Source: Acetobacter nitrogenifigens DSM 23921 = NBRC 105050
GTDB lineage: Bacteria; Pseudomonadota; Alphaproteobacteria; Acetobacterales; Acetobacteraceae
Assembly: GCF_000429165.1 (NCBI RefSeq)
Contig: NZ_AUBI01000013.1
Coordinates: 1-64,000, forward strand
Direction: 5' to 3'
DNA length: 64,000 nucleotides
Each line of letters begins with the position of its first letter. Position 1 is the stretch's first letter. This document shows positions 1 through 64,000 of the stretch, piece by piece. A model generated the notes under the pieces. It was not told the origin of the DNA. It saw only the letters and a list, made by a program, of their open reading frames with translations, and did not search any database. The position numbers and the translations under genes were made by a program.

Positions 1-255
1 CTTCGCCTGTTCAAACAGAGCCTGCCAGACGCCGAGCTTTGCCCAGCGGATGAAGAGTTGGGCTGCCGTCCACCAGGGGCCGAGTTCAGCAGGAATGGAG
101 CGCCATTTCGCGCCGTTCTGATGGCGCCAGAAAATCGCTGACATGGTCCGTCGCAGATCGCGAGGCGGGGTTTTGCCTTTCGGACGAACCGTCTCGATCA
201 GAGGTTCCCAGATCGACCATGCATCATCGGAAAATACAGACTGTATCATGCTCAT
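1..255 (-). pseudogene. IS5-family transposase, N-terminal part, cut by the window edge
   Basis: An open frame begins at the ATG read leftward from 255 (MSMIQSVFSDDAW...) and stays open for 85 codons to base 1. It carries the N-terminal pattern of IS5-group transposases, a 'W..I.PL' start followed by 'PPRDLRRTMSAIFWRHQNGAKW'-like wording (residues about 27-48) and 'GPWWTAAQLFIRWAKLGVW'. These are the usual N-terminal DNA-binding segments before the DDE domain. Only the start is visible, so I cannot say whether the full gene is intact. The element appears to end near 302, right at the stop codon of the next transposase remnant, so it probably inserted into it. The IS5 assignment is firm; the subgroup is not. 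Confidence 0.75.
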
Positions 256-302
256 GACAAAGAGCTATGCAGTGCGCTCCGTCTTTCAAGACCTAACAGG
301 CC
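256..302. mobile_element. probable terminal segment of the left-edge IS5-family element
   Basis: These bases lie between the transposase start at 255 and the stop codon of the neighbouring transposase remnant at 303-305. Read on the minus strand the segment begins GGGCCTGTTAGG. I take this as the likely terminal inverted repeat of the element that continues left of the window. The other end is not visible, so the repeat cannot be confirmed here. Confidence 0.4.
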
Positions 303-1005
303 CTAGTTAAGGAGGATGATCACTGAAGTGAACTGCACGGCTGCGAGGAAAGTTGATTTCAGTTTGTCGTAGCGGGTTGCGATAGCGTGGAACTGCTCGA
401 GTTTATTAAAGAATTCTTCGATCACGTTTCGCTCCCTGTAAAGAGCAAAGTCTGTTTCCCGTTGCACCGTCCCGTTTCTTTTGGGCAGGATGACCGGTGT
501 ACTTCGACGTTGTGTCAAATGGTCTATCGGACTGCCTGCGTGGTAAATCTTGTCGGCGAGAAAGGCATTAAGCTCGACTTTTTCCAGAAGCGGCTCGGCC
601 TGAGTGATGTCGGCGTCCTGACCCTGTGTGATATCGAGGTCCACCGGGTCCCCAAGCGCATCGCAGGTGACATGGATGTTGTGGTCAGACCGCTCCGGGA
701 TCGTTCGATGGCCTGATGCGCCTGGACAATCGTACAGTCGATCATCATGTGTTCATTGTCGTGATCCGCCGCCAGATGACGAAATATCCTCTCGATAACA
801 CCACTTTCGCACCAGCGACGCACGCGCCGGTGGACATTCTTCCTGTTGCCGAAGCGCAAAAGAAGATCACGCCACGGTAGCGATACAACACGGCCTCTAC
901 GAACAGACGATTATCCGCAGTTGTTCCGCCAACATGGTCTTCACGACGGGGAAGAACGTCTTTTATCTGTTCCCACCGGTCATTGCGCAAGCCATATCGC
1001 CGCAT
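303..1005 (-). pseudogene. broken IS5-family (IS427-like) transposase
   Basis: Read leftward from an ATG at 1005 the product starts MRRYGLRNDRWEQIKDVLP, a typical start of IS427-group IS5 transposases, and ends '...ATRYDKLKSTFLAAVQF...ILLN', their usual C-terminus. Between these the coding sequence changes frame at least twice. One break is after 'LYRYRGVIFF' near 870-880; a second is near 650-690 after 'AIERSRSGLTT'. The short linker expected after 'IVQAHQ' also seems deleted. The DDE-domain pieces are therefore spread over three frames and the gene cannot make a normal transposase. It is the older of the two nested elements at this edge. Confidence 0.8.
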
Positions 1006-1402
1006 CTGTTGCTCCCCTGAAACCGGAGAAACAATCAGAACGGCCAGCCAGAAAGCACAACTCTCACGACACACGCTCAGCGATCAACTGACGGCACGCC
1101 GTACGGCTTCACCCCACATAGCAACACAGGAGACTCGGGTCCATAAGGTGAACTTCGCGGCGTGTCTGCCGCGAAATGCCGTCTAATGTGAGGGAGGGCG
1201 AATGCGCGTCTGCACAGCTCACCGACGACGCTCCAGAGATTTTAAAAAACACATATTTGTCGTTATATTAATATACTGTATAATGATATCGTATGATAAA
1301 AATTAAACTACTATATTAAGTGCATAAATGTATGAGCCCCACTACCTACACACAGGGTGCGTGCGCGTATGCACGTCGCGGCTGCCGTGACGGCTATCCG
1401 TT
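1006..1402. other. intergenic: IS flank and AT-rich leader of the sigma-factor gene
   Basis: No convincing gene here. Up to about 1090 it is the leader of the broken IS5-family transposase. From about 1240 to 1330 the DNA becomes strongly AT-rich (for example the run around 1255-1320), unlike the coding DNA around it. This is a likely place for the promoter of the downstream sigma-factor gene, but I cannot point to specific -35/-10 boxes. Confidence 0.5.
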
Positions 1403-1924
1403 ATGACTGAAGGAGCGTTCCGAAGCGTGGAAGGGTCACGCGAACTGGCGGCCCTTTTCAGACAAAATTTCCCGTGGCTCGCACGTTACCTTGGACGCAA
1501 GCTCGGAAGCGCCGAACGTGGCGAAGATGCTGCGTCGGAGGTCTTTGCGCGGGTCGCGCGCAGCCGGAACGTTGACACTCTCCTGTCTCCGCGGGCCTAC
1601 CTTCTTGTTGTCGCGAGGCGCCTGATCGGGGAGCTCCGAGGGCGAGGTATGTTGGAACAAACCTATCTCGAGGCTTTATCCCGCGTACCCGAAACATCCA
1701 GCGCTTCACCTGAAGTGGTCGTCAGCCATCTTCAGGAAGTCCGCGCAATCGACGCCGCGCTTGCTACACTGGCACCACGAGCGAGATTGGCCTTCGTAAT
1801 GCATCGTATGGATGGAAAAACACATGCAGAAATCGCGAAGCACCTAGGGGTTTCGATCAGCATGGTCCGAAAATATATTGCTATATCAGAACAGAAATGC
1901 CGTGCAAATTTGAGCGACGCATAG
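1403..1924 (+). CDS. FecI-like ECF sigma factor
   Basis: The product has 173 residues, the usual size of extracytoplasmic-function sigma factors. The N-terminal half has a region-2 core ('LFRQNFPWLARYLGRKLG', 'AEDAASEVFARV'-like wording, then 'SPRAYLLVVARRLIGELRGR'). The C-terminal half has a region-4 helix-turn-helix ('LAPRARLAFVMHRMDGKTHAEIAKHLG' over about residues 122-150, then 'VSISMVRKYIA'). This ordering is typical of the FecI / iron-starvation sigma group. The next gene is a FecR-like regulator starting 14 bases after this stop, then an STN-domain TonB transducer. Together they form the classical surface-signalling cascade, in which ligand at the outer membrane releases this sigma factor. 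Its target is probably the receptor-FGE-sulfatase unit downstream. Confidence 0.88.
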   Translation: MTEGAFRSVEGSRELAALFRQNFPWLARYLGRKLGSAERGEDAASEVFARVARSRNVDTLLSPRAYLLVVARRLIGELRGRGMLEQTYLEALSRVPETSSASPEVVVSHLQEVRAIDAALATLAPRARLAFVMHRMDGKTHAEIAKHLGVSISMVRKYIAISEQKCRANLSDA

Positions 1925-1938
1925 AAGGACTGCCCCCA

Positions 1939-2772
1939 ATGCCCGACAATATACCGTCCCCAGATGCTCTAGATCGCACATTAGCCGAAATGCGGCGACA
2001 ACTGGGCGCGGCCAAAGTCGGAAAAGCATACGAGCGGCGTATCAACCGTCGCAGCTTTCTGATGAGGACGGCGACAGCAGCCGCGCTCGCAGGCGGCGGA
2101 GTATATGTCGCCAGAGACAATGACATCGACTTGCCGGGCATGGGGGCAGACGTTCATACGGCGACCGCACAAATCAGTCGGATTGAGCTCGCCGCGTCGT
2201 CACGGATTACCCTGGCGCCGAGAACGGCTGTCGACATCCGTCACGAGCAAGGCGTCTCTCTTGTCCGCCTCAGGCATGGGACCGTTCTGTTTGAACCTGG
2301 CGAATCACGACTGTCCGCTGCTATTCGTGTGGAAACACGAATGGGCGCGGTCGAGACGATTTCAGCGCCTTTTCAGGCGAGCGCGTCGTCTCACTCGCTC
2401 GCTGTTTCAGCTGCGGACACTCCGGTCGCGGTACACGGTCAGAAGGGGCAATTGGTGCCTATCCCAGCGGGTTGCACGGTCGCAATGTGCCCGTCGGGCA
2501 TGCTCAGGACTACGTCGCTGTGGGACGATGTGAGAGCGTGGACCGGAGGGGACCTTGTCGTCGAAAGCGGCACGCTTCGCGATATTGTAGTTGGCCTGCG
2601 TCCCTACTGGGATGGACACATCGTGATGTCGCCGAGGGCGGCGGACATACCCGCTGCAGGCGTGTTTTCGCTTCTGCAGGTCGACCGCACCCTGGGACAG
2701 CTCGGCGCCGACTTCCCAATCCAGATTAGTCACCTGCCGTTCAGGACCGTTCTCCTCACAGCGATATCCTGA
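1939..2772 (+). CDS. FecR-like anti-sigma / signal-transfer protein
   Basis: I chose the ATG at 1939 because GAAGGA lies 9 bases upstream. An in-frame ATG at 1897 inside the sigma-factor gene has no ribosome-binding site. The 277-residue product has a cytoplasmic N-terminal segment with 'LAEMRRQLG'. A single membrane-spanning stretch follows, rich in Ala and Gly, just after 'NRRSFLMRTATAA' at about residues 34-55. The periplasmic FecR domain comes next ('TARTAVDIRHEQG'-like: 'APRTAVDIRHEQGVSLVRLRHG', 'VETRMGAVETISAPFQ'). The C-terminal part should contact the STN domain of the receptor. It is read with the sigma-factor gene and most likely both inhibits and activates it. The family assignment is firm; the signal is not known. 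Confidence 0.87.
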   Translation: MPDNIPSPDALDRTLAEMRRQLGAAKVGKAYERRINRRSFLMRTATAAALAGGGVYVARDNDIDLPGMGADVHTATAQISRIELAASSRITLAPRTAVDIRHEQGVSLVRLRHGTVLFEPGESRLSAAIRVETRMGAVETISAPFQASASSHSLAVSAADTPVAVHGQKGQLVPIPAGCTVAMCPSGMLRTTSLWDDVRAWTGGDLVVESGTLRDIVVGLRPYWDGHIVMSPRAADIPAAGVFSLLQVDRTLGQLGADFPIQISHLPFRTVLLTAIS

Positions 2773-2891
2773 TCACATAAACACGATATAAATTAGTATA
2801 TTTATTTTTTTCTCTTTTTGGTGTCAGTTTTTTTATCTCACCACTCTCTATGGTTGAAACAACCTAAACGTGACCGAGAGTGCGGAAAGAT
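2773..2891 (+). promoter_or_regulatory. AT-rich leader with small hairpin before the TonB receptor
   Basis: A 119-base gap separates fecR-like and receptor genes. It is rich in T runs at 2800-2835 and contains a perfect small inverted repeat, GGTTG-AAA-CAACC, at 2852-2864, about 27 bases before the receptor start. In fec-type systems the sigma-dependent promoter of the receptor operon lies in exactly this gap. I see the AT-rich bias and the repeat; the promoter itself is inferred. Confidence 0.45.
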
Positions 2892-5555
2892 ATGACAAAA
2901 ATCAGGCGATGGAATCGGGTCGTCGCATCGCTGATGATAGCAGGGGTAGCCGGGCGGCACGCGCTGGCGGAAACACCGAGGGCTTATCATTTTGCTTTGC
3001 CTTCGGCGCCTCTAGCCGAAACACTGATCCGCATTTCGGCGCAGAGTCACTCGCATATAGGCTTCTCACCGACGCTCACAGCGGGCCTTAAGGCCGGTCC
3101 AATCCGAGGATTCCTGACCCCATTGCAGGCGGTGAACGCAGCACTGGCGGGAACGAATCTCTCGCCCAGAACACAAGCCGACGGAAGTCTGGCGATCGGG
3201 CGGGAGGCTACGACTGCCAAAACCGCGCCCAACCCAGGCCCCGAGCCAGCGGCGCCACAATCTTCCGCAGCCGTGCGCAAGGCCGAGAACGTCGAGCACA
3301 TAGAGGCCCGCGGAATGCGCTCCACACGCATTCACCTGCAGAACAAGCCTGTCGCCTCTACAACAGTCGACAAGCAGCAGATTGAGCTTAACCAGATCAC
3401 GAACCTGCAGGAAGCTATACGGCTTCAGCCAAGTGTACAATTTCAGTCGGCGAACCTGCGTAATACAACCATTAACATCAGGGGCCTCGGAGCCGCTTCG
3501 ACGGGCACAGATGGCCTCGAAAACGGCGCGGCCGTCTACATCGACGGCATATATCAGGCGCGGCCGGGTACCGCGCTTTTTGACATTCCAGAGTTGGAAA
3601 GCGTGACCGTTCTTAAGGGACCGCAAGGCACGCTGGGCGGCATCGATACGACGTCGGGAGCAATCCAGATCGAAACGCGACTCCCCTCATTTCGACGCAG
3701 AGCGGAGCTGGAAGCGCAGGCGGGAAATTACGGCGAATATATGATCAAGGCCGATTACTCCCAGGCTTTAGGACACTCTGAAAAAGCCGCGTTCAGCGTG
3801 GATTATTTCCAGTCTGCTCTCGGTGGGTACGTTAAAAACATTTACACTAACAACACAATTTATGGGTATCTGGATCGTGGCGTGAGAGGGCAACTTCTCC
3901 TTCGTCCCGACGATGACGGCAATCTCCAAATTCGTATTGTCGGCGGATATAACCATAACTCCAACAGTATGGGCGTAGGACTTTACAACGGCACAGTCAC
4001 CCGCTACGGCAACGGAAACCCGATCTCCAGCACCTACATTCAGGCGGCTCAGCGCGTAGGTTACAAGATTCCCACGGCTAACCCTTATGGGTTGGGGACC
4101 GATATCAACAGTCAGCAAATGATCCGGTCAGAGGACGCGAACCTGAGCATGCATGCTGACTACAATTTGCACGGCTATACCTTGTCATCCATCTCTGCCG
4201 GATCGATATGGAATTTCTATCCAAGCCTGGATTCGGATTCGACGGGTATAGACATTTACGCAGCCAATCAGGCCCAAAATTACCAACGGCAATTCACGCA
4301 AGAATTTCGGATCACGTCGCCATCTCATCGCCGGTTCGAGTATAGCGGGGGCCTGTTCTATTTGTGGCAGGAAGTCAAAGACCATTCGCGCAAAACGTAT
4401 GGTTCGCAGTACGCGGCCTACAGCGCGTCTGCGTCGGCAACTCCGGAATCCATCGCCCTGACGGACAGGGCATTGAACGGGCTAAGCGTCCTCTCCAATG
4501 AAAAGCCAACTACGAACGCGTACTCCGCTTACGCCAACGCGACATGGCACGCGTCGCCTCGTCTGGATATAACGGGAGGCTTTCGGTACACATATGAGAC
4601 AAAAAACGGAAGCTTCCTCCAGTATCTGAATGGCGGAGGAAATGTCACGGGTCTGAATGCCTCGCAAAAAGCAACCGTGCTACAACAGCGCGCCGCACAG
4701 CTTGCTGCCGACCCGTATCAGGCATTGAAGCACGACAATGGGCTGGTCTCTGGCCAGATGACGGTCAGTTATCACGTCACTCCCACCCAATTGGTCTATG
4801 GCACTTATTCGAGGGGAGAAAAATCCGGAGGCGTGCTCCTGATCGGGCTTGCGTCCAATGTTCCCGCGACTGTCAAATCGGAATATCTAGACAACTATGA
4901 GATTGGGTATAAGAGCACTTTCCTGAACGGAAAAATCACTTTCAATGCAGATGCGTTCTGGATGGTGGATCACAATTACCAGACGTCGATAGTCCAGTAT
5001 AACAACGCGGGTCTCGCGCTGACATACCTCGCCAACGCCAAATCTGCTATTACGCGAGGCTTCGAGGCGGATCTGCGCTACAACCCGACTTCGAATCTCT
5101 CCATGTTCGCATCCGCCACTTACGACGACGCATATTATAATTCATTCGCAAGCGCCCCCTGCGCGATAGAGAACTCGTATAATAAATCTTGTAATTTTAC
5201 AGGCTCTCGCCTGGCTCTCGTTCCAAAATGGGTCGGAGTTCTTGGTTTTGATTATCAGCATGCTGTCGGACATGTCGGAGGCGTCAACCTCATGGCTTAC
5301 GGCGGCGCGACATACACAATGCAATCCTCGTTCTTCGCCGCCACCAATGATTCAATCTACAGCCGGATTAATGGTTACGCACTGTTGAATCTGACCTTCG
5401 GACTTCGTAGCGAAGACCGAAAATGGGACGTCTCTGGCTGGATTCATAACGCCACGGATAAAAAGTACTTCACACTACTGGCTGGAGGTTCACCCCTTAC
5501 GGCTCAGGTGGGTATGCCGCTCGCATTTGGTGGCACTGTCCGCCTGCGTTTGTGA
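2892..5555 (+). CDS. TonB-dependent outer-membrane transducer with STN signalling domain
   Basis: Starting at the ATG at 2892 (a GTG at 2880 is possible), the product has about 887 residues. It has a cleavable signal (hydrophobic 'VASLMIAGVAG', then 'ALAETP') and an STN domain of about residues 29-100 ('FALPSAPLAETLIRISAQ', 'IRGFLTPLQAVNAALAGTNL'). After a linker a TonB-box-like stretch ('ENVEHIEARG') precedes the plug ('INIRGLGA', 'VYIDGIYQARPGTALFDIPE', 'VTVLKGPQGTLGG'). The rest is a 22-strand-type barrel that ends with the usual aromatic strand. The STN domain marks it as a signalling receptor working with the upstream sigma / anti-sigma pair. The substrate is not readable from sequence. 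Its co-transcribed partners suggest a sulfated compound, which is inference. The stop overlaps the next gene's start by four bases. Confidence 0.92.
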   Translation: MTKIRRWNRVVASLMIAGVAGRHALAETPRAYHFALPSAPLAETLIRISAQSHSHIGFSPTLTAGLKAGPIRGFLTPLQAVNAALAGTNLSPRTQADGSLAIGREATTAKTAPNPGPEPAAPQSSAAVRKAENVEHIEARGMRSTRIHLQNKPVASTTVDKQQIELNQITNLQEAIRLQPSVQFQSANLRNTTINIRGLGAASTGTDGLENGAAVYIDGIYQARPGTALFDIPELESVTVLKGPQGTLGGIDTTSGAIQIETRLPSFRRRAELEAQAGNYGEYMIKADYSQALGHSEKAAFSVDYFQSALGGYVKNIYTNNTIYGYLDRGVRGQLLLRPDDDGNLQIRIVGGYNHNSNSMGVGLYNGTVTRYGNGNPISSTYIQAAQRVGYKIPTANPYGLGTDINSQQMIRSEDANLSMHADYNLHGYTLSSISAGSIWNFYPSLDSDSTGIDIYAANQAQNYQRQFTQEFRITSPSHRRFEYSGGLFYLWQEVKDHSRKTYGSQYAAYSASASATPESIALTDRALNGLSVLSNEKPTTNAYSAYANATWHASPRLDITGGFRYTYETKNGSFLQYLNGGGNVTGLNASQKATVLQQRAAQLAADPYQALKHDNGLVSGQMTVSYHVTPTQLVYGTYSRGEKSGGVLLIGLASNVPATVKSEYLDNYEIGYKSTFLNGKITFNADAFWMVDHNYQTSIVQYNNAGLALTYLANAKSAITRGFEADLRYNPTSNLSMFASATYDDAYYNSFASAPCAIENSYNKSCNFTGSRLALVPKWVGVLGFDYQHAVGHVGGVNLMAYGGATYTMQSSFFAATNDSIYSRINGYALLNLTFGLRSEDRKWDVSGWIHNATDKKYFTLLAGGSPLTAQVGMPLAFGGTVRLRL

Positions 5556-6628
5556 AAGCGCCATTGTTCATGCCTGAAAGCCAAATAGAGAAACCGGTGA
5601 AGCCGTGCTGCTCCCCTACCCGGGACCAGATTACGCCGACGCCGCCACCATCAGTTACTGGTAGGCCGGTAGCCCGTCCCAATGGTGTCAACTGCGGTCG
5701 CCCCTCCCAAGAAGGAACGTCGCGCCGAGTTACCGCTTTCGATCCATCCGACATGGCCTTCATTCCGGGAGGCCTTTACGAGATCGGATACGAAGGCTCG
5801 CAGGCGCACATTGCGGACGGAGAGGGACCAGTCAGACAGATTGAGATAAACGCCTTCCTCATGGATCGCTTCTGCGTGACCAACCAGGACTTCGCTGTCT
5901 TCGTGGCCGCCACCGGTTACAAAACCGAAGCAGAGCGCCTTGGCTGGTCGTTTGTGTTTCACACCGACGTGCGACCTTCCGCCCGTCGCGACGTATTGTC
6001 GGCAAGGTTGCCCGGCGCACCCTGGTGGCGCGCAGTTCGCAGCGCCTTCTGGAGACGACCAGAGGGAAGAGGGTCGCACATCACCGGGCGGGAGCGACAG
6101 CCCGTCGTGCATGTTTCCTGGAACGATGCGCAGGCTTATGCAGTCTGGAAAGGAAAGCGCCTGCCCACAGAGAGTGAATGGGAGGTCGCCGCCCGGGGTG
6201 GATTAAGTGGCGCCGTATACCCGTGGGGCGACGAATTGACGCCTAATGGACACCATCGAAGCAATACCTGGCAGGGAATTTTTCCGGATGCAGATGTAGC
6301 CAAGGATGGCTATGCGGGAACCGCGCCTGTGGACGCGTTTGAGCCTAACGGCTACGGGCTGTTCAACATGACCGGGAATGTGTGGGAGTGGTGTTCAGAT
6401 TTCTGGAGCACAAACTGGCATATGGCTGCAACCGATGCGACGCGAAAAAACCCGCAAGGGCCGAATGACGGGATCGATCACGTCATTCGCGGCGGTTCTT
6501 ATCTGTGCCACGCTTCCTACTGCAATCGCTACCGTGTCGCCGCAAGGACACGCACTGGGCCCGATAGCTCTTTATGCCATCTTGGCTTTCGCTGTGCTGC
6601 CGATGTTGCGAATGCGCACGAAATTTGA
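5552..6628 (+). CDS. formylglycine-generating enzyme (sulfatase-modifying factor)
   Basis: FGE oxidises the cysteine of a C-x-P-S-R motif in sulfatases to formylglycine. This 358-residue product has the FGE fold markers: 'FIPGGLYEIG', 'VTNQDFAVFVAATGYKTEAE', 'PVVHVSWNDAQAYAVWKGKR', 'LPTESEWEVAARGG', 'YPWGDE', 'NGYGLFNMTGNVWEW'. The active-site block is GGSYLCHASYCNRYR. The two cysteines, codons 6506-6508 and 6521-6523 (residues 319 and 324), are five apart as in the aerobic copper-dependent FGE family. The start is a GTG overlapping the receptor stop (GTGA). The first 60 or so residues are unlike the family and may be a variable extension. The sulfatase gene follows with a TGATG overlap, so the pair is translationally coupled. 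Confidence 0.92.
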   Translation: MKAPLFMPESQIEKPVKPCCSPTRDQITPTPPPSVTGRPVARPNGVNCGRPSQEGTSRRVTAFDPSDMAFIPGGLYEIGYEGSQAHIADGEGPVRQIEINAFLMDRFCVTNQDFAVFVAATGYKTEAERLGWSFVFHTDVRPSARRDVLSARLPGAPWWRAVRSAFWRRPEGRGSHITGRERQPVVHVSWNDAQAYAVWKGKRLPTESEWEVAARGGLSGAVYPWGDELTPNGHHRSNTWQGIFPDADVAKDGYAGTAPVDAFEPNGYGLFNMTGNVWEWCSDFWSTNWHMAATDATRKNPQGPNDGIDHVIRGGSYLCHASYCNRYRVAARTRTGPDSSLCHLGFRCAADVANAHEI

Positions 6629-8049
6629 TGAAAACAATGACTGGAAACTCAATGACGACGCTTACCCGACGCGCACTTTTATCCACCACCGCGCAAGCGA
6701 CGATGGCGGCGGCGCTTCCATCCATTGCGCACGCCGGTCCTCAGCCGCGGCGACGTCCAAATATAATCTATATCATTGCTGATGATCTCGGTGTTTACGA
6801 CCTCGGTTGCTATGGTCAAAAGAAGATCCGCACTCCCAATATCGACGCGCTGGCCGCCAACGGCATGCTCTTCAACAGCGCTTACGGCGGCGCCCCGATT
6901 TGTTCACCGTCGCGCTGCGCTCTTATGACAGGCAAGAACATGGGTCACTCAACAATTCGCGATAATTTTGCTCTACAGGGCGGGATTATCGGAAAACGCG
7001 GAAAAGAGTCTGTTAGACGCATCGGCCTTGCTCCCGGTGAAAAAACGGTGGCGACTGCTATGGCCGAAGCAGGATATATGACCGGATTGGTCGGTAAATG
7101 GCATCTTGACGGATACGACCCCAACGCAATCCCCACACGGCACGGTTTTCAGGAGTTTCATGGCTGGTTGACCCAAACGGAAACAACTCAGGGTTACTTT
7201 CCAACGCAGTGGTATTCCGGAGAAAAACTGGGGAACATTCCAGAGAACGCCAACGGGAAACAAGCTGTCTATGAAACAGACATATGTACCGATCAGGCTT
7301 GTGATTTCATACGCAAGAATCAAAAATCGCCTTTCTTTCTGACCTTAGCTTACAACGCCCCGCACAGTCCGCATATCACCCCCACGACCGGATCCTACGC
7401 AGGACATCCGTGGGGCGAGTATGAAAAAAATTATGCAGCAATGATTGAGTTTCTCGATGCCGGCGTCGGCGCCGTGGTGCAGACGGTTCGGGAGGCTGGT
7501 CTTGAAAAAGATACCGTGATTTTTGTGTCCTCCGACCACGGTCCTCGGTCGGAACCTACTGCGGAACAAACTGAAGTGGTGGAATTTTTTGATTCGCATG
7601 GATCTCTCCGGGGATACAAGCGCGACCTTTACGAAGGGGGAATTCGGGTGCCCTTGATAGTTTCATGGCCGGGGCACATTCGGGCTGGTTCAGTCAGCGA
7701 TGAGCCGGTTTACCACCCTGATTTCCTGCCGACCGCAGTCGCACTTGCGGGCGACGGTCGTTTGTATCCGGATATGGATGGAGCGGATATCTCTCCAGTT
7801 CTTCTCGCTCGTGGGAGAATCGCATCCCGCTATCTCTATTGGGAAACATATGAACCATCTTTTTGGCAAGCTGCGCGACATGGGCGCTGGAAAGCCGTGA
7901 AACCTGTCGGGGGAGGAAAAATCCAACTTTTCGATCTTCTTGAGGATCCGTCGGAAATCAAGGATGTGTCGGCAGAAAACTCGGCCATTGTTGAGAGTTT
8001 TGTACGTTACTTTAAAGAGTGCCGTGTGGCATCGCCAAATTATATTTAG
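6628..8049 (+). CDS. type I (formylglycine) sulfatase with Tat-like signal
   Basis: From the ATG at 6628, overlapping the FGE stop by one base, the product has 473 residues. The N-terminus is Tat-like ('TLTRRALLSTTAQATMAAAL', then 'AHA' for cleavage). The alkaline-phosphatase-fold motifs are in order: metal-binding 'IIADDLG', the nucleophile motif CSPSR with its Cys at residue 92 (codon 6901-6903), 'GKWHLDGYDP', 'YNAPHSPH', and the second metal site 'SSDHGPRSE'. The catalytic cysteine is the substrate of the FGE encoded just upstream. Maturation in the cytoplasm followed by Tat export of a folded enzyme would place it in the periplasm, behind the TonB receptor. It resembles arylsulfatase A-type / choline-sulfatase-like enzymes broadly. 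The natural sulfate ester is unknown. Confidence 0.92.
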   Translation: MKTMTGNSMTTLTRRALLSTTAQATMAAALPSIAHAGPQPRRRPNIIYIIADDLGVYDLGCYGQKKIRTPNIDALAANGMLFNSAYGGAPICSPSRCALMTGKNMGHSTIRDNFALQGGIIGKRGKESVRRIGLAPGEKTVATAMAEAGYMTGLVGKWHLDGYDPNAIPTRHGFQEFHGWLTQTETTQGYFPTQWYSGEKLGNIPENANGKQAVYETDICTDQACDFIRKNQKSPFFLTLAYNAPHSPHITPTTGSYAGHPWGEYEKNYAAMIEFLDAGVGAVVQTVREAGLEKDTVIFVSSDHGPRSEPTAEQTEVVEFFDSHGSLRGYKRDLYEGGIRVPLIVSWPGHIRAGSVSDEPVYHPDFLPTAVALAGDGRLYPDMDGADISPVLLARGRIASRYLYWETYEPSFWQAARHGRWKAVKPVGGGKIQLFDLLEDPSEIKDVSAENSAIVESFVRYFKECRVASPNYI

Positions 8050-8116
8050 CAGTTAGCACTACAGTTGCTTTTTGTGTTGAGTTCTGAATCTTTCGGCAAC
8101 TATGATTCAGGATATG

Positions 8117-8453
8117 ATGAGTGGCGGCGCGTCAGTTGAAGAGACGCTGGGTTTGTGGGCGTCCGGGCTTCGGTCCGCCAGGGAGCGGATCACGCCGTTG
8201 TTTACGCAGAAGCGTGTTGCGGCCTCTGCGTGTGCCTGCCTGGACGTTCTGATTGGCTATGAACCACGCAAGACGGGCTGGACGCGAGCGGAAGTCGCAG
8301 GAGATCTTGGTCCATGGCGGCAGCAGGCGCTTCTGGGGGGCGGGCACTGATGATGGCGTGCTGGTCATCGATAAGACCGGTTTTCTGAAGAAGGGTCAGG
8401 CGTCCTGCGGTGTGGGGCGGCAATATACGGGCTCTGCCGACACGATCACGAAC
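8117..8453 (+). pseudogene. IS701-family transposase remnant
   Basis: The frame from the ATG at 8117 reads MSGGASVEETLGLWASGLRS and '[11 protein letters not shown]', the N-terminal part of IS701-family DDE transposases. Coding then continues in another frame with '[20 protein letters not shown]' and '[13 protein letters not shown]'. About 25 residues between the two pieces are missing. The remnant is cut at 8453 by the inverted repeat of an IS6-type element, and I do not find its remainder on the far side. Confidence 0.75.
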
Positions 8454-9236
8454 GGTGATGTCACATAAACGCAGGCATGGTAAGCGGGCGGCATGAGCAC
8501 GACTGCAGCAAGCTATAAACGCATCGTTTTCCACGTGAGTTGATTGCGCATACAGTGTGGCTGTATTTCCGGTTTCCGCTGAGCTTTCGTCTGATCGAAG
8601 AGATGCTTCTCGAGCGCGGGATTGTCGTGTCGTATGAGACGATCTGCCGTGGGAGGAGGAAATTCGGTGCGTATTTGCCCGGTCGTTGCGCCGCAAACCC
8701 GCCAAACACGGGGATATCTGGCATCCTGACGAAGTCCGTATCGTGATCGGCGGCCAGCCGCACTGGCTGTGGCGTGCTGTCGATCAGGACGGCTACGTTC
8801 TTGATGAAATCCCGCAAAGACGACGCAACACGAAAACGGCGAGGCGGCTGCTGACACGGCTTCTCAGGAAGCAGGGCGCCGGACCAGAACGCATGATTAC
8901 CGACAAACTGAAATCATACGGAACAGCAAAGCGTCAGGCCGTGCCCTATGTGGAACACAGATCTCACAAAGCCTGAGCAACATGGCGGAGAATTCGCATC
9001 TGCCCTTGCGAAAGCGCGATCGCGCCATGCAACGGTGCGAGGCTGTCTGCGCTTCGTCGCAGTCTTCTCCGCCGTGCGTAACGCCTTCGTTCCACCAGCC
9101 TCAATCAACAACGCCATAGCCCGACATCTGCACCTTCTCAGCGCGTTTGCTCAATGGAATGGCGCGATCGCTCTCCCCGCCTGAAAAATCACTCAAACGC
9201 CTTCCAATACCACTCGCCAGTTAACGTGACAGCACC
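8454..9236 (+). mobile_element. decayed IS6-family insertion sequence (783 bp)
   Basis: Both ends are visible. The left end GGTGATGTCACATAAAC (8454-8470) matches the inverted right end at 9220-9236 (read on the minus strand GGTGCTGTCACGTTAAC) at 14 of 17 positions. The 783-base span is normal for IS6 elements. The left flank TCACGAAC (8446-8453) and the right flank TCACAAC (9237-9243) fit an 8-base target duplication that has lost one base. The element inserted into the IS701 remnant. Confidence 0.75.
8493..9184 (+). pseudogene. IS6-family transposase, frameshifted
   Basis: The reading starts at the ATG at 8493 (MSTTAASYKR) and hits a stop after one base was lost near 8523. In the next frame the family sequence resumes: 'LIAHTVWLYFRFPLSFRLIE', 'EMLLERGIVVSYETICR'. 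A second shift near 8650-8690 leads to 'DIWHPDEVRIVIGGQPHWLW' with the first DDE aspartates, then 'RRNTKTARRLLTRLLRKQG', 'RMITDKLKSYG'. A third near 8965 leads to 'FVAVFSAVRNAFVPPASINN'. At least three frameshifts make it inactive. The order and spacing fit a full-length IS6 transposase of about 230 codons. Confidence 0.82.
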
Positions 9237-9477
9237 TCACAACGTATATTCGTCCCAAGAAGAATCGAAAACATATTTGCACAGCAGAAAGACTGATGGC
9301 AGATAACCGCAAGATATGACCGCTGCGCCCATACATTCATGTCAGCAACCCATATCGCAGCAATTGTCATCTTCTATCTCAAAGAACACGTCTTGAGTGC
9401 AATTACAGCGCACCATGATGGGATGACGCCGCTGCATGCAGTGTGGGGATGTTCGACACGTCGACGGCGCGCGCGGC
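9237..9477. other. intergenic, no gene seen
   Basis: Between the IS6 right end and the higA stop I see no coding pattern, hairpin or repeat. The expected continuation of the IS701 transposase is absent, so a deletion probably followed the IS6 insertion. Confidence 0.5.
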
Positions 9478-9723
9478 CTACCACTCATCATATGCGGCCT
9501 GCATCCGGATCCAGAGACCAGGCCCATTCCCGAAGAGTTTGCCCAAACGCACCCCGACTTCAGGGCTGACCGGCTTGCGCTCGGCGAGAATGTCATAAAG
9601 ATGCTGCCGGGAAATCCCGAGCAACCGTGCAATCTCGGCTTTGCTCCGCTCTGTGGCGGGAATAACGTCTTCGCGCAGCAATGCGCCTGGATGCGTCGGG
9701 CAGCGACTAACGATGCGAGCCAT
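9478..9723 (-). CDS. higA: HigA-family antitoxin (XRE helix-turn-helix)
   Basis: The 81-residue product begins MARIVSRCPTHPGALLREDV, the standard start of HigA-type addiction-module antitoxins. A helix-turn-helix follows over about residues 26-55 ('SKAEIARLLGISRQHLYDIL', 'PVSPEVGVRLGKLFG'), then 'LWIRMQAAYDEW' at the end. It would bind its own promoter and neutralise HigB. The toxin gene should lie directly upstream and does so at 9733, but that copy is broken. The antitoxin itself looks complete, with a GAGGT ribosome-binding site 4 bases before the ATG. It may now be an orphan regulator. Confidence 0.85.
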   Translation of the reverse strand: MARIVSRCPTHPGALLREDVIPATERSKAEIARLLGISRQHLYDILAERKPVSPEVGVRLGKLFGNGPGLWIRMQAAYDEW

Positions 9724-9732
9724 GCTTACCTC

Positions 9733-9960
9733 TTAATGGTGTTGTTCAAAGTCAAGAACATAGGCGTCGCCGCCTGAGAACTCGAAGGTAATGCACCAGG
9801 GCCCGTTTACATGAACGGTATAACGGACCGGTGTATATCCCCTGAGAGCATGAAAATCGAACCCGGGCAGGTTCATGTCTTATGCACTTGTTGACGCATC
9901 AAGTGCATCCGGCCGACGCAGAATCCGTTTCTCACACTTTGACATTCAGATGCCGTGAGC
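9733..9960 (-). pseudogene. higB: degenerate HigB-family toxin
   Basis: Nine bases upstream of higA on the same strand, translation gives the C-terminal half of a RelE/HigB toxin: MNLPGFDFHALRGYTPVRYT, then 'VHVNGPWCITFEFSGGDAY' and 'VLDFEQHH' before a TAA at 9733-9735. The family reads 'LDA...DMNLPG' here. In this copy the codon two before the Met is TAA (9880-9882), most simply a CAA-to-TAA change. Further upstream 'EKRILRRPDALDAST' is still recognisable, but another stop breaks the frame near 9945 and no normal N-terminus is found. The intact part covers only 47 residues (9733-9876). The RNase fold is unlikely to form. Confidence 0.7.
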
Positions 9961-10041
9961 AGGAGCCATCCACACCATCTGCTTTACGAAACGCGGTTCG
10001 GTAATGCCGTATGACCGAAACGAAGAGCCATACCGGAACTG

Positions 10042-10353
10042 TCAGGCCCGGCTGACAAGTTCGTCGATCGCGTGCAGTAGTGCATCCCGCTCGGATTCGA
10101 TTACGAAGCCCAGCAACGGACCCAGTCGGTTCGCCGGCACCGTCGCAAGGTCGAACGGGTTGGCGAAAACCGCCTTCCCTTCCACAGTCATATGTGGGGT
10201 CAGAGCGTGATCTGGCGGGGCGCCCGGCGTCAGTCGGACAAGGGGAATGACAACTCGTCCCACACTGCGGTCAAGACGGCTGCTCTGCACCTGAACCACG
10301 AACAGAATGTCGCGATTGCGGCCGGGATTAGGGTAGATGGCGAATTGCGGCAT
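10042..10353 (-). CDS. ccdB: CcdB-family toxin
   Basis: The 103-residue product matches the CcdB family in length and layout: MPQFAIYPNPGRNRDILFVV at the start, 'QSSRLDRSVGRVVIPLVRL' in the middle, 'LTPHMTVEGKAVFANPFDLA' and 'LGPLLGFVIESERDALLHAI' near the end. CcdB poisons DNA gyrase by trapping its cleavage complex; residues near the C-terminus make the gyrase contact. The gene follows the antitoxin gene after only three bases, the classic antitoxin-first order. No damage is visible. Whether this member targets gyrase cannot be told from sequence. Confidence 0.88.
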   Translation of the reverse strand: MPQFAIYPNPGRNRDILFVVQVQSSRLDRSVGRVVIPLVRLTPGAPPDHALTPHMTVEGKAVFANPFDLATVPANRLGPLLGFVIESERDALLHAIDELVSRA

Positions 10354-10356
10354 GAG

Positions 10357-10617
10357 TTACAGCGTCGAAAACTCATCACTGAGGAAGCCATGCACGCTGT
10401 GTAGGGCATTAACGGCGTCCAGTACACTATTGAGCTGCCTCGCTGCTTCGTCGCGCTGCGAGCGAGCGCTCTGGACATAAGAAGCCAATAATTCCTCGAC
10501 GGTTCCTGAGACGTTAGGCGTCAGGCTGCGGACCTGAGCAATCAGGTCCGAGTTGAGCGACAGATTGATCGGGCGTCGCGGAGCATTGGTGTCATATGTA
10601 GCGTAAGATGAAGTCAT
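10357..10617 (-). CDS. ccdA: CcdA-family antitoxin
   Basis: The ATG at 10617 is chosen because AAGGAG lies 7 bases upstream; a longer frame to 10680 would run through the operator. The 86-residue product has an N-terminal ribbon-helix-helix type segment ('RRPINLSLNSDLIAQVRSL') for DNA binding and a C-terminal, probably disordered arm ('RDEAARQLNSVLDAVNALHS') that would wrap the toxin. Its last residues FLSDEFSTL resemble the typical CcdA end. The pair is autoregulated in known systems. Two perfect palindromes sit just before the ribosome-binding site. Confidence 0.87.
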   Translation of the reverse strand: MTSSYATYDTNAPRRPINLSLNSDLIAQVRSLTPNVSGTVEELLASYVQSARSQRDEAARQLNSVLDAVNALHSVHGFLSDEFSTL

Positions 10618-10629
10618 CGACGTTCTCCT

Positions 10630-10650
10630 TATGCGCATAGTATGCGCATA
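10630..10650. promoter_or_regulatory. tandem palindromic operator of ccdAB
   Basis: TATGCGCATA, a perfect 10-base palindrome, occurs twice, at 10630-10639 and 10641-10650, with one base between. It lies directly before the ribosome-binding site of ccdA. A looser half-copy, TGTGCGCA, follows at 10657-10664. The spacing of 11 bases places repeats on the same DNA face, as expected for cooperative binding by a ribbon-helix-helix repressor. Function is inferred from position and symmetry. Confidence 0.65.
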
Positions 10651-10664
10651 GACCGCTGTGCGCA

Positions 10665-10953
10665 AATTTTTATCTGCCATGACAGCGCCCGGTTAGCTTC
10701 CGCTCTTCAGACACCGAACAGGAGGCGAGACTGTCCAGTTTGAGAGGCGGTAGCCACAATAAGCAGGAACGCTGCGCGGGACTGGTTTTGGTCATCTCTC
10801 TCCGATAACCGACCTTCCGATTACCCCCAAAGCCGTAACCGCGACGCGTCAAATTCCGCTAAAAGCCTTTAAACAGGTTTCATTTGCATGCACATCGCCC
10901 GGGTCGAGAACCTTGCGGGGATAGAGCTGTGACACCCCCCTGCCGCACGACAT
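10665..10953. other. intergenic, no gene seen
   Basis: The roughly 290 bases between the ccdAB operator and the end of the NADP-binding protein gene show no coding pattern on either strand that I trust, and no strong hairpin. Confidence 0.4.
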
Positions 10954-11670
10954 CTATGGCTGAGACAACGCCGCTTTCAAGCCAGCAACGTCCTTCTTCA
11001 CTTCAAAGGCAGGGCCGCCGGGCTGAAACAGGACCGAACTGGCGAGGTCGCCCGTGACGACCGGATCAAATCCCGCGGCCCGCACAAGCCCCGAGACATT
11101 GTCTACAGCTGCAGGATCATCCCCTGCGACCGGAATGGCGAGCCTGGGCTCCGCACGATGCGCCTCGGCGCCGAGGGCGCTCATATCAATCGAGTTGAAC
11201 CCGCGCACGACATGTGCGCCAGGAAAATACCGCTGAGTCGTTGGGCCGGCGCCATCGCGGGCGGCAGTCTCAGCGATCGCTCCATCCCGAAAGGAATAGA
11301 AATTGCTTGGATCGAGTAAAGTTTTACCCTTCACCAGCGCACCCAATTTCTGACCAAGCGCGGGGATAGCACGATACGGCACAGCCAGCACAACGACGTC
11401 GCCAAACTTCGCCGCCTGCTCCGGCGTGCCAGCAGACGCGAGGGGGCCGAGTTGCACAGCCGCAAGCTTCGCCTCGTCCAGCGAGCGGGCCGAAAGCATT
11501 ACCGGATATCCAGACCCGATCCACAGGCGCGCAAGCGTCGTACCCACCTGCCCTGCCCCGATCATGCCAATCTTTAGGCGAGGCGGTTCTGCGTGCCCTC
11601 GATATGCGAAAGCAAGAATGGCTGCGGCAGATATCATGCCGAGCGCGGTACGGCGTTTTAGGGCTTTCAT
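10954..11670 (-). CDS. exported F420/NADP oxidoreductase-like Rossmann protein
   Basis: The 238-residue product has a twin-arginine-like signal (MKALKRRTALGMISAAAIL, ending 'GHA'). A Rossmann fold follows, starting 'LKIGMIGAGQVGTTLARLW' with the GxGxxG dinucleotide loop at about residues 34-39. Later come 'DVVVLAVPYRAIPALGQKLG' and 'LLDPSNFYSFRDG', as in the NADP-dependent F420 oxidoreductase family, and 'VVRGFNSIDMSAL'. I chose the ATG at 11670, which overlaps the stop of the cupin gene (TAATG), so the two are coupled. Export of a nucleotide-binding enzyme is unusual and fits Tat transport with bound cofactor. The reaction is unknown. Confidence 0.72.
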   Translation of the reverse strand: MKALKRRTALGMISAAAILAFAYRGHAEPPRLKIGMIGAGQVGTTLARLWIGSGYPVMLSARSLDEAKLAAVQLGPLASAGTPEQAAKFGDVVVLAVPYRAIPALGQKLGALVKGKTLLDPSNFYSFRDGAIAETAARDGAGPTTQRYFPGAHVVRGFNSIDMSALGAEAHRAEPRLAIPVAGDDPAAVDNVSGLVRAAGFDPVVTGDLASSVLFQPGGPAFEVKKDVAGLKAALSQP

Positions 11671-12260
11671 TAGTATTTCCATAATCTGCTGAGCGCACCG
11701 TCCACCCCCTGCACGGGGTCCGACGAAGGAAAAGGCAAACTCGCCAAACGGGTTCGCTGGTCATTGTCAGGCGCTCTCCTGACAATGTCGAATTCCTGAC
11801 CCGGAGGGTAGGCGCCGACAACTTCGAAGGCCGCATCAGAACCAAGATTCATGTGCCCGACGCCAGCGGGCAGAACAACGATATCTCCTGCCTGTACTTG
11901 CACCTCACGCGCCCCGGGGCCGCCAAGAATAAGTCTTGCCGATCCTCCGGAAAATCCCAAAACCTCATGTCCTAGTGTATGATAGTGGTGAAAAGAATAA
12001 ACGCCATTTCGCCACCGGGGCGGCCATCCGTTAGCCTGAAACAAGACCTCAAATGCGGCCGCAGGATCCTCCCCACCCACCGACATGGCGTTACGATACA
12101 TGATGACCGGCAATGCCGGATTGTTCGGCACCCAATCATTCGCGCGCAGAATAAAGCTCTCCACGTTCGCCGGTGTCGCCCCGGCGGTCGGTCTGACATG
12201 CCCGCCGCCAAGGGAGAGCCCCAGCCCAGCCAGAACCGAATTGAAGGCGCGTCGCTCCAT
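11670..12260 (-). CDS. cupin-domain protein with Tat-like signal
   Basis: The 196-residue product begins MERRAFNSVLAGLGLSLGGG, which has the R-R-x-F pattern of Tat signals. A single cupin follows: the first metal motif is seen as 'YSFHHYHTLGHEVLGFSGG' at about residues 88-106, and the second as 'VQAGDIVVLPAGVGHMNLG' at about residues 121-139. The His residues suggest a bound metal. It resembles the YjlB-type single-domain cupins, whose reaction is not established. It is the first gene of a two-gene unit with the exported Rossmann protein and overlaps it by one base. Confidence 0.75.
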   Translation of the reverse strand: MERRAFNSVLAGLGLSLGGGHVRPTAGATPANVESFILRANDWVPNNPALPVIMYRNAMSVGGEDPAAAFEVLFQANGWPPRWRNGVYSFHHYHTLGHEVLGFSGGSARLILGGPGAREVQVQAGDIVVLPAGVGHMNLGSDAAFEVVGAYPPGQEFDIVRRAPDNDQRTRLASLPFPSSDPVQGVDGALSRLWKY

Positions 12261-12572
12261 GGCTCATGCTCCTTGCTTGATCCACGCAGTGTTAGTCGTT
12301 TTCCGAACGAATTCAACACACCTCGCCATGGCTTATCCAGGTCAGAGCGCCGTCAGCCTGCACGCTCCGACTCATGATCCCGAATTGCTGGCGTGCATCT
12401 TATAAGCGCAATGAGCATACCCCACCGAAACAGCACGTTAACACAAGGAATTCATCGAGACTGCTGCCAGTTTGCGATATGTAGCAATCGTTTTCTCAGG
12501 CGTGGTCGGATGCGTATTTGACCTCCTGATCATACAATGGAATGTTTCATGTCGGTTTAAACGGAGTTCAGT
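12261..12572. other. intergenic between divergent genes
   Basis: This spacer separates the minus-strand cupin gene and the plus-strand small lipoprotein gene, so it should contain both promoters. I see no third gene. The part nearest 12500-12570 is AT-rich compared with its surroundings. Confidence 0.45.
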
Positions 12573-13055
12573 GTGAAGAATATTTTTCTGGTCGCCGCCA
12601 TAATCTCTCTTCCGGCATGTACTGAGCAGGCCGCCGTTAATGAACATAACAAAGCATACAAGGAGTGCGACAGAATTCAAAAAAACACTCCCGAAAACTA
12701 CTATTCACATGCAAAATGTCTCAATAATGCCGATACTATTATGGCGACGAAAGCGGGTTACGATCAATCCGTGATTACGTCTATAAAATCGTCAAGAAAC
12801 GCAATCGCAAAGAAGTTGGATTCTGGAGCAATCGAAAAAAACCAGGCGCAGGCCGAATTTCAAAAATCTGTTTCAGAAACAATGGACCATGCTGCATCGG
12901 ATGACGCCAACCTCGGCAAGCAGAGCGCTGAAATAACAATCGGCACCAGCACGAACCTCTCAAAGAGGAATGACACGGCAGGCGACGCTGGCAAAGTTGC
13001 CGCCACTCCCGGGGGAGGAGTCGCAGGTGAAGCAGACCAAAATGGCGGCAGCTGA
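12573..13055 (+). CDS. small lipoprotein, possibly ended by an IS3 element
   Basis: A GTG start at 12573 with GGAG upstream gives 160 residues. The first are MKNIFLVAAIISLPAC, a lipoprotein signal with lipobox L-P-A-C (Cys at residue 16). The mature part is hydrophilic and helical, with Lys, Asn and Gln, and ends in a Gly/Ala-rich tail. No known domain is recognised. Its base composition is lower in GC than that of neighbouring core genes, which suggests transfer. The stop codon TGA at 13053 coincides with the likely left end of an IS3 element, which begins TGACC. The natural C-terminus may therefore have been lost. The lipoprotein call is good; the function is unknown. Confidence 0.6.
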   Translation: MKNIFLVAAIISLPACTEQAAVNEHNKAYKECDRIQKNTPENYYSHAKCLNNADTIMATKAGYDQSVITSIKSSRNAIAKKLDSGAIEKNQAQAEFQKSVSETMDHAASDDANLGKQSAEITIGTSTNLSKRNDTAGDAGKVAATPGGGVAGEADQNGGS

Positions 13056-13140
13056 CCAGACCCAGCCGAGTGTGGACTTGCTACGGTTTTGTGCCGGTTG
13101 ACTGGGCGTTTTAAGTTCGCATCGGTGGATATGCGAGACC

Positions 13141-13437
13141 ATGGCGGTGACGCACACAGAAGAATTTCGCCGTGAAGCGGTAAGGATTGCACTTGAGCAG
13201 CGGTTCGTCACGGACCCGCGTGGCGGCAGAGTTGGGGATTGGCAAATCAACATTGGGACACTGGGTTTCGCAGTAACGGGCCTCTTATCTGTCAGCGCCT
13301 TAGCCGCAGGCCGTCTTGTGCGGGAGAACGAGCGCCTACGCCTAGAGAACCGCGTTCTGCGGGAGAAGAGGGAAATCTTAAAAAAGCCGCGCAGTTTTTC
13401 GCGAGCCAAAAGGCATGAGGTTCGCCCTCGTCCGTGA
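13141..13437 (+). pseudogene. IS3-family OrfA, frameshifted
   Basis: The N-terminus MAVTHTEEFRREAVRIALEQ is that of IS3-family OrfA (helix-turn-helix). The coiled-coil end, 'RLVRENERLRLENRVLREKR', is also present. The DNA-recognition part between them is out of frame: the expected 'GIGKSTLGRW'-type helix-turn-helix is replaced by unrelated residues, so compensating frameshifts occurred at about 13200-13310. Not functional. OrfB pieces follow in the usual order. Confidence 0.75.
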
Positions 13438-13439
13438 GC

Positions 13440-14215
13440 ATCGCAGCCGTTAGTCGATCGCGAGCCTGTGTCGTGTGTGCGTGTATCGACACGTGGTTAT
13501 CGCGTGGATTTCCAGGCCCGTTTGCCAACGCCAGCGCACCGATTTGAAGGTTCTGGCGCACATCCGGGAGCATTTTGTCCTGAGCAACTCCACCTATGGT
13601 CGTCCTCGGATCACCATGGAACTCACGGAGGCGGGGCTCGATGTCGGCGAATGTCGTGTGGGGCGGCTGATGAAACTCAACGGGATTCGCCGAATGCGCA
13701 CCAGTCGCCACACGGTCACAACTGACAGCCGTCATTCCCGTGGTGTTGCTGCCAATGTTCTGGACGGCGACTTCCTGGCCCACGCACCCAACCGAGAATG
13801 GGCAGGCGATGTCAGCTATATATGGACCACCGAAGGATGACTCTACCTCGCCGTGGTCATCGACCTGTTAAGTCGATGCGTCATTGGCTGGGCGGCAAGC
13901 GACCGGATGAAAAAGGATCTCGCTATCCGGGCGCTCGATATGGCGGTGCGACTGCGCGATCCGTCGCGTGGCTGTATTTTCCACTCTGATCGCGGCAGCC
14001 AATATTGCTCACACGATTTCCAGAAAAAACTGACGGAATGCTGGATGATGCCAACCATGTCCGGCAAGGGAAACTGCTTTGACAATGCCGCCGTGGAGAC
14101 CTTCTTCAAAAGTCTGAAGACCAGGTTGCTCTGGCGACAGACATGGCCCACACGGCGTCTTTCATTTCTCGGCAACATCAACCCTCTCGCTTTCGAGGCT
14201 AAAGCCGCCGGCGCC
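13440..14215 (+). pseudogene. IS3-family OrfB (DDE integrase), broken
   Basis: The integrase is recognisable in two pieces. First come 'LAHIREHFVLSNSTYGRPRI', 'GECRVGRLMKLNGIRRMRT' and 'LAHAPNREWAGDVSYIWTTE' before an in-frame TGA at 13838-13840, where the family has Trp. Next, from 13853, 'VIDLLSRCVIGWAASDRM', 'IFHSDRGSQYCSHDF' and 'MSGKGNCFDNAAVETFFKSL' carry the DDE residues. Near the end 'WRQTWPTRR' jumps directly to 'NPLAFEAKAA', so about 20 codons of the C-terminus are deleted. The N-terminus is also out of frame. The gene is dead. Confidence 0.8.
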
Positions 14216-14475
14216 GCGATCACGCAGGCGTTCCAGAAGGCGACGCATCTGGCGCGTCGTGATCCCCAGAAGATCAGCCGCCTGTCGTGCGGGATCCGCA
14301 CAGCACCTCGGCCAGCGCGCCAACCCGGCGCAGATCTCGATCATTCATCAGCACCAGTCCCATGTCCGGCCTCCCAAACCGCACACCCATGGCGATGCCA
14401 CACTAACGCCAAAACCGGCAGGGAGGACATTTCTATTCGGCCCAAAGAGGACATTTTAATTCGGCGCTAACATTC
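14216..14475 (-). mobile_element. 5' end fragment of an ISNCY-family element
   Basis: Read leftward from an ATG at 14363 the product starts MGLVLMNDRDLRRVGALAEV, and after a frameshift continues 'QAADLLGITTRQMRRLLERL', the N-terminal helix-turn-helix of ISNCY-family transposases. The rest of the gene is absent because it abuts the IS3 remnant. Upstream, at about 14427-14468, two near-repeats of 'GGACATTT..ATTCGG' resemble the ends of such elements. A small relic only. Confidence 0.5.
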
Positions 14476-14543
14476 ACGCGTCGAATAATTTAGACTATTA
14501 CCAACTAAAAGACGTGCGCGACACCGGATTCTGACTACCGAGC

Positions 14544-15392
14544 TTACGCGGTCAGGATCGCGGCGTGGTGCGTCACGTGATCTTCGATGAAAGACTGTAT
14601 GAACCAGTACGAGTGGTCATAGCCCTCGTGAAGACGCACGCTCATTGGCTGACCCGCCAATTGGGCGGCTTTCTCGATCTCTTGCGGACGTAATTGAGTG
14701 TCGAGAAACTGGTCGGCTACACCCTGATCGATCAGGATCGTATGTGGGTGACGATGGCCTGATGCAATGAGCAACGTAGCATCGTGATCGGCCCAGCCTG
14801 AGCGGTTGGCGCCGAGATAAGCCGTGAACGCTTTTTCTCCCCAGGGAACGGCGGCAGGATGAACGATCGGCGCGAAAGCAGAAACCGACTTCCAGAGTCC
14901 GGGCGCCCGAAGCGCGTGCACAAGCGCACCGTGTCCACCCATGGAATGCCCCATCAAGCCCAGTCGTTCGCCGTCTATGGGCATGACGGTGGATGTAAGT
15001 TCAGGCAGTTCCCGGCTCAGATAACTCCCCATGCGATAATGCGCCCGCCAGGGCGTCTGCGTCGCGTCAAGGTAAAAACCGGCTGCCAGCCCAAGGTCCC
15101 AACTGTCTCCCTCCCCTGCGACACCAGCGCCCCGAGGCGAAGTGTCGGGAGCGATGACTGCGAAACCACGCTCTGCAGCGAATCGGATTATTCCTGATTT
15201 AGTAAGAAAAGTTTCATGATTGCATGTCAGTCCAGCCAACACGTAGAGCGCAGGAACGCGCTGACCGCTTTGCGCCCGAGACGGAATAAAGGCGCCGAAG
15301 CGCGCTACCAGCCCCAACTGGTCCGACTGATGGCTGTAAAATCCGACACGCCCGCCTGCGCAAATATGCTCGGAGTGGGTTGTGAGCGCCAT
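14544..15392 (-). CDS. fghA: S-formylglutathione hydrolase
   Basis: This esterase hydrolyses S-formylglutathione to formate and glutathione, the last step of glutathione-dependent formaldehyde detoxification in the cytoplasm. The 282-residue product is the family's usual size. It shows 'VPALYVLAGLTCNHETFLTK' near the oxyanion region, 'IAPDTSPRGAGVAGEGDSWD', the nucleophile elbow GHSMGGHGA at about residues 147-155, and the catalytic His in 'LHEGYDHSYWFIQSFI' near the end. No alcohol dehydrogenase class III partner gene is in the window. The gene marks the right boundary of the accessory region. Confidence 0.93.
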   Translation of the reverse strand: MALTTHSEHICAGGRVGFYSHQSDQLGLVARFGAFIPSRAQSGQRVPALYVLAGLTCNHETFLTKSGIIRFAAERGFAVIAPDTSPRGAGVAGEGDSWDLGLAAGFYLDATQTPWRAHYRMGSYLSRELPELTSTVMPIDGERLGLMGHSMGGHGALVHALRAPGLWKSVSAFAPIVHPAAVPWGEKAFTAYLGANRSGWADHDATLLIASGHRHPHTILIDQGVADQFLDTQLRPQEIEKAAQLAGQPMSVRLHEGYDHSYWFIQSFIEDHVTHHAAILTA

Positions 15393-15775
15393 AGTCAGAT
15401 CTCCCTCTCTGATCGATTCAACATACTACGCAGGAAACCGAGCGATGGCATGCTCAATTATCCGAGCGCCGTGAGGAACATCCAGTTTCCAGGCGAGAAC
15501 GCCAAACGTTAGGAGCCAATGTTTAGCGTGACCCACGAATGACAAACTATGGCCTGACGCCAGAGACGCGAAAGGCGGCATTGCGAAGGACGCCAGCCTG
15601 TGCGAACGCCTTGACCGGGCAGCGGCTTGGAAGCTTGACCTCATCCGTCGCCCCGTAGAGACGAGAGTGCGCGCAGGCCTGATTTCGTGAAATTCTGTCA
15701 ACACGCGCACGACCAGACGACACTTGAATACGTTAGGGCGTTGATGCAATCGCCCACAGGAGGACGGACAGCGGA
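15393..15775. other. intergenic between divergent genes
   Basis: The 383-base spacer separates the leftward fghA and the rightward bestrophin gene. Open frames here lack family resemblance or good starts. I see no strong hairpin or repeat. Confidence 0.45.
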
Positions 15776-16651
15776 ATGATCGTCAATAAACGTATCGGTT
15801 TAAGCGTGCTGCTACGCGAAAGCATGTGGACGCTTCTAGTGCTTGGCGCGTGGGACTTTCTCGTAGTCATCCTGTTTCAGGTTTTTCATCAGGAGTGGAT
15901 GGAGCAGCCAGCCCTTCCGATCTCTCTGATCGGATCGGCGATCGCCCTGTTTATGGGCGTTCGCAACAACAGCGCCTACGCAAGATGGTGGGAAGGGCGA
16001 GCATTATGGGGCTCCATCACCAACAATAGCCGTTCGCTCGGACGCCAGGCGGGCACTATTCTGGGCGGGCGTGCGGACCTCGTCATGGCGATGGCGGCCT
16101 ACCCACATGCCTTGCGGCAAGCTCTGGGCAGCGTCGACGCTTCCGAGGACGTGAACCGACTGCTGCCTCAGGACATGGCGGAACGAATAAAAGGCTGGCG
16201 CAATCAGCCCAATGGTATCCTCTTCCAGATCGGCCTCGGCGTGACCGAGGAATCCACGAAGCTGGGCATCGACGGGGCTCTGCACGGCCAGATTGATCGC
16301 ATTCTGTCTGACCTCGCCAATGCACAGGGAGGGCTGGAGCGGATACGCAACACACCCCTGCCCGTCCAGTTTTCGGCGGTTCCAAAAGTGTTGGCGAACG
16401 TGTTCTGCATCGTCCTGCCCCTGTCAACGGTACAAACGCTGGGCTGGATCACCCCTCTCGGCTCGTCGCTTGTGGGCCTGCTATTCGTCGTGCTGGACAA
16501 GATCGGAGCGGATCTTGAAGATCCTTTCATCGATTCCGTGCATGCCCTTCCGATGGAAGCCATGGCCCGAACGATCGAGATCGACCTGCTGCAGTCCATA
16601 AAGGAAACTCCGAAGCCACCCCTCGCCCCCGCAGGCGGAGTACTGCGCTGA
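15776..16651 (+). CDS. bestrophin-family membrane channel protein
   Basis: The 291-residue product has the bestrophin (UPF0187) pattern. Two hydrophobic segments come early ('TLLVLGAWDFLVVILFQVF' and 'LPISLIGSAIALFMGVRNNS'), followed by the signature 'NNSAYARWWEGRALWGSITN' at about residues 62-81. After a long helical cytosolic part come two more membrane segments near residues 205-245 ('VLANVFCIVLPLSTVQTLGW', 'LVGLLFVVLDKIGADLEDPF'). Bacterial members form pentameric ion channels, mostly cation-selective in the cases studied. There is no operon partner. The family call is firm; the transported ion is unknown. Confidence 0.9.
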   Translation: MIVNKRIGLSVLLRESMWTLLVLGAWDFLVVILFQVFHQEWMEQPALPISLIGSAIALFMGVRNNSAYARWWEGRALWGSITNNSRSLGRQAGTILGGRADLVMAMAAYPHALRQALGSVDASEDVNRLLPQDMAERIKGWRNQPNGILFQIGLGVTEESTKLGIDGALHGQIDRILSDLANAQGGLERIRNTPLPVQFSAVPKVLANVFCIVLPLSTVQTLGWITPLGSSLVGLLFVVLDKIGADLEDPFIDSVHALPMEAMARTIEIDLLQSIKETPKPPLAPAGGVLR

Positions 16652-16905
16652 GCCCAAGCGGGAATCGCATCGCCCTGCGGACGCTTCGGAGTTTCAAGAG
16701 GGACGCCTTCTCCAAAGTTTACGTCAGCAAAGGCGGACGACTAACCTTTGTCCGCCACGGCGCCCACAGGGCCGAAAGAAAGGGGTTTTCAGCTGTTACT
16801 GAACTCGCTGCGGAACTGCCGACGTACAGGGAGGACGGGAAGCCCGGTATCCGGTCAGCAGGCCACCCAAGACATGAGCGTGTTTTTGTGCTAGGGACAA
16901 GTCCC

Positions 16906-17496
16906 ATGAACACATTCAGATCTCCCCCCAAAGGCGGGGTTACGGACGCCATGGCGCGTACGGCGGCCGCCACCACAGCTGCTCAAGCGAAAACCAAAGT
17001 CAAGGACGAAGACCCTTTCAAAGAGGGCGATTCGATTGTCTATGCGGCGCACGGCGTAGGGCGCGTCGATCGCATCGGCGTGGATGAGATCGCGGGAACG
17101 CAACTGGAGGTGATCCAGATTTCCTTCCCGGGCAACCAGATGACGCTCCGCATCCCTCTGACGAAGGCTCGGAAAGCTGGCCTGCGGAAGATCGTTTCGC
17201 GCGAGATTGTCGACAAGGCGATGGCGATCATCAAGGGCAAGCCGCACGTCAGCAAAGGCATGTGGGCGCGCCGCGCGGTCGCATATCAGGAGAAGATCAA
17301 CTCGGGCGATCTCGTCCAGATCGCAGAGGTTCTTCGTGATCTTCGCCGCAATGTCGACAGCCTCGACGGCAGCTTCAGCGAACGCAAGCTTTTCGAAGCT
17401 GCGCAAGAGCGCTTCGTCGCGGAGGTCGCTGTGCTGGAGAAGAAAGAGCCGGCCGACGTGCTGCAGTCTTTGACGGCGGTCATGAAGGCGGCCTGA
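16906..17496 (+). CDS. carD: CarD-family RNA-polymerase-binding regulator
   Basis: The product binds the RNA polymerase beta lobe and stabilises open promoter complexes. The ATG at 16906 has AGGGA about 10 bases upstream; a GTG at 16888 and an ATG at 16951 are alternatives. After a basic, Ala/Thr/Lys-rich N-terminal stretch comes the Tudor-like domain ('FKEGDSIVYAAHGVGRVDRI', 'LEVIQISFPGNQMTLRIPL'), then a helical C-terminal DNA-contact part ('KGMWARRAVAYQEKINSGDL', 'IAEVLRDLRR'). The size (about 196 residues) fits the alphaproteobacterial form, which is longer than the mycobacterial one. It is single, with the TPR protein gene starting 18 bases after its stop. Confidence 0.93.
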   Translation: MNTFRSPPKGGVTDAMARTAAATTAAQAKTKVKDEDPFKEGDSIVYAAHGVGRVDRIGVDEIAGTQLEVIQISFPGNQMTLRIPLTKARKAGLRKIVSREIVDKAMAIIKGKPHVSKGMWARRAVAYQEKINSGDLVQIAEVLRDLRRNVDSLDGSFSERKLFEAAQERFVAEVAVLEKKEPADVLQSLTAVMKAA

Positions 17497-17514
17497 CGGA
17501 GCAATCGGCGCGTC

Positions 17515-19137
17515 ATGACGCGGTCTTCTCCGCCCTCTCCCGAGCATTTGGGGCCCAGCGTCGTCGACGCTATCGTGCGTCGGGCCTACGCCGAAGTTCA
17601 GGAGGGTCGCTTCGAAGCGACGCGTGACGCCCTCCTGCCCTATTCAGGGCAGGGCGACCACCGCGTCGATCTGCTGCTCGGGTTCGCATACGCCGGAAGT
17701 CGACAATTCGATCTTGCCGCGCCACTGCTTGTCAACGCGGCTTTGGCCAATGTCGGCGCCAAGCATCCCGCCCATGACGTTGTAGAACTTTTCGCACGCT
17801 TCGACATGCGGCCGGACGCAGAACGGGCCGTGCGCGCCATGCTCGCCTTGACGCCCGAAGATGCACGCATTCACGACGCGCTGGGCGACGTGCTATGTCA
17901 GATGGGGCGTTTTGACGACGCCATCGGCGTTCTCGAACATGGCCTGCGCCTCCGCCCATATAATCCGCTGACGCTCAACCTGATGGCGATCGCCCGTGCG
18001 GAGCGCGGAGAGACCGAAACGGCGCTGGCGATGTTCCAGTCCGTGCTCAAACTTACGCCGAATAACGCCAGCGCGCTCTCCAATCTCGCGTGCCTGCTTT
18101 CCGCTCTCAACAGGCCGGAGGAAGCGCTGGACCTGTATCGGTCGGCCATCGCCGAAAAGCCGACTGACGCACAGATACGGCTCAACCATTCCGTGGCGCT
18201 GCTCAAGGCCGGGCGTTTCGCGCAAGGATGGTCCGAGCACGAGTGGCGCCTCAAGCTGCCGAATCATACCAGCCTCCCGCAAGACAAGCTTCTCCCGCCA
18301 ATCGGACCAGACGTGGATATTCGGGGGAAGCGCATCCTGATCACGCAGGAGGAAGGGCTGGGCGATACGCTGATGTATCTGCGCTTCATCCCTGCCCTCG
18401 CCCGTCGTGGCGCGATCACGCACTTATGGGTACCAGATTCTCTGGAGCATGTGTGTCGGCGTGTGGAAGGAGTCGCCATAGTGCAGGTCGGGGGCGACGT
18501 TCCCCCATTCGACTGGCACTGCCCGTTCATAAGCCTGCCGCGCGCGCTGGTGGGAACGCCTGACGCCATGGGCGATCCGGTCCCGTATCTGAGCGCCGAT
18601 CCGACCAAGGTGGCCGAGAAAAGCCGCCTGCTCCCGCGTAACGGCAAGCTGAATGTCGGTCTGGTGTGGGGCGGATCGCCGCGCCCACATCATACCCCCG
18701 CACATATGGTGGACCGGAAACGATCAGCCTCGCTGGCGGCGATGGCCCCGCTGGCTGCCGTAGAGGGCGTCAATCTCATCAGTCTGCAGAAAGGCCCTTA
18801 CGCCAGGGAGGCGTTCGATCCGCCGGAAGGCATGCGGCTATATGATCCGACTGACGAACTGCATGACATGGACGACACGGCGGCGCTGATGATGGGGCTC
18901 GACGTACTGGTGTCTGTGGACACCTCCGTCGTTCATCTGGCGGGCGCATTGGGACGTCGCGTGTTGCTGATGGACCGTTTCGACAATTGTTGGCGATGGT
19001 TGTCTGGACGGGAGGACAGTGTCTGGTATCCAGATTTGACGATCATAAGGCAGGATCGTCTGGGCGACTGGTCTCCGGTGGTCGAACGGGTGGGCGTCGC
19101 GTTGCGGAAGATGGTCGCAGAGCGTCAGTCTGCGTAA
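17515..19137 (+). CDS. TPR protein with glycosyltransferase-like C-terminal domain
   Basis: The 540-residue product has an N-terminal stretch of tetratricopeptide repeats (about residues 30-240; for example 'ARIHDALGDVLCQMGRFDDA', 'NASALSNLACLLSALNRPEE', 'IRLNHSVALLKAGRFAQGW'). The C-terminal half resembles the GT9 / heptosyltransferase fold: 'ILITQEEGLGDTLMYLRFIP', 'LNVGLVWGGSPRPHHT', 'MDDTAALMMGLDVLVSVDTS' and 'VVHLAGALGRRV'. Similar TPR-glycosyltransferases are common in alphaproteobacteria and often act on protein or surface polysaccharide. It may share a transcript with carD, 18 bases away. The substrate is unknown. Confidence 0.8.
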   Translation: MTRSSPPSPEHLGPSVVDAIVRRAYAEVQEGRFEATRDALLPYSGQGDHRVDLLLGFAYAGSRQFDLAAPLLVNAALANVGAKHPAHDVVELFARFDMRPDAERAVRAMLALTPEDARIHDALGDVLCQMGRFDDAIGVLEHGLRLRPYNPLTLNLMAIARAERGETETALAMFQSVLKLTPNNASALSNLACLLSALNRPEEALDLYRSAIAEKPTDAQIRLNHSVALLKAGRFAQGWSEHEWRLKLPNHTSLPQDKLLPPIGPDVDIRGKRILITQEEGLGDTLMYLRFIPALARRGAITHLWVPDSLEHVCRRVEGVAIVQVGGDVPPFDWHCPFISLPRALVGTPDAMGDPVPYLSADPTKVAEKSRLLPRNGKLNVGLVWGGSPRPHHTPAHMVDRKRSASLAAMAPLAAVEGVNLISLQKGPYAREAFDPPEGMRLYDPTDELHDMDDTAALMMGLDVLVSVDTSVVHLAGALGRRVLLMDRFDNCWRWLSGREDSVWYPDLTIIRQDRLGDWSPVVERVGVALRKMVAERQSA

Positions 19138-19293
19138 GAGAGGCCGGAGGCTGGACATCGGCTCCGCTGATCGCCTTCGCCCCGCGCGACATGAAAACGA
19201 GGGCCATCATCGACTACTCTGTCGTTACAGGCGACATCCATGGACGCAGCCGGCTGGCCGCAGGTTCATTTCATTGTTTTTCATGGTTTTTTA

Positions 19294-19317
19294 TTCGCTC
19301 AGGCGCCCCTGAGCGAA
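19294..19317 (+). promoter_or_regulatory. perfect hairpin in the leader of the SulP transporter gene
   Basis: TTCGCTCAGG (19294-19303), the loop CGCC (19304-19307) and CCTGAGCGAA (19308-19317) form a perfect 10-base-pair stem, ending 23 bases before the start codon. No T run follows on either strand, so it does not look like an intrinsic terminator. It could be an operator or a leader hairpin acting on the SulP gene. The AAGGA ribosome-binding site follows directly at 19328-19332. Confidence 0.5.
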
Positions 19318-19340
19318 CAAGGTTCTAAAGGAATTTTGTC

Positions 19341-20840
19341 ATGGCTCTGGCGTCGCTCATGAGCGGCTGGCGCGGTTCGACTGTGTCTCCTGTACGCGAA
19401 TGTCTGGCCGGAATGGTCGCGACGTTCGCACTGATCCCGGAAGTGATCGCATTTGCGTCGGCCGCAGGCGTCGACCCTTCGGTCGGCCTTTACGCCTCCT
19501 TCGTCATCAGCGTGGTCATCGCGTTCGCTGGCGGACGTCCCGCCATGATCTCCGCCGCTGCAGGGTCGGTCGCGCTGGTCGCGGCCGGACTGGTGCATAC
19601 GCACGGAGTGCAATACCTCTTCGCGGCGACGCTGTTGTGCGGCGCAATCCAGGTGGCCTTCGGCTTGCTGCGGGTCCATGTCCTGATGCGCTTCGTGGCG
19701 CGTTCAGTTCGCACGGGATTCGTAAACGCCCTGGCTATCCTGATCTTCTACGCCCAGACACCGCATATGATCGGCGTATCGTGGCAGACATACGCGCTGA
19801 TCGCGCTGGGTCTCGCGATTATTTATCTCGTGCCCAAGGCATTTACGGCCATACCCTCCCCGCTCATCTGCATCGTGGTTCTTACCGTGATCGTCACGAT
19901 GTATCCGATGCCGGTGGAGACTGTGGCGGACCTTGGCCGCCTTCCGGACGGCCTACCGACGCCGGGCTTCCCTCACCTCCCCCTGACTTTGCAGACGCTG
20001 GGCGTCGTGGCCCCTTACGCGTTCGCTATGGCGATGGTCGGGTTGCTCGAAAGCCTGATGACCGCGCGAGTCGTCGACGACATGACGGGAACGACGTCGA
20101 ACAAGCGCCGCGAGAGCGTCGGACTTGGGCTGGCCAACTTTGCAGCCGGAGCGTTCGGCGGAATCGGCGGATGCGGGATGATCGGTCAGACAGTAGGCAA
20201 TGTTCGTTACGGCGGACGGGGACGCCTCTCAACATTGATGGCCGGGGTTTTTCTGCTCGTCCTGATCGTCGCGCTTCGTCCGTTCATCGCTCGCATACCG
20301 GTCGCGGCTCTTGTCGCCATCATGATCATGGTGTCGATCAGCACGTTCTCATGGGCGTCGTTGCGTGAATTGGTCGCGCATCCGAAACTGGCGAGCACGG
20401 TGATGCTCAGCACCGTTGCAGTCGTGGTCGCAACCAGCGACCTTGCTGCGGGCGTCGCCGTAGGCGTTTTGCTGAGCGGCGTATTCTTCGCTTCCAACGT
20501 CTCATCCATGCTTCGCGTGGAAAGGACGCTCGATCCCGTCTCTGGCGCGCGGAAATACGTCGTGCGCGGCGAAATTTTCTTCGCATCAGCAGAGCTTCTG
20601 GAGGAATCGATCGATTACGACGATTCTGCCGAACCATCCGGCGCTGCCCCCGCTCCGCCTCGAGATGTCGTTATCGACCTTCGGGGCGCCCATCTTTGGG
20701 ACATCACATCTGTTGGTTCAGTGGAGACCATCGTGGAGAAACTTCGCGCTCGGGGGCACGGCGTGACATTGCTTGGCCTGAACGAGGCCAGCGAAGCGCT
20801 GCTGCGGCGCCACGGGGATGTCGACGCCACAATAGCCTGA
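19341..20840 (+). CDS. SulP-family anion transporter with STAS domain
   Basis: The 499-residue inner-membrane protein has the SulP fold: about ten to fourteen hydrophobic segments, with 'MVATFALIPEVIAFASAAGV' and 'GGRPAMISAAAGSVALVAAG' in the first core and 'VGLLESLMTARVVDDMTGT' and 'NFAAGAFGGIGGCGMIGQT' in the second. A cytoplasmic STAS domain follows from about residue 395 ('YVVRGEIFFASAELLEESI', 'VVIDLRGAHLWDITSVGSVE', 'VTLLGLNEASEALLRRHG'). The family carries sulfate, bicarbonate or C4-dicarboxylates; the substrate is not readable here. It is a single gene with an AAGGA site 8 bases before its ATG. A link to the sulfatase unit 11 kb away is only speculation. Confidence 0.9.
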   Translation: MALASLMSGWRGSTVSPVRECLAGMVATFALIPEVIAFASAAGVDPSVGLYASFVISVVIAFAGGRPAMISAAAGSVALVAAGLVHTHGVQYLFAATLLCGAIQVAFGLLRVHVLMRFVARSVRTGFVNALAILIFYAQTPHMIGVSWQTYALIALGLAIIYLVPKAFTAIPSPLICIVVLTVIVTMYPMPVETVADLGRLPDGLPTPGFPHLPLTLQTLGVVAPYAFAMAMVGLLESLMTARVVDDMTGTTSNKRRESVGLGLANFAAGAFGGIGGCGMIGQTVGNVRYGGRGRLSTLMAGVFLLVLIVALRPFIARIPVAALVAIMIMVSISTFSWASLRELVAHPKLASTVMLSTVAVVVATSDLAAGVAVGVLLSGVFFASNVSSMLRVERTLDPVSGARKYVVRGEIFFASAELLEESIDYDDSAEPSGAAPAPPRDVVIDLRGAHLWDITSVGSVETIVEKLRARGHGVTLLGLNEASEALLRRHGDVDATIA

Positions 20841-21100
20841 TTTTGACCCCTCTCCCCTTTCTTCGGGGAGGCATGGCGGGGCGCATCGGTGGATGTCCGC
20901 ACGTCGCGCTCTTCCATCACCCTTTTTTTACCTTCGGGGCCTACGGCTAGTTCCGAAGGTTTCGCGACATTCGGGCGCAAGCACACTGCGTCGACCCACC
21001 ATTCGTGAGCCCTTTCTGACCGTTCTATGTCGACCCGGCATCCGTCGGCTCAGCAACTACCGATCGGCCAGCCCAAACTGCGGCAACGAAGTCAGGGTTC

Positions 21101-22522
21101 ATGTCCAAGCGCCGAAATCGTCAACTGCCTAACGGGTTGCATCGCCTCCGGAAATGCGTGTGTGAGATGCTGCTCAGCCTGGCGCGGGCGCGCGGCGGCA
21201 ATGTCGTCATACTCACCGCGTTCTGCGCATTGCCTGTGATAACGGCGATGGGCGCCGCGATTGATATTTCACGCGTGCGTGGCGCACAGACGTCGCTGCA
21301 ATCGATCAGCGATGCTGCCGCCCTTGCTGCGGCGAAGAGCGGAAATCTTTCTGTAGCAGCTGCGGAATCTTCCTCCGGCAGGACATCCGACGCACAGGCG
21401 GCAGCCTCATCTGCTGCGCAATCTTTTATCAGCGGCAATTATTTGACGTCAGGCCTGATATCTTCCCCGGACCTGAGCATCTCGACAACAGTGAGCGCCG
21501 CGAATGTTGTAACGGTGACAATAACCCTGACCTACAACCAGTCATTGTTGTTCGGCTCGATCTTCGGAATCAGCTCGACGCCGGTGACTGTGACATCAAC
21601 CGCTACGGTCGCTCTCGGCAGTTCCTACTATCAGGTCGTGTTTCTCATCGATGTCTCGAACTCGATGGGGATCGGCGGCACCTCGACCGCGATCGCCGCA
21701 TTGCAATCGAACAAGCAGATACAATGCGCGTTCGCCTGTCATGACCCCAATTCTTACTCATCCGTCACCACCAACTGCGTAGCGTCGTCAGGAGGCGGCA
21801 ATCGCCATCATGGGGGCTCATCCAACAGCGCAAGCGTGTGCGACAAACGCGCAATTGCAAAGGCCGCGGGAATTTCCCTGAAAATCGATTATGTTAGTCA
21901 GGCTGTCGAAGACTTCATCACTCAGTTGGATGAGTACACCGGAAACGACACCACACATTTTACCGTCGCCATAGATACATTCGGCACGAACTTTACGCAG
22001 GCGCTGGCTCCGACGACGAACCTTTCGTCAGCGCTGACCGCCGCCGAGAACATCGACATCGAGACGGTATTGCCATGGGCGACGTACAACTATGGCTACA
22101 CGTACACCCAGAAAGCTCTCAGCTCAGCTTTGTCATCAATCACGAATGTCGGCGACGGCTCATCTCCGACGAAGATGCGAACATTTCTGGTCTTTTTGTC
22201 AGACGGGGCTGAGGACCTCCCCGGCCCTTATGTCGATTACGGGCGGTCGCTGGACGTCGCTTACTCCAGCCAATGCGACGCTTTGAAAAATTCCGGAATC
22301 AATATTTTTTCTATATGGGCGCATTACTATCCGATTCCAACAGATTCACAATACTCAACGCTGGTGGCGCCGATCAGTGCGAATCTCGGCCCGACAATGC
22401 AGGCTTGCGCGTCCTCTCCCGACCAGTATTTCGAGGCGTCGGACGGCCCCGCGATCCAAAGCGCAGTAAGTTCAAGCTTCGTAGCAATTGCGGCTGCGGT
22501 CGGCCTGCATCTTTCAAAGTAG
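21101..22522 (+). CDS. TadG-like protein with VWA domain
   Basis: The 473-residue product has a basic N-terminus, one hydrophobic segment ('GGNVVILTAFCALPVITAMG', about residues 32-51) and then 'AAIDISRVRGAQTSLQSISD', the hallmark of TadE/TadG Flp-pilus proteins. A von Willebrand A domain follows with an intact MIDAS: 'VVFLIDVSNSMGIGG' (D184-x-S-x-S), and later 'FLVFLSDGAEDLPG'. TadG is an anchored pilus-assembly accessory protein in the periplasm. No other tad genes are in the window, so it stands alone. Similar orphan TadG-like genes occur in several alphaproteobacteria. Its length is typical. Confidence 0.8.
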   Translation: MSKRRNRQLPNGLHRLRKCVCEMLLSLARARGGNVVILTAFCALPVITAMGAAIDISRVRGAQTSLQSISDAAALAAAKSGNLSVAAAESSSGRTSDAQAAASSAAQSFISGNYLTSGLISSPDLSISTTVSAANVVTVTITLTYNQSLLFGSIFGISSTPVTVTSTATVALGSSYYQVVFLIDVSNSMGIGGTSTAIAALQSNKQIQCAFACHDPNSYSSVTTNCVASSGGGNRHHGGSSNSASVCDKRAIAKAAGISLKIDYVSQAVEDFITQLDEYTGNDTTHFTVAIDTFGTNFTQALAPTTNLSSALTAAENIDIETVLPWATYNYGYTYTQKALSSALSSITNVGDGSSPTKMRTFLVFLSDGAEDLPGPYVDYGRSLDVAYSSQCDALKNSGINIFSIWAHYYPIPTDSQYSTLVAPISANLGPTMQACASSPDQYFEASDGPAIQSAVSSSFVAIAAAVGLHLSK

Positions 22523-22550
22523 AGATGGCGGCCGCCCCGATCATGAAGCG

Positions 22551-22763
22551 TCAGATCGGAGGCGGTTTATACCAGGTCGGCGCACGCTGCCCGTGATGAT
22601 GTTTAGGATGTAGCGTCGTGTGTTCCTGCTCGTCAGAACATGCCGCGGGGAGAAGAGCCACTGCGACCAGCGCGACCAAACACAGCCGCCTTATCGCACC
22701 GCTTACCCTCGTCCCAGACGAAGTCAAAATCCAATTGCCGATTTTAAGGGGGGGTAATGTCAT
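22551..22763 (-). CDS. possible small histidine-rich lipoprotein
   Basis: The 70-residue frame has a lipoprotein-like signal in its middle: 'RRLCLVALVAVALLPAAC', lipobox P-A-A-C, after an unusually long N-terminal segment. The mature part is short, with 'LHPKHHHGQRAP'. The ATG at 22763 overlaps the 3' end of the upstream TPR lipoprotein gene by 20 bases, which fits the tight packing of this operon. No relative is recognised, and the long n-region makes the start uncertain. Plausible but not certain. Confidence 0.45.
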   Translation of the reverse strand: MTLPPLKIGNWILTSSGTRVSGAIRRLCLVALVAVALLPAACSDEQEHTTLHPKHHHGQRAPTWYKPPPI

Positions 22764-23727
22764 CTGTCATCTTCTTCGCGTCGAACGGCTCAAGCGCAAA
22801 AGGTATCGCCGCTTCCTGCGAAAGTTGCAACGCGAGAGCGTCCGGAGCCTGGGCGCCATCCGAGCGCGCCGCTACGCTTTGAGCCGCACGCGCCAGCAGA
22901 GACGCCGCCACATCGTTATGACCTGCCGCGCGAGCGGCATGGGCTTCGACCACCAAAGCGCGCGCCATAGCGCGATACTCGCCAGTACTCTGGCGCGATG
23001 CAACGGACTCAGCAGCCAGAGACATGGCTTCTGATGGCGACGAGGAAAGCGACGCGCGGGCGCGAAGTTCCGCGAGATCCCCTTTTAGAACCGCCGTATG
23101 CGGGCGGGGTGCGCTCGCAAGCGTCTGAATACTGGCGGCGAGCGTCCTGATATCGCCTCGATCCGAGGCAATCAGGCCGCCGAGAAAAGCAGCGCGAAGC
23201 GCCACGTCATGAATAGAACTCGTACGAGCCTGCGCCGCGCTGCGCGCAGCCTCATCATATCGTCCAAGCCGGTAAAGCGCCGCAGCGCTCACAAGGTTCA
23301 GACCTCCTGTGTCCGGGCGGGTAACGCCTGCTTTCCCTTTGGTCCCGCGCTCCGGCGTCACGACGTCAGATGAAGCGCGCAAAGACAACGCCTCGCGCGC
23401 TTCGCGCACAGTAGCAAGGGCGTTCTCAGGCTCACCTGCCGCAAGCTGCGTGACAGCCAGATTGAAAGACGCATCTGCGATCGCAGCCGCATCGTCATGG
23501 CGCACGGCCAGCCGCGTGGCCATCCGATACTGTTGCTCCGCCACCGAATAACGCTCGATAGCGAGGGCGTTCTGGCCGGAATCCATAGCCTGAACGTATT
23601 CGTCATTCTGCTGCTTCACCGTGTCGTCCGGCTGTGCGCCGCCGCATCCCAATAGAGACGACGTCAAAAACAGAGCCGCCACAATCGGGACGCCGACAAA
23701 CCGCGAGCGGGGGTGAATCGTCCTCAT
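22744..23727 (-). CDS. TPR-containing lipoprotein of the MCE operon
   Basis: The start ATG at 23727 overlaps the mlaD-like stop by four bases (ATGA). The 327-residue product has a lipoprotein signal ending 'FLTSSLLGCGG' (Cys about residue 28). The rest is alpha-helical with tetratricopeptide-like repeats: 'ALAIERYSVAEQQYRMATRL', 'AAIADASFNLAVTQLAAGEP', 'LVSAAALYRLGRYDEAARSA'. It would sit on the periplasmic face of a membrane. Its place behind the permease, ATPase and MCE protein suggests a partner of that transporter, like the outer-membrane lipoproteins (MlaA, PqiC) in other MCE systems, though it shows no similarity to those. Confidence 0.7.
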   Translation of the reverse strand: MRTIHPRSRFVGVPIVAALFLTSSLLGCGGAQPDDTVKQQNDEYVQAMDSGQNALAIERYSVAEQQYRMATRLAVRHDDAAAIADASFNLAVTQLAAGEPENALATVREAREALSLRASSDVVTPERGTKGKAGVTRPDTGGLNLVSAAALYRLGRYDEAARSAAQARTSSIHDVALRAAFLGGLIASDRGDIRTLAASIQTLASAPRPHTAVLKGDLAELRARASLSSSPSEAMSLAAESVASRQSTGEYRAMARALVVEAHAARAAGHNDVAASLLARAAQSVAARSDGAQAPDALALQLSQEAAIPFALEPFDAKKMTDDITPP

Positions 23728-24677
23728 GGGGACACCGTGCGAGCGGGCAGACGGTGTTCCGTGGAAGTCGTGTGGCCACCCAGAAGCCACAAACCGCGCA
23801 ACTGCTCCGTCAGTTTCTGAAGATTATAGAGCGACATCTGGGCCTGGGTCATCAACGCAGGGAAATCGGCAAGACTTTCATCGACGTTCCTGGCGATTGA
23901 AGGCAGACGCGGCGTAGCATTTTTAAGATCGTTGGTCGCCGACTGCACATTCGCCATTGAAGCGTCGGATTTCGCAAGAATGGCCTTCACCTGCTCTTCT
24001 TCCGGGCGCAACCGGTTGATGACGTCGTTCAGGGACACGATCGTCGATTCTGCCTGCCTGATCAGCTGGTCATTCGTAAGAAGCTCTCCGACGTTCCCCT
24101 TGCCCGCGTGGATATCGGTGACGATGGCGTCGAGTTCGCCCGTCATATGCCGAGCATTGGCGATGGCTGGCATGACCTGCGCCTGAATGTCTTTCAGGGT
24201 CTGGGTGATCATATCAGTGGGGCTAGGCTCTGTTGTCGCGTTGATGACCGCGTAATTCCAGTTCATGGGCTCGCCCGAACCGCGCGTCAGATCCAGATAA
24301 CTGGCGCCGGCCACCACGAACTGCTTTCGAATGACAGCTTGGCTATCGCGGCGGATGAAGGGCTCGACCTGAGGATCGAGATCCACGATCGCATACATCG
24401 CCCCCGACGGATTCAACCGGATGGCCCGGATCGTTCCCGCGTGCGCGCCGAGAATCTGCACATCGCCGCCGACCGTAAGCCCGCCCACGCCTGAATTCGG
24501 CAGAATGACGCGCAGGCTGGCTGGCGGGCTAAGCCAGTCACTGAGCACGCCCGCCTCGACGACTGCGCCCGCAAACAGCAGGGTGCTGATCAATACGAGC
24601 AGCCCGACCCATTCGTCGGCATAACGAAGACGGATGAGAGGGCGGCTTCTGTTCTGCCGTAATCTGATCTGGAACAT
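23724..24677 (-). CDS. MlaD / MCE-family protein
   Basis: The start at 24677 shares a base with the ATPase gene's stop (TGATG). The 317-residue protein has one transmembrane helix ('EWVGLLVLISTLLFAGAVVE', about residues 21-40) and an MCE domain at about residues 50-125 ('LRVILPNSGVGGLTVGGDVQ', 'AHAGTIRAIRLNPSG', 'VVAGASYLDLTRGSG'). A long helical tail follows, with 'AESTIVSLNDVINRLRPEEE' and repeated heptad-like helices. MCE proteins form hexameric rings or tubes that carry lipids between the membranes. The gene sits in the typical order permease-ATPase-MCE and is co-translated with them. Confidence 0.87.
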   Translation of the reverse strand: MFQIRLRQNRSRPLIRLRYADEWVGLLVLISTLLFAGAVVEAGVLSDWLSPPASLRVILPNSGVGGLTVGGDVQILGAHAGTIRAIRLNPSGAMYAIVDLDPQVEPFIRRDSQAVIRKQFVVAGASYLDLTRGSGEPMNWNYAVINATTEPSPTDMITQTLKDIQAQVMPAIANARHMTGELDAIVTDIHAGKGNVGELLTNDQLIRQAESTIVSLNDVINRLRPEEEQVKAILAKSDASMANVQSATNDLKNATPRLPSIARNVDESLADFPALMTQAQMSLYNLQKLTEQLRGLWLLGGHTTSTEHRLPARTVSP

Positions 24678-25414
24678 CAGCGTATCCGTACCGTTAGCAA
24701 TCCGTCGTCCGCAAGCCGCCACTGGGAGGTCACCGCGCGACGATACTCACGCCACGTCGATGAAGTTCGGCCGAACCAGATAACCGACGCGCCGCGGTCA
24801 CGCGCCTCGGTCAACGATTCAAGGAATGGCGTCGACAGATCGACCGCAGTGGTTTCAAGGGGATCTTCAAGCAGCAACAACCTTGGTTTTCCAAGAAACC
24901 CCCTGACGCAGGTCATGCGAGCCAGATCTGCGTCGGACAATCTTCCCGGCGCATCTACTGGAATGCCCGGAAGTCCGAAACGTTCCCCAAGCCGCACGGC
25001 CTCTGCCGTAAGGTCCTCTATGGAACGGTTCGTGTGGTGAAGTTCCTTGAGCATCATCTGCATATGCGCGCCAAACAAGCCGCTCCAGTTTGGACGACGC
25101 GTAATGCGCCCGATTCGTCCACGCAGGGCGTTCGCACGGCGGTCACCCAACGCGCTCCAGTCCAGACCAAGAAAACGCACAGTTCCGGCCCGAAGATCGA
25201 GCATTCCTGCACACAAATCAGCGAACATGGTGGCTCGTCCCATATCGCGCGTTTCAATGACCATGCACTCGCCCGGCATCAGCCTCATGGTCAGCGGCAA
25301 CGGCGGCAAAGCCGCGCCTTCCTGCAACAAGGTCGCCCCGGACAACTCCAGCACGGCGCCAACCGTCCGTTTCATGGCGTGCCCAGCCAATTGAGGCGAC
25401 TCTTCTTGCGACAC
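24677..25414 (-). CDS. MlaF-type ABC ATPase with altered catalytic motifs
   Basis: The gene sits in the ATPase position of an mla-like operon, and the 245-residue product has the length and layout of MlaF. However, the Walker A loop reads 'ETRDMGRATMF' (G59-R60-A61-T62), so the essential Lys is Arg and the preceding glycines are missing. The signature is 'GRLSDADLARM' instead of LSGGQ. Walker B is 'LLLLEDP' (residues 179-185), the D-E order swapped to E-D. The H-switch is absent ('VIWFGRTSS'). The sequence is otherwise uninterrupted and in frame with its neighbours. It may bind nucleotide weakly, act as a structural subunit, or use another ATPase. Confidence 0.8.
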   Translation of the reverse strand: MSQEESPQLAGHAMKRTVGAVLELSGATLLQEGAALPPLPLTMRLMPGECMVIETRDMGRATMFADLCAGMLDLRAGTVRFLGLDWSALGDRRANALRGRIGRITRRPNWSGLFGAHMQMMLKELHHTNRSIEDLTAEAVRLGERFGLPGIPVDAPGRLSDADLARMTCVRGFLGKPRLLLLEDPLETTAVDLSTPFLESLTEARDRGASVIWFGRTSSTWREYRRAVTSQWRLADDGLLTVRIR

Positions 25415-25426
25415 AGCCGGTCTCCC

Positions 25427-26374
25427 TCACAATTTCAGGCTGAACAGGACGCTTACGGCCATGACGATCAGCATTCCTCTCGAAAAGCCCCGCGGCAACA
25501 TTGTCGACACCGTGTCTTCGCTGCTCGCCGTCAGACCGCTGACGCAACAACCGAGCCCCACCAGAAATCCAACGACGATGAACTTCAGCGGGATGAGGAT
25601 GTAATCGGCTGGCGTCATGGCCGTGACGACGTCGTAAAAAAACGACCAGATGGAGTTAGAAATCGCCCCAGAGGCACGACTGACGACATAACCGGTAGCA
25701 AGCGACGCTACGGAGAACAGTATGCCAAGCGTAAAGCCCGACACGGTGAAGGCCAGAGTACGCGGCAGCACCAGTAACAAGAAAGGATCGACGCCTTCCG
25801 CCTGCATCGACTTGACCTGCCCGCCGGTCGTAAGCATCCCCAATTCGGTAAGCGCCAGCATCCCGCTGCGTCCGAGCATAAGCACGCCCACCAGAATGGG
25901 CGCGATTTCACGTACGATAACGGTCACCAGCAGCGGGCCCGTCATCTTCGACATCCCGGCGAACCCAAGCCAGTAGATAGCCTGCGACACGCCCCCTAAC
26001 CCGGTCAGCGTGCCAGTGACGAGCGTCGCCACAAGCCCCCCGCCAGCGACCTCACCAAGCGTCGTACGAAATTCGTAACGGACGGTCCGACGCCAGGTGT
26101 TAGGACGAACGCTTTCGTGCAGAACGCCCCAAATCGTCCCCAGCATAATCAGGAGAAACCACACCCGATGACGGGTTACGCTGCCGATGAAGGCCAGAAA
26201 CACCCGTATCTTGCCGGAAAGGGCGTTCTCGTTCGGTTGATTATCGTCGCGAGCGTAATGCGCGACGCACTCCTCGTCAGGACGTTCGGCGCCGCCAGCC
26301 GTCCCGGCAAAAGCCTCCCCGTCGCGCTGGCTCCCGCCGTCGGTTGGCGGCGTGTCTGGCTGATCGTCGCTCAT
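25427..26374 (-). CDS. MlaE-type permease of an MCE lipid transporter
   Basis: The 315-residue inner-membrane protein has a hydrophilic N-terminal stretch of about 55 residues, rich in Asp, Glu and Gly, then the MlaE core: 'RRTVRYEFRTTLGEVAGGGL', 'LVTVIVREIAPILVGVLMLG', 'RSGMLALTELGMLTTGGQVK', 'MQAEGVDPFLLLVLPRTLAF', plus further hydrophobic segments to the end. The motif E-I-A-P-I-L...G-R-S-G is the family signature. Its ATG overlaps the stop of the upstream sensor gene by four bases (ATGA), and the ATPase follows after 12 bases. Confidence 0.9.
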   Translation of the reverse strand: MSDDQPDTPPTDGGSQRDGEAFAGTAGGAERPDEECVAHYARDDNQPNENALSGKIRVFLAFIGSVTRHRVWFLLIMLGTIWGVLHESVRPNTWRRTVRYEFRTTLGEVAGGGLVATLVTGTLTGLGGVSQAIYWLGFAGMSKMTGPLLVTVIVREIAPILVGVLMLGRSGMLALTELGMLTTGGQVKSMQAEGVDPFLLLVLPRTLAFTVSGFTLGILFSVASLATGYVVSRASGAISNSIWSFFYDVVTAMTPADYILIPLKFIVVGFLVGLGCCVSGLTASSEDTVSTMLPRGFSRGMLIVMAVSVLFSLKL

Positions 26375-28695
26375 CGCCGCGTGGCGAGCACGTAGACGCG
26401 CCCAATTCCCGAACCTGGCGCATAGAACGAACCACGGCTGCGGAACAGGTAACGATCGCGCAAGGCCTGATAGACCCGTTCGGTCACCTCAATCGTGCCG
26501 ACGTCCGGGGCGCCCTGCGCCATCAGCTCAGCCAGAGTGACAGTCTCCCCCCAGAGATTGAACGTTTTAGGTTCCTGCCCCAACTCACCACCCAGAGCCG
26601 GACCAAAATCCATCCCGATGCTGAAAATGGGTTCGATATTCGCTGCCGAGAGCAGCATCACGCAGCGCTCACGCAGCGCTAGCGCCGCCTCAGCCAAACG
26701 TCTGATCGCACTGGGGTCCGGTTCCGCAGTGCACCCCGCGACGCAGATCAACCTGTGACCAGCCACCTTGACCGAGAAAAGCTCGTGCGTCCGCGCGATA
26801 TTCTGAACTTCCGTGGCGATCTGGTCGATCAGCTTGAGAAGCGCCTCCGGCCTCTCCCCGCTCTCCATCACCGGATCGCTGAAGGTGATCACCATCACAG
26901 CGACGCTGGGAAAGGCGCCCGGCGTCGTCTGGCCGGCCACCACAGGCGGACGCACAAGCGCTTCATCGAACCTTGGCGTGGACAATCCAGCAGGAGCAGG
27001 CGCGAGAAGTTCGGACTCACTCGTCACGGCAGTCGTTTCGGCCGCGGCGCCGAACCTGACGGCCGCGAGCGCCGCAACGATGTCGACAAAATAAACCAGA
27101 TGCGGCGCAAACACGGCGTCCTCGAGCGTCATCATACCTATCACGCCGGAAGCTCCGTGGCTTGTTCCCCGGATCGGATGCACGATCAGAGACGTCGTTC
27201 CGGCCTCACGCATCATCAGGCGGGAGAAACCAGCGGTTTTCTGATCCCTGCTGGCCACCGCAACGTTCACCGCTTCGCCCGCATCCAGAAGTTTGAAAAA
27301 CTCTTCCAACTCATTGCGGGAAAGTTCGAAACCACCGGAATGAGCGTCAAGCGAACTGTCGTAACTGTCGTCGCATATCAACGCCGTTCCATCGTGAAGC
27401 AGGCGCCAGATCGCGACCCGCCGGGCATGACTGGTTCTCGCTAACGCCTCGGTCAACGACAGAGGTTCGCTGGCCCCGTCAAAAAGGTCCGGAGTATCAG
27501 CCAAACGTTGCAGTGCATCCGCTTCGGAGGCCGTCTGCATTTTCTGCCGCTTCAACTCCCGATTGGCGCGATCGGTCTTTCTGCTCTGATGCGCCAGAAG
27601 TCCCGCGAGAATCGCGGCAAGTGCGACAATGATAGCCGAGAACTGGATGCTCTCACGTCCGCTGGTCCGCGCAAATGCAGCGAAGTCGCTTTCCGGCGCG
27701 ACCATCAGCAAAACCCAGCCATCGGTCGTCGGCAGATTTTCAGCGATGCCTATATAGTTTTTGCCGCCGGACTTGAATGCATGAGATCCAACGCCCCGCA
27801 CCCGGAAACGGTCATACACCTGCAGAAACGTGGATTGCGTCTTGGGGTCCAGAAGCATCTGAGACGGATCGCCATGGGCGCGAGCGACAATCCGGGAGAA
27901 ATCGTGCCCGGCGATAATATGCCCGGTGCTGTCCAGGATAATCGCCTTGCCGCTTTTGCCAATCTTGAGGCCATCGATGAACTGGCTCAACAGATTCAGC
28001 GACGTATTGATCGCGAACACATACTTGCTGCCGTCAGTTCCCGTGAGTCCGATTGAACTGGTGATGACCAGTTGCTTCGTCGTCTCGTACAATGTCGGCG
28101 ACGACCATGAAATCTCGTCCTTGCCAATGGCGCTCTTGAACCAACCGCGGTCGCGTGGATCGTAGTGATCGGCGGGATTTTCTTCTGAGCGAAGCAGCTT
28201 GCCGTGCTCATCATAAAAATCATGATGGAACACACCGTCCGCACCATCGGCTCCGGGGCGTAATTGGGTGTACTCCATCCCCTTTCCGTGCGGATCCCGC
28301 TCGATCAGAATGAAGCCCCCCTTCTCATCCCCCAGGTAAAAAGACTGCAACTGTGGCACCAGGCGGAGCATCGAGCCGCCATAGGCGTAGAATGCGATAT
28401 CTTTCGACGCCGACCGAGCGTGGCCAATAAAATCCTGCGCGAAGGAAGCGCCTGTCGTCGCCGCAGACAGATACCCCGTCACGTCCTGCACGACATATCG
28501 CTGCACTGAGTCGAGCAGATCATGCGTCAGACCCAAAACCCCGGCTCGGGTCGAACGATAGGTATGCAGGCCGATCCCGCCGATGGTGGCAAGGATCAAC
28601 GCAACGCTGAGGAGGGGTACGCCAATTTGAACGAGGCGTTGTCGGGTTGTCCGGCCGGTCTGTTCAGTCGGATCGACAATCTCGTGCGAGGCCAA
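26371..28695 (-). CDS. Cache-GAF sensor with a degenerate nucleotide-cyclase-like domain
   Basis: The 774-residue membrane sensor has a first transmembrane helix at about residues 23-46, then a periplasmic Cache domain ('YDPRDRGWFKSAIGKDEISW', 'YETTKQLVITSSIGL', 'GKAIILDSTGHIIAGHDF') and a second helix at about 348-368. A GAF-like segment follows ('TEALARTSHARRVAIWRLLH'). A C-terminal domain resembles class III adenylate/guanylate cyclases: 'SIGMDFGPALGGELGQE', 'FNLWGETVTLAELMAQGAPD', 'IEVTERVYQAL'. The expected second metal Asp (K.GD) reads 'KVAGHRLICVAG', and the Asn/Arg of the catalytic loop are changed, so cyclase activity is doubtful. Its four-base overlap with the permease gene shows it belongs to the transporter operon. 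Confidence 0.8.
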   Translation of the reverse strand: MASHEIVDPTEQTGRTTRQRLVQIGVPLLSVALILATIGGIGLHTYRSTRAGVLGLTHDLLDSVQRYVVQDVTGYLSAATTGASFAQDFIGHARSASKDIAFYAYGGSMLRLVPQLQSFYLGDEKGGFILIERDPHGKGMEYTQLRPGADGADGVFHHDFYDEHGKLLRSEENPADHYDPRDRGWFKSAIGKDEISWSSPTLYETTKQLVITSSIGLTGTDGSKYVFAINTSLNLLSQFIDGLKIGKSGKAIILDSTGHIIAGHDFSRIVARAHGDPSQMLLDPKTQSTFLQVYDRFRVRGVGSHAFKSGGKNYIGIAENLPTTDGWVLLMVAPESDFAAFARTSGRESIQFSAIIVALAAILAGLLAHQSRKTDRANRELKRQKMQTASEADALQRLADTPDLFDGASEPLSLTEALARTSHARRVAIWRLLHDGTALICDDSYDSSLDAHSGGFELSRNELEEFFKLLDAGEAVNVAVASRDQKTAGFSRLMMREAGTTSLIVHPIRGTSHGASGVIGMMTLEDAVFAPHLVYFVDIVAALAAVRFGAAAETTAVTSESELLAPAPAGLSTPRFDEALVRPPVVAGQTTPGAFPSVAVMVITFSDPVMESGERPEALLKLIDQIATEVQNIARTHELFSVKVAGHRLICVAGCTAEPDPSAIRRLAEAALALRERCVMLLSAANIEPIFSIGMDFGPALGGELGQEPKTFNLWGETVTLAELMAQGAPDVGTIEVTERVYQALRDRYLFRSRGSFYAPGSGIGRVYVLATRR

Positions 28696-28879
28696 GAGTC
28701 CGGCTTCCTCTCACTGGGGCGCCTGCTCCTGACGGGGGGCGCAATGGACGTCAGTCGGCGGCAATCTATTCATAACAGGGCCATGCGTCACGCGGTGGTG
28801 AACACGGCAGCCCTGCGGTTCACAAGGGAGTCAACGACGAACCATCCCCGAGGTTCGATCGAACATTGGAAACAGTGCG

Positions 28880-30301
28880 TTACGTAATAGGCGTTAGAGA
28901 CCGATGACGCCAGCGGATCGCCCAGTAAAGTGCCGTAAAGACGAACATGGCGGAAAAACTGGCCGGATAACCGAACCACACTCCCGACGCGCCATAAAGG
29001 TGAGCCGCGATATATCCGGCAGGCAATTCGACGCAGATGATCGCGCCAAGAAGAAGAGCCATCGGCCCAACCGCGTCACCGCTGGCGCGCATGGCGGACC
29101 CGAGCACGCCAGCCAGCGCGAGCGGCGTTGCGCTCCACATCACGACACGAAACGCATGTGACGCAAGAGCAACCACATGCGCGTCGGAAGTGAACAGCGA
29201 CGCGATCAACGCGGGATCCAACGTCACGAACGCCGCAAGCCCTCCGGCCAGCGCTAACGCCACGCAAAAACCGAGGCGCAACACCGCGCGCGCTTCCTTT
29301 TCGTCACGCGCCCCAATGGCGTGAGCGGAAAGAACGGAGACAGTGATACCGACCGCCATGCCGGGATATTCAATATAGGTGAGCGTCTGGACGAACAGCC
29401 CGTAAGCCGCAGTCATATCGGATCCGAAGCTGTTGATCCTGCCAACCAGAGCGATCTCCGCAACGCCCATTGTCATGATTTCGACCATCGTGGGAAAGCC
29501 GAGCAGCAGTATCGGACGAAGCACCCGCCACGGAGCAAAAATTTGCCGCGCCATTTCAAGATCTGGCGCCAACGCATGACGGGACAGCCTGAGCCAGATA
29601 CCGACAACGATCAGGGCCACGACCCAGCCGATAACGGCCGCCGCCGCGGAACCGGCGACGCCAAGCACGGGCGCTCCGAACCTCCCCTCGATCAGGATGG
29701 GCGTCAGCAGGAGCGATGTCAGAATCTGGACGATCATCATCACCAGAGGACGCACGCTGTCGCCAGCGCCCCGAAGGATGATAGCCGTAACCACCAGTAA
29801 AATGAGCCCCGGCGCGCCCATCAGAATCGCAGCGGCGTATCGGACCGCATGATCCAGAACGTCCGCAGGAGTCCCAAAAAGGACCAGCAAGGGGCGGATG
29901 GAGACCTGACCAAAGACGCAGATCGCGAACCCTAGCGCAAAAGCGACGCCCAGCGCCGCCGACGCGACAGTGCGCGCTTCGCCCTGATCGCCCGCGCCCC
30001 AGTTCTGGCCGACCAGAATGCTCGCGCCCGTCCCCAACCCCACGGCGCAGGAGATAAACACGAGAAACATCGGATAGAATGCACTGGCCGCGGCCAGATC
30101 ATGCGGTCCCAACAGGCGACCGACATAGATATTACCGATTGTCCCCGAAAGCGATTGCAGGACGGTGTCAAAAAGCACGGGCGCCATGAACAGGAAGAAA
30201 CGCCACGTCAGCCGGCGACCACGCCCCTTGGACGCAGCGATGTCGACGGTGACGTCCCGGGCGAGTTGTTCGTCCAGACCTGTTGGAACGATATCGGTCA
30301 T
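28880..30301 (-). CDS. MATE-family multidrug/cation exporter
   Basis: The 473-residue product has the twelve-helix MATE fold in two halves. Typical stretches are 'FMAPVLFDTVLQSLSGTIGN', 'IYVGRLLGPHDLAAASAFYP', 'GASILVGQNWGAGDQGEART' in the first half and 'FGSDMTAAYGLFVQTLTYIE', 'GITVSVLSAHAIGARDEKEA' in the second. Such proteins export cationic drugs or metabolites using Na+ or H+ gradients. The gene stands alone; its stop is 184 bases from the sensor gene. The family call is firm; the substrate is unknown. Confidence 0.92.
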   Translation of the reverse strand: MTDIVPTGLDEQLARDVTVDIAASKGRGRRLTWRFFLFMAPVLFDTVLQSLSGTIGNIYVGRLLGPHDLAAASAFYPMFLVFISCAVGLGTGASILVGQNWGAGDQGEARTVASAALGVAFALGFAICVFGQVSIRPLLVLFGTPADVLDHAVRYAAAILMGAPGLILLVVTAIILRGAGDSVRPLVMMIVQILTSLLLTPILIEGRFGAPVLGVAGSAAAAVIGWVVALIVVGIWLRLSRHALAPDLEMARQIFAPWRVLRPILLLGFPTMVEIMTMGVAEIALVGRINSFGSDMTAAYGLFVQTLTYIEYPGMAVGITVSVLSAHAIGARDEKEARAVLRLGFCVALALAGGLAAFVTLDPALIASLFTSDAHVVALASHAFRVVMWSATPLALAGVLGSAMRASGDAVGPMALLLGAIICVELPAGYIAAHLYGASGVWFGYPASFSAMFVFTALYWAIRWRHRSLTPIT

Positions 30302-30666
30302 GATCTTCCGCCAATGGCCGCAGTCCCGTCACCTGGCGGGCGACCATTCCGATCATCGGCAGCGCTGTCCTGGAGCGTTGAGGCGAGCGGCGTCACGCCC
30401 CGGTGAATATCCGATCCGGATACGGCATCTGTAACACATCGTCCATGAGTCTTGCATGTGCATGATGTGATTGATGATTGGGAAGACGACATAGGCAACG
30501 CTCGCCCGTGGCCACGGCAATCGAACTCGTATTCGCAGGGTCTCCGGTCGCTTTGCCTGGACGGGCCAGCGACAAACCAAGCAGGCTCAGCCATTTCACT
30601 GTGAGTTCCATGCGCCACCCGACACAGAAACTCATATCGATGCAATTAAAATATCTAATGAAATCA

Positions 30667-30741
<75 letters not shown>

Positions 30742-30825
30742 GCCGGAGTGAGGGGGTAGCTACAGCCTGTGGCTCTTCGCCGCAACCCTCGAAACCACCG
30801 TTTCGGCAGATTTTTTTCGCCGAGG

Positions 30826-31239
30826 TCAGTCGTCGCGGTGGATTTTCTCCATCCGTTCGTGACGTTCCTGCGCCTCGATCGACAGAGTGGCGATCGGACG
30901 TGCGTCAAGGCGTTTCAGGCCGATCGGCTCGCCAGTTTCCTCGCAATAACCGTAGGATCCATTGTCGACGCGTTGCAGCGCCAGATTGATCTTGCCGATC
31001 AGCTTGCGCGCCCGGTCACGGGTTCGAAGCTCAAGCGCGCGATCAGTTTCAACGCTGGCGCGGTCTGTGACGTCTGCTTCGTGAATCCCGCCTTCAGACA
31101 GGCTGGCCAAGGTGCCTCCGGCCTCCTTGAGCAGGTCGGCCCGCCATTTCAGCAATCTTTGCCGGAAGTATTCAACCTGCAGGGGGTTCATGAATTCTTC
31201 GGCTTCGGATGGCGTATAATCCGGAGGAAGTGTGATCAT
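30826..31239 (-). CDS. dksA: RNA polymerase-binding protein DksA
   Basis: DksA enters the secondary channel of RNA polymerase and, with ppGpp, adjusts rRNA and amino-acid promoters. The 137-residue product has the coiled coil ('EYFRQRLLKWRADLLKEAG', 'DRASVETDRALELRTRDRA') with the tip motif 'DVTDRAS', and the C-terminal zinc-finger region 'YGYCEETGEPIGLKRLDARP', 'AQERHE'. Only one of the four zinc cysteines is present (C-x-x-T and D-x-x-A replace the pairs), as is usual in alphaproteobacteria. It is a single gene followed by the tRNA-Thr gene. Confidence 0.94.
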   Translation of the reverse strand: MITLPPDYTPSEAEEFMNPLQVEYFRQRLLKWRADLLKEAGGTLASLSEGGIHEADVTDRASVETDRALELRTRDRARKLIGKINLALQRVDNGSYGYCEETGEPIGLKRLDARPIATLSIEAQERHERMEKIHRDD

Positions 31240-31355
31240 GAGTGGCGTCTCCGCTCATGGGCCGGAAAAAGCCCAATAATGCGCGGCTTATACCCTCGCC
31301 TTTCCGCCCCGCCAAGCACGAATCGCACAGAAGGTCCTCAGCGACGAAAGGCGGT

Positions 31356-31844
31356 TCACTTGCTCGATAACGAAAACGACCCGTCGCTCGTCGGCTCATG
31401 AACGCCGGGCGCGCGCAGGCGCGCAGCCCATCGCTCGGCTTTCGCCGCTTCGACAGCGACGCGCACCCGGATCTCTTCAATGACGTCATGCAGGCCTGCC
31501 TCCGCGACGGGAGGCGCGCGTTCAAGAAGCCGGTTCAGGGAAGTGAACGCGAAACACACGTCGCCGTCATACAACAAGGCCAGTTGCAGGGACCGAAGCG
31601 CGTCGGTGGCGTCCTTTCCCCACGTCATGTCGGCTCGTGTCCTGCTTGCAGGAACTCGCTCATCACCCTGCGCCTCCAGTTCCTGGAGGGCGAGTAGACC
31701 CGACGGCGCAAGATTCGTGGAAGAGGCGACGGCCATCTCTTCATTGGGGCCGTCGAGCGTGAATCCCGGGACCACAGATTTCCTCGGGGTGATTTTCCTC
31801 CCCGTATAAAGTGGCGCGCGTCCGATAGGATGAAGCGTGGTCAT
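31356..31844 (-). CDS. fliX: class II flagellar assembly regulator FliX
   Basis: FliX is an alphaproteobacterial regulator that couples basal-body assembly to flagellar gene expression through FlbD. The 162-residue product has 'PSGLLALQELEAQGDERVPA' in the middle and a C-terminal helical part 'ALRSLQLALLYDGDVCFAF', 'LNRLLERAP', 'DVIEEIRVRVAVEAAKAERW'. Its placement, divergent from flgI with a 147-base spacer, is the conserved arrangement known from Caulobacter relatives. No FlbD gene is in the window. Confidence 0.85.
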   Translation of the reverse strand: MTTLHPIGRAPLYTGRKITPRKSVVPGFTLDGPNEEMAVASSTNLAPSGLLALQELEAQGDERVPASRTRADMTWGKDATDALRSLQLALLYDGDVCFAFTSLNRLLERAPPVAEAGLHDVIEEIRVRVAVEAAKAERWAARLRAPGVHEPTSDGSFSLSSK

Positions 31845-32006
31845 AAAAACTACCCGACTGGCGATCGACGTGACCTGCGACGGCCTTCACTAACCGCTGA
31901 AGCGCCTCTCTCCGACATCGTCCGTCCCGTCATGCTCGTTGAGGAATTGTTTGCTCTTCGTCCGCATAGTGTCCTCTGAAAAAGTTGACGAGTGGCAAAA
32001 ATCGGC

Positions 32007-33158
32007 ATGTTCCTTCCCTTAGGCAAAGCGCAGATTTACCTGACGCCTGCACGGCGTCGCGTAATGGCGGGGTTGATGGTCGGATGGGCCTGTCTCTTCA
32101 GCGCTAGCGCGCAGGCCGCGCGGGTTCGCATCAAGGATATTGCCGATTATGAAGGCGTGCGAAGCAACCAGCTTATAGGATACGGGCTTGTCGTCGGCCT
32201 CCATGGAACCGGCGACAAGCTGACGAACGTGCTGTTTACCCGCGAAACGCTGATCAGCATGCTCAACCGCCTTGGCGTGAACATCCGCGATCAGGAAATC
32301 CAGCTTCAGACGCACGACGTTGCGGCCGTGATGGTGACGGCCGACCTCCCGCCGTTTTCGCATGGCGGCGGGCGAATCGACGTGACCGTTTCCGCAACTG
32401 GCGACGCCAGCGATCTTACGGGGGGAACGCTTCTGGTGACGCCATTGATGGCCGCCGATGGCGAGGTCTACGCAGTCGCACAGGGCTCTCTCGCGACCAA
32501 TGCTTTCGCTGCGAGGGGCGCGGCGGCGTCAATCGTGCACAACATCCCGACCAACGGGCATATCGCCAACGGCGCCATTGTCGAGCGTGAGGTTCCCGTT
32601 GACCTTGCGAACAGAAAACTCATTCACCTGTCATTGAGAAACCCGGATTTCACGACCGCGACACGCGTCGCGCAAGTGATCAATGCGGCGTTGCGCGGCG
32701 CCGTGGCCTCAGTCGAAGACCCACGCACGATAGCGCTCGATCTCAGCGCCAGAGACCGCATGGAAGCGCTGTATCGGATCGGAGACCTGATGGTCGAACC
32801 GGATACGCTCGCCAAAGTCGTCGTCGATGACGCCAGCGGCACAATCGTCATCGGAAACGATGTCCGTATCAGCACTGTCGCAATCGCGCAGGGCAATCTG
32901 ACAATCCAGGTGACGGAGACGCCTATGGTGTCGCAGCCTGGGCCACTTTCGAACGGCACGACAGCCGTGGTTCCTCGCACGAACATAAACGTCAACAACG
33001 GCAACAACGCCAAGTTGGGTGTTTTGCGAAACAGCCCCACTTTGGGAGACCTCGTCGCTGGCCTTAATTCTCTCGGCGTCGGGCCGCGCGACATGATTTC
33101 CATTCTTCAGGCCATCAAGGCGGACGGCGCCCTGCAAGCGGATCTGGAAGTTCGATGA
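32007..33158 (+). CDS. flgI: flagellar P-ring protein FlgI
   Basis: FlgI forms the P ring around the flagellar rod in the peptidoglycan layer. An ATG at 32007 is used; GTG at 31992 and ATG at 32064 are alternatives. The hydrophobic signal 'MAGLMVGWACLFSASAQA' precedes the mature start 'ARVRIKDIADYEGVRSNQLI'. 'GYGLVVGLHGTGD', 'MLNRLGVNIRD', 'LLVTPLMAADGEVYAVAQG' and 'TLGDLVAGLNSLGVGPRDMI' are family hallmarks in the right order over about 383 residues, a normal length. The stop overlaps the next gene (ATGA). Confidence 0.93.
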   Translation: MFLPLGKAQIYLTPARRRVMAGLMVGWACLFSASAQAARVRIKDIADYEGVRSNQLIGYGLVVGLHGTGDKLTNVLFTRETLISMLNRLGVNIRDQEIQLQTHDVAAVMVTADLPPFSHGGGRIDVTVSATGDASDLTGGTLLVTPLMAADGEVYAVAQGSLATNAFAARGAAASIVHNIPTNGHIANGAIVEREVPVDLANRKLIHLSLRNPDFTTATRVAQVINAALRGAVASVEDPRTIALDLSARDRMEALYRIGDLMVEPDTLAKVVVDDASGTIVIGNDVRISTVAIAQGNLTIQVTETPMVSQPGPLSNGTTAVVPRTNINVNNGNNAKLGVLRNSPTLGDLVAGLNSLGVGPRDMISILQAIKADGALQADLEVR

Positions 33159-33559
33159 CCATCATTTCGGCCACCTCCTACGGCGATGCACGTTCGGACA
33201 ATCGCGGGACGGCGTCCCCTCTGCCCCAATCCGCAAAGGCGCCCACAAATTGGAACGCAGATGAGGCTACTTCCGCCGGAACCCTGCTCCTTCCGGGCTC
33301 GGCAGAAGGTCCCGTCGACGCGAAAGCCTGGAAGGCTGCGACCGACTTTGAGGCGATGACGACTGCACAATTTCTTCAACCAATGTTCGCAACAGTGGAT
33401 GAATCGAAAGAGCTTTTTGGCGGAGGCGCCGGAGAGGCGGCGTTCAAACCAATGTTGATCACCGAAATGGCCAAGGAAATGGAGAAAAGCGGCGGCCTTG
33501 GGCTGGCGCGCTCGATCTACCGGCAGATTCTGGCGATGCAGGAAAAAAAAGATGACTGA
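33155..33559 (+). CDS. FlgJ-type rod-binding protein (no muramidase domain)
   Basis: The 134-residue product carries only the N-terminal rod-binding domain of FlgJ: 'AWKAATDFEAMTTAQFLQPM', then 'GEAAFKPMLITEMAKEMEKS' and 'GGLGLARSIYRQILAMQE'. The C-terminal peptidoglycan hydrolase domain of enterobacterial FlgJ is absent, as in many alphaproteobacteria. Its ATG overlaps the flgI stop by four bases and its stop overlaps the next start, so the three genes are co-translated. Confidence 0.88.
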   Translation: MTIISATSYGDARSDNRGTASPLPQSAKAPTNWNADEATSAGTLLLPGSAEGPVDAKAWKAATDFEAMTTAQFLQPMFATVDESKELFGGGAGEAAFKPMLITEMAKEMEKSGGLGLARSIYRQILAMQEKKDD

Positions 33560-33953
33560 CAATATGCTTGTGGCGATCGAAACTGTTCTTTCGGTGGTCG
33601 AGGAAGAGAACGCGAATCTTGCCGCAGGCGATATTCCGGCCGCGACTGCACTGCTGTCAAAGAAAGAGGCCGCACTTGCAGGACTGTCGCGATTAGCTCC
33701 AATTTGCGAGCGCGCGGATGGCTCCACTGACGCCTGCTGCGCCGTAGAAGTCTCGGATGCGGTGACACGTCTCAACGACACGCTAGAGCGTAACAAGGAA
33801 TTGCTGCAACAGGCCATGACAATTCAAAGTTATGTTGTTCGTTTGCTCAGCGACGCTGCGTTGGCGGCTCCGCACTCGACCCATTACGGTCAGAGTGGAT
33901 CATATATGACGCACGGCCGAGTCTCCGCGAGGGCATTTAGGAGCAATGCGTGA
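33552..33953 (+). CDS. FlgN-like flagellar chaperone
   Basis: From the ATG at 33552, inside the end of the rod-binding gene, the product has 133 residues. They form two long helices: 'MLVAIETVLSVVEEENANLA', 'AATALLSKKEAALAGLSRL', 'VTRLNDTLERNKELLQQAMT', 'IQSYVVRLL'. This is the size and pattern of FlgN-family chaperones, which hold the hook-junction proteins FlgK and FlgL before export. The call rests on helix pattern and location after flgI and the rod-binding gene; similarity in this family is always weak. Confidence 0.72.
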   Translation: MTDNMLVAIETVLSVVEEENANLAAGDIPAATALLSKKEAALAGLSRLAPICERADGSTDACCAVEVSDAVTRLNDTLERNKELLQQAMTIQSYVVRLLSDAALAAPHSTHYGQSGSYMTHGRVSARAFRSNA

Positions 33954-34325
33954 CGCCCAAGCGGCTGCTATCTACTTGCTTTGAAATACTGGAAAACTTA
34001 CATTGAAAATATAACAAGAAATATCTTCGCATACAGTTGATTTACGCCAAACAATAGGAAGAACACTCAGCCCCTACGGGGTAAATAGCTTCAACGGCCT
34101 TGTTTATTTCCCGAATAACTCGACCACGAGGCAGGCTTTCGCCGCCTCTTGTGTACCGACCGCTCCCAGAAAGAACAGCGTCACTCGTTCGCATACGCAC
34201 TGACGCCATAAATCCCCCCGCCGCCCCAACCAGCGTCATAAAACGATCACAGGACTCGTTGCCCCCGCAAATCTATCTTCCGCCGCCGCAGGGGGTATCC
34301 CTGGGCGAAAGAGCTGCGGACACCG
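33954..34325 (+). other. intergenic leader of the second TonB receptor
   Basis: The 372-base stretch after the flagellar genes is AT-rich at 33985-34070 and then returns to normal composition. I see no gene with a family match. It probably contains the end of the flagellar transcript and the promoter of the receptor gene. No clear Fur-type box was found by eye. Confidence 0.45.
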
Positions 34326-36752
34326 ATGAAATTAACATTAGCGATTACCACGTGCCTTACCGGGGCGGCTGTTTTGTTTGCAACGACTGCGTCTTATGGC
34401 CAGAGCCCGACGACGGCGCAGCACAAGGCGAAGCGCTCGACAAACCGAAGCCACGCATATCAGCCTCCGGTGTCGACTCAGCCCAATGATCGTCCAGTCA
34501 CGACGGCAGCCCACTCTGCGCACCCCGCACCTAACTCATCTGCGTCGCGCGCGGAGGCCGCCGGAAGCGAATCTATCGTTGTGCTCGGTGCTGGCGCATC
34601 GAAAGAGACGCAGACCATCAGCCACACCGCGATCCAGCAATATGTCCCCGGCACCAGCCCTTTCAAAGCGTTATCCAAGCTCCCGGGCGTGATGTTCACG
34701 TCGTCAGATCCGCTTGGGTCTTACGAGTGGTCGCAGCAGATCATCATTCGAGGCTTTGATCAGAGTCGCCTCGGCTTCACGATGGACGGAATTCCGCTTG
34801 GAAACCTCGCCTATGGCAACGACAACGGTCTTTCCATAGGACGCGCACTCCAGACCGAAAACAATGGCCCGGCTACCCTGACCCAGGGCGCAGGATCTAT
34901 CGGCGTCGCCGCCTCGAACGACCTTGGCGGTGCGTTGCAGTTTACGTCGATCGATCCGACCAAAAAATTTGGAGTCGATGTATCCGGCACAGTAGGTTCA
35001 GCCGCAACGTGGCGGACATTTGCCCGCGTCAACAGCGGCGAACTGCCAGGTGGCGGACGGTTTTATGTCTCTTACGATCATCAGGGCGCGAACAAGTGGA
35101 AGGGTGACGGCGTCCAGATTCAGGATCAGGCCAACGCCAAATTCATTCAGCCCTTTGGCGAGCACGTAAAACTGACCTTGTTCGGCGACTGGTCCAAGCG
35201 CGCAGAGAACGATTATCAGGATCTGTCGCTCTCGATGATCAGACGTTATGGGTACAGACTGGACAATATCACCGGGAACTATTCGCTCGCCAAGCAGATC
35301 GGGTCCGCATACCAAAACGGAACGGCGTTTCCGGCTGGGATCGAGAATCAGGACACCACCTATTACAACGCGGCCGGACTTCGTCAGGACGCAATGGGTT
35401 ATGGCAAGCTCGATTTCGACATCACCGACCGCCTCAAAGGCTCGATCACGGGATACGGTCATACAAACTCCGGCGAAGGCGTCTGGGTGACCCCTTACAA
35501 CGCCACGCCCGCAGCGCTCGGCGGTTCGCCCCTTTCAGTCCGCACAACGGAATACGATATTCACCGCGCAGGTTTTATCGGTAGCCTGACATACAAAATC
35601 GGCAACCATACGATCGAGGGCGGTTTCTGGTTTGAAAACAACAACTTCGAACAGGCTCGCCGGTTCTACCCCCTGGGTCAGAACGGCACGCCTGATTCAA
35701 TCCATTGGTACAAAGGTAATTCCTTTGAGACCCAATGGCAGAGCGCGTTCAACACCAGGACGTATCAGGTTCATATTGGGGACACCTGGCGCGTCACGCC
35801 CAACCTGAAGGTCAATTACGGCTTCAAGTCCCTTATCGTCGATAACAACGCGCGAGCCATGAACGGCAACTATCTGGGCACGCCTCTCGCCACGACCTAT
35901 CCTTCGGGTTCACTCAACAGCACCAACGGCTTCCTGCCGCAGGTCGGCGTCAATTATCGTATCAATCAGAACAACGAACTTTTCGCAGACTACGCCCGCA
36001 ACATGGCGGCGTACGACAGCGCCCAGACTTCCGGGCCATTCTCAACAACCACCGCCGGCTTTCATGTCCTCAAAGGAAAGCTGAAACCGGAAATGTCGAA
36101 CACGGAAGAACTGGGTTATCGCTTCCACAACCGCGTTATTCAGGCGTCAATCACTGGATATTACGTCGAGTTCCAGAACCGTCTGCTGGCAGTAACGCAA
36201 GGCGTGGGCATTCAGGGCAACGCGTCGGTTCTCTCCAATGTCGGCGGCGTCACCGCGCGCGGCGTGGATATGGCCTTCAACTGGATATTCGCGCGCAACT
36301 GGTCACTGTTCGGGTCATACGCCTTCAATAATTCGTTCTATAATAACAATGTTTATTCCAACGGCGTGATGTCGGCTCGGATCAAGGGCAAAAACGTCGT
36401 CGCGATGCCCCGTAACCTCGCCAACCTGCAGCTCGGCTACGACGACGGCGCTATCTGGGGCAACGTGCTGATGCAGTTCCAGGATCGCCGTTACTACACC
36501 TACACGAACGACGCGTATGTTCCGGGCAACGTGATCTTCAACCTTAACGTCGGCTACCGCTTCCAGAGCTCCAACTGGTTCCTCCGTGGGCTCGATGCGC
36601 AGGTCAACGTCACCAACCTGTTCGACAAGCACTATGTTGCGACCGTTGGCAGCAACGGTTTCGAGAACTCCGATCCTTCGGGCACTTTCCAAACGCTTCA
36701 GGCCGGGGCGCCGCGTATGGTGTTCTTCACACTTCGCAAGCACTTCGATTGA
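34326..36752 (+). CDS. TonB-dependent outer-membrane receptor (no STN domain)
   Basis: The 808-residue product has a signal peptide ('MKLTLAITTCLTGAAVLFAT', then 'ASYGQ'), a long Thr/Ser/Pro/His-rich linker, and a TonB-box-like 'ESIVVLGAGASKE'. The plug follows ('FKALSKLPGVMFTSSDPLGS', 'IIIRGFDQSRLGFTMDGIPL'), then a beta barrel ending '...MVFFTLRKHFD'. Unlike the receptor at 2892 there is no STN domain and no sigma / anti-sigma pair beside it. The C-terminal region has the usual 'VNVTNLFDKHYVATVG'. The substrate is unknown; siderophore or another large solute is possible. Confidence 0.9.
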   Translation: MKLTLAITTCLTGAAVLFATTASYGQSPTTAQHKAKRSTNRSHAYQPPVSTQPNDRPVTTAAHSAHPAPNSSASRAEAAGSESIVVLGAGASKETQTISHTAIQQYVPGTSPFKALSKLPGVMFTSSDPLGSYEWSQQIIIRGFDQSRLGFTMDGIPLGNLAYGNDNGLSIGRALQTENNGPATLTQGAGSIGVAASNDLGGALQFTSIDPTKKFGVDVSGTVGSAATWRTFARVNSGELPGGGRFYVSYDHQGANKWKGDGVQIQDQANAKFIQPFGEHVKLTLFGDWSKRAENDYQDLSLSMIRRYGYRLDNITGNYSLAKQIGSAYQNGTAFPAGIENQDTTYYNAAGLRQDAMGYGKLDFDITDRLKGSITGYGHTNSGEGVWVTPYNATPAALGGSPLSVRTTEYDIHRAGFIGSLTYKIGNHTIEGGFWFENNNFEQARRFYPLGQNGTPDSIHWYKGNSFETQWQSAFNTRTYQVHIGDTWRVTPNLKVNYGFKSLIVDNNARAMNGNYLGTPLATTYPSGSLNSTNGFLPQVGVNYRINQNNELFADYARNMAAYDSAQTSGPFSTTTAGFHVLKGKLKPEMSNTEELGYRFHNRVIQASITGYYVEFQNRLLAVTQGVGIQGNASVLSNVGGVTARGVDMAFNWIFARNWSLFGSYAFNNSFYNNNVYSNGVMSARIKGKNVVAMPRNLANLQLGYDDGAIWGNVLMQFQDRRYYTYTNDAYVPGNVIFNLNVGYRFQSSNWFLRGLDAQVNVTNLFDKHYVATVGSNGFENSDPSGTFQTLQAGAPRMVFFTLRKHFD

Positions 36753-36887
36753 CCTGCCCATGTTCTTCGGAGCATCCACGCCGGAGAACATGCATCGCTC
36801 ATCAGCAATGCGCCTCGCGATATCTTTGCGCACTTCCCGTTACCCTCACTTGCGCACCTGATGAATAGCGCTTGCGCGAAACCGACG

Positions 36888-36924
36888 GCCCGCTACAAAT
36901 CAACGATCACCTTTTGTAGCGGGC
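36888..36924 (+). terminator. long hairpin downstream of the second TonB receptor
   Basis: GCCCGCTACAAA at 36888-36899 is the exact reverse complement of TTTGTAGCGGGC at 36913-36924, with a 13-base loop. It lies 136 bases after the receptor stop and about 80 before marC. There is no T run after the stem, so it is not a standard intrinsic terminator, but a transcript-end or RNA-stability role is likely. Confidence 0.5.
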
Positions 36925-37005
36925 GGACGTGACTATAGGCCGTATGATCGATTTCGAGACTGAGGCGCATCATGCCGTCGGTTGGCGGAGACGCTCGTGG
37001 CGGTA

Positions 37006-37713
37006 ATGCCCCACGTTCCTGTTCACCCGGTCGAAACAGCGCTCATCGTGCGGGACAGCTTTCTGCTCGCCTTCCCTGCCCTGTTCTCCATCGTCAATCC
37101 ACTGGGCGCCTCAATTATCTTCCTGCAGGCGACAGGAGAACGCTCACGCGTAGAGCGCGCCACGATTGCGCGGACTGTGGCTCTTTACTCGTTCGTGCTG
37201 CTGCTGGCCTCTGTATGGATAGGCAGCGCCGTGCTGAGCTTTTTCGGCGTCACCATCAATGCGCTGCGCGTCTCGGGCGGCATGGTGGTCGCAGTTCGTG
37301 CGTGGGCGATGTTGCAAAGCCCAGAAACAACAGAAGCTCGCCGCGAAAAGCAGGCTCTGGAAGCAGGCCGCCCCATAACCTCTCCACAGTGGAACGACAT
37401 CGCTTTCTTCCCATTGACCATGCCGTTTACGGTCGGCCCAGGAAGCATCGCCGTGGCGATCACGTTGAGTTCGGGTGACGCCGGATCACATTTTCTATCC
37501 TATAGCACTGGAATTTCCCTTGCCGCTGGGGTCGTGGCGATCACTGTCTGGATCGCTTACGCCTATGCCGAACGCCTGACGGAAATTCTCGGCGTCACGG
37601 GAACCCGTATTCTCAGCCGCCTCGCAGCTCTGATCCTTCTGTGCATCGGCGTGCAAATCGCGGCCGGCGGCGTCATTGGCTTCGCGCGGGACGTGCTCAC
37701 GCCACCGGCGTGA
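37006..37713 (+). CDS. MarC-family inner-membrane protein
   Basis: The ATG at 37006 is preferred; upstream TTG and GTG codons (36982, 36997) are less likely. The 235-residue product has six hydrophobic segments, with 'LLAFPALFSIVNPLGASIIF' near the start, 'VALYSFVLLLASVWIGSAVL', 'FFPLTMPFTVGPGSIAVAIT' in the centre and 'LIRLAALILLCIGVQIAAGG'-like wording at the end. These are signatures of the MarC (UPF0056) family, whose role is not settled despite its name. A single gene. Confidence 0.9.
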   Translation: MPHVPVHPVETALIVRDSFLLAFPALFSIVNPLGASIIFLQATGERSRVERATIARTVALYSFVLLLASVWIGSAVLSFFGVTINALRVSGGMVVAVRAWAMLQSPETTEARREKQALEAGRPITSPQWNDIAFFPLTMPFTVGPGSIAVAITLSSGDAGSHFLSYSTGISLAAGVVAITVWIAYAYAERLTEILGVTGTRILSRLAALILLCIGVQIAAGGVIGFARDVLTPPA

Positions 37714-37727
37714 AGGATGCAGTCCAG

Positions 37728-38309
37728 TCAGTCTAGCGCCTGCCTCACCGCTTCGCGCAGCGCCGGCAACACGTCTTCTCCAAACCACGGAGAGCGGCGC
37801 TCCCAACCGGTGGTCCGCCAGGACGGATGCGGCAGCGGAAAGTAACGCGGGAGGAAAGAGCGAAAATCCAGCACCCGTGCGGTGACGTTTCCCGGCCCTA
37901 AAACATGGTTCTGGGCATAGGCGCCGACCAGCAGCGTCAGACGGATATCGGGCATAAACGCCAGAACCCTGTCACGCCAGAGCGGCGCACATTCCGGCCG
38001 TGGCGGCCTGTCGCCGCCACGCGGCAGACGCCCCGGGTAACAGAAACCCATAGGAAGGATCGCGACGCGCCGTACGTCATAAAACATCGCGTTATCCATC
38101 TGAAGCCACTCCCTGAGGCGGTCCCCCGATGCATCGGTGAACGACTGTCCGCTCGCGTGCACCTTTGTGCCGGGCGCCTGCCCGGCGATCAGCAGACGCG
38201 CAGTGGTCGATACGTGAAGCACCGGGCGCGGACCGAGAGGCAACTCGCCAGCGCACACCGTGCAGGCGCGGATATCCCGCACGAGCGCCTCCAGCGCCGC
38301 CTCGCTCAC
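37728..38309 (-). CDS. uracil-DNA glycosylase-superfamily protein
   Basis: The 193-residue product starts with a Cys pair, 'RACTVCAGELPLGPRPVLHV', and has the UDG-like 'LLIAGQAPGTKVHASGQSFT' and 'DASGDRLREWLQMDN' over about residues 39-70. 'LPMGFCYPGRLPRGGDRPPR' follows. The C-terminal 'YFPLPHPSWRTTGW' corresponds to the H-P-S loop that enters DNA in UDG enzymes. It belongs to a UDG subgroup often found in proteobacteria; base-excision activity is likely but not proven. It lies 25 bases downstream of the sirtuin gene on the same strand. Confidence 0.8.
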   Translation of the reverse strand: MSEAALEALVRDIRACTVCAGELPLGPRPVLHVSTTARLLIAGQAPGTKVHASGQSFTDASGDRLREWLQMDNAMFYDVRRVAILPMGFCYPGRLPRGGDRPPRPECAPLWRDRVLAFMPDIRLTLLVGAYAQNHVLGPGNVTARVLDFRSFLPRYFPLPHPSWRTTGWERRSPWFGEDVLPALREAVRQALD

Positions 38310-38334
38310 CAGACCACACCTGCAGGGACGTGTG

Positions 38335-39036
38335 TCATGCAGTCAGAAAATCCCGGACGAAGCGTGGGACTACCTTCGTGGCTGCGCCATAATCCCCCTC
38401 GTCGAACAACGCAGCCGCGTCGGACGGGACGAGATTCAGTTCGATGGTATGCGCATGTCCGGACGCCTCCTGCACGAAGCCAGCCGCCGGGTAGACAGTC
38501 GCCGATGTGCCAATGGCCACAAACACGTCGCAACAGCGCAGGGCGCGGAGGATGCGCTCCATATGGAGAGGCATTTCTCCAAACCAGACGACGTCGGGGC
38601 GGAGCGTCATCTCCTGACACGCCGGACACCGCGTGGTGCGATCGCAGTCGTCGGTCCACTCAGGCGTCACGCCACAGTTCATGCAGCGCAGGCGTAAAAG
38701 TTCGCCATGCATATGGATGGGGGCTCGTGATCCGCCGCGTTCATGCAGGTCGTCGATATTCTGGGTAACAAGCAGGAACGCATCCTCCGGCTCGTCGCGG
38801 TAAGCGTTCTCAAGCTCCGCCAACGCCTGATGCGCGGCGTTTGGCGAAACGCCGCGCAACTCCTGTCGCCGTTTATTATAGAACGCGTCGACCATAGCTG
38901 GATCGCGAAGGAAGCCTTCAGGAGAACACACGTCCTCCAGCTTGACCTGCGACCATATCCCACCGTCATCGCGAAACGTCTCAAGCCCCGATTCCCGGCT
39001 GACGCCTGCGCCCGTCAGTATCACGATCCGCTTCAT
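38335..39036 (-). CDS. Sir2-family NAD-dependent protein deacylase
   Basis: Sirtuins remove acyl groups from lysines using NAD. From the ATG at 39036 (233 residues) the motifs are in order: 'ILTGAGVSRESGLETFRDDG' binding NAD, 'LLVTQNIDDLHERGGS' with the Q-N-I-D and catalytic His region ('IHMHGELLRLRCMNC'), the zinc pairs C-x2-C ('CMNC', 'CPAC'), and 'RPDVVWFGEMPLHME'. The 'GTSATVYPAAGF' and 'IELNL' stretches complete the fold. It resembles bacterial CobB, with two-gene co-transcription with the UDG-like gene. Confidence 0.92.
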   Translation of the reverse strand: MKRIVILTGAGVSRESGLETFRDDGGIWSQVKLEDVCSPEGFLRDPAMVDAFYNKRRQELRGVSPNAAHQALAELENAYRDEPEDAFLLVTQNIDDLHERGGSRAPIHMHGELLRLRCMNCGVTPEWTDDCDRTTRCPACQEMTLRPDVVWFGEMPLHMERILRALRCCDVFVAIGTSATVYPAAGFVQEASGHAHTIELNLVPSDAAALFDEGDYGAATKVVPRFVRDFLTA

Positions 39037-39286
39037 GCACGCGTGTCCGTAGTGATGTCTCTCGCCCGAACGTCGCACGACGAGCATAGACCGCCAACAG
39101 CGGCGGCAAGCCTGCGTTCATCGCTTCCTGCGAGGGTGAGGCCTTTCGCCCAGACTTTATCAGTGCGATATCGTTACGAGACGACCTGCTGAGGCGGCGC
39201 ACCCGATTCGACAGGTCGCGCCTTTCTTTTGTGTTCAAACGCCGGACGCGTGCTGCGCCGCGTCATATCAAGCGGCTGGAGTAAAC

Positions 39287-40525
39287 ATGGCGGGTAGAAG
39301 CGTACTGGTTCTTGGCGGCGGCATGTGCGGCGTCGGCGTTGCGTGGCATCTGCTGCAACGGGGATTTGAAGTCACCCTCGTCGACCGCCGGGGGCCCGGC
39401 GAAGAAACGTCCTACGGGAACGCCTGCCTTATACAGCGTGAGTGCGTCGAGCCGCATGAATTCCCTCACGATATACGGATGCTCGCCCGCATCGGTCTCG
39501 GACGTGACAATTCGGCGACGTATCATTGGGACGCGATGCCGGGGCTGGTCAGGCCTCTGGCGCGTTACTGGCTGAACAGCCGACCGGGTCGTTATCGCTC
39601 GATCGTCCGCAGCTATGAGGCGCTGATCCGCCATTGCCTGTCCGAACACGCCCCGATGATCGAAGCTGCGGGAGCCGAGGATCTGCTTGCGCGCGTAGGG
39701 TTCAAGCAGCTTATTCCGACCGAGGCTGATTTTGACGCCCAGACAACGTCGGCCCGTCGGCTGCAACGGGAGTTCGGAGTCAATTCCGTCGCTCTCGATG
39801 CAGATGCTTTGGCTGCCAGCGAACCCGCCTTGCGGGTCAGGATGGCGGGCGCCATTCACTGGACGGATCCGTGGCTAGTTCGCGATCCGGGCGAACTCGT
39901 GAAGCGATACGCGGCGCTGTTCGAGCGCGAGGGCGGCAAGATCGTGCAGGGCGACGCTATGACGCTAGCCCGCAAGGGCTCGTCCTGGACTGTCGGCACA
40001 GATGCGGGATCGATCGACGCCTCCTCGGCCGTGATAGCTCTGGGCCCCTGGTCAGATCAGTTGATGACGAAGCTGGGATACGACTACCCGCTGTTCATCA
40101 AGCGCGGCTACCATCTGCATTACAAACCCGACGTTCGTCTCAACACGCCCGTGATGGATCCGGTCGCTGGCATGGTGGTGGTGCCCGCCAAACGGGGTAC
40201 GCGCGTCACGACCGGCGCGGAATTCGCAAAACTGGGCGCCGCGCCCTCTCCCAGACAACTCGTCGGCGCTGAAGCGCGCGCGCGCGAACTCTTCGATCTC
40301 GGACGAGCGGTAGAAGACGCCCCGTGGCTCGGGAATCGTCCATGCACGCCGGATATGCTGCCTGTCGTCGGCGCAGCGGCTTCCCATCCGGGGTTGTGGC
40401 TGCACTTCGGTCACGCGCATCAGGGCTTCACACTCGGCCCGGCTACAGGGCGACTGCTTGCCGAAATGATGAACGGGGAAACGCCTTATATTGATCCCCA
40501 TCCGTACACACCGTCGCGGTTTTGA
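39287..40525 (+). CDS. FAD-dependent D-amino-acid dehydrogenase-like oxidoreductase
   Basis: The 412-residue product has an N-terminal dinucleotide fold 'SVLVLGGGMCGVGVAWHLLQ' with GxGxxG-type glycines, followed by 'VTLVDRRGPGEETSYGNACL', the DadA-type 'ETSYGNAG' loop. Later sections 'LVRDPGELVKRYAALFEREG', 'AVIALGPWSDQLMTKLGYD', 'YPLFIKRGYHLHYKP' and the C-terminal 'HFGHAHQGFTLGPATGRLLA' close the FAD site. The DadA family oxidises D-amino acids to keto acids. The substrate range cannot be read here, and glycine- or other amine-oxidising relatives exist. A single gene. Confidence 0.85.
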   Translation: MAGRSVLVLGGGMCGVGVAWHLLQRGFEVTLVDRRGPGEETSYGNACLIQRECVEPHEFPHDIRMLARIGLGRDNSATYHWDAMPGLVRPLARYWLNSRPGRYRSIVRSYEALIRHCLSEHAPMIEAAGAEDLLARVGFKQLIPTEADFDAQTTSARRLQREFGVNSVALDADALAASEPALRVRMAGAIHWTDPWLVRDPGELVKRYAALFEREGGKIVQGDAMTLARKGSSWTVGTDAGSIDASSAVIALGPWSDQLMTKLGYDYPLFIKRGYHLHYKPDVRLNTPVMDPVAGMVVVPAKRGTRVTTGAEFAKLGAAPSPRQLVGAEARARELFDLGRAVEDAPWLGNRPCTPDMLPVVGAAASHPGLWLHFGHAHQGFTLGPATGRLLAEMMNGETPYIDPHPYTPSRF

Positions 40526-40532
40526 GCAGACC

Positions 40533-40589
40533 GGGCGCGTCGCGATCTGTCGGCGCGCCCGCATTCGGTAGTTTTTCGTTATTTTTTTT
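40533..40589 (+). terminator. possible terminator after the FAD oxidoreductase gene
   Basis: GGGCGCG (40533-40539) and CGCGCCC (40554-40560) can pair over a 14-base loop. About 12 bases further the sequence has T runs (40572-40576 and 40582-40589). The T run is somewhat far from the stem, so this is a weaker candidate. Confidence 0.4.
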
Positions 40590-40852
40590 GCCGATGTGAT
40601 TTTAAATTAAGATTTTTACAGGAACGTTGGGTCGAGTTTCTCGACGCACCACTAAAAAACCATTTACAACAAGAAAGTATCAGGCCTCGGCGCCGCCGTG
40701 AAGTCGCATCTAGCGGCCAGTCTGCCCAGGGTAAAATTTTACGTATCTTGTCAAGTGCATGCTGCATAGTTCAAAACCCACCCGGAGTTCCCGTTGCTGT
40801 CAAAAAAATAGACTTGTCTCAAGCTATCTTTTGACGGCGTCGTCGGCTGAAT
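40590..40852. other. intergenic, leader of the GGDEF-EAL gene
   Basis: This is AT-rich DNA after the terminator-like hairpin, with no gene that I recognise. It presumably holds the promoter of the GGDEF-EAL gene. Confidence 0.4.
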
Positions 40853-42709
40853 GTGCATGGAAACTTTCATGGCCAATGGCGACATGAGCCCCTTCATACA
40901 TCCCAAAAAGAGACCGAACACTTGATTGCAGACCGCTTCAACCGTCGACGCGCTATGGCCGCCAGCGGCAGCCTGAGCGCCGCGACCTCCCACGCAGGAA
41001 GCATGCGCCCGGAGGCATCTTCCCGATGGCGCGATGGCGAACGGTTGCAGGCTATGCTCGACACTCTTCCGGTCGCGGTCATGACGGTCGACGCCTCCAA
41101 TTTCTCCGTGACCTACGCAAACCGCCTGGCGGAGCATTCCCTCGCGACGATTTTCAATGCGCCGGCCGTCGATCCTGGTGGTCTCGTCGGTGCTGGCCTC
41201 GACATTCTCTACAGGGACCCCGAGTGGCATAAAGCCCTGTTCGCCGACGCAGCCAACTTGCCGCACAGCGAACGCATCCGCATCGGCTTCGAAGTGATCG
41301 ACATGCGGGCCACTGCTCTGGAAGACGCGACAGGACGCTATATCGGGCCGATGCTCATGTGGTTCCTCGCCACCCGCGAAGTCGCCGCCGAAGAGAGTAT
41401 CCTTCTACTCGCGCATTACGATTCCCTGACCGGTTTGCCGAATCGCGCGACCTTCTTTGAACGCATAGAAGAGCGTCTCGCCGTACCTGAGCCAGAATTC
41501 GCCCTGCTTTACCTAGATCTGGACGGTTTCAAATTCGTTAACGACTCATATGGGCACGTCGCGGGCGACGATCTGCTCAAGCTCGTCGCGGAACGTCTTA
41601 TCACGGAAGCCGGACGCCGCAACGCCGTGGTGGCGCGGCTTGGCGGCGACGAATTCGCGCTGATCATCGACGATACGCATCATGAATCCCTGATCGCTTT
41701 CGCACGCGCACTGATCGAAACCCTCAGCGCTCCTTATCGGCTGTCATCTGGCGTCGTCGTACAGATCGGAGCCTCCGTCGGCCTCGCGATCGCTCCGGAT
41801 CATGGCTCAGCCGCCGATGTCCTGATCGCGCACTCCGACATCGCACTTTACAACGCCAAGGCTGCGGGACGCAGAACAGTCAAAATTTTCACCGACGCCA
41901 TGGCCGAATGCCTTCTCGAACGCGTTCGACTTGAAAACGACCTCCGCGAGGCGCTCGAGACACGCTCCGGCATGTTCGTATTCTACCAACCGATAACGAA
42001 CCTTGAATCGGGTCAGGTCGTGGCCCGAGAGGCTCTGGTTCGCTGGCATCACGCCCAACGTGGATGGGTATCCCCTGGAGAGTTTATCCCCGTCGCCGAG
42101 CAGTGCGGTCTTATCCATCAACTTGGAGAATTCGTTCTGCTCGAAGCGTGCAGAACGGCGCAGACCTGGCCCAACAAGGAGACGGTCGCGGTCAATGTTT
42201 CCGCCCGACAATTAGGTCAGGGAACGCTCCTGCCCGTATTGGAACGGGTGCTTACCCAAAGCGGGCTGGAGAATCACCGGCTCGAACTTGAAGTGACCGA
42301 GACAGCGCTGCTCAGCGAGGAAATCGACTGCGTGTCGGAGCTTCGGGCAGTGCGCGCCATGGGGGTGCGCGTAGCTCTCGACGATTTCGGAACCGGGTTT
42401 TCCTCTCTCTCTCACCTTCGCTCGTTTCCTTTCGACAAGATCAAGATCGACGGTTCGTTCGTGCGAGAAGCCGCTCACCGTCCCGAAAGCGCGGCCATCG
42501 TCAATATGATCGCACGACTTGGTCACACGCTCGGCGTGACGACGGTGGCCGAAGGCGTCGAGACGCAGCAACACCTGCAACAAGTGCGCGATGTGGGTTG
42601 CGTCGAGGTGCAAGGATATTTTCTCGGGCGTCCAGCGCCTGAGGAGGCCGATGCAAACGCCGTAGCGAACCTGAACTGCGGCGCGCTTTCGCTGGAACGC
42701 AGCCTGTAG
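40853..42709 (+). CDS. GGDEF-EAL c-di-GMP turnover protein with PAS-like N-terminus
   Basis: The product (618 residues from a GTG at 40853; an ATG at 40955 is a possible start) has a PAS-like N-terminal part ('LQAMLDTLPVAVMTVDASNF'). The GGDEF domain is intact, GGDEF at 264-268, with 'HYDSLTGLPNRATFFERIEE' before it. The EAL domain has EALVRW at 393-398, 'DDFGTGFSSLSHLRSFPFDK' and 'EVTETALL'. Both catalytic signatures are present, so it may both make and break cyclic di-GMP. No I-site RxxD is seen before GGDEF. It lacks a transmembrane helix, so it is likely soluble. Input ligand unknown. Confidence 0.88.
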   Translation: MHGNFHGQWRHEPLHTSQKETEHLIADRFNRRRAMAASGSLSAATSHAGSMRPEASSRWRDGERLQAMLDTLPVAVMTVDASNFSVTYANRLAEHSLATIFNAPAVDPGGLVGAGLDILYRDPEWHKALFADAANLPHSERIRIGFEVIDMRATALEDATGRYIGPMLMWFLATREVAAEESILLLAHYDSLTGLPNRATFFERIEERLAVPEPEFALLYLDLDGFKFVNDSYGHVAGDDLLKLVAERLITEAGRRNAVVARLGGDEFALIIDDTHHESLIAFARALIETLSAPYRLSSGVVVQIGASVGLAIAPDHGSAADVLIAHSDIALYNAKAAGRRTVKIFTDAMAECLLERVRLENDLREALETRSGMFVFYQPITNLESGQVVAREALVRWHHAQRGWVSPGEFIPVAEQCGLIHQLGEFVLLEACRTAQTWPNKETVAVNVSARQLGQGTLLPVLERVLTQSGLENHRLELEVTETALLSEEIDCVSELRAVRAMGVRVALDDFGTGFSSLSHLRSFPFDKIKIDGSFVREAAHRPESAAIVNMIARLGHTLGVTTVAEGVETQQHLQQVRDVGCVEVQGYFLGRPAPEEADANAVANLNCGALSLERSL

Positions 42710-42802
42710 GATCAAATCGACGGACCGACTCGGAACATCTCAGGCTATAAAGCGGCCCCGTATCCGCGTAGCAATGCTTGCAGATACGCCTACCTGATCG
42801 CC

Positions 42803-43753
42803 TCACGCGCGCCCGGCCATCTCCTGCGAGCGCTGTTCCCGTCCAACAGCTGACAAGTCGAACGGAGTCGTCTGGTAGATATGGTTGATCCAGTTCGCCG
42901 CCAACAGGTGCGCATGGCTGCGCCAACTGTTCGACGGTTTACGAGAAGGGTCATTGTTGGGGAAATAATTACAGGGCAGCGCCGTCGCCGGGTCCAACTC
43001 CCTGTCCCTGAAATACTCGCTGGCCAACGAGCGGGCGTCATACTCCAGATGGTTGAACATATGGAGCATGCGATGCGGCCGGTTATCGAGCATGCACAGC
43101 CCCGTCTCCGCGCTTTCGGCCAGAACCTCGAGACCGCAGGCGGACGGAATGTCCTCGCGTCGCACTTCCGTCCAGCGGGAAACGGGTATCGCCGCCTCGT
43201 CAGAGAAGCCCACGAGATACGGAGACGCCGGCGCCAGGATGGCGTGATCGAATATCCCGAACGCCTTTTCCGGCAACAGGTGCTTCGGCATGCCATGGAA
43301 ATGCCGCGCCGCAGCCTGAGCCGCCCAACAGATTGTCAGCGTGTGATGCACGTTGGTCTGCGTCCAGTCGAAAATCCGCCGCAACTCGTCCCAATACGTC
43401 ACAGCTTCGAAAGGCAGGCGCTCTACCGGCGCTCCCGTCACGATGAAACCATCGAAACGTTCCTGACGAACGGCGCTCCACGGACGATAGAATGATGTCA
43501 TGTGATCGGCTGCGGTATGCCGCGACACGTGGCCGGTGATGCTCACAAGGCTTAACTCGACCTGCAAAGGCGTCGCGCCAATAAGCCGCGCAATCTGCGT
43601 TTCAGTGCTGATCTTGTTGGGCATGAGATTAAGCAGGCCTATGCGGAGCGGCCGGATATCCTGGCGGATCGCGTCAGTTTCCCCCATGACCATGACGCCC
43701 TCCGCCTCCAGAGTGGCGCGGGCCGGGAGATTATCAGGGATCTTTATAGGCAT
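42803..43753 (-). CDS. metA: homoserine O-acetyltransferase, MetA type
   Basis: MetA acylates homoserine in the first committed step of methionine synthesis. From the ATG at 43753 the 316-residue product is the normal size. '[20 protein letters not shown]', the catalytic Cys in '[17 protein letters not shown]' and '[17 protein letters not shown]' near the active-site His/Glu are present. Position 111 of the family follows 'VTGAP': E. coli has Gly there and uses succinyl-CoA; this protein reads 'VTGAPVE', with Glu, the feature of acetyl-CoA users. So it is predicted to be an acetyltransferase. It is preceded by a putative SAM-clan riboswitch. Confidence 0.9.
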
Positions 43754-43820
43754 CTTGTCCTGCGTCGTCCTGCTTTTATCTGGACTGACGCTGTGGCGGA
43801 CTCCGTTTGATTGCCGGCGT

Positions 43821-43904
43821 GGCCGCATCCTCCCTTTCGGAAGCGCCACCTTGCCCGGACGGCAGGTTGGCGTCGGGCGTCGGCCCAACTCTTGATGTGC
43901 CGCC
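43821..43904 (-). ncRNA. putative SAM-clan (S-box-like) riboswitch of metA
   Basis: Read on the minus strand, about 68 bases before metA, the leader has landmarks of SAM-I / SAM-IV type riboswitches. In order these are ACATCAAGAG, a GGGC-CGAC-GCCC hairpin, GCCAACC, a TGCC...GGGC stem, AAGGTGGCGCTTCC, a GAAA tetraloop closing TTCC/GGGA, then GGATG. The first CATC pairs with the last GATG, closing the fold. It lacks the longer P3 insertion of classic S-box RNAs, so it may be a SAM-I/IV-like variant. Alphaproteobacterial metA is often under SAM control, which fits. No covariance search was possible. Confidence 0.5.
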
Positions 43905-44225
43905 AGTGATAGTGCGCCGGGCCGCGCAGTCAAGCTGCGCCGCCTCTGACGGCGATCATTCATGCGTTCAGCGAATATCTGGAGCCTGACCGATTCATCG
44001 TCGGAACACGAAGCGACGCCATATTTATTCGGGCGCTCCCCGTGCGCCCGACGCGTCAACAGCCGTTTGTGCAGCGGATTTGCGTTACGTTTACCGCCGG
44101 AGCGAGCCTGCCCCGACAAGATCATTCGCCCGACGAAGACCCCGTTTCGCAAGCATTTTCATGACCGCTCTTCGGGCGGTTTCTCCATGCGACGCCCAGC
44201 GGGATGAGAATCGGCCAGTGGGCGT
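43905..44225. other. intergenic upstream of metA
   Basis: The remaining 320 bases before radC show no gene I can support. They should hold the promoter for the metA leader and the transcript end of radC, as both genes are read leftward. Confidence 0.4.
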
Positions 44226-45044
44226 CTACAACAACCCGGCGTCCGAGAAACTAAGCCAACGTCCATTTCCAACGATGATATGATCGCGCACCGTAAGACC
44301 AAGCACAGCCGCCGCGGACGTCACCTGTCGCGTCATGGCCACGTCGTCCTGCGACGGGGTCGGGTCGCCGCTCGGGTGGTTGTGGACCAGCACGATGCAC
44401 ACCGCGCCTACCTCCAGTGCCCTTCTCACCACTTCCCTTGGGTAAACTGGTGTGTGGTTGACGGTGCCTCGCGCCTGCGCCTCGTCCGCGATGAGGCGAT
44501 CGTCCGAGCCGAGGAACAGAACGCGGAACTGCTCTATCGTCTCCCGCGCAAGAACGGCGGAAAGGTAGGCATACAAGCGTTCCCGATTCGACAGGACATC
44601 AATGTCCTGCAGCCCGGCGCGATGGACGCGTAGCGCAGCGTCACGCACGACGCACAGGGCTGAAATGAGGTGCGAGCCAACGCCCGCGACAGAACGCAAA
44701 GCCTGTTCCGAAGCCGTCAAAACGGCGGCGAGAGAGCCGAAGCGTGACACCAGCGTTCCCGCGAGCGCTTCAGGGCGTTCGTTCCTGGGCATTGCGAGCG
44801 AGATTATTGCGGCAAGAGCCGACACGTCGTCCGCTGGTGGCGCTGTATCATCAAGAAGCCGTCTCCACGCTTCGGCAGGAAGCGCAGGTTCGCCGTAGCT
44901 GTCGCACGGAGGTGGGACGCGCTCGCTCCACAACGAAGCCTCGGTATTTCCCGAAGGACGCGCGTGGGGAAGATGACCGATGGCGTAATCAGCTTTTTGC
45001 GGGGCGATCCGCATATCGGCAAACCCGCCGGCTGTCTTGGTCAT
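44226..45044 (-). CDS. radC: RadC-family JAB-domain protein
   Basis: The 272-residue product has a helix-hairpin-helix region ('RFGSLAAVLTASEQALRSVA', 'GVGSHLISALCVVRDAALRV') and the JAB1/MPN metalloprotease-like domain with 'HTPVYPREVVRRALEVGAVC', 'VLVHNHPSGDPTPSQDDVAM', the zinc-binding H-x-H-x10-D motif. The end 'LTVRDHIIVGNGRWLSFSDA' is typical. Despite its name the role in DNA repair is unproven. The N-terminus of about 60 residues is variable; an ATG at 45014 is also possible. Confidence 0.9.
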   Translation of the reverse strand: MTKTAGGFADMRIAPQKADYAIGHLPHARPSGNTEASLWSERVPPPCDSYGEPALPAEAWRRLLDDTAPPADDVSALAAIISLAMPRNERPEALAGTLVSRFGSLAAVLTASEQALRSVAGVGSHLISALCVVRDAALRVHRAGLQDIDVLSNRERLYAYLSAVLARETIEQFRVLFLGSDDRLIADEAQARGTVNHTPVYPREVVRRALEVGAVCIVLVHNHPSGDPTPSQDDVAMTRQVTSAAAVLGLTVRDHIIVGNGRWLSFSDAGLL

Positions 45045-45257
45045 GCGGACGCTGGCTCCTGTAACGCACGGGCATTAAGTGTTCAGAAACTTCAGGTGAA
45101 ACGCAAGCGACCGGGCACCGCGCCGAACACACGGCCGGATCGTATCGTTTTATAGAATATAGCCTGTTTTTAGAAAGCGTGACCAGCGGCGCCGACCATG
45201 CAATCTTTCCTCATCATCCCGCGCGCGCCCGTCGCTCTGCAAAACAAGGGAGAGAGA

Positions 45258-46433
45258 ATGTCTCCGCCCAAAATCGACGTCCTTATGTCCGCCTACAACG
45301 CTGGACGCTTTATCGAATCGACAATCGACAGCATTCTCGCCCAGACCATCAGGGATTTTCGCCTTATTATCGTCGACGACGGCTCAACGGACGATACGCC
45401 GGATATTCTTGAGCGTCTTGCTGCGAAGGATACGCGGATCGTCGTGCTCAGACAGGCGAACGGCGGAATCGTCTCCGCGCTAAACGCCGGCCTCGCGCTT
45501 TGCGTCGCGCCGTATCTCGCGCGCCATGACGCGGACGATCTGTCCGACCCGAACCGTTTTGCAATGGAACTCGCCTATCTGGAAAGCAATCCCGACTGCG
45601 TCGCCGTATCCGCACGTGCGCGCCATATTGACGCCAATGGCGCCCTGCTCGGCACAGTCTCGACAAGGAAAGATCCAGACAAGGCGGACGCGCGCGCCAT
45701 CCCTGCGGTGGAGCCTTATATCTTGCAACCGCTTTTGATGGCGCGCCTGGCTGCCGTGAAGGCCGCCGGTGGTTACCGTCTCTTGCAGGTGGCTGAGGAC
45801 TCCGATCTCTACTGGCGTCTTCGCACCGTTGGGCGGTTGCACAACCTGCAGGATTGCCTCGGCTCCTACAGAATTCACGACGACAGCATTTCGAGTTCCT
45901 CGATCGTTCGCGGTCGACAGGCGGCGATGTGGTCGCAGCTTGCCGCGCTCTCGGCGCAACGGCGGTTGGAAAACAGACCGGACATCGATTTTAACGAGAC
46001 GCTGCTGCGCGGCATCAGCCAGACCGCTTCGCTTCAGGACATGATGACGCTGACCGCTGCACGAACATCGAGCGATGAACGCCGCTGGCTTCGTCTGGCT
46101 GTTTCGGCAAAACTTCTAGAACTTTGCTATTACCGGCCTTTCGAGCCTGACGGGACCGACGTTACGTTTATCAGACAGGCGGTTGCGGCAGGACAGACGA
46201 CCTGCGGGTCCGCCAATTATGGAGCCTTCCAGGAAGCCCTTATGTCGGCTGCGATCCGCATGGCGTTCGCAGGACGTTTCAAAGATGCGTTCCGTTTGGC
46301 CGGTTGGAGAAAGGCGCCAACGTTGCTTGCCCGGATCGCGTTCAGGGTCGCCCTGCCCCCTTCGCTGAAGGACCGAATCAAAGCCTTGCTCGGACGCCCC
46401 GGCGCGCGACCGGCGGTGGAAGCCGCCGGGTAA
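45258..46433 (+). CDS. family 2 glycosyltransferase
   Basis: The ATG at 45258 follows AGGGAGAGA. The 391-residue product has the GT-A fold: 'IDVLMSAYNAGRFIESTIDS', 'RLIIVDDGSTDDTPDILERL' with the nucleotide-binding D-D-G-S, 'NGGIVSALNAGLALC' and 'YLARHDADDLSDPNRFAMEL' with the metal-binding D-A-D. The C-terminal half is helical and variable. Substrate and acceptor are unknown; such enzymes often build surface polysaccharide. It is a single gene. Confidence 0.88.
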   Translation: MSPPKIDVLMSAYNAGRFIESTIDSILAQTIRDFRLIIVDDGSTDDTPDILERLAAKDTRIVVLRQANGGIVSALNAGLALCVAPYLARHDADDLSDPNRFAMELAYLESNPDCVAVSARARHIDANGALLGTVSTRKDPDKADARAIPAVEPYILQPLLMARLAAVKAAGGYRLLQVAEDSDLYWRLRTVGRLHNLQDCLGSYRIHDDSISSSSIVRGRQAAMWSQLAALSAQRRLENRPDIDFNETLLRGISQTASLQDMMTLTAARTSSDERRWLRLAVSAKLLELCYYRPFEPDGTDVTFIRQAVAAGQTTCGSANYGAFQEALMSAAIRMAFAGRFKDAFRLAGWRKAPTLLARIAFRVALPPSLKDRIKALLGRPGARPAVEAAG

Positions 46434-46760
46434 GTCGCGTTCGAAACCACCGCAGGAGAGGTCCGTCACTCGAAATATATGATTTATGGGCGCCGGACTA
46501 TTTTAGACCTTGATAACCGCCGTTCGAGAATCGCGGCGAAAAAGGAGGCCTCGTTTTCAGAAGTGACCGGTCGATCCGTGGTTGAAATTCCGCTGGGACA
46601 GCCCAACGATTCAATGTCACTTCACCCGTTTCCGATTCCTTCTCTCATCCAGACGCAACATCAAAGCACGAGGCCCATGCTCGAAGGCAACTCGCCTCCG
46701 ATGCCGAACAACTGCTTACTCACGTACGGGAACGAGATTCAGCGCCGCAATGCCGCCCAG
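46434..46760. other. intergenic between convergent genes
   Basis: The GT2 gene and spoVR converge on this 327-base stretch. I see no gene with family resemblance and no clear bidirectional terminator. Confidence 0.4.
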
Positions 46761-48317
46761 TCACCCACCAGTCGACGCGTTCGCCTCGTGCGACGCCAGA
46801 ACCTTGCCGCTCGGCGCGTCGATTTCGTCCAGAACGACCCGATAGCCCCAAAGATTGGCCAACCCCCTCAACGTAAGCTTCATATCGTCTTCAGCCAGCA
46901 ACTGCCCGCTCCTGGTCCTGTGTTCGAGGCGAAGGGTACGGTCTCCAAGGATATCGACATCCACGATTTCAAGCTCGGCATAGAATGTGGACGGGTCGTA
47001 TGACGCGGCGACAGTCCTCCTTATGTCGCGATAGCCATGTTCGTCGTGAATGGCGTCGACCAGCAGATAAGGTTCCCGGGTATCGTCCAGAAGGCGGAAC
47101 ATGCGGAATTCGCGCATGACGCGTGGCGACAGAAACTGCAGCACGAAGCTTTCGTCCCGATATTCCGCCCAGGCGTGCCGCAACGTTCCTAGGGGATCGC
47201 CATTACCCGCGATGTCCGGGCTCCAGCGCCGGTCCTCCTCGGTCGGGTCGACGCAAACACGCGCGATGTCCTTCATCATCGCGAAGCCGAGCGCATACGG
47301 GTTGAAACTGGTTGATCCCTGCTCATAACCCGGTTGGGTGATCACGTTCGTAGTCGAATGAATCGCCTCCATGAACGCAGCGTCATCGATACGGCCAAGT
47401 TCATGCAGACGAGTCATGATCCGGTCATGAACCCAGGTCGCGCAGCCTTCGTTCATCAACTTGAGTTGCGGTTGAGGGTAAAAATACTGCGAGATCAACC
47501 GCACGATACGGATGATCTCGCGCTCCCACGCCGCCAACCTCGGAGCGTGTTTTTCAAGGAAATACAGTATGTTTTCTTCGGGCAGTCCAAATTTCCGACG
47601 CAGGGCGTCGCGCTCGTGCTCACGCGGCGGGGCGGCGCCTTCCGAAACAGGAAGGGTGCGCCAGAGATCGTTGTAAGACCGGTCCTCATGCGCGCGCCGC
47701 TCTCGGGCGCGGTCCTGCTCCGCCCGCAAGTCGATCCGCCTGGCGCCGCTGTGCCGATGCACGCCCTGATTCTGCAACGCGTGCGCGGCGTCAAGAATGC
47801 GCTCTACCGCCTCCTGCCCATGCGCTTCCTCGCAGCGCGCGATATAACCGCGTGCGAACTCCAGATAGTTCAGAATCTGCGACGGATCCGTCCATTCCTG
47901 AAAAAGCCGGTTGTTTTTGAAGAAATGATTATGGCCGAAGGCCGCGTGCGCGATGACCAGCGCCTGCATCGTCGCGCTGTTCTCCTCCATCAGATAGCTG
48001 ATGCAGGGGTTGGAGTTGATCACCACCTCGTAAGCCAGTCCCATCAGGCCGCGCCGATAGGCATTTTCGTGGCTGACGAAGCGCTTCCCGTGCGACCAGT
48101 GCTGATAGGTCAGCGGCATGCCGCTGGTGGTGTAGACATCAAGCATCTGCTCGGACGTGATGATCTCGATCCGGTTGGGGAAAACGTCGAGGCCCAACTC
48201 TTTTTCGGCTATTTCCTCGATGGCGTCATAGCAGTCGCGGATAATGCGGAAATTCCATTCCGCTCCCTGATACAGCAACCCTTTACCGCCCGTCGCCTTC
48301 TCCATCGCTCCACTCAT
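46761..48317 (-). CDS. spoVR: SpoVR-family protein
   Basis: The 518-residue product is the usual length of SpoVR / YcgB proteins. Conserved sections include 'IIRDCYDAIEEIAEKELGLD', 'YQHWSHGKRFVSHENAYRRG', 'EVVINSNPCISYLMEENSAT', 'HAAFGHNHFFKNNRLFQEWT', 'MKLTLRGLANLWGYRVVLDE'. The N-terminal region is acidic / histidine-containing and may bind metal. SpoVR has unknown biochemistry; in enterics it forms a stress-linked set with PrkA/YeaG and YeaH. Its ATG overlaps the YeaH stop by four bases. Confidence 0.92.
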   Translation of the reverse strand: MSGAMEKATGGKGLLYQGAEWNFRIIRDCYDAIEEIAEKELGLDVFPNRIEIITSEQMLDVYTTSGMPLTYQHWSHGKRFVSHENAYRRGLMGLAYEVVINSNPCISYLMEENSATMQALVIAHAAFGHNHFFKNNRLFQEWTDPSQILNYLEFARGYIARCEEAHGQEAVERILDAAHALQNQGVHRHSGARRIDLRAEQDRARERRAHEDRSYNDLWRTLPVSEGAAPPREHERDALRRKFGLPEENILYFLEKHAPRLAAWEREIIRIVRLISQYFYPQPQLKLMNEGCATWVHDRIMTRLHELGRIDDAAFMEAIHSTTNVITQPGYEQGSTSFNPYALGFAMMKDIARVCVDPTEEDRRWSPDIAGNGDPLGTLRHAWAEYRDESFVLQFLSPRVMREFRMFRLLDDTREPYLLVDAIHDEHGYRDIRRTVAASYDPSTFYAELEIVDVDILGDRTLRLEHRTRSGQLLAEDDMKLTLRGLANLWGYRVVLDEIDAPSGKVLASHEANASTGG

Positions 48318-49624
48318 GCGCCAGCCCCCTGCGTTGCAGGACGTCGTGCGAACAACTCCCGGAAAACCGGGAATATCTCCTTGCGATCAGAAACCTGTCG
48401 GATCGCAAGATGCTCATTCCGCGCCGCGATCCCGCGATAGGTGCGCCACAGATCGGTGTCGCCCCTGATGATCGCCCCTGATCCCATCACTTCGATGTAG
48501 GCGTAGTACTGCACGAGCGGCAGCACTCCACTTTCCAGAAGCTCAGCTGTCCTTGGCGTGTCGGAGGTGGAATTGTCGCCATCGGACGCCTGAGCGACAT
48601 AGATGTTCCAGTGCTGCGACAGATATCGCGCTTTCTGCACCCGGAGCAATTCTTCCAGCGCCGTCGAGACCACAGTGCCACCGGTTCTTGGGTCGTTGAA
48701 GAACGTTTCCTCATCGACCTCTTCAGCTGTTTCCGCGTGGCGGATGAACACGACGTCAAGCGTCTTGTAACGTTTCTCGAGAAACACGTGCAGCAGCAGG
48801 AAGAACTGCTTCGCCAGATCCTTCATCCGTTCCGTCATCGAGCCCGAGACGTCCATGACGCAGAACATCACGGCCCGCGTCGAAGGCTTTGGCGTTTGCG
48901 CAAACCGCCTGTAGCGCAAATCGACAGGATCGACCCACGGGATGCGGTTCAGCCGCTGCCGCAGCACGCTTCGCCGTTCCCTCAGCACCTCGAGTTCATC
49001 AACGTCGGCGGCTGAGAGCGGGCGGCTCTCCTCGAGGGCGGCGATACGCGCCTCGATTTCGATCAACTCCTCCGGTTTCGGACGTCCGAGGCCAATACGA
49101 CGCGCCATCGAGTAACGCATGGTGCGCCCGAGATCGAGTTGCGATGGGGAGCCATCGTTACTCAGACCCGCGCGGCTCGGCGCCGTTACCTCTGTCGTCG
49201 CAATCTCTCGTTTCACCAGATCAGGCAGTTCGAGGTCGCCGAAGAAAAGGTCCAGAAACTCATCACGTGACAAGAGGAACCGGTAACTGTCTTCCCCCCC
49301 ACCTTCGTCGCTGGCGTTGCCGCCTCCCGAGCCACCCTTGCCAGAGCCTCCTGGCGGCCTGCGAATCTTGTCTCCACGGGAAAATTCGTGGTTGCCCGAC
49401 AGGACGATGTTGCGAGACCCCGACGTAAAAATACGATGAAAGCTGGGCTCATGCAGCGCATCAGCTGGAATCGACACAGCGCTTCCCTGCCCGGCCTCCC
49501 TGATTTTCCCATTCGCAACAGCGTCGCGAACGGCGCGTTGCACCGCATCCCGCGCCCTTGTCAGAGCGCGTCTTCTATTTTCCAGATGTTTACCGTGCGG
49601 GTTCGAGCGTCTGTCGATGATTTC
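48314..49624 (-). CDS. yeaH: YeaH/YhbH-family protein (DUF444)
   Basis: The product (436 residues) starts at TTG 49624, with GGAAGG nine bases upstream and the conserved start 'EIIDRRSNPHGKHLENRRRA'. An in-frame ATG further upstream lies inside the prkA gene. The middle has 'FSRGDKIRRPPGGSGKGGSG'. The C-terminal half has a von Willebrand A-like fold: 'AVMFCVMDVSGSMTERMKDL', 'VFIRHAETAEEVDEETFFND', 'SRTGGTVVSTALEEL'-like wording. It is the middle gene of the prkA-yeaH-spoVR set. Confidence 0.9.
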   Translation of the reverse strand, partial: EIIDRRSNPHGKHLENRRRALTRARDAVQRAVRDAVANGKIREAGQGSAVSIPADALHEPSFHRIFTSGSRNIVLSGNHEFSRGDKIRRPPGGSGKGGSGGGNASDEGGGEDSYRFLLSRDEFLDLFFGDLELPDLVKREIATTEVTAPSRAGLSNDGSPSQLDLGRTMRYSMARRIGLGRPKPEELIEIEARIAALEESRPLSAADVDELEVLRERRSVLRQRLNRIPWVDPVDLRYRRFAQTPKPSTRAVMFCVMDVSGSMTERMKDLAKQFFLLLHVFLEKRYKTLDVVFIRHAETAEEVDEETFFNDPRTGGTVVSTALEELLRVQKARYLSQHWNIYVAQASDGDNSTSDTPRTAELLESGVLPLVQYYAYIEVMGSGAIIRGDTDLWRTYRGIAARNEHLAIRQVSDRKEIFPVFRELFARRPATQGAGA

Positions 49625-49653
49625 CAAGGGGCATGACCTTCCGAAAGCGACAC

Positions 49654-51600
49654 TCAGGCAGATTGCTTCACGCGCATATACCATTCGACCAGACGTCGGA
49701 CCTGCCGCTCCGTGTAACCACGCGCCACCATACGCTCGACGAACTCGTCGTGTTTTCGTTCGGTCTCCCCGTCTTTCTTCGATCCAAAACTGATGACAGG
49801 CAGAAGATCTTCCACCTGGCTAAACATACGCTTCTCGATCACGTCACGGATTTTTTCATAGGAAGTCCACGACGGGTTCCGCCCCCCGTTCGACGCCCGC
49901 GCGCGAAGCGAAAACTTCACGACTTCATTACGAAAATCCTTCGGGTTGGCGATTCCCGCAGGTTTTTCAATCTTCGTCAGTTCTGCATTAAGAAGATCGC
50001 GATTGAGCATCTGCCCGGTGTCCGGGTCCTTGAAATCCTGGTCTTCTATCCACGCGTCGGCATAGTCGAGATACCGGTCAAAAAGGTTCTGTCCGTAGTC
50101 GTTGTAGCTTTCCAGGTAGGCCTTCTGGATTTCGTTGCCAAGAAATTCCGCGTAACGGCCAGCCAGTTCCGATTTGAGCGTCGCGAGATAGTTCGCCTCC
50201 ACCTCCGCCGGAAACTGCTCCCGTCTGACCGCATGCTCCAGCACGTACATCAGATGCACCGGGTCGGCCGATATCTCGGTCGAGTCATGATTGAACGTTG
50301 CGGAGAGCACCTTGTAGGCGAAGCGCGTCGAAATGCCGTCCATGCCTTCGTCGACGCCTGCGGAGTCCCGATATTCCTGCATAGTGCGGGCCTTGGGATC
50401 CGTCTCGCGGATGTTCTCTCCGTCATAGACGCGCATCTTCGCATATTGTGTGGAATTCGGATGAGATTTCAGACGCGAGAGAACCGCGAACCGCGCGAGC
50501 ATATCGAGCGTATTCGGCGCGAGAGGAGCCTCACTGAGCGCAGACGACGTGATCAGCTTCTCGTAAATCTTCGACTCTTCCATCACTCGCAGGCAGTAGG
50601 GCACCTTGATGACGCAGACACGGTCAAGGAACGCCTCGTTCGTGCGGTTGTTACGGAAGGTCTGCCACTCCGCCTCATTCGAGTGCGCCAGGATAACGCC
50701 TGTGAAGGGAATGGAGCCGATATTCTCTGTGCCGACATAGTTCCCCTCCTGCGTCGCCGTCAGCAGGGGATGAAGCATCTTGATCGGCGCCTTGAACATC
50801 TCCACGAATTCGAGGACGCCCTGATTGGCGCGGTTGAGTCCCCCGGAAAAGCTGTAGGCGTCGGGATCGTTCTGGCTGAAATGCTCCAACTGCCGGATAT
50901 CGACTTTGCCGACCAATGCCGAGACGTCCTGGTTGTTGTCGTCCCCCGGCTCGGTCTTGGCTATGCCGATCTGCCTCAGCTTGGACGGATGCAGCTTTAC
51001 GACCGTGAAGCGCGAAAGGTCGCCGTCGAATTCCTCAAGCCGTTTCAACGCCCAGGGGCTGGCGATTCCCGTCAGCACCCGCCGGGGAATGCCATAATCC
51101 CGCTCGAGCGCCTCTCCCATCGAGAAGGGGTCGAACAGACCTAGCGGACTCTCGAACACCGGGCTGAGATGCCTACCGGCTTTCAGGATGTAGATGGGTT
51201 CGCGCTCCATCAGGGTCTTGACCCGCTCGCCCAAAGACGACTTGCCGCCCCCGACCGGGCCAAGCAGATAGAGAATCTGCTTCCGCTCCTCCAACCCCTG
51301 CGCTGCGTGGCGGAAGAAGCCGACAATCTGCTCGATCGTCTCTTCCATGCCGTAAAAATCTTCGAAGGCCGGATACACGCGCACCGTGCGGTTCATAAAG
51401 ATGCGGGACAGACGCACGTCGCGGGAGGTGTCGACCATCTCCGGTTCGCCGATCGCCTTGAGCATGCGCTCGGCGGCGCTGGCGTAGCAGGAAGGATCGT
51501 CGCGGCAGAGTTCCAGATAGTCTGAAAGGCTCATTTCAGTCTCGCGATGGCGGTCGCGCATCGCAGTGGCGAGAGAGAAAACGTTCGACACAGAAGCCAT
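49654..51600 (-). CDS. prkA: PrkA-type serine protein kinase
   Basis: PrkA/YeaG is an AAA+-like protein with a kinase-like C-terminal domain. From the ATG at 51600 the 648-residue product has a P-loop 'YLLGPVGGGKSSLGERVKTL' near residue 117, 'HPSKLRQIGI', the AAA-sensor-like 'GVILAHSNEAEWQTFRNNRT' with 'NEAFLDRVCVIKVPYCLRV', and the C-terminal 'FRNEVVKFSLRARASNGGRN'. It is the first gene of the stress-type operon prkA-yeaH-spoVR. In E. coli the orthologues are induced by starvation and other stresses. No sigma-factor box was identified. Confidence 0.93.
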   Translation of the reverse strand: MASVSNVFSLATAMRDRHRETEMSLSDYLELCRDDPSCYASAAERMLKAIGEPEMVDTSRDVRLSRIFMNRTVRVYPAFEDFYGMEETIEQIVGFFRHAAQGLEERKQILYLLGPVGGGKSSLGERVKTLMEREPIYILKAGRHLSPVFESPLGLFDPFSMGEALERDYGIPRRVLTGIASPWALKRLEEFDGDLSRFTVVKLHPSKLRQIGIAKTEPGDDNNQDVSALVGKVDIRQLEHFSQNDPDAYSFSGGLNRANQGVLEFVEMFKAPIKMLHPLLTATQEGNYVGTENIGSIPFTGVILAHSNEAEWQTFRNNRTNEAFLDRVCVIKVPYCLRVMEESKIYEKLITSSALSEAPLAPNTLDMLARFAVLSRLKSHPNSTQYAKMRVYDGENIRETDPKARTMQEYRDSAGVDEGMDGISTRFAYKVLSATFNHDSTEISADPVHLMYVLEHAVRREQFPAEVEANYLATLKSELAGRYAEFLGNEIQKAYLESYNDYGQNLFDRYLDYADAWIEDQDFKDPDTGQMLNRDLLNAELTKIEKPAGIANPKDFRNEVVKFSLRARASNGGRNPSWTSYEKIRDVIEKRMFSQVEDLLPVISFGSKKDGETERKHDEFVERMVARGYTERQVRRLVEWYMRVKQSA

Positions 51601-52180
51601 CAATATCGATCTCCGCGAGGGCGGATGACACTGTTCATGTCATCGCGCCGAATAAGAACGGTGGTCCAGAATCTCCTGTCCTGCGCGCGGCGCGGCGCAA
51701 CATGTCCTGTCGTGCTGTTTCGTTCGGGGCGAGCCAGACGGGCTTTCCTCCGCTCGGCCTTCGGCGCGCTTGCCGCCTGCGTCGGCCTGTTTCTCCCTTT
51801 CCATGTTCGCCATGAAGACATTATGAAAAGCGCTCGGACGATCTTGTCTTTATGAGCAAAAACAGGCAAACGATCCGGTTCGATCTGACCTTTGTGTGGT
51901 CACGCTATCGAAACCCCGCCGCCATTTTCAAGAAAAATCGCGAACGCCCCTTGCGGGTCACAAGATAATTCGGCGCGAACGTCGAGTATTCGGCTTAAAA
52001 TTCAAAGGCTTGATAATTATTCATCCGGTCCCCGCTCTTGGGGGCCGCGTATCTTGCGAGTCGCGGAACATGTGGGCGGACGAAACGGGAGTCGGCAAGC
52101 CTGACCGCCGCTTTCAAGCTCCACGCGCCGCTCCCGTCTTCATGGCTGCGGCGCCTGTCAGGCCCTGGCGTCAGACGCCA
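51601..52180. other. intergenic upstream of prkA, no gene seen
   Basis: This 580-base stretch lies between prkA and the MBL hydrolase gene, both read leftward. I found no open frame with family resemblance. The prkA promoter must be here. The right part, about 51900-52030, is less GC-rich than the rest. Confidence 0.4.
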
Positions 52181-53017
52181 TCATTCCACGTCAGGACGTT
52201 GCGGCGACAGCGCTCCGCCTTCCACTGAGAAGGTCATTCCGTCGAAAGCCGCTTCGATTCCGTCGGGCAGTTCACGCTGCATCCACGCCCAATCCATGGC
52301 AGTTCCAAGATGCGTGAGAATCGTGCGCCGAGGGCGGATACGTGCCGCCCATTCTACAACACGCTCGAGCCAGCCATGGGCGGAGTGCGGCTTGAGCTGG
52401 AAGCAATCCACCATCCAGGTGTCGACGCCTTCAAGAAGCGTCAGGACATCATCCGTAAAAGAAGCAACATCTGTGCAGTAAGCAAACGAGCCGCAGCGGA
52501 AGCCCAGTGAGTTCAGCTTTCCATGATCCTGCTCGAACACGGTCAGCGAAAGTCCTGCTATGTCCAGAACCTGCCCGGCCATGATTGGCCGCGCCACGAC
52601 GCCCGGCCGGAAGAAATCTTTCGTGGTCCATGGTCGGAATGCGTAATCGAAGCGCGTCCGCACCTCATCCAGCGTCGCCGAAGTTCCAAATGCCTCGATC
52701 GCCCGCCCGGCGGCCCAGTTAAGCGGCCTCACGTCGTCCAGACCCGCGATATGATCAGCGTGGGCGTGCGTGTAGAAAATCGCGTCGATGACGCCAATTC
52801 CATTCGCCAGCAGCTGGGCGCGTAAATCCGGACCGGTATCGACCAGTATGCGCCGTCCATCCGGCCCGGTCAGGACGATGGATGATCTCGTCCTGCGGTT
52901 CCGCGGTTCAGCAGGATCGCAGGAACCCCACTCACCACGCCCATCTGGCCCTCCGATCTGCGGCACGCCCGACGAGCCTCCGCACCCAAGAACCGCGATG
53001 TTCAACCGTATGCTCAC
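52181..53017 (-). CDS. metallo-beta-lactamase-fold hydrolase (PhnP-like)
   Basis: The 278-residue product starts 'MSIRLNIAVLGCGGSSGVPQ', the G-x-G-x-S-x-G start of PhnP / RNase Z-type MBL proteins. 'GRRILVDTGPDLRAQLLANG' and the metal motif 'AIFYTHAHADHIAGLDDVRP' (H-x-H-x-D-H) follow, then 'LGFRCGSFAYCTDVASFTDD' and 'ILTHLGTAMDW' near the end for the remaining metal ligands. Members cleave cyclic phosphodiesters or small phosphate esters; this one is unknown. It is the last gene of the tmk-holB-metG-tatD run. Confidence 0.88.
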   Translation of the reverse strand: MSIRLNIAVLGCGGSSGVPQIGGPDGRGEWGSCDPAEPRNRRTRSSIVLTGPDGRRILVDTGPDLRAQLLANGIGVIDAIFYTHAHADHIAGLDDVRPLNWAAGRAIEAFGTSATLDEVRTRFDYAFRPWTTKDFFRPGVVARPIMAGQVLDIAGLSLTVFEQDHGKLNSLGFRCGSFAYCTDVASFTDDVLTLLEGVDTWMVDCFQLKPHSAHGWLERVVEWAARIRPRRTILTHLGTAMDWAWMQRELPDGIEAAFDGMTFSVEGGALSPQRPDVE

Positions 53018-53077
53018 CGCGCCTTCCGTCCGTCAGTCACACATACGTCCTCTTCGCAAAATTTGATGGCGTCGCTT

Positions 53078-53905
53078 TTAAGGCGCCGGTCGTCGAGCTT
53101 TGGTGAACAGGCGATGAAAATTCGCGGTCGTGACGTCCGCGAAGGCCGCAGGCTCGAGCCCGACCGTATCCGCCACCGTCGCGGCAGTGAAGGCGACGTA
53201 AGATGGCTCATTACGTTTCCCACGCTTCGGCGCCGGCGCGAGATACGGAGAATCCGTCTCCACCAGCAGGCGATCGTGCGGCACGATACGCGCGATGTCG
53301 CGCAGTTCCGAAGACTTCGGGAATGTCGCGATTCCCGAAAAACTCAGATAGCCGCCAAGAGCGAGCGCCCTGCCCGCCAGATCCGGCCCGGACGCAAAGC
53401 AGTGCAGCAGGAACGGAAAAGCGCCGCGCGTCTCCGTCTCGTCCTCCAGAACCGCTGCGACGTCGTCGTCAGCCTGACGCGCGTGAATGACCAGCGGCAG
53501 GCCGGCCAGACGAGCGGCGTGGATATGCGCCCGGAAACTCGCTTGCTGAAGCGGGCGCATCTCCGGCGCCCCATGAAAATAATCGAGCCCACTTTCCCCG
53601 ATCGCCACGACTTCCGGCGCGTCGGCGAGTTCCGCTATCCGCGCGGCTTCTGGCGTCTCTTCTTCATCCACATGGTCCGGATGCGTGCCGATCGAGCACC
53701 AGATCGCGAGGTCAGGTCGGGAGTGACGGGTCAGCGCCTTCTGCTCATGTTGGAGAGACAGCCGCGTGCCGATCGTCACCATGCCGTCCAGCCCGGCTTC
53801 CCGTGCGCGATCCAGCAGCAAAGGCAGTTCCTCGTCCGAAAAATGATCGAGGTGACAATGCGAGTCTATCAAGCCCGCAGTATGACCCGTCCCCTGAGCC
53901 GTCAT
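53078..53905 (-). CDS. TatD-family metal-dependent hydrolase
   Basis: The 275-residue product has the amidohydrolase start 'GLIDSHCHLDHFSDEELPLL', 'MVTIGTRLSLQ', 'WCSIGTHPDHVDEEETPEAA', 'VAIGESGLDYFHGAPEMRPL', 'LLVETDSPYLAPAPKRGKRN' and 'VAFTAATVADTVGL', all TatD hallmarks with the H-x-H and later Glu and Asp metal ligands. Known members act as 3'-5' exonucleases or D-aminoacyl-type hydrolases. The gene overlaps metG by four bases (ATGA), so they are co-translated. Confidence 0.93.
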   Translation of the reverse strand: MTAQGTGHTAGLIDSHCHLDHFSDEELPLLLDRAREAGLDGMVTIGTRLSLQHEQKALTRHSRPDLAIWCSIGTHPDHVDEEETPEAARIAELADAPEVVAIGESGLDYFHGAPEMRPLQQASFRAHIHAARLAGLPLVIHARQADDDVAAVLEDETETRGAFPFLLHCFASGPDLAGRALALGGYLSFSGIATFPKSSELRDIARIVPHDRLLVETDSPYLAPAPKRGKRNEPSYVAFTAATVADTVGLEPAAFADVTTANFHRLFTKARRPAP

Positions 53906-55449
53906 TGGGCAGTTCCTGCTTCAGGCTCGACGAAGCGCGGGAAAATACCTTCGGGCTTCGGAAGAACGCGGCCGCCCGGAAGCGGCGCATCCAGCGCGGC
54001 AAGCGTCCGCTCATCCGTCGTGACGCCAAGCTGGGTCAGCATCTTGTCCATGCTGTCCGGCATATATGGCTGCAGGACCGTCGCGATGACGCGCAGGGCG
54101 TCGGCCAGAACGCGAAGGACCGCTTCCATTCTCACCGGGTCGGTCTTCTTCAGAGCCCACGGCGCCTGATGGTCGATGTAGGCGTTGCAGGCGCGGATCA
54201 GCTTCCACGTTTCCTCCAGCGCGTCCGTAAGGGCGATGCGGCCGATCTGCTCCGCCATCACCGACGGCAAGATCGATGCCTGGCCGAACAGATGCGTATC
54301 CGCTTCCGTAAGCGGGCCGCGTTCCGGCAGGACGCCGCCGCAATTGCGTGCGATCAGCGACAGCGTCCGCTGCGCCAGATTGCCTAGGTCGTTGGCCAGC
54401 TCAACGTTCATTCTGGATATCAGGGAACGTCTGGAAAGGTCTGAATCTCCACCGAAAGGCACTTCGCGAATCAGGAAGAACCGCACTGCATCGAGACCGA
54501 ACTCCGCGACAAGATCACGCGGGTCGATCACGTTGCCCACGGACTTGCTCATCTTCTCGCCCTCGACCGTCCACCAGCCGTTCGAGAACACCATCGACGG
54601 AAGATCGATCCCGGCGGCCATCAGGAAGGCGGGCCAGTAAACCGTATGGAAACGGGCGATGTCCTTGCCGACCATGTGCAGGTTCGCGGGCCAGAACACC
54701 ATGCGGGGCGCCGACGTATCGGGATACCCCAGGGCAGTCAGGTAATTGGCGAGAGCGTCGAACCACACATACATGACGTGGTCTTCGTCGCCCGGCACCG
54801 GCACACCCCATTTGAAGCTGGTGCGGCTGATCGACAGGTCGCGAAGGCCCTGCTTCACGAAGCTGACAATCTCGTTCTTCCGTCCGACGGGACCGATAAA
54901 TTGCGGATGCTTGTCGTATAGCTCCAGCAGTCGGTCCTGATACGCTGACAGCCGGAAGAAATAGGATGGTTCGCGCATCCATTCGACCGGCGCGCCAGAT
55001 GGGGCGACCTTCGTTCCGTCAGGTCGCGTGACCAGTTCGTCTTCGCCGTAAAATGCCTCGTCGCGCAGGGCGTACCAGCCCTCGTACGCTCCAAGATAGA
55101 TATCTCCGCCGGCGGCGACTTTCTCCCACAACGCCTGCGCTCCCGCCTTGTGGCGGGGCTCCGTCGTACGAATGAAGTCGTCGTAAGAGATTCCCATGAC
55201 GTCGGCGACCGCGCGGAACTCGGCGGCGAAGCGGTCCGTGAACGCCTGCGGATCTTCCCCGGCGGCCAGAGCGGCCTGCTCGACCTTCTGACCGTGTTCG
55301 TCCGTGCCAGTCAGGAAAAACACGTCCTTGCCGGAAAGACGGTTGAAGCGCGCGACGATGTCGGCGGCGATCGATGTGTAGGCGTGGCCGATATGGGGCG
55401 CGCCATTCACATAGTAGATCGGGGTGGTCACATAGAAACGGCCGCTCAT
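53902..55449 (-). CDS. metG: methionyl-tRNA synthetase
   Basis: From the ATG at 55449 the 515-residue product begins MSGRFYVTTPIYYVNGAPHI. The class I HIGH motif is 'HIGHAYTS' and the KMSKS motif is 'GEKMSKSVGNVIDPRDLV'. 'FLTGTDEHGQKVEQAALAAG' and 'HVMYVWFDALANYLTALGYP' are conserved in the Rossmann core. The zinc-knuckle insert is short, so this is the compact MetG type, and the C-terminal tRNA-binding dimer domain is absent. It charges tRNA-Met and is essential. It overlaps tatD and lies 253 bases after holB. Confidence 0.95.
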   Translation of the reverse strand: MSGRFYVTTPIYYVNGAPHIGHAYTSIAADIVARFNRLSGKDVFFLTGTDEHGQKVEQAALAAGEDPQAFTDRFAAEFRAVADVMGISYDDFIRTTEPRHKAGAQALWEKVAAGGDIYLGAYEGWYALRDEAFYGEDELVTRPDGTKVAPSGAPVEWMREPSYFFRLSAYQDRLLELYDKHPQFIGPVGRKNEIVSFVKQGLRDLSISRTSFKWGVPVPGDEDHVMYVWFDALANYLTALGYPDTSAPRMVFWPANLHMVGKDIARFHTVYWPAFLMAAGIDLPSMVFSNGWWTVEGEKMSKSVGNVIDPRDLVAEFGLDAVRFFLIREVPFGGDSDLSRRSLISRMNVELANDLGNLAQRTLSLIARNCGGVLPERGPLTEADTHLFGQASILPSVMAEQIGRIALTDALEETWKLIRACNAYIDHQAPWALKKTDPVRMEAVLRVLADALRVIATVLQPYMPDSMDKMLTQLGVTTDERTLAALDAPLPGGRVLPKPEGIFPRFVEPEAGTAQ

Positions 55450-55702
55450 GTCTGCTCTTGGCTTCCCGGTTGCTTTGGTCGATGGGTTACGTGCGAGGCG
55501 AGGCGATTCGCCGGACCTGCTGCATGTTTGTCGATAAAAGTCACTCATACCGGATGCAGACGCCTCTCGCGAGGCCCGGCGGCATGTTCTCCATGCAGCC
55601 GCCGTCTTCAGACGACGGTTCAGCTGTCAGCTCAACAGATTACCACCGCATTCCATCCCCCATGGACAGCGCAGACGCCCGGAGACCGCCCACTCGTCGC
55701 AA

Positions 55703-56710
55703 CTAGCGCCCGCCAGCGACAGACAGCGCCTCGATGACCGCTTCATGCTTATCCAGATTAAAGCGTTCCGTCTCCGATCGGATGCGGCCCACATTCGTCC
55801 AGCGTTCAGCCAGCGCCGCGCTTTCCTCCAGCCGTCCGGCCCGCCGCGTCGCCGCCGCCAGAACGTCCGCCAGAAGCGTGAAGAAAAGCGGGAATCCCAC
55901 GTCGCTGCGGGCTATTCCCTCTGCAACGTCGAGCATCCGCGCGACGCTCATGCCAGCCAACGCTTCCTGAGCGACACCAGCCAACGCACCGCCTTTGTCA
56001 GCAAGCAACGCGATCGCGCGCCCCGGCGATCCCTGCGCGAGCGGGAGCACGCGCTCGATCTCGGACGGCTCAGCATCGCTCGCCTCGCGCATCAGAACGG
56101 CGCGCACCGACGCCTCGTCCAACGGCGGCACAGTCAACGTCCGGCACCTGCTGCGAATAGTGGGCAGGAGGCGGCCCGGCGTCGCACAGGTAAGCAGCAG
56201 AATCGCCCGATTGGGCGGTTCCTCAAGCACCTTAAGCAGCGCGTTCGCCGCGTTGCGGTTCATCGCGTCGACGTTGTCGACCAACACCACCCGCCACCCG
56301 CCCTCGGCGGCCGTGCGATGGAGAAAGGCGCCAATCGGCCGAATCTCATCGGCGACGATTTCACCACGAAAACGTTGCTTTTTCTCGTCGTAGCTGCGGC
56401 CGATGGCCAGAAGGTCCGGGTGGGAGCCCGCCGTCACCTGCCTGCCCGCCGAAGACGCCGCATCTTCCGCGTTCAGCAGGATTCGGGCCATGCGAAAGGC
56501 CAGAGCCGCCTTGCCTACGCCCTCCGGTCCGGTCAGCAACCAGGCGTGATGAAGCCTGCCGGTCGTAAACGCATTTCTGAAGGCGCTCAGGCTGGCCTCA
56601 TGTCCCGTCAGGGACAGAGAAGCTCTTCGCGCCTTGTCGAGCGGGCGCTCTTCCGTCGCTATCGGAGCCGCGCTGGCGGCCCTGGACCGCGAACCTCTGG
56701 GCGCGGCCAT
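55703..56710 (-). CDS. holB: DNA polymerase III delta' subunit
   Basis: The 335-residue clamp-loader subunit has a P-loop 'HHAWLLTGPEGVGKAALAFR', 'WRVVLVDNVDAMNRNAANAL', 'LKVLEEPPNRAILLLTCATP' and 'RLLPTIRSRCRTLTVPPLDE', the standard arrangement of delta'. The usual cysteine zinc cluster after the P-loop is missing, as in some alphaproteobacterial forms. The gene lies two bases from tmk, as in many bacteria, so both belong to one transcript. Confidence 0.92.
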   Translation of the reverse strand: MAAPRGSRSRAASAAPIATEERPLDKARRASLSLTGHEASLSAFRNAFTTGRLHHAWLLTGPEGVGKAALAFRMARILLNAEDAASSAGRQVTAGSHPDLLAIGRSYDEKKQRFRGEIVADEIRPIGAFLHRTAAEGGWRVVLVDNVDAMNRNAANALLKVLEEPPNRAILLLTCATPGRLLPTIRSRCRTLTVPPLDEASVRAVLMREASDAEPSEIERVLPLAQGSPGRAIALLADKGGALAGVAQEALAGMSVARMLDVAEGIARSDVGFPLFFTLLADVLAAATRRAGRLEESAALAERWTNVGRIRSETERFNLDKHEAVIEALSVAGGR

Positions 56711-56712
56711 CT

Positions 56713-57372
56713 CTACCGCGCCTTCAGAAAAGATTCGATCCGACTGGCGACGGCGGCGGTGATGGTCTCCGGGCTGTCGGCGTCGGAGGATACGCGAAGA
56801 AAACGCCCCGGCTCCGACGAAGCGACTGCGGCGAATCCCTCCGCCACCCGCAAGTGAAAAGACGGATCAGCCTGCTCGTAACGATCGAGAGTCGCCACAC
56901 CGCCGGTTACGGCCGCCGCACGGGCCTCGATCCGGCGACGCCCTATGGCTGGAGCGACTTCAAACAGGATAGTGATATCCGGGACGAGTCCAACCTCGCG
57001 GCTCAGACGCGCGATAAGCGCGAGGACGTCCGGATCGGCGCGTCCCTGCCCATATCCTTGGTACGCCATCGTTGAGTCAAAAAAACGATCGCACAAAACG
57101 ATCCGTCCCGCCTCGATCGCCGGACGGATCACGTTGTCGACGTGATCACAGCGAGCCGCGAAATGGGCCATGATTTCAGCACGCAACGAAAACGCGACGC
57201 CGCCGAACAACAGCAGTTCCCGCAACGCCTCGGCCGCAGGCGAACCGCCGGGTTCCCGGGTCGTCAGCACGTCATATCCCATGCGGGTCAGCACCGGGGC
57301 CAAAGCGCGAAGCTGCGTAGACTTGCCCGCGCCTTCGCCTCCTTCGAGTGTGATGAAAGCGCCCCGCGTCAT
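56713..57372 (-). CDS. tmk: thymidylate kinase
   Basis: From the ATG at 57372 the 219-residue product has 'GAFITLEGGEGAGKSTQLRA' as the P-loop, 'VLTTREPGGSPAAEALRELL', 'IVLCDRFFDSTMAYQGYGQG' with the D-R-F/Y motif and 'LRVAEGFAAVASSEPGRFLR' in the lid/C-terminal region. It phosphorylates dTMP to dTDP. The order tmk-holB-metG-tatD is a classic bacterial cluster. The AT-rich DNA at 57400-57530 upstream probably holds the promoter of the whole run. Confidence 0.95.
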   Translation of the reverse strand: MTRGAFITLEGGEGAGKSTQLRALAPVLTRMGYDVLTTREPGGSPAAEALRELLLFGGVAFSLRAEIMAHFAARCDHVDNVIRPAIEAGRIVLCDRFFDSTMAYQGYGQGRADPDVLALIARLSREVGLVPDITILFEVAPAIGRRRIEARAAAVTGGVATLDRYEQADPSFHLRVAEGFAAVASSEPGRFLRVSSDADSPETITAAVASRIESFLKAR

Positions 57373-57642
57373 TGCTGCTCCATTACCCACCGCACCATCG
57401 AGGCGAAGTTTGTTCAGTTTTTGTCGCCGCCTTTGCAGAGCGATCGAATGAGTAGAGGAAAATTGTTGATAAATTGATTTAAAAACAATTTTTTACAAAT
57501 TTTTCTTCATAAAAAAATTAGCCGGGTGCAACGCCAACGGAAAGAGCCGACGGCAAATGGGACTATTGTAAGCCGCCCTACATGGCGTGATTTTTTATTT
57601 CAAAAACAACGCCATGCATAACTACACCCTGGTTACGTCTCT

Positions 57643-58989
57643 TCAGTGTCCGCCCAATCCCAGGCGATAAGCGACACGCCCGCCAAAACCGAGCTTCCTC
57701 GTGCCATCGCTTGCGATCAGTGGAACGGAGAGAGACGTCGCCGCAGGCGGTTGGGGGGCGATCGGCGCCACGCCACCCGCAGCTGGCGCCGGGCTCGGCG
57801 CTGGCGGAACTGCCGCTGGAGCGCCTGCGATCGTCACGGTCAGGCGTCCGATCTCCTGCCCCGCCGCAACCGGCGCGATCAACGGGGATGAATAATCCAC
57901 GCCGACCTGAACGCGAGATTGCCAGCCATGAGGCAGAACCATGGTGACGTCACGCGCCACAGCGACCGGCACGGTTCTCGCTTCGCCCATCCAGACCGGC
58001 GCCTGATCTACGATCTGTCCCTTACGGACGATCGTCGCGGTCTCAAAATTCGCGAACGCCCACGACAACAGGCGTTCTCCCTCATGCGCGCGCTCATTCG
58101 AAGAGGCCATGCCGTTCAACGCCATGACGACGCGACGATCGCCACGAAGTGAGGACGCGCAAAGCCCAAAGCCGCCAGCGTCGGTGTGTCCGGTCTTCAA
58201 CCCGTCGGCCAGGCCCTTGTCGACCAGAACGTTACGGTTGCCCTGACTTATCTTGTTGAACTTAAAATCTTTTTCTGAAAAATAATGGTAATACTGCGGA
58301 AAATCCCTGATCAGATGCGTCGCAATGGTGGAAACGTCTCTCGCGGACATGTAGTGGCCTTCAGCAGGCCAGCCGGTCGAGTTCATGAAGTGGCTGTTGG
58401 TCATGCCGAGCTTCGCGGCGGTGTCGTTCATCAGCGCGACGAACTGCTCCTCCGACCCCGAAATACCCTCCGCCAGCACGATGCACGCGTCGTTGCCCGA
58501 CTGGATGAGCATTCCCTGAATCAGTTCCTCGACCGCCACGCTTTCGCCGAGCGGCACGAACATCTTCGAACCCTGCATACGCCAGGCGCGCTCGCTGACC
58601 GGCAGGGACTGGTCAAGCTTCAGCCTGCCGGACTGCAGCATTCCGAACACGACATAGGCGGTCATCATCTTGGTGAGGGACGACGGCGGCATCCGCTCGT
58701 CCGCCGCCTTCTCCATCAACACGATGCCGGAATTGAAGTCGACGATGCACACCCAGCGGGCGACGGTGTCCACCGGCCCAATTGGCGTCGTCGCAGGCGG
58801 ACCGCCCGCTGCAACGGCAGCAGCGTCGTCATCGCCTGCCTTCGACGCTGCGGGCTTGTGCGCAGCATGACCGCCACGACGCGGGTGCGCGGCCAAAGCC
58901 GCTTCAAGGTTTCCAGAAACGCCGGAAACGCCACCGGCAAGGGCGGCTGCGCCGCTGGCGAGAAGTATGCGTCGGGTCTGCACGTTCAA
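57643..58989 (-). CDS. D-alanyl-D-alanine carboxypeptidase (low-mass PBP)
   Basis: The 448-residue product has a Tat-like start ('MNVQTRRILLASGAAALAGG') and then a long Ala/Pro linker. The penicillin-binding domain has the S-x-x-K motif in 'RMPPSSLTKMMTAYVVFGML', S-G-N in 'IQSGNDACIVLAEGI' and K-T-G in 'GLKTGHTDAGGFGLCASSLR'. The C-terminal beta domain is followed by a Pro/Ala stretch and an end with no obvious amphipathic anchor. It removes the terminal D-Ala of peptidoglycan stem peptides. It lies three bases downstream of rlpA. Confidence 0.93.
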   Translation of the reverse strand: MNVQTRRILLASGAAALAGGVSGVSGNLEAALAAHPRRGGHAAHKPAASKAGDDDAAAVAAGGPPATTPIGPVDTVARWVCIVDFNSGIVLMEKAADERMPPSSLTKMMTAYVVFGMLQSGRLKLDQSLPVSERAWRMQGSKMFVPLGESVAVEELIQGMLIQSGNDACIVLAEGISGSEEQFVALMNDTAAKLGMTNSHFMNSTGWPAEGHYMSARDVSTIATHLIRDFPQYYHYFSEKDFKFNKISQGNRNVLVDKGLADGLKTGHTDAGGFGLCASSLRGDRRVVMALNGMASSNERAHEGERLLSWAFANFETATIVRKGQIVDQAPVWMGEARTVPVAVARDVTMVLPHGWQSRVQVGVDYSSPLIAPVAAGQEIGRLTVTIAGAPAAVPPAPSPAPAAGGVAPIAPQPPAATSLSVPLIASDGTRKLGFGGRVAYRLGLGGH

Positions 58990-58992
58990 ATC

Positions 58993-59940
58993 CTATTCGA
59001 CGACGATATGAGCGCCGGTTAACCCGATCGCCAGTGCGCGGTCCAGAGCAGCGTCCGCCTCGTCCACCCCGTTGAAGGGGCCGACGCGCACCGTCCAGGC
59101 CGGACCGCTTCCGGCTGAACTGGGCCACACGGTTCCCCCGGCGCGAATCGCCTCCATCGAGGCGTAACGCCGCTGGGTGAAACGTCCAGTCTCTACCCAT
59201 AGTCCACCGGGGCGTGGAAATCCCTGCCGATATGACACAGGAAAACGAGGCAAGGCGATTACGCCCGCCACAGCGGCCTCAGACGCGCCAGCCCTCGGGT
59301 CGGCAGGCGCAACGCCAGACAGAGACCTCCCCGGCGGCGGCAGGTCTTGCCGCGTTACGGTCGTGACTGGCGCCGCCTGCAACGCCAGCATGGGGCCGCC
59401 CGGCAGCGTTTCGGCGTATCCTCGACTTGACGCCTCGATCTCTTCCACTTCCACGCGCGCAAGCCCGGCGCCCATGCCCAGAGCCGCCGCCGCGCGAGGC
59501 GTGAGCGAGATCAGTCGTCCCCGTCTGGCTGGACCACGATCATCGAGGCGCACGTCGATCTCACGCCCATTTTCCAGATTGCGGACAGTGACGTCCACCG
59601 GCAGTTGCAGCGTCGGGTGCGACCCCGCCATCGCCTGCGGATCGTAGACCTCGCCGTCGGCGGTTGTCCCCGCGGGGCGGGTCCCCGCGTCCACCACGGC
59701 GAGCCCCGTTTCCCGATAGGAAAATTCTTCACGCGGATACCGCCAGAGGCCGTCCGCCTGATAGGCCGCGCCCACGACGTAGTGCGGATGCGCGATCGGC
59801 GGCGGCGAGACTTGGCGGCAGGAAACCAGACCAAGCGCCGACGCGCCAAGTGCGCTGCTCAACGTCAGGCTCCCCGCGCCTCGCCTCACGGCTTGTCGGG
59901 GCGCACCTGGCGCCCGACGCACGGCGCCAGCGGAAATCAT
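58993..59940 (-). CDS. rlpA: RlpA-family lytic transglycosylase-like protein with SPOR domain
   Basis: The 315-residue product has a lipoprotein-like signal ('ALGLVSCRQV', lipobox L-V-S-C at about residue 41), the double-psi barrel RlpA domain ('GTTADGEVYDPQAMAGSHPT', 'LPVDVTVRNLENGREIDVRL', 'DDRGPARRGRLISLTPRAAA') and a C-terminal SPOR-type domain ('AWTVRVGPFNGVDEADAALD', 'RALAIGLTGAHIVVE'). RlpA cleaves denuded glycan strands at the septum; SPOR domains bind these glycans. The gene overlaps the MltB-type gene by four bases and precedes the carboxypeptidase gene. Confidence 0.88.
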   Translation of the reverse strand: MISAGAVRRAPGAPRQAVRRGAGSLTLSSALGASALGLVSCRQVSPPPIAHPHYVVGAAYQADGLWRYPREEFSYRETGLAVVDAGTRPAGTTADGEVYDPQAMAGSHPTLQLPVDVTVRNLENGREIDVRLDDRGPARRGRLISLTPRAAAALGMGAGLARVEVEEIEASSRGYAETLPGGPMLALQAAPVTTVTRQDLPPPGRSLSGVAPADPRAGASEAAVAGVIALPRFPVSYRQGFPRPGGLWVETGRFTQRRYASMEAIRAGGTVWPSSAGSGPAWTVRVGPFNGVDEADAALDRALAIGLTGAHIVVE

Positions 59941-61004
59941 GTCGTCATCAGGCCCATCAGACCGACGCCCAGTGCGTAATAGTCTGAGGGGTTGTAGCGG
60001 CGAATCACATCGAAATTATGATAAACCATGAACGCCTCGCCGCCCGGCCCGTCAGGCCGCACGATAGCGCCAGTCACATCTTCGTGCGAAAAACGGCCGC
60101 CGTCCTGACGCCGCACTCCAGCCGCCATCCATTGAGCCAGCGAACGCTTATGCTCGCGCCCAATGTCCGCCTGCTGCAACGTGTCCGGCGCCTGAACCGG
60201 CTGCCCCCACGGTTCGCCAGACAGCCAGCCACAGCGTGAAAGGTAGTTTGCGATAGACGCCAAAACGTCGGGCACGCTTGTCCAGATATTTGCAGGACCA
60301 TTGCTACCGAAAGAATGAGCGTAGCTCAGATAGGCGCTGGGCATGAATTGCGGCTGCCCCATCGCCCCGGCGTAACTTCCAACCATGCCGGATGGCGGGA
60401 TGCCACGTTCATTCAGTATTTTCAGCGCCTTGAGCAACTCAGATCGGAAAAACGCAGCGCGGCGCCCGTCGAAGGCAAGCGTCGCAAGAGCGTCGATGAC
60501 ATTGAAATGGCCGGTCAGCTTTCCGTAGTAGGACTCAAGCCCCCAAATTCCCATAATGGGCGTCTCGTCCACGCTGAAGCGCGCGGAAACCTGGCTGATC
60601 AGCGCCCGATTTGTCGCGTAGGCTGCTTTTCCGGCGTCTATTTTTCCGGTGCTGAGCACTTTGGCTCGATACTGCGCCCAGGTAAGCGTGAACTCCGGCT
60701 GATGGCGATCGAGCTCCAACACCTTCGCATTCGGTCGTTGCGTCAGCGCCAGCGCTTCGGTCACCAGCGACGACGACAGGCCCATGCCGACCGCCTGGCT
60801 GTGGACCCCGGCAAGAAATGCGTCGTAAGCGCCCGCACCGCTGGGCGCCGCCGCGCGATGAGCGACTGCCCGCGCAAAAACCGGTCGAGGCGCGACAGAC
60901 AGAGCCGCCACGCCGCCCAGCAGAGCGCGCGAAACAGCCCGCCGTTCGATCTGCTTACGTGTTCCGGCTTGCGCTGACGCGTTGAGAGGCTCGGACGTGG
61001 ACAT
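59937..61004 (-). CDS. MltB-type lytic murein transglycosylase
   Basis: The 355-residue product has a Tat-like N-terminus ('ERRAVSRALLGGVAALSVAP') and an SLT-type catalytic domain: 'GVHSQAVGMGLSSSLVTEAL', the catalytic Glu in 'IMGIWGLESYYGKLTGHFNV', 'SGMVGSYAGAMGQPQFMPSA' and 'YLSYAHSFGSNGPANIWTSV'. The end 'IRRYNPSDYYALGVGLMGLM' is typical of the MltB (SLT_2) family. It cuts the glycan backbone with anhydromuramic acid formation. It is co-translated with rlpA. Confidence 0.92.
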   Translation of the reverse strand: MSTSEPLNASAQAGTRKQIERRAVSRALLGGVAALSVAPRPVFARAVAHRAAAPSGAGAYDAFLAGVHSQAVGMGLSSSLVTEALALTQRPNAKVLELDRHQPEFTLTWAQYRAKVLSTGKIDAGKAAYATNRALISQVSARFSVDETPIMGIWGLESYYGKLTGHFNVIDALATLAFDGRRAAFFRSELLKALKILNERGIPPSGMVGSYAGAMGQPQFMPSAYLSYAHSFGSNGPANIWTSVPDVLASIANYLSRCGWLSGEPWGQPVQAPDTLQQADIGREHKRSLAQWMAAGVRRQDGGRFSHEDVTGAIVRPDGPGGEAFMVYHNFDVIRRYNPSDYYALGVGLMGLMTT

Positions 61005-61006
61005 CG

Positions 61007-61492
61007 TCAGTTCTCTTCCGGACGAAGGATGCGGCGTTCACAGACGCCATACATGATGAAATGAACGAAGGGATTGAGCTGCGCCGCGAGCACGTCGGGA
61101 TTCGCTTCCAGATACGCGTTGCAGTCGAAATGCGGGTTTGGGTTCCGCCCTTCCCGCCAGCCGCACTCCATGAAATGCGTCGCGGGATCGACACCAGCGG
61201 CCGCAACGTCAGGGTAGGCCGCCGCGTACCATTCTCGGTCGAAGTAGAACAACGCGGTGGGCGTTCCGTCACGCATCGCACCGGGCGCTGGCGAACCCTC
61301 GTCGGCAGCAGGCGCAACGCGCTTGCCGCCGAATGCGGCCGGAACGCCTTTTCCACGCGACGTTCCCGGTTTCGGATCGAGTTTTGTGGTTGACGGCTTC
61401 TGCTTGAGGGCCCGGGCGGCGGAAGCGCGTGTAGAGGGGCGAGATGAGGTTCTGGATGTAGCGGATTTCAAAACATGATCCTGTCGCTGCAT
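61007..61492 (-). CDS. protein with NPDV-type repeats, first gene of the envelope cluster
   Basis: The 161-residue product has a basic, low-complexity N-terminus rich in Ser, Arg, Lys and Ala. About 80 residues at the C-terminus hold two repeats of a pattern seen at the ends of some glycosyltransferases and surface proteins: 'WYAAAYPDVAAAGVDPATHF', 'MECGWREGRNPNP', 'HFDCNAYLEANPDVLAAQLN', 'PFVHFIMYGVCERR'. The core pattern is YL..NPDV..A..NP..H. The function is unknown. It ends two bases before the transglycosylase gene starts, so it shares the transcript of the peptidoglycan enzymes. No signal peptide is clear. Confidence 0.68.
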   Translation of the reverse strand: MQRQDHVLKSATSRTSSRPSTRASAARALKQKPSTTKLDPKPGTSRGKGVPAAFGGKRVAPAADEGSPAPGAMRDGTPTALFYFDREWYAAAYPDVAAAGVDPATHFMECGWREGRNPNPHFDCNAYLEANPDVLAAQLNPFVHFIMYGVCERRILRPEEN

Positions 61493-61669
61493 TGCTCAGC
61501 ACGCCACCATGCAAGGCGCGCGCACCCGCTCTGTGTCCCCAGATTTATGGCGGAAGCGCGGCGACGCAGCAAGGGAGCGCACGGATCACGCGAGGGATCT
61601 GCCTCACGCTCTGCTCAGGCGCCCCGGCGGCGATTGGCCAGCGAACGCCCGATCGTGCAAAGAGCGCGC

Positions 61670-62326
61670 ATGTCGCTTCCTTCCCTTTCTTCCTGGCTGG
61701 CCGTTTCTGTCCACGACCCTGCGTTGCAGGCAGTGGCGATTCTACTGGCGACTTTCATCCTTGAGGACGGCGCGACCTTGCTTACGGCGATCGCTGTTGG
61801 CGACGGCCTTATCGCGTGGCCGCTCGCTCTTTCGGCGCTATACGTGGGAATCATCATCGGCGACGCCGGTCTTTACGGGCTTGGCCGCCTGGCCGCTTTC
61901 TGGCCGCCCGCACGGCGTTGGGCGCCTGCGGAAAAGACTCGTCAGATGCCAGTGACCACCGATGATTCAGGCGGGTGGTCGGCCCAGATCAAAAGGCGAT
62001 TCGCTCCCACCGCCCCGGAAGGTGGAGCTCTCTGGTGGCGCGGAGCCGCGTTGTTCCGGGTGGTGTTCATCTGCCGGTTCATTCCCGGAACGCGTCTTCC
62101 CGTCTACACGGCGTCCGGGTTCTTCGGCGCAGGGTTCCTCATCTTCATGCTGGCGACCGCAATCGCCACGCTGTTTTGGACAAGCGCGCTGTTTGCGCTA
62201 TCGCTTCACGTCGGCAGACCCCTACTCGACGCACTGGGGGCATGGCGCTGGCTCGGCGTCATTGGTTTTCTTGCCGCGATTGTTTTTGTCGGCCGGCATA
62301 TTTCTGGCGGCGGAAAACACGCCTGA
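61670..62326 (+). CDS. DedA-family membrane protein
   Basis: The 218-residue product has the DedA (SNARE-associated) layout. Hydrophobic stretches 'LLATFILEDGATLLTAIAVG' and 'PLALSALYVGIIIGDAGLYG' come first. The signature 'FICRFIPGTRLPVYTASGFF' (R-F-x-P-G-x-R) is at about residues 128-147, followed by 'LIFMLATAIATLFWTSALFA'. DedA proteins are flippase-like lipid transporters. It is read divergently from the envelope cluster, with about 180 bases between. A gene for an ATP-grasp protein follows after about 44 bases. Confidence 0.88.
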   Translation: MSLPSLSSWLAVSVHDPALQAVAILLATFILEDGATLLTAIAVGDGLIAWPLALSALYVGIIIGDAGLYGLGRLAAFWPPARRWAPAEKTRQMPVTTDDSGGWSAQIKRRFAPTAPEGGALWWRGAALFRVVFICRFIPGTRLPVYTASGFFGAGFLIFMLATAIATLFWTSALFALSLHVGRPLLDALGAWRWLGVIGFLAAIVFVGRHISGGGKHA

Positions 62327-62369
62327 CGACGAGAACCTCGACCGATCGAAACACGATACGGATTTGCTC

Positions 62370-63551
62370 ATGACCTTTATGCCCCGCGCGCCCCGTGATT
62401 TCGCAGCCTCTTCCGACGTTCCTGATTACGGCGTTTTGGCTACCCGCGCGTTGCAGGGCAAAGCGTCGCCAAAACACGAGAGTCGGTCGGCGGCAACTCG
62501 TGAAGCTGGCGGACCGGTCAGCTTTTTCGAGTTCTGGCCCGGCTGGCTGTTTTATACGCCCATCGTCGCCTACTGGATCATGATGGGTTTGCGTTATCGC
62601 GATTTTGGCCTGCCTACGGCGGCCAATCCGCGGATCGCGACTGGCGGGCTGTGCGGAGAGAGCAAGACATCCATTCTGGACATGGCCGGCCCTGTCGCAC
62701 GTCCGTGGATCGCACCCTACGTCATTCTCGACACGGATTCTGAGGATCTAAAACGCGCCGAGACCGCTCTGGCGGCGGCGTCCCTTAGCTTGCCCGTGGT
62801 GGTGAAGCCCGACATCGGATGCAACGGAACCGGGGTCAAGCTCGTGCGAACGCGGAAAGCGTTGGCCGACGCGCTGGCGGCTTTTCCTCGTGGAGTGCGT
62901 CTGATCATCCAGCGGCTGATTCCTTACGAGCACGAAGCCGGGCTGTTCTACATTCGACATCCCGACGAGCCGACCGGACGCATCAGTTCCATCACCTACA
63001 AGGACGTGCCGTTTCTCACAGGCGACGGGGTTTCGACAGTCGAACAGTTACTGCTCTCCGATCCGCGCACACGCCTGGTGCCGCATCTTTATCGCGAACG
63101 CCTGTCCGAGCGCCTGACTGAAGTGTTGCCTCAGGGCGCAGGGCTTCCCCTGGTGTTCACCGGCAATCACTGCAAGGGATCTGTGTTCCGCAACGGCGCA
63201 ACCGACATCACGCCTGCGCTCGTGGCCGCGCTCGACCGGATCATGACCGACATTCCTGACTTTCACTTCGGGCGTGTAGATGTGAAATTTGAGTCAGTAG
63301 AAGCACTCCGCCGGGGCGAGGGCTTCGAAATCATCGAGATCAACGGTGTCGGTTCAGAAGCGACGCATATATGGGACGCCGCCACCACGTTGCGGGAGGC
63401 CTACGCCACGCAGTTTCACCACTACGGCGAGAGTTTTCGGATTGGCGCGAAGAAGAAACGAGCCGGCTGGAAATCCTGTTCGGTCAGAGAAGGCGTAAGG
63501 CTGTGGCGCGAACAGCGACGCCTGATGCGCTCCTACCCACTTAATGACTGA
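62370..63551 (+). CDS. ATP-grasp protein resembling D-alanine-D-alanine ligase
   Basis: The 393-residue product has an N-terminal hydrophobic stretch ('FFEFWPGWLFYTPIVAYWIM') and an ATP-grasp domain: 'LPVVVKPDIGCNGTGVKLVR', 'RLIIQRLIPYEHEAGLFYIR', 'SVFRNGATDITPALVAALDR' and 'HFGRVDVKFESVEALRRGEG', then 'FEIIEINGVGSEATHIWDAA', the metal-binding E-I-N end. D-Ala-D-Ala ligases read similarly in this last motif, but the N-terminal half is not theirs. It may join another carboxylate and amine. It follows the DedA gene after 44 bases, so both may share a transcript. The ATG at 62370 is used; an upstream start is possible. Confidence 0.72.
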   Translation: MTFMPRAPRDFAASSDVPDYGVLATRALQGKASPKHESRSAATREAGGPVSFFEFWPGWLFYTPIVAYWIMMGLRYRDFGLPTAANPRIATGGLCGESKTSILDMAGPVARPWIAPYVILDTDSEDLKRAETALAAASLSLPVVVKPDIGCNGTGVKLVRTRKALADALAAFPRGVRLIIQRLIPYEHEAGLFYIRHPDEPTGRISSITYKDVPFLTGDGVSTVEQLLLSDPRTRLVPHLYRERLSERLTEVLPQGAGLPLVFTGNHCKGSVFRNGATDITPALVAALDRIMTDIPDFHFGRVDVKFESVEALRRGEGFEIIEINGVGSEATHIWDAATTLREAYATQFHHYGESFRIGAKKKRAGWKSCSVREGVRLWREQRRLMRSYPLND

Positions 63552-63901
63552 CTGTAATCAACTGGTTTTATTGAAAAATATACTTACCAGTTCCGTGCTT
63601 GAAGAGCCTCTGAACATTGCGGCGCGGCCTGCTCGTGGTGACTCATTCGACCTCCCGTTCGCTTAATTTTTTCTTTCAAAATATATACGCAAAACATTGA
63701 TTTTAAATGATTTTAACTTTTACAGCTTAATGATCAGAAGTGCGCCTAAGACTCACTTTACTCCCCGAGAGGGGTGGAAGAGCCGATTCAGACACTTTCA
63801 ACTTCGCGTTTTCTCATACAAAAGGCGATACAGAATATTATTCATGATAAATTAATTAACTAAGGGATTTTCTTTAGACACCAGTTCATTTCATTTTCAG
63901 G
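63552..63901. other. AT-rich intergenic stretch
   Basis: The 350 bases are AT-rich from 63660 on, with no gene seen. The rightmost gene ends at 63902 (leftward) and the ATP-grasp gene ends at 63551, so the two converge. A small stem, CCCC-GAGA-GGGG, lies at about 63762-63773. Confidence 0.4.
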
Positions 63902-64000
63902 TTAATCCGGCAAACCGCCGTTACCAAAAATGTAATTGCTCACCTGCTGCTCGAGACTCATAGGCTCGCGTGTATTGCCAAGCACGTCCCCCGCCTTGGT
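63902..64000 (-). CDS. C-terminal end of an unidentified gene, runs off the window
   Basis: A frame is open from the window edge to a TAA at 63902-63904 and gives 32 residues ending 'EPMSLEQQVSNYIFGNGGLP' and D. The frame runs to base 64000 without interruption, which fits the 3' end of a real gene, but it is too short to identify. Composition and amphipathic pattern look protein-like. Confidence 0.4.
   Translation of the reverse strand, partial: TKAGDVLGNTREPMSLEQQVSNYIFGNGGLPD

Follow-up and report, generated by a model that had tools for sequence, protein, structure and literature searches.

Cell-surface signalling through FecI and FecR has been studied in Proteobacteria mostly with iron carriers. 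In the FecI-FecR-FecA and PupI-PupR-PupB systems, adjacent genes encode an ECF sigma factor, a FecR-type anti-sigma factor and a TonB-dependent receptor (TBDR) bearing an STN domain. FecIRA-like cascades are described in a 2025 paper as iron regulators of a common type (PMC12772443), and a Fur-regulated FecIR receptor of Xanthomonas is reported to have a Fur box at 17/19 (PMC1790865). For sulfate esters, the Pseudomonas ats/sft cluster (atsACBR-sftR-atsK-sftP) has a TBDR within a sulfatase cluster, together with ABC transporter genes and the LysR regulator SftR (PMC3596284). Bacteroides mucin polysaccharide-utilisation loci (PULs) are described as bringing together a sigma/anti-sigma pair, a TBDR, S1 sulfatases, SusC, SusD and glycoside hydrolases in one locus type (PMC10154612). 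Parts of the module analyzed here thus have precedents in the Pseudomonas sft clusters and in the sigma/anti-sigma loci of Bacteroides; a five-gene module of this kind was not found described among the titles and abstract beginnings of the open-licence papers listed.

The window, a stretch of 64,000 nucleotides from Acetobacter nitrogenifigens DSM 23921, carries five open reading frames at 1403..8049, all on the + strand, in the order FecI-type sigma factor, FecR-type anti-sigma factor, STN-bearing TBDR, formylglycine-generating enzyme (FGE) and Cys-type sulfatase. A sequence-only reading had placed these co-directional genes here, and the reading frames and family matches confirmed the assignment; gene starts were chosen by reading the sequence. 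The ECF sigma factor (1403..1924, +) contains Sigma70_r2 and Sigma70_r4_2 domains and is of FecI type, scoring 118 bits against NCBIfam FecI, under the equivalog cut-off of 260 for ferric-citrate FecI. The anti-sigma factor/transducer (1939..2772, +; ATG 1939 is the likely start, 1897 the alternative) matches PF04773 and, over residues 84-281, chain 6ovk_R (E 7e-10), identifying a PupR-like periplasmic signalling domain as in the Fec and Pup systems. An RR motif, NRRSFLM, could be read ahead of a short membrane segment. The receptor/transducer (2892..5555, +; ATG 2892 likely, GTG 2880 alternative) has a plug (PF07715), a barrel (PF00593) and, N-terminal to the plug, an STN domain (2964..3224, +) that reached 20.2 bits in Pfam, under the cut-off of 28.4, yet falls within the part of the receptor that matched FpvA, FoxA and CntO chains and is 44-48% identical to FecIR-linked STNs.

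The FGE (5552..6628, +; start GTG 5552 or ATG 5570) matches PF03781 with 266 bits and chains 5nxl/6s07 with 410 bits, and retains LCHxSYCNRYR with both cysteines, which we take to be the active-site pair. The sulfatase (6628..8049, +; ATG start 6628, 6637 or 6652) matches PF00884 with 200 bits, has an SGSH_C domain match and a Tat-like TRRALL leader, and, when aligned with solved sulfatases, displays CSPSR, DDLG, GKWH, SSDHG and GYKRDLYEGG, presumably the active-site motifs of type I (Cys, S1) sulfatases. Each is the sole match to its family in the genome (PF03781 and PF00884, E 0.001). The receptor and FGE genes overlap by GTGA at 5552-5555, provided the GTG start is used, and the FGE and sulfatase genes overlap by TGATG at 6626-6630, which is consistent with the translational coupling proposed earlier.

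Compared with the Fec and Pup systems, the module shares the three adjacent signalling genes but differs in its FGE and sulfatase cargo, in the organosulfur-linked clade of its barrel and in that a Fur box was not found with an E. coli-type consensus. Whereas the Pseudomonas cluster has SftR and ABC transporter genes, the module has FecI/FecR and an STN domain, without an ABC importer. Unlike the Bacteroides loci, it encodes its own FGE, and the five genes include neither a glycoside hydrolase nor SusD, and hence no SusC/SusD pair.

In the tree, the plug and barrel of the receptor belonged to a clade of 20 rows (support 100/97). All 16 non-module rows of this clade had sulfonate (Ssu, TauD) or sulfatase/FGE genes as neighbours, and STN and FecI/FecR were absent in all 16; five of the clade's rows (L006-L009 and L114) had been obtained via FGE or sulfatase, a biased choice. 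SsuA was above the family cut-off in 6/6 rows of the sister subclade (grouping support 91/85), as was SsuD in L219. With equal 4 kb flanks, organosulfur-type neighbours were found for 12/13 close receptors versus 5/16 distant ones (Fisher p 0.002). An earlier control with 1.5 kb flanks (11/13 versus 5/16) was uneven, because partial matches had shortened the flanks of the distant receptors, and was redone with wide regions. Since those 5/16 distant receptors also adjoin TauD, NMT1 or permease genes, the organosulfur association is not exclusive; and as the search scored at most three candidates per genome, nearer receptors may have been missed. The grouping with Ssu-, Tau- and sulfatase-linked receptors bears out the suggested tie of the receptor to organic sulfur.

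Orthologs of the sulfatase at 61-67% sit in Acetobacteraceae sulfate-ester islands that also carry more sulfatases and genes for FGE, a receptor and sulfate-type transporters; identity is 67% in G254 (L113) and 61-64% in G339 (L114), and the G254 island additionally has ASST, TauD and Ssu-like genes. These islands, including those of Gluconobacter (L006-L009), resemble the module in combining a related receptor, FGE and sulfatases, but differ in having several sulfatases along with genes for sulfate-type ABC transporters and, in the stretches covered, no STN, FecI or FecR. In G254, the related receptor adjoins sulfatase and FGE without FecIR, so the link between receptor and sulfatase exists independently of the signalling genes.

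Among the loci compared, the nearest lineage of STN, FecI and FecR was genus g42 (L126-L129), which is different from that of the barrel. Identities to the g42 systems were 49-52% for FecI, 34-36% for FecR and 44-48% for STN, and the match between the g42 receptors and that of the module is confined to residues 1-180. The FecI and STN comparison was confined to loci fetched by other queries, and four FecR loci (L122-L125) had short flanks only, with their cargo outside view. The g42 operons have the same order as the module, with a hydrolase at the end, but their receptor is larger and an M13 peptidase stands where the module has FGE and sulfatase. As this lineage serves a peptidase operon, its signal is not transferable to the module. 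Because the signalling parts and the barrel have different nearest lineages, the module looks like a mosaic of a FecI-FecR-STN cassette from another signalling lineage and an organosulfur receptor. We would give even chances to a more specific scenario, in which the complete cassette was transferred onto an organosulfur receptor in Acetobacter, rewiring surface signalling from another ligand to organic sulfur; the result would be a mobile and self-contained operon for the sensing, import and desulfation of one sulfate-ester class.

A search for the same five-gene order, as had been proposed, found it repeated in three other Acetobacter assemblies (L003, L004 and L005), with the spacing kept, frames open to the contig limits (one contig stops inside the sulfatase) and DNA identity down to 90%. 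All three retain the GTGA overlap, and L003 and L005 the TGATG overlap, where L004 reads TGACG. The order was absent from all other loci screened. FecI/FecR stood beside the sulfatase in 0/39 sulfatase loci and beside FGE in 3/80 FGE loci, all three from Acetobacter, many FGE contigs being short. Outside Acetobacter, FecI/FecR were not near the screened relatives of receptor, FGE or sulfatase, which makes the FecIR-FGE/sulfatase link narrow. The sequence-only reading had held that joint function fails if FGE and sulfatase never stay with the FecIR pair; they did so in 3/3 of the other Acetobacter loci found and in none of the loci screened outside the genus. As a side observation, L003 has sulfonate-type genes close to the module; in this genome they lie on contig C34, apart from the module, and were not counted.

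Wider samples were also screened. In a class sample, FecR was matched in 16/385 genomes (E 1e-8) and the sulfatase in 24/385 (E 1e-40), shared only by the module's own genome, a weak negative since FecR is divergent. Amongst plasmid records, 808 matched the sulfatase; in the five stretches examined from the 20 listed, a TBDR adjoins a sulfatase in Novosphingobium pNL2 and no annotated FecI/FecR was present. FecR matched 996 plasmid records, mostly Klebsiella fecR at 25-31% identity among the 30 listed, and the receptor matched 293.

The sequence-only reading had also described IS remnants on both flanks, and these were seen up to 1074 on the left and from 8686 on the right. The left IS4/IS5-type transposase (303..1074, -) is interrupted by stop codons; its open pieces, scanned separately, gave a DDE_Tnp_1 fragment above cut-off and DUF4096 fragments below. 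On the right lies an IS6/IS240-type fragment (8686..8976, +; DDE_Tnp_IS240), preceded by an ORF (8102-8350) without a Pfam match. Three small downstream ORFs were scanned with PADLOC, with a single weak match. Homology to the relatives covers approximately 1130-8056, starting at 1130-1133 against L003-L005 and ending at 8053-8056 against L003 and L004. Module DNA is 96, 96 and 90% identical to that of the three relatives, versus 92, 91 and 67-78% for a housekeeping segment; being more alike between assemblies than the housekeeping segment, it suggests that the module moved horizontally between Acetobacter strains. The GC3 of the module is also below that of five other window genes, and both observations support the probable acquisition proposed earlier.

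The region upstream of fecI (1130..1402, +) is common to L003-L005, with a mean column identity of 91% over 1130-1445 across the four loci; an AT-rich stretch was noticed by eye at about 1261-1320. A search before fecI with an E. coli-type consensus yielded no Fur box (best 11/19, shuffle mean 10.8), and iron control through Fur was rejected on that consensus. A near-invariant block (2820..2900, +; 2/81 positions variable among the four loci) contains the palindrome GGTTGAAACAACC and runs into the receptor start, and may be a FecI-dependent promoter.

Altogether, we consider it probable that the five genes are a sulfur-scavenging operon induced by its substrate and controlled by cell-surface signalling. 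The outer-membrane receptor would bind a sulfated organic molecule, and its STN domain would signal to the part of FecR in the periplasm; FecR would then activate the FecI-like sigma factor, leading to transcription of receptor, FGE and sulfatase. The receptor would import the molecule. In the cytoplasm, FGE would turn the CSPSR cysteine into formylglycine; the sulfatase, exported via its Tat-like leader, would release sulfate in the periplasm, so that the ester would serve as sulfur source. The relatives point to sulfur scavenging and to no particular substrate. The earlier idea that a sulfated molecule is sensed, imported and desulfated is thus partly upheld, by the FecIR association and the receptor clade, and limited by the narrowness of the FecIR link, seen in Acetobacter alone among the loci screened.

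The receptor could instead, as with most FecIR-linked receptors, be a transducer for iron chelates (siderophores), with FGE and sulfatase as passengers or trimming a sulfated siderophore. Its top PDB sequence matches are pesticin, ferripyoverdine, ferrioxamine and pseudopaline receptors, but such matches would be biased, solved TBDRs being mostly iron receptors. The best NCBIfam model is a TonB-dependent siderophore receptor subfamily, under cut-off, the plasmid-borne FecR relatives are mostly annotated as ferric-citrate FecR among the matches listed, and FecIRA-like cascades count as common regulators of iron in the 2025 paper (PMC12772443). The tie of the barrel clade to Ssu, TauD and sulfatase genes, and the failure to find an E. 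coli-type Fur box before fecI, make this reading unlikely. We regard as improbable, too, a sulfated-glycan system supplying carbon, comparable to the Bacteroides loci: B. theta PULs join S1 sulfatases, SusC, ECF-sigma and anti-sigma factors (PMC10154612), the solved sulfatases nearest in sequence carry the labels N-acetylgalactosamine-6-sulfatase, arylsulfatase and carrageenan sulfatases, and the SGSH_C domain points the same way, whereas glycoside hydrolase, lyase and SusD are all absent among the five genes and related receptors adjoin genes for sulfonate and sulfate transport.

The gene order could also be an accident of assembly by IS elements, with a FecIR-receptor unit and an FGE-sulfatase pair co-transcribed but without joint function. 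This would agree with the IS remnants on both sides, the FecIR link not seen in the screened loci outside Acetobacter and the missing TGATG overlap in L004. It appears very unlikely given that three relatives, with DNA identity as low as 90%, retain order and spacing with frames open to the contig limits, and that the G254 receptor adjoins sulfatase and FGE without FecIR.

The module offers a compact test of whether a FecIR relay can report organic sulfur, and it would tie sulfatase activation by FGE to ligand sensing within one gene cluster. It is also an example from nature in which an STN domain accompanies its nearest-kin sigma/anti-sigma pair but sits on a receptor from another clade; should the cassette transfer be true, the STN domain and its sigma/anti-sigma pair would constitute a natural plug-in module.

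Five open reading frames were found on the plus strand at 1403..8049, in the same order as the sequence-only reading had set out for a unidirectional unit: a FecI-type sigma factor, FecR, an STN-bearing TonB-dependent receptor, a formylglycine-generating enzyme (FGE) and a Cys-type sulfatase. Family scans placed the ECF sigma factor, FecR, the receptor plug and barrel, FGE and the sulfatase over their Pfam cut-offs; STN was the only sub-threshold domain (20.2 bits vs a cut-off of 28.4). Chains of FpvA, FoxA, CntO and FemA matched the receptor from residues 26-37 onward, and FecR matched chain 6ovk_R, which is described as the PupR periplasmic domain in complex with the PupB signalling domain (PMC7186176). 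The FGE scored 410 bits against chains 5nxl/6s07, with both cysteines retained. FGE is a copper enzyme, and a CCxP motif in the N-terminal extension preceding its domain (5606-5617) might, as a guess, have a metal role. Among 83 strong FGE matches (E under 1e-60; the window plus FGE loci among L003-L082, L113 and L114), 33 carry this motif ahead of the domain, including ones from Verrucomicrobia, Acidobacteria and Rhodobacteraceae. Insertion of FecR-type proteins can be Tat-dependent, and RR motifs in FecR and the sulfatase suggest Tat export.

Judged from the sequence, translation probably begins at 1939 for FecR, 2892 for the receptor, 5552 or 5570 for FGE and 6628, 6637 or 6652 for the sulfatase (all +). 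As regards the proposed translational coupling, the possible receptor/FGE overlap, GTGA, is conserved across L003-L005, the loci of Acetobacter sacchari, Acetobacter sp. DsW_063 and an Acetobacter MAG, respectively, and the possible FGE/sulfatase overlap, TGATG, is the same in L003 and L005 but was lost in L004 (TGACG). Throughout the 99.9% complete assembly of 4.27 Mb in 51 contigs, a single PF00884 match and a single PF03781 match were detected at E 0.001, both inside the module, and FGE, the activator, thus has one evident client. The SulP-type sulfate permease of the window (19341-20840) lies outside the module.

The five-gene order, expected by the earlier reading to recur in other genomes, was found in L003, L004 and L005, the contig of the last stopping within the sulfatase. 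FecI and FecR were kept together with FGE/sulfatase, an association without which the proposed joint function would fail, in these three and nowhere else among 137 loci screened with HMMs, where short contigs limit the negatives. The FGE-based search retained 80 of 100 confirmed loci; in one of these FGE loci, L050, a FecI is encoded at a distance of about 9 kb. Neither FecI nor FecR lay near the sulfatase in any of 39 loci from the top of the sulfatase searches (L130-L168), a negative likewise limited by short contigs. Sulfatase matches of any kind (E 0.001) occurred in 233 of 397 family genomes. With up to three candidates scored per genome, full-length best matches above 41% identity beyond the window came only from two Acetobacteraceae relatives with sulfate-ester islands, G254 (67%) and G339 (61-64%); none was obtained from 13 other same-genus genomes sampled, one of which had a weak match. 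The G254 locus (L113, 1-20000) is a dense organosulfur island of several sulfatases, FGE, an arylsulfotransferase-like protein, TauD, Ssu-like and sulfate ABC transporter genes and a TonB-dependent receptor.

The suggestion that the module is IS-flanked and probably acquired is supported by several observations. IS remnants adjoin both module ends in the window, and the L004 contig carries opposite ends of a single IS type at its two termini, beside CTAG. GC3 is 0.51-0.64 in the five module genes vs 0.68-0.75 in five other, author-chosen window genes. Module DNA identity is 96.1% to L003, 96.2% to L004 and 90.0% to L005, higher than that of a 7.8 kb housekeeping stretch (52181-59940), which is 92% and 91% to the L003 and L004 assemblies and 67-78%, in pieces, to that of L005, a MAG contig for which misbinning is possible. 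Incidentally, an NMT1-type binding protein, a TonB-dependent receptor and a luciferase-like monooxygenase are encoded close to the module in A. sacchari (L003, 14677-19707) and on a separate contig (C34, 630-5810) in the present genome.

Across the four loci, only 2 positions vary in the 81 bases at 2820-2900, which reach into the receptor start and contain the palindrome GGTTGAAACAACC; the pre-fecI region is less conserved. This stretch is a candidate sigma-dependent promoter. No Fur-like box was found before fecI or the receptor with an E. coli-type consensus, the best match of 11/19 comparing with means of 10.8 and 11.0 in shuffled sequence. Elsewhere in the window, an ordinary SAM-I/IV riboswitch (43797-43903, -) lies beside a homoserine O-succinyltransferase gene, and a small HTH reading frame and a gene pair occupy 9478-10680 (-). 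By eye, we take this pair to resemble CcdA/CcdB toxin-antitoxin genes; a PADLOC scan gave it no family match.

FecR matches were present in 36 of 397 family genomes. Behind the window itself, the top four all came from genus g42, whose four loci (L126-L129) share the order FecI, FecR, large STN receptor and M13 peptidase. These represent another FecIR system coupled with a hydrolase; in L127 (6666-10095), the receptor is split over two overlapping frames, perhaps through a frameshift or sequencing error. Identity between the module and g42 was 49-52% for FecI, 34-36% for FecR and 44-48% for STN, vs 23-36% for other FecIR loci, with FecI and STN compared solely among loci fetched by other queries. 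The g42 receptors align with the module receptor at residues 1-180 only. Its closest matches among 299 family genomes, with up to three candidates scored per genome, were instead 13 receptors (L184-L196) at 36-39% identity. Of these, 12 adjoin a relative of TauD, SsuA, SsuC, a sulfatase, FGE, LLM or Sbp, vs 5 of 16 more distant receptors (L197-L212; equal 4 kb flanks, Fisher p 0.002); the lone exception, L185, is 0.5 kb from its contig end. The four module receptors fell within a 20-row clade of a 44-receptor tree (support 100/97), the module's exact sister being less certain (91/85). All 16 other rows adjoin sulfonate-type or sulfatase/FGE genes, 11 having come unbiased through the receptor search and 5 (L006-L009 from Gluconobacter, and L114 from G339) through FGE or sulfatase, a biased route. 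SsuA (TIGR01728) passed its NCBIfam cut-off in L215, L217-L220 and L222, as did SsuD in L219; SsuA was under the cut-off in L113, L216, L221 and L224, and TauD-type proteins in L221 and L224 were under that for taurine dioxygenase. Apart from the window's own locus, neither FecI, FecR nor STN was detected at E 0.001 in L184-L225 or L230-L244. The module therefore has two separate nearest lineages, an organosulfur-linked clade for the receptor body and a FecIR lineage for the signalling parts.

Among the titles and abstract starts listed from open-licence papers, none describes a module that unites these parts with an FGE of its own and a receptor of mosaic make-up, and the searched text of a review of FecIRA-like signalling held no word starting with 'sulf' (PMC9249621). 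Every part of the module nevertheless has precedent, because the Pseudomonas atsACBR-sftR-atsK-sftP cluster joins an arylsulfatase and a TonB-dependent receptor with a regulator (PMC3596284), LysR there but FecI/FecR here, mucin PULs of B. theta bring ECF-sigma, anti-sigma, SusC and S1 sulfatases together (PMC10154612), and FecIRA-like systems are reported to act beyond iron, in virulence, fitness and oxidative stress (PMC12772443).
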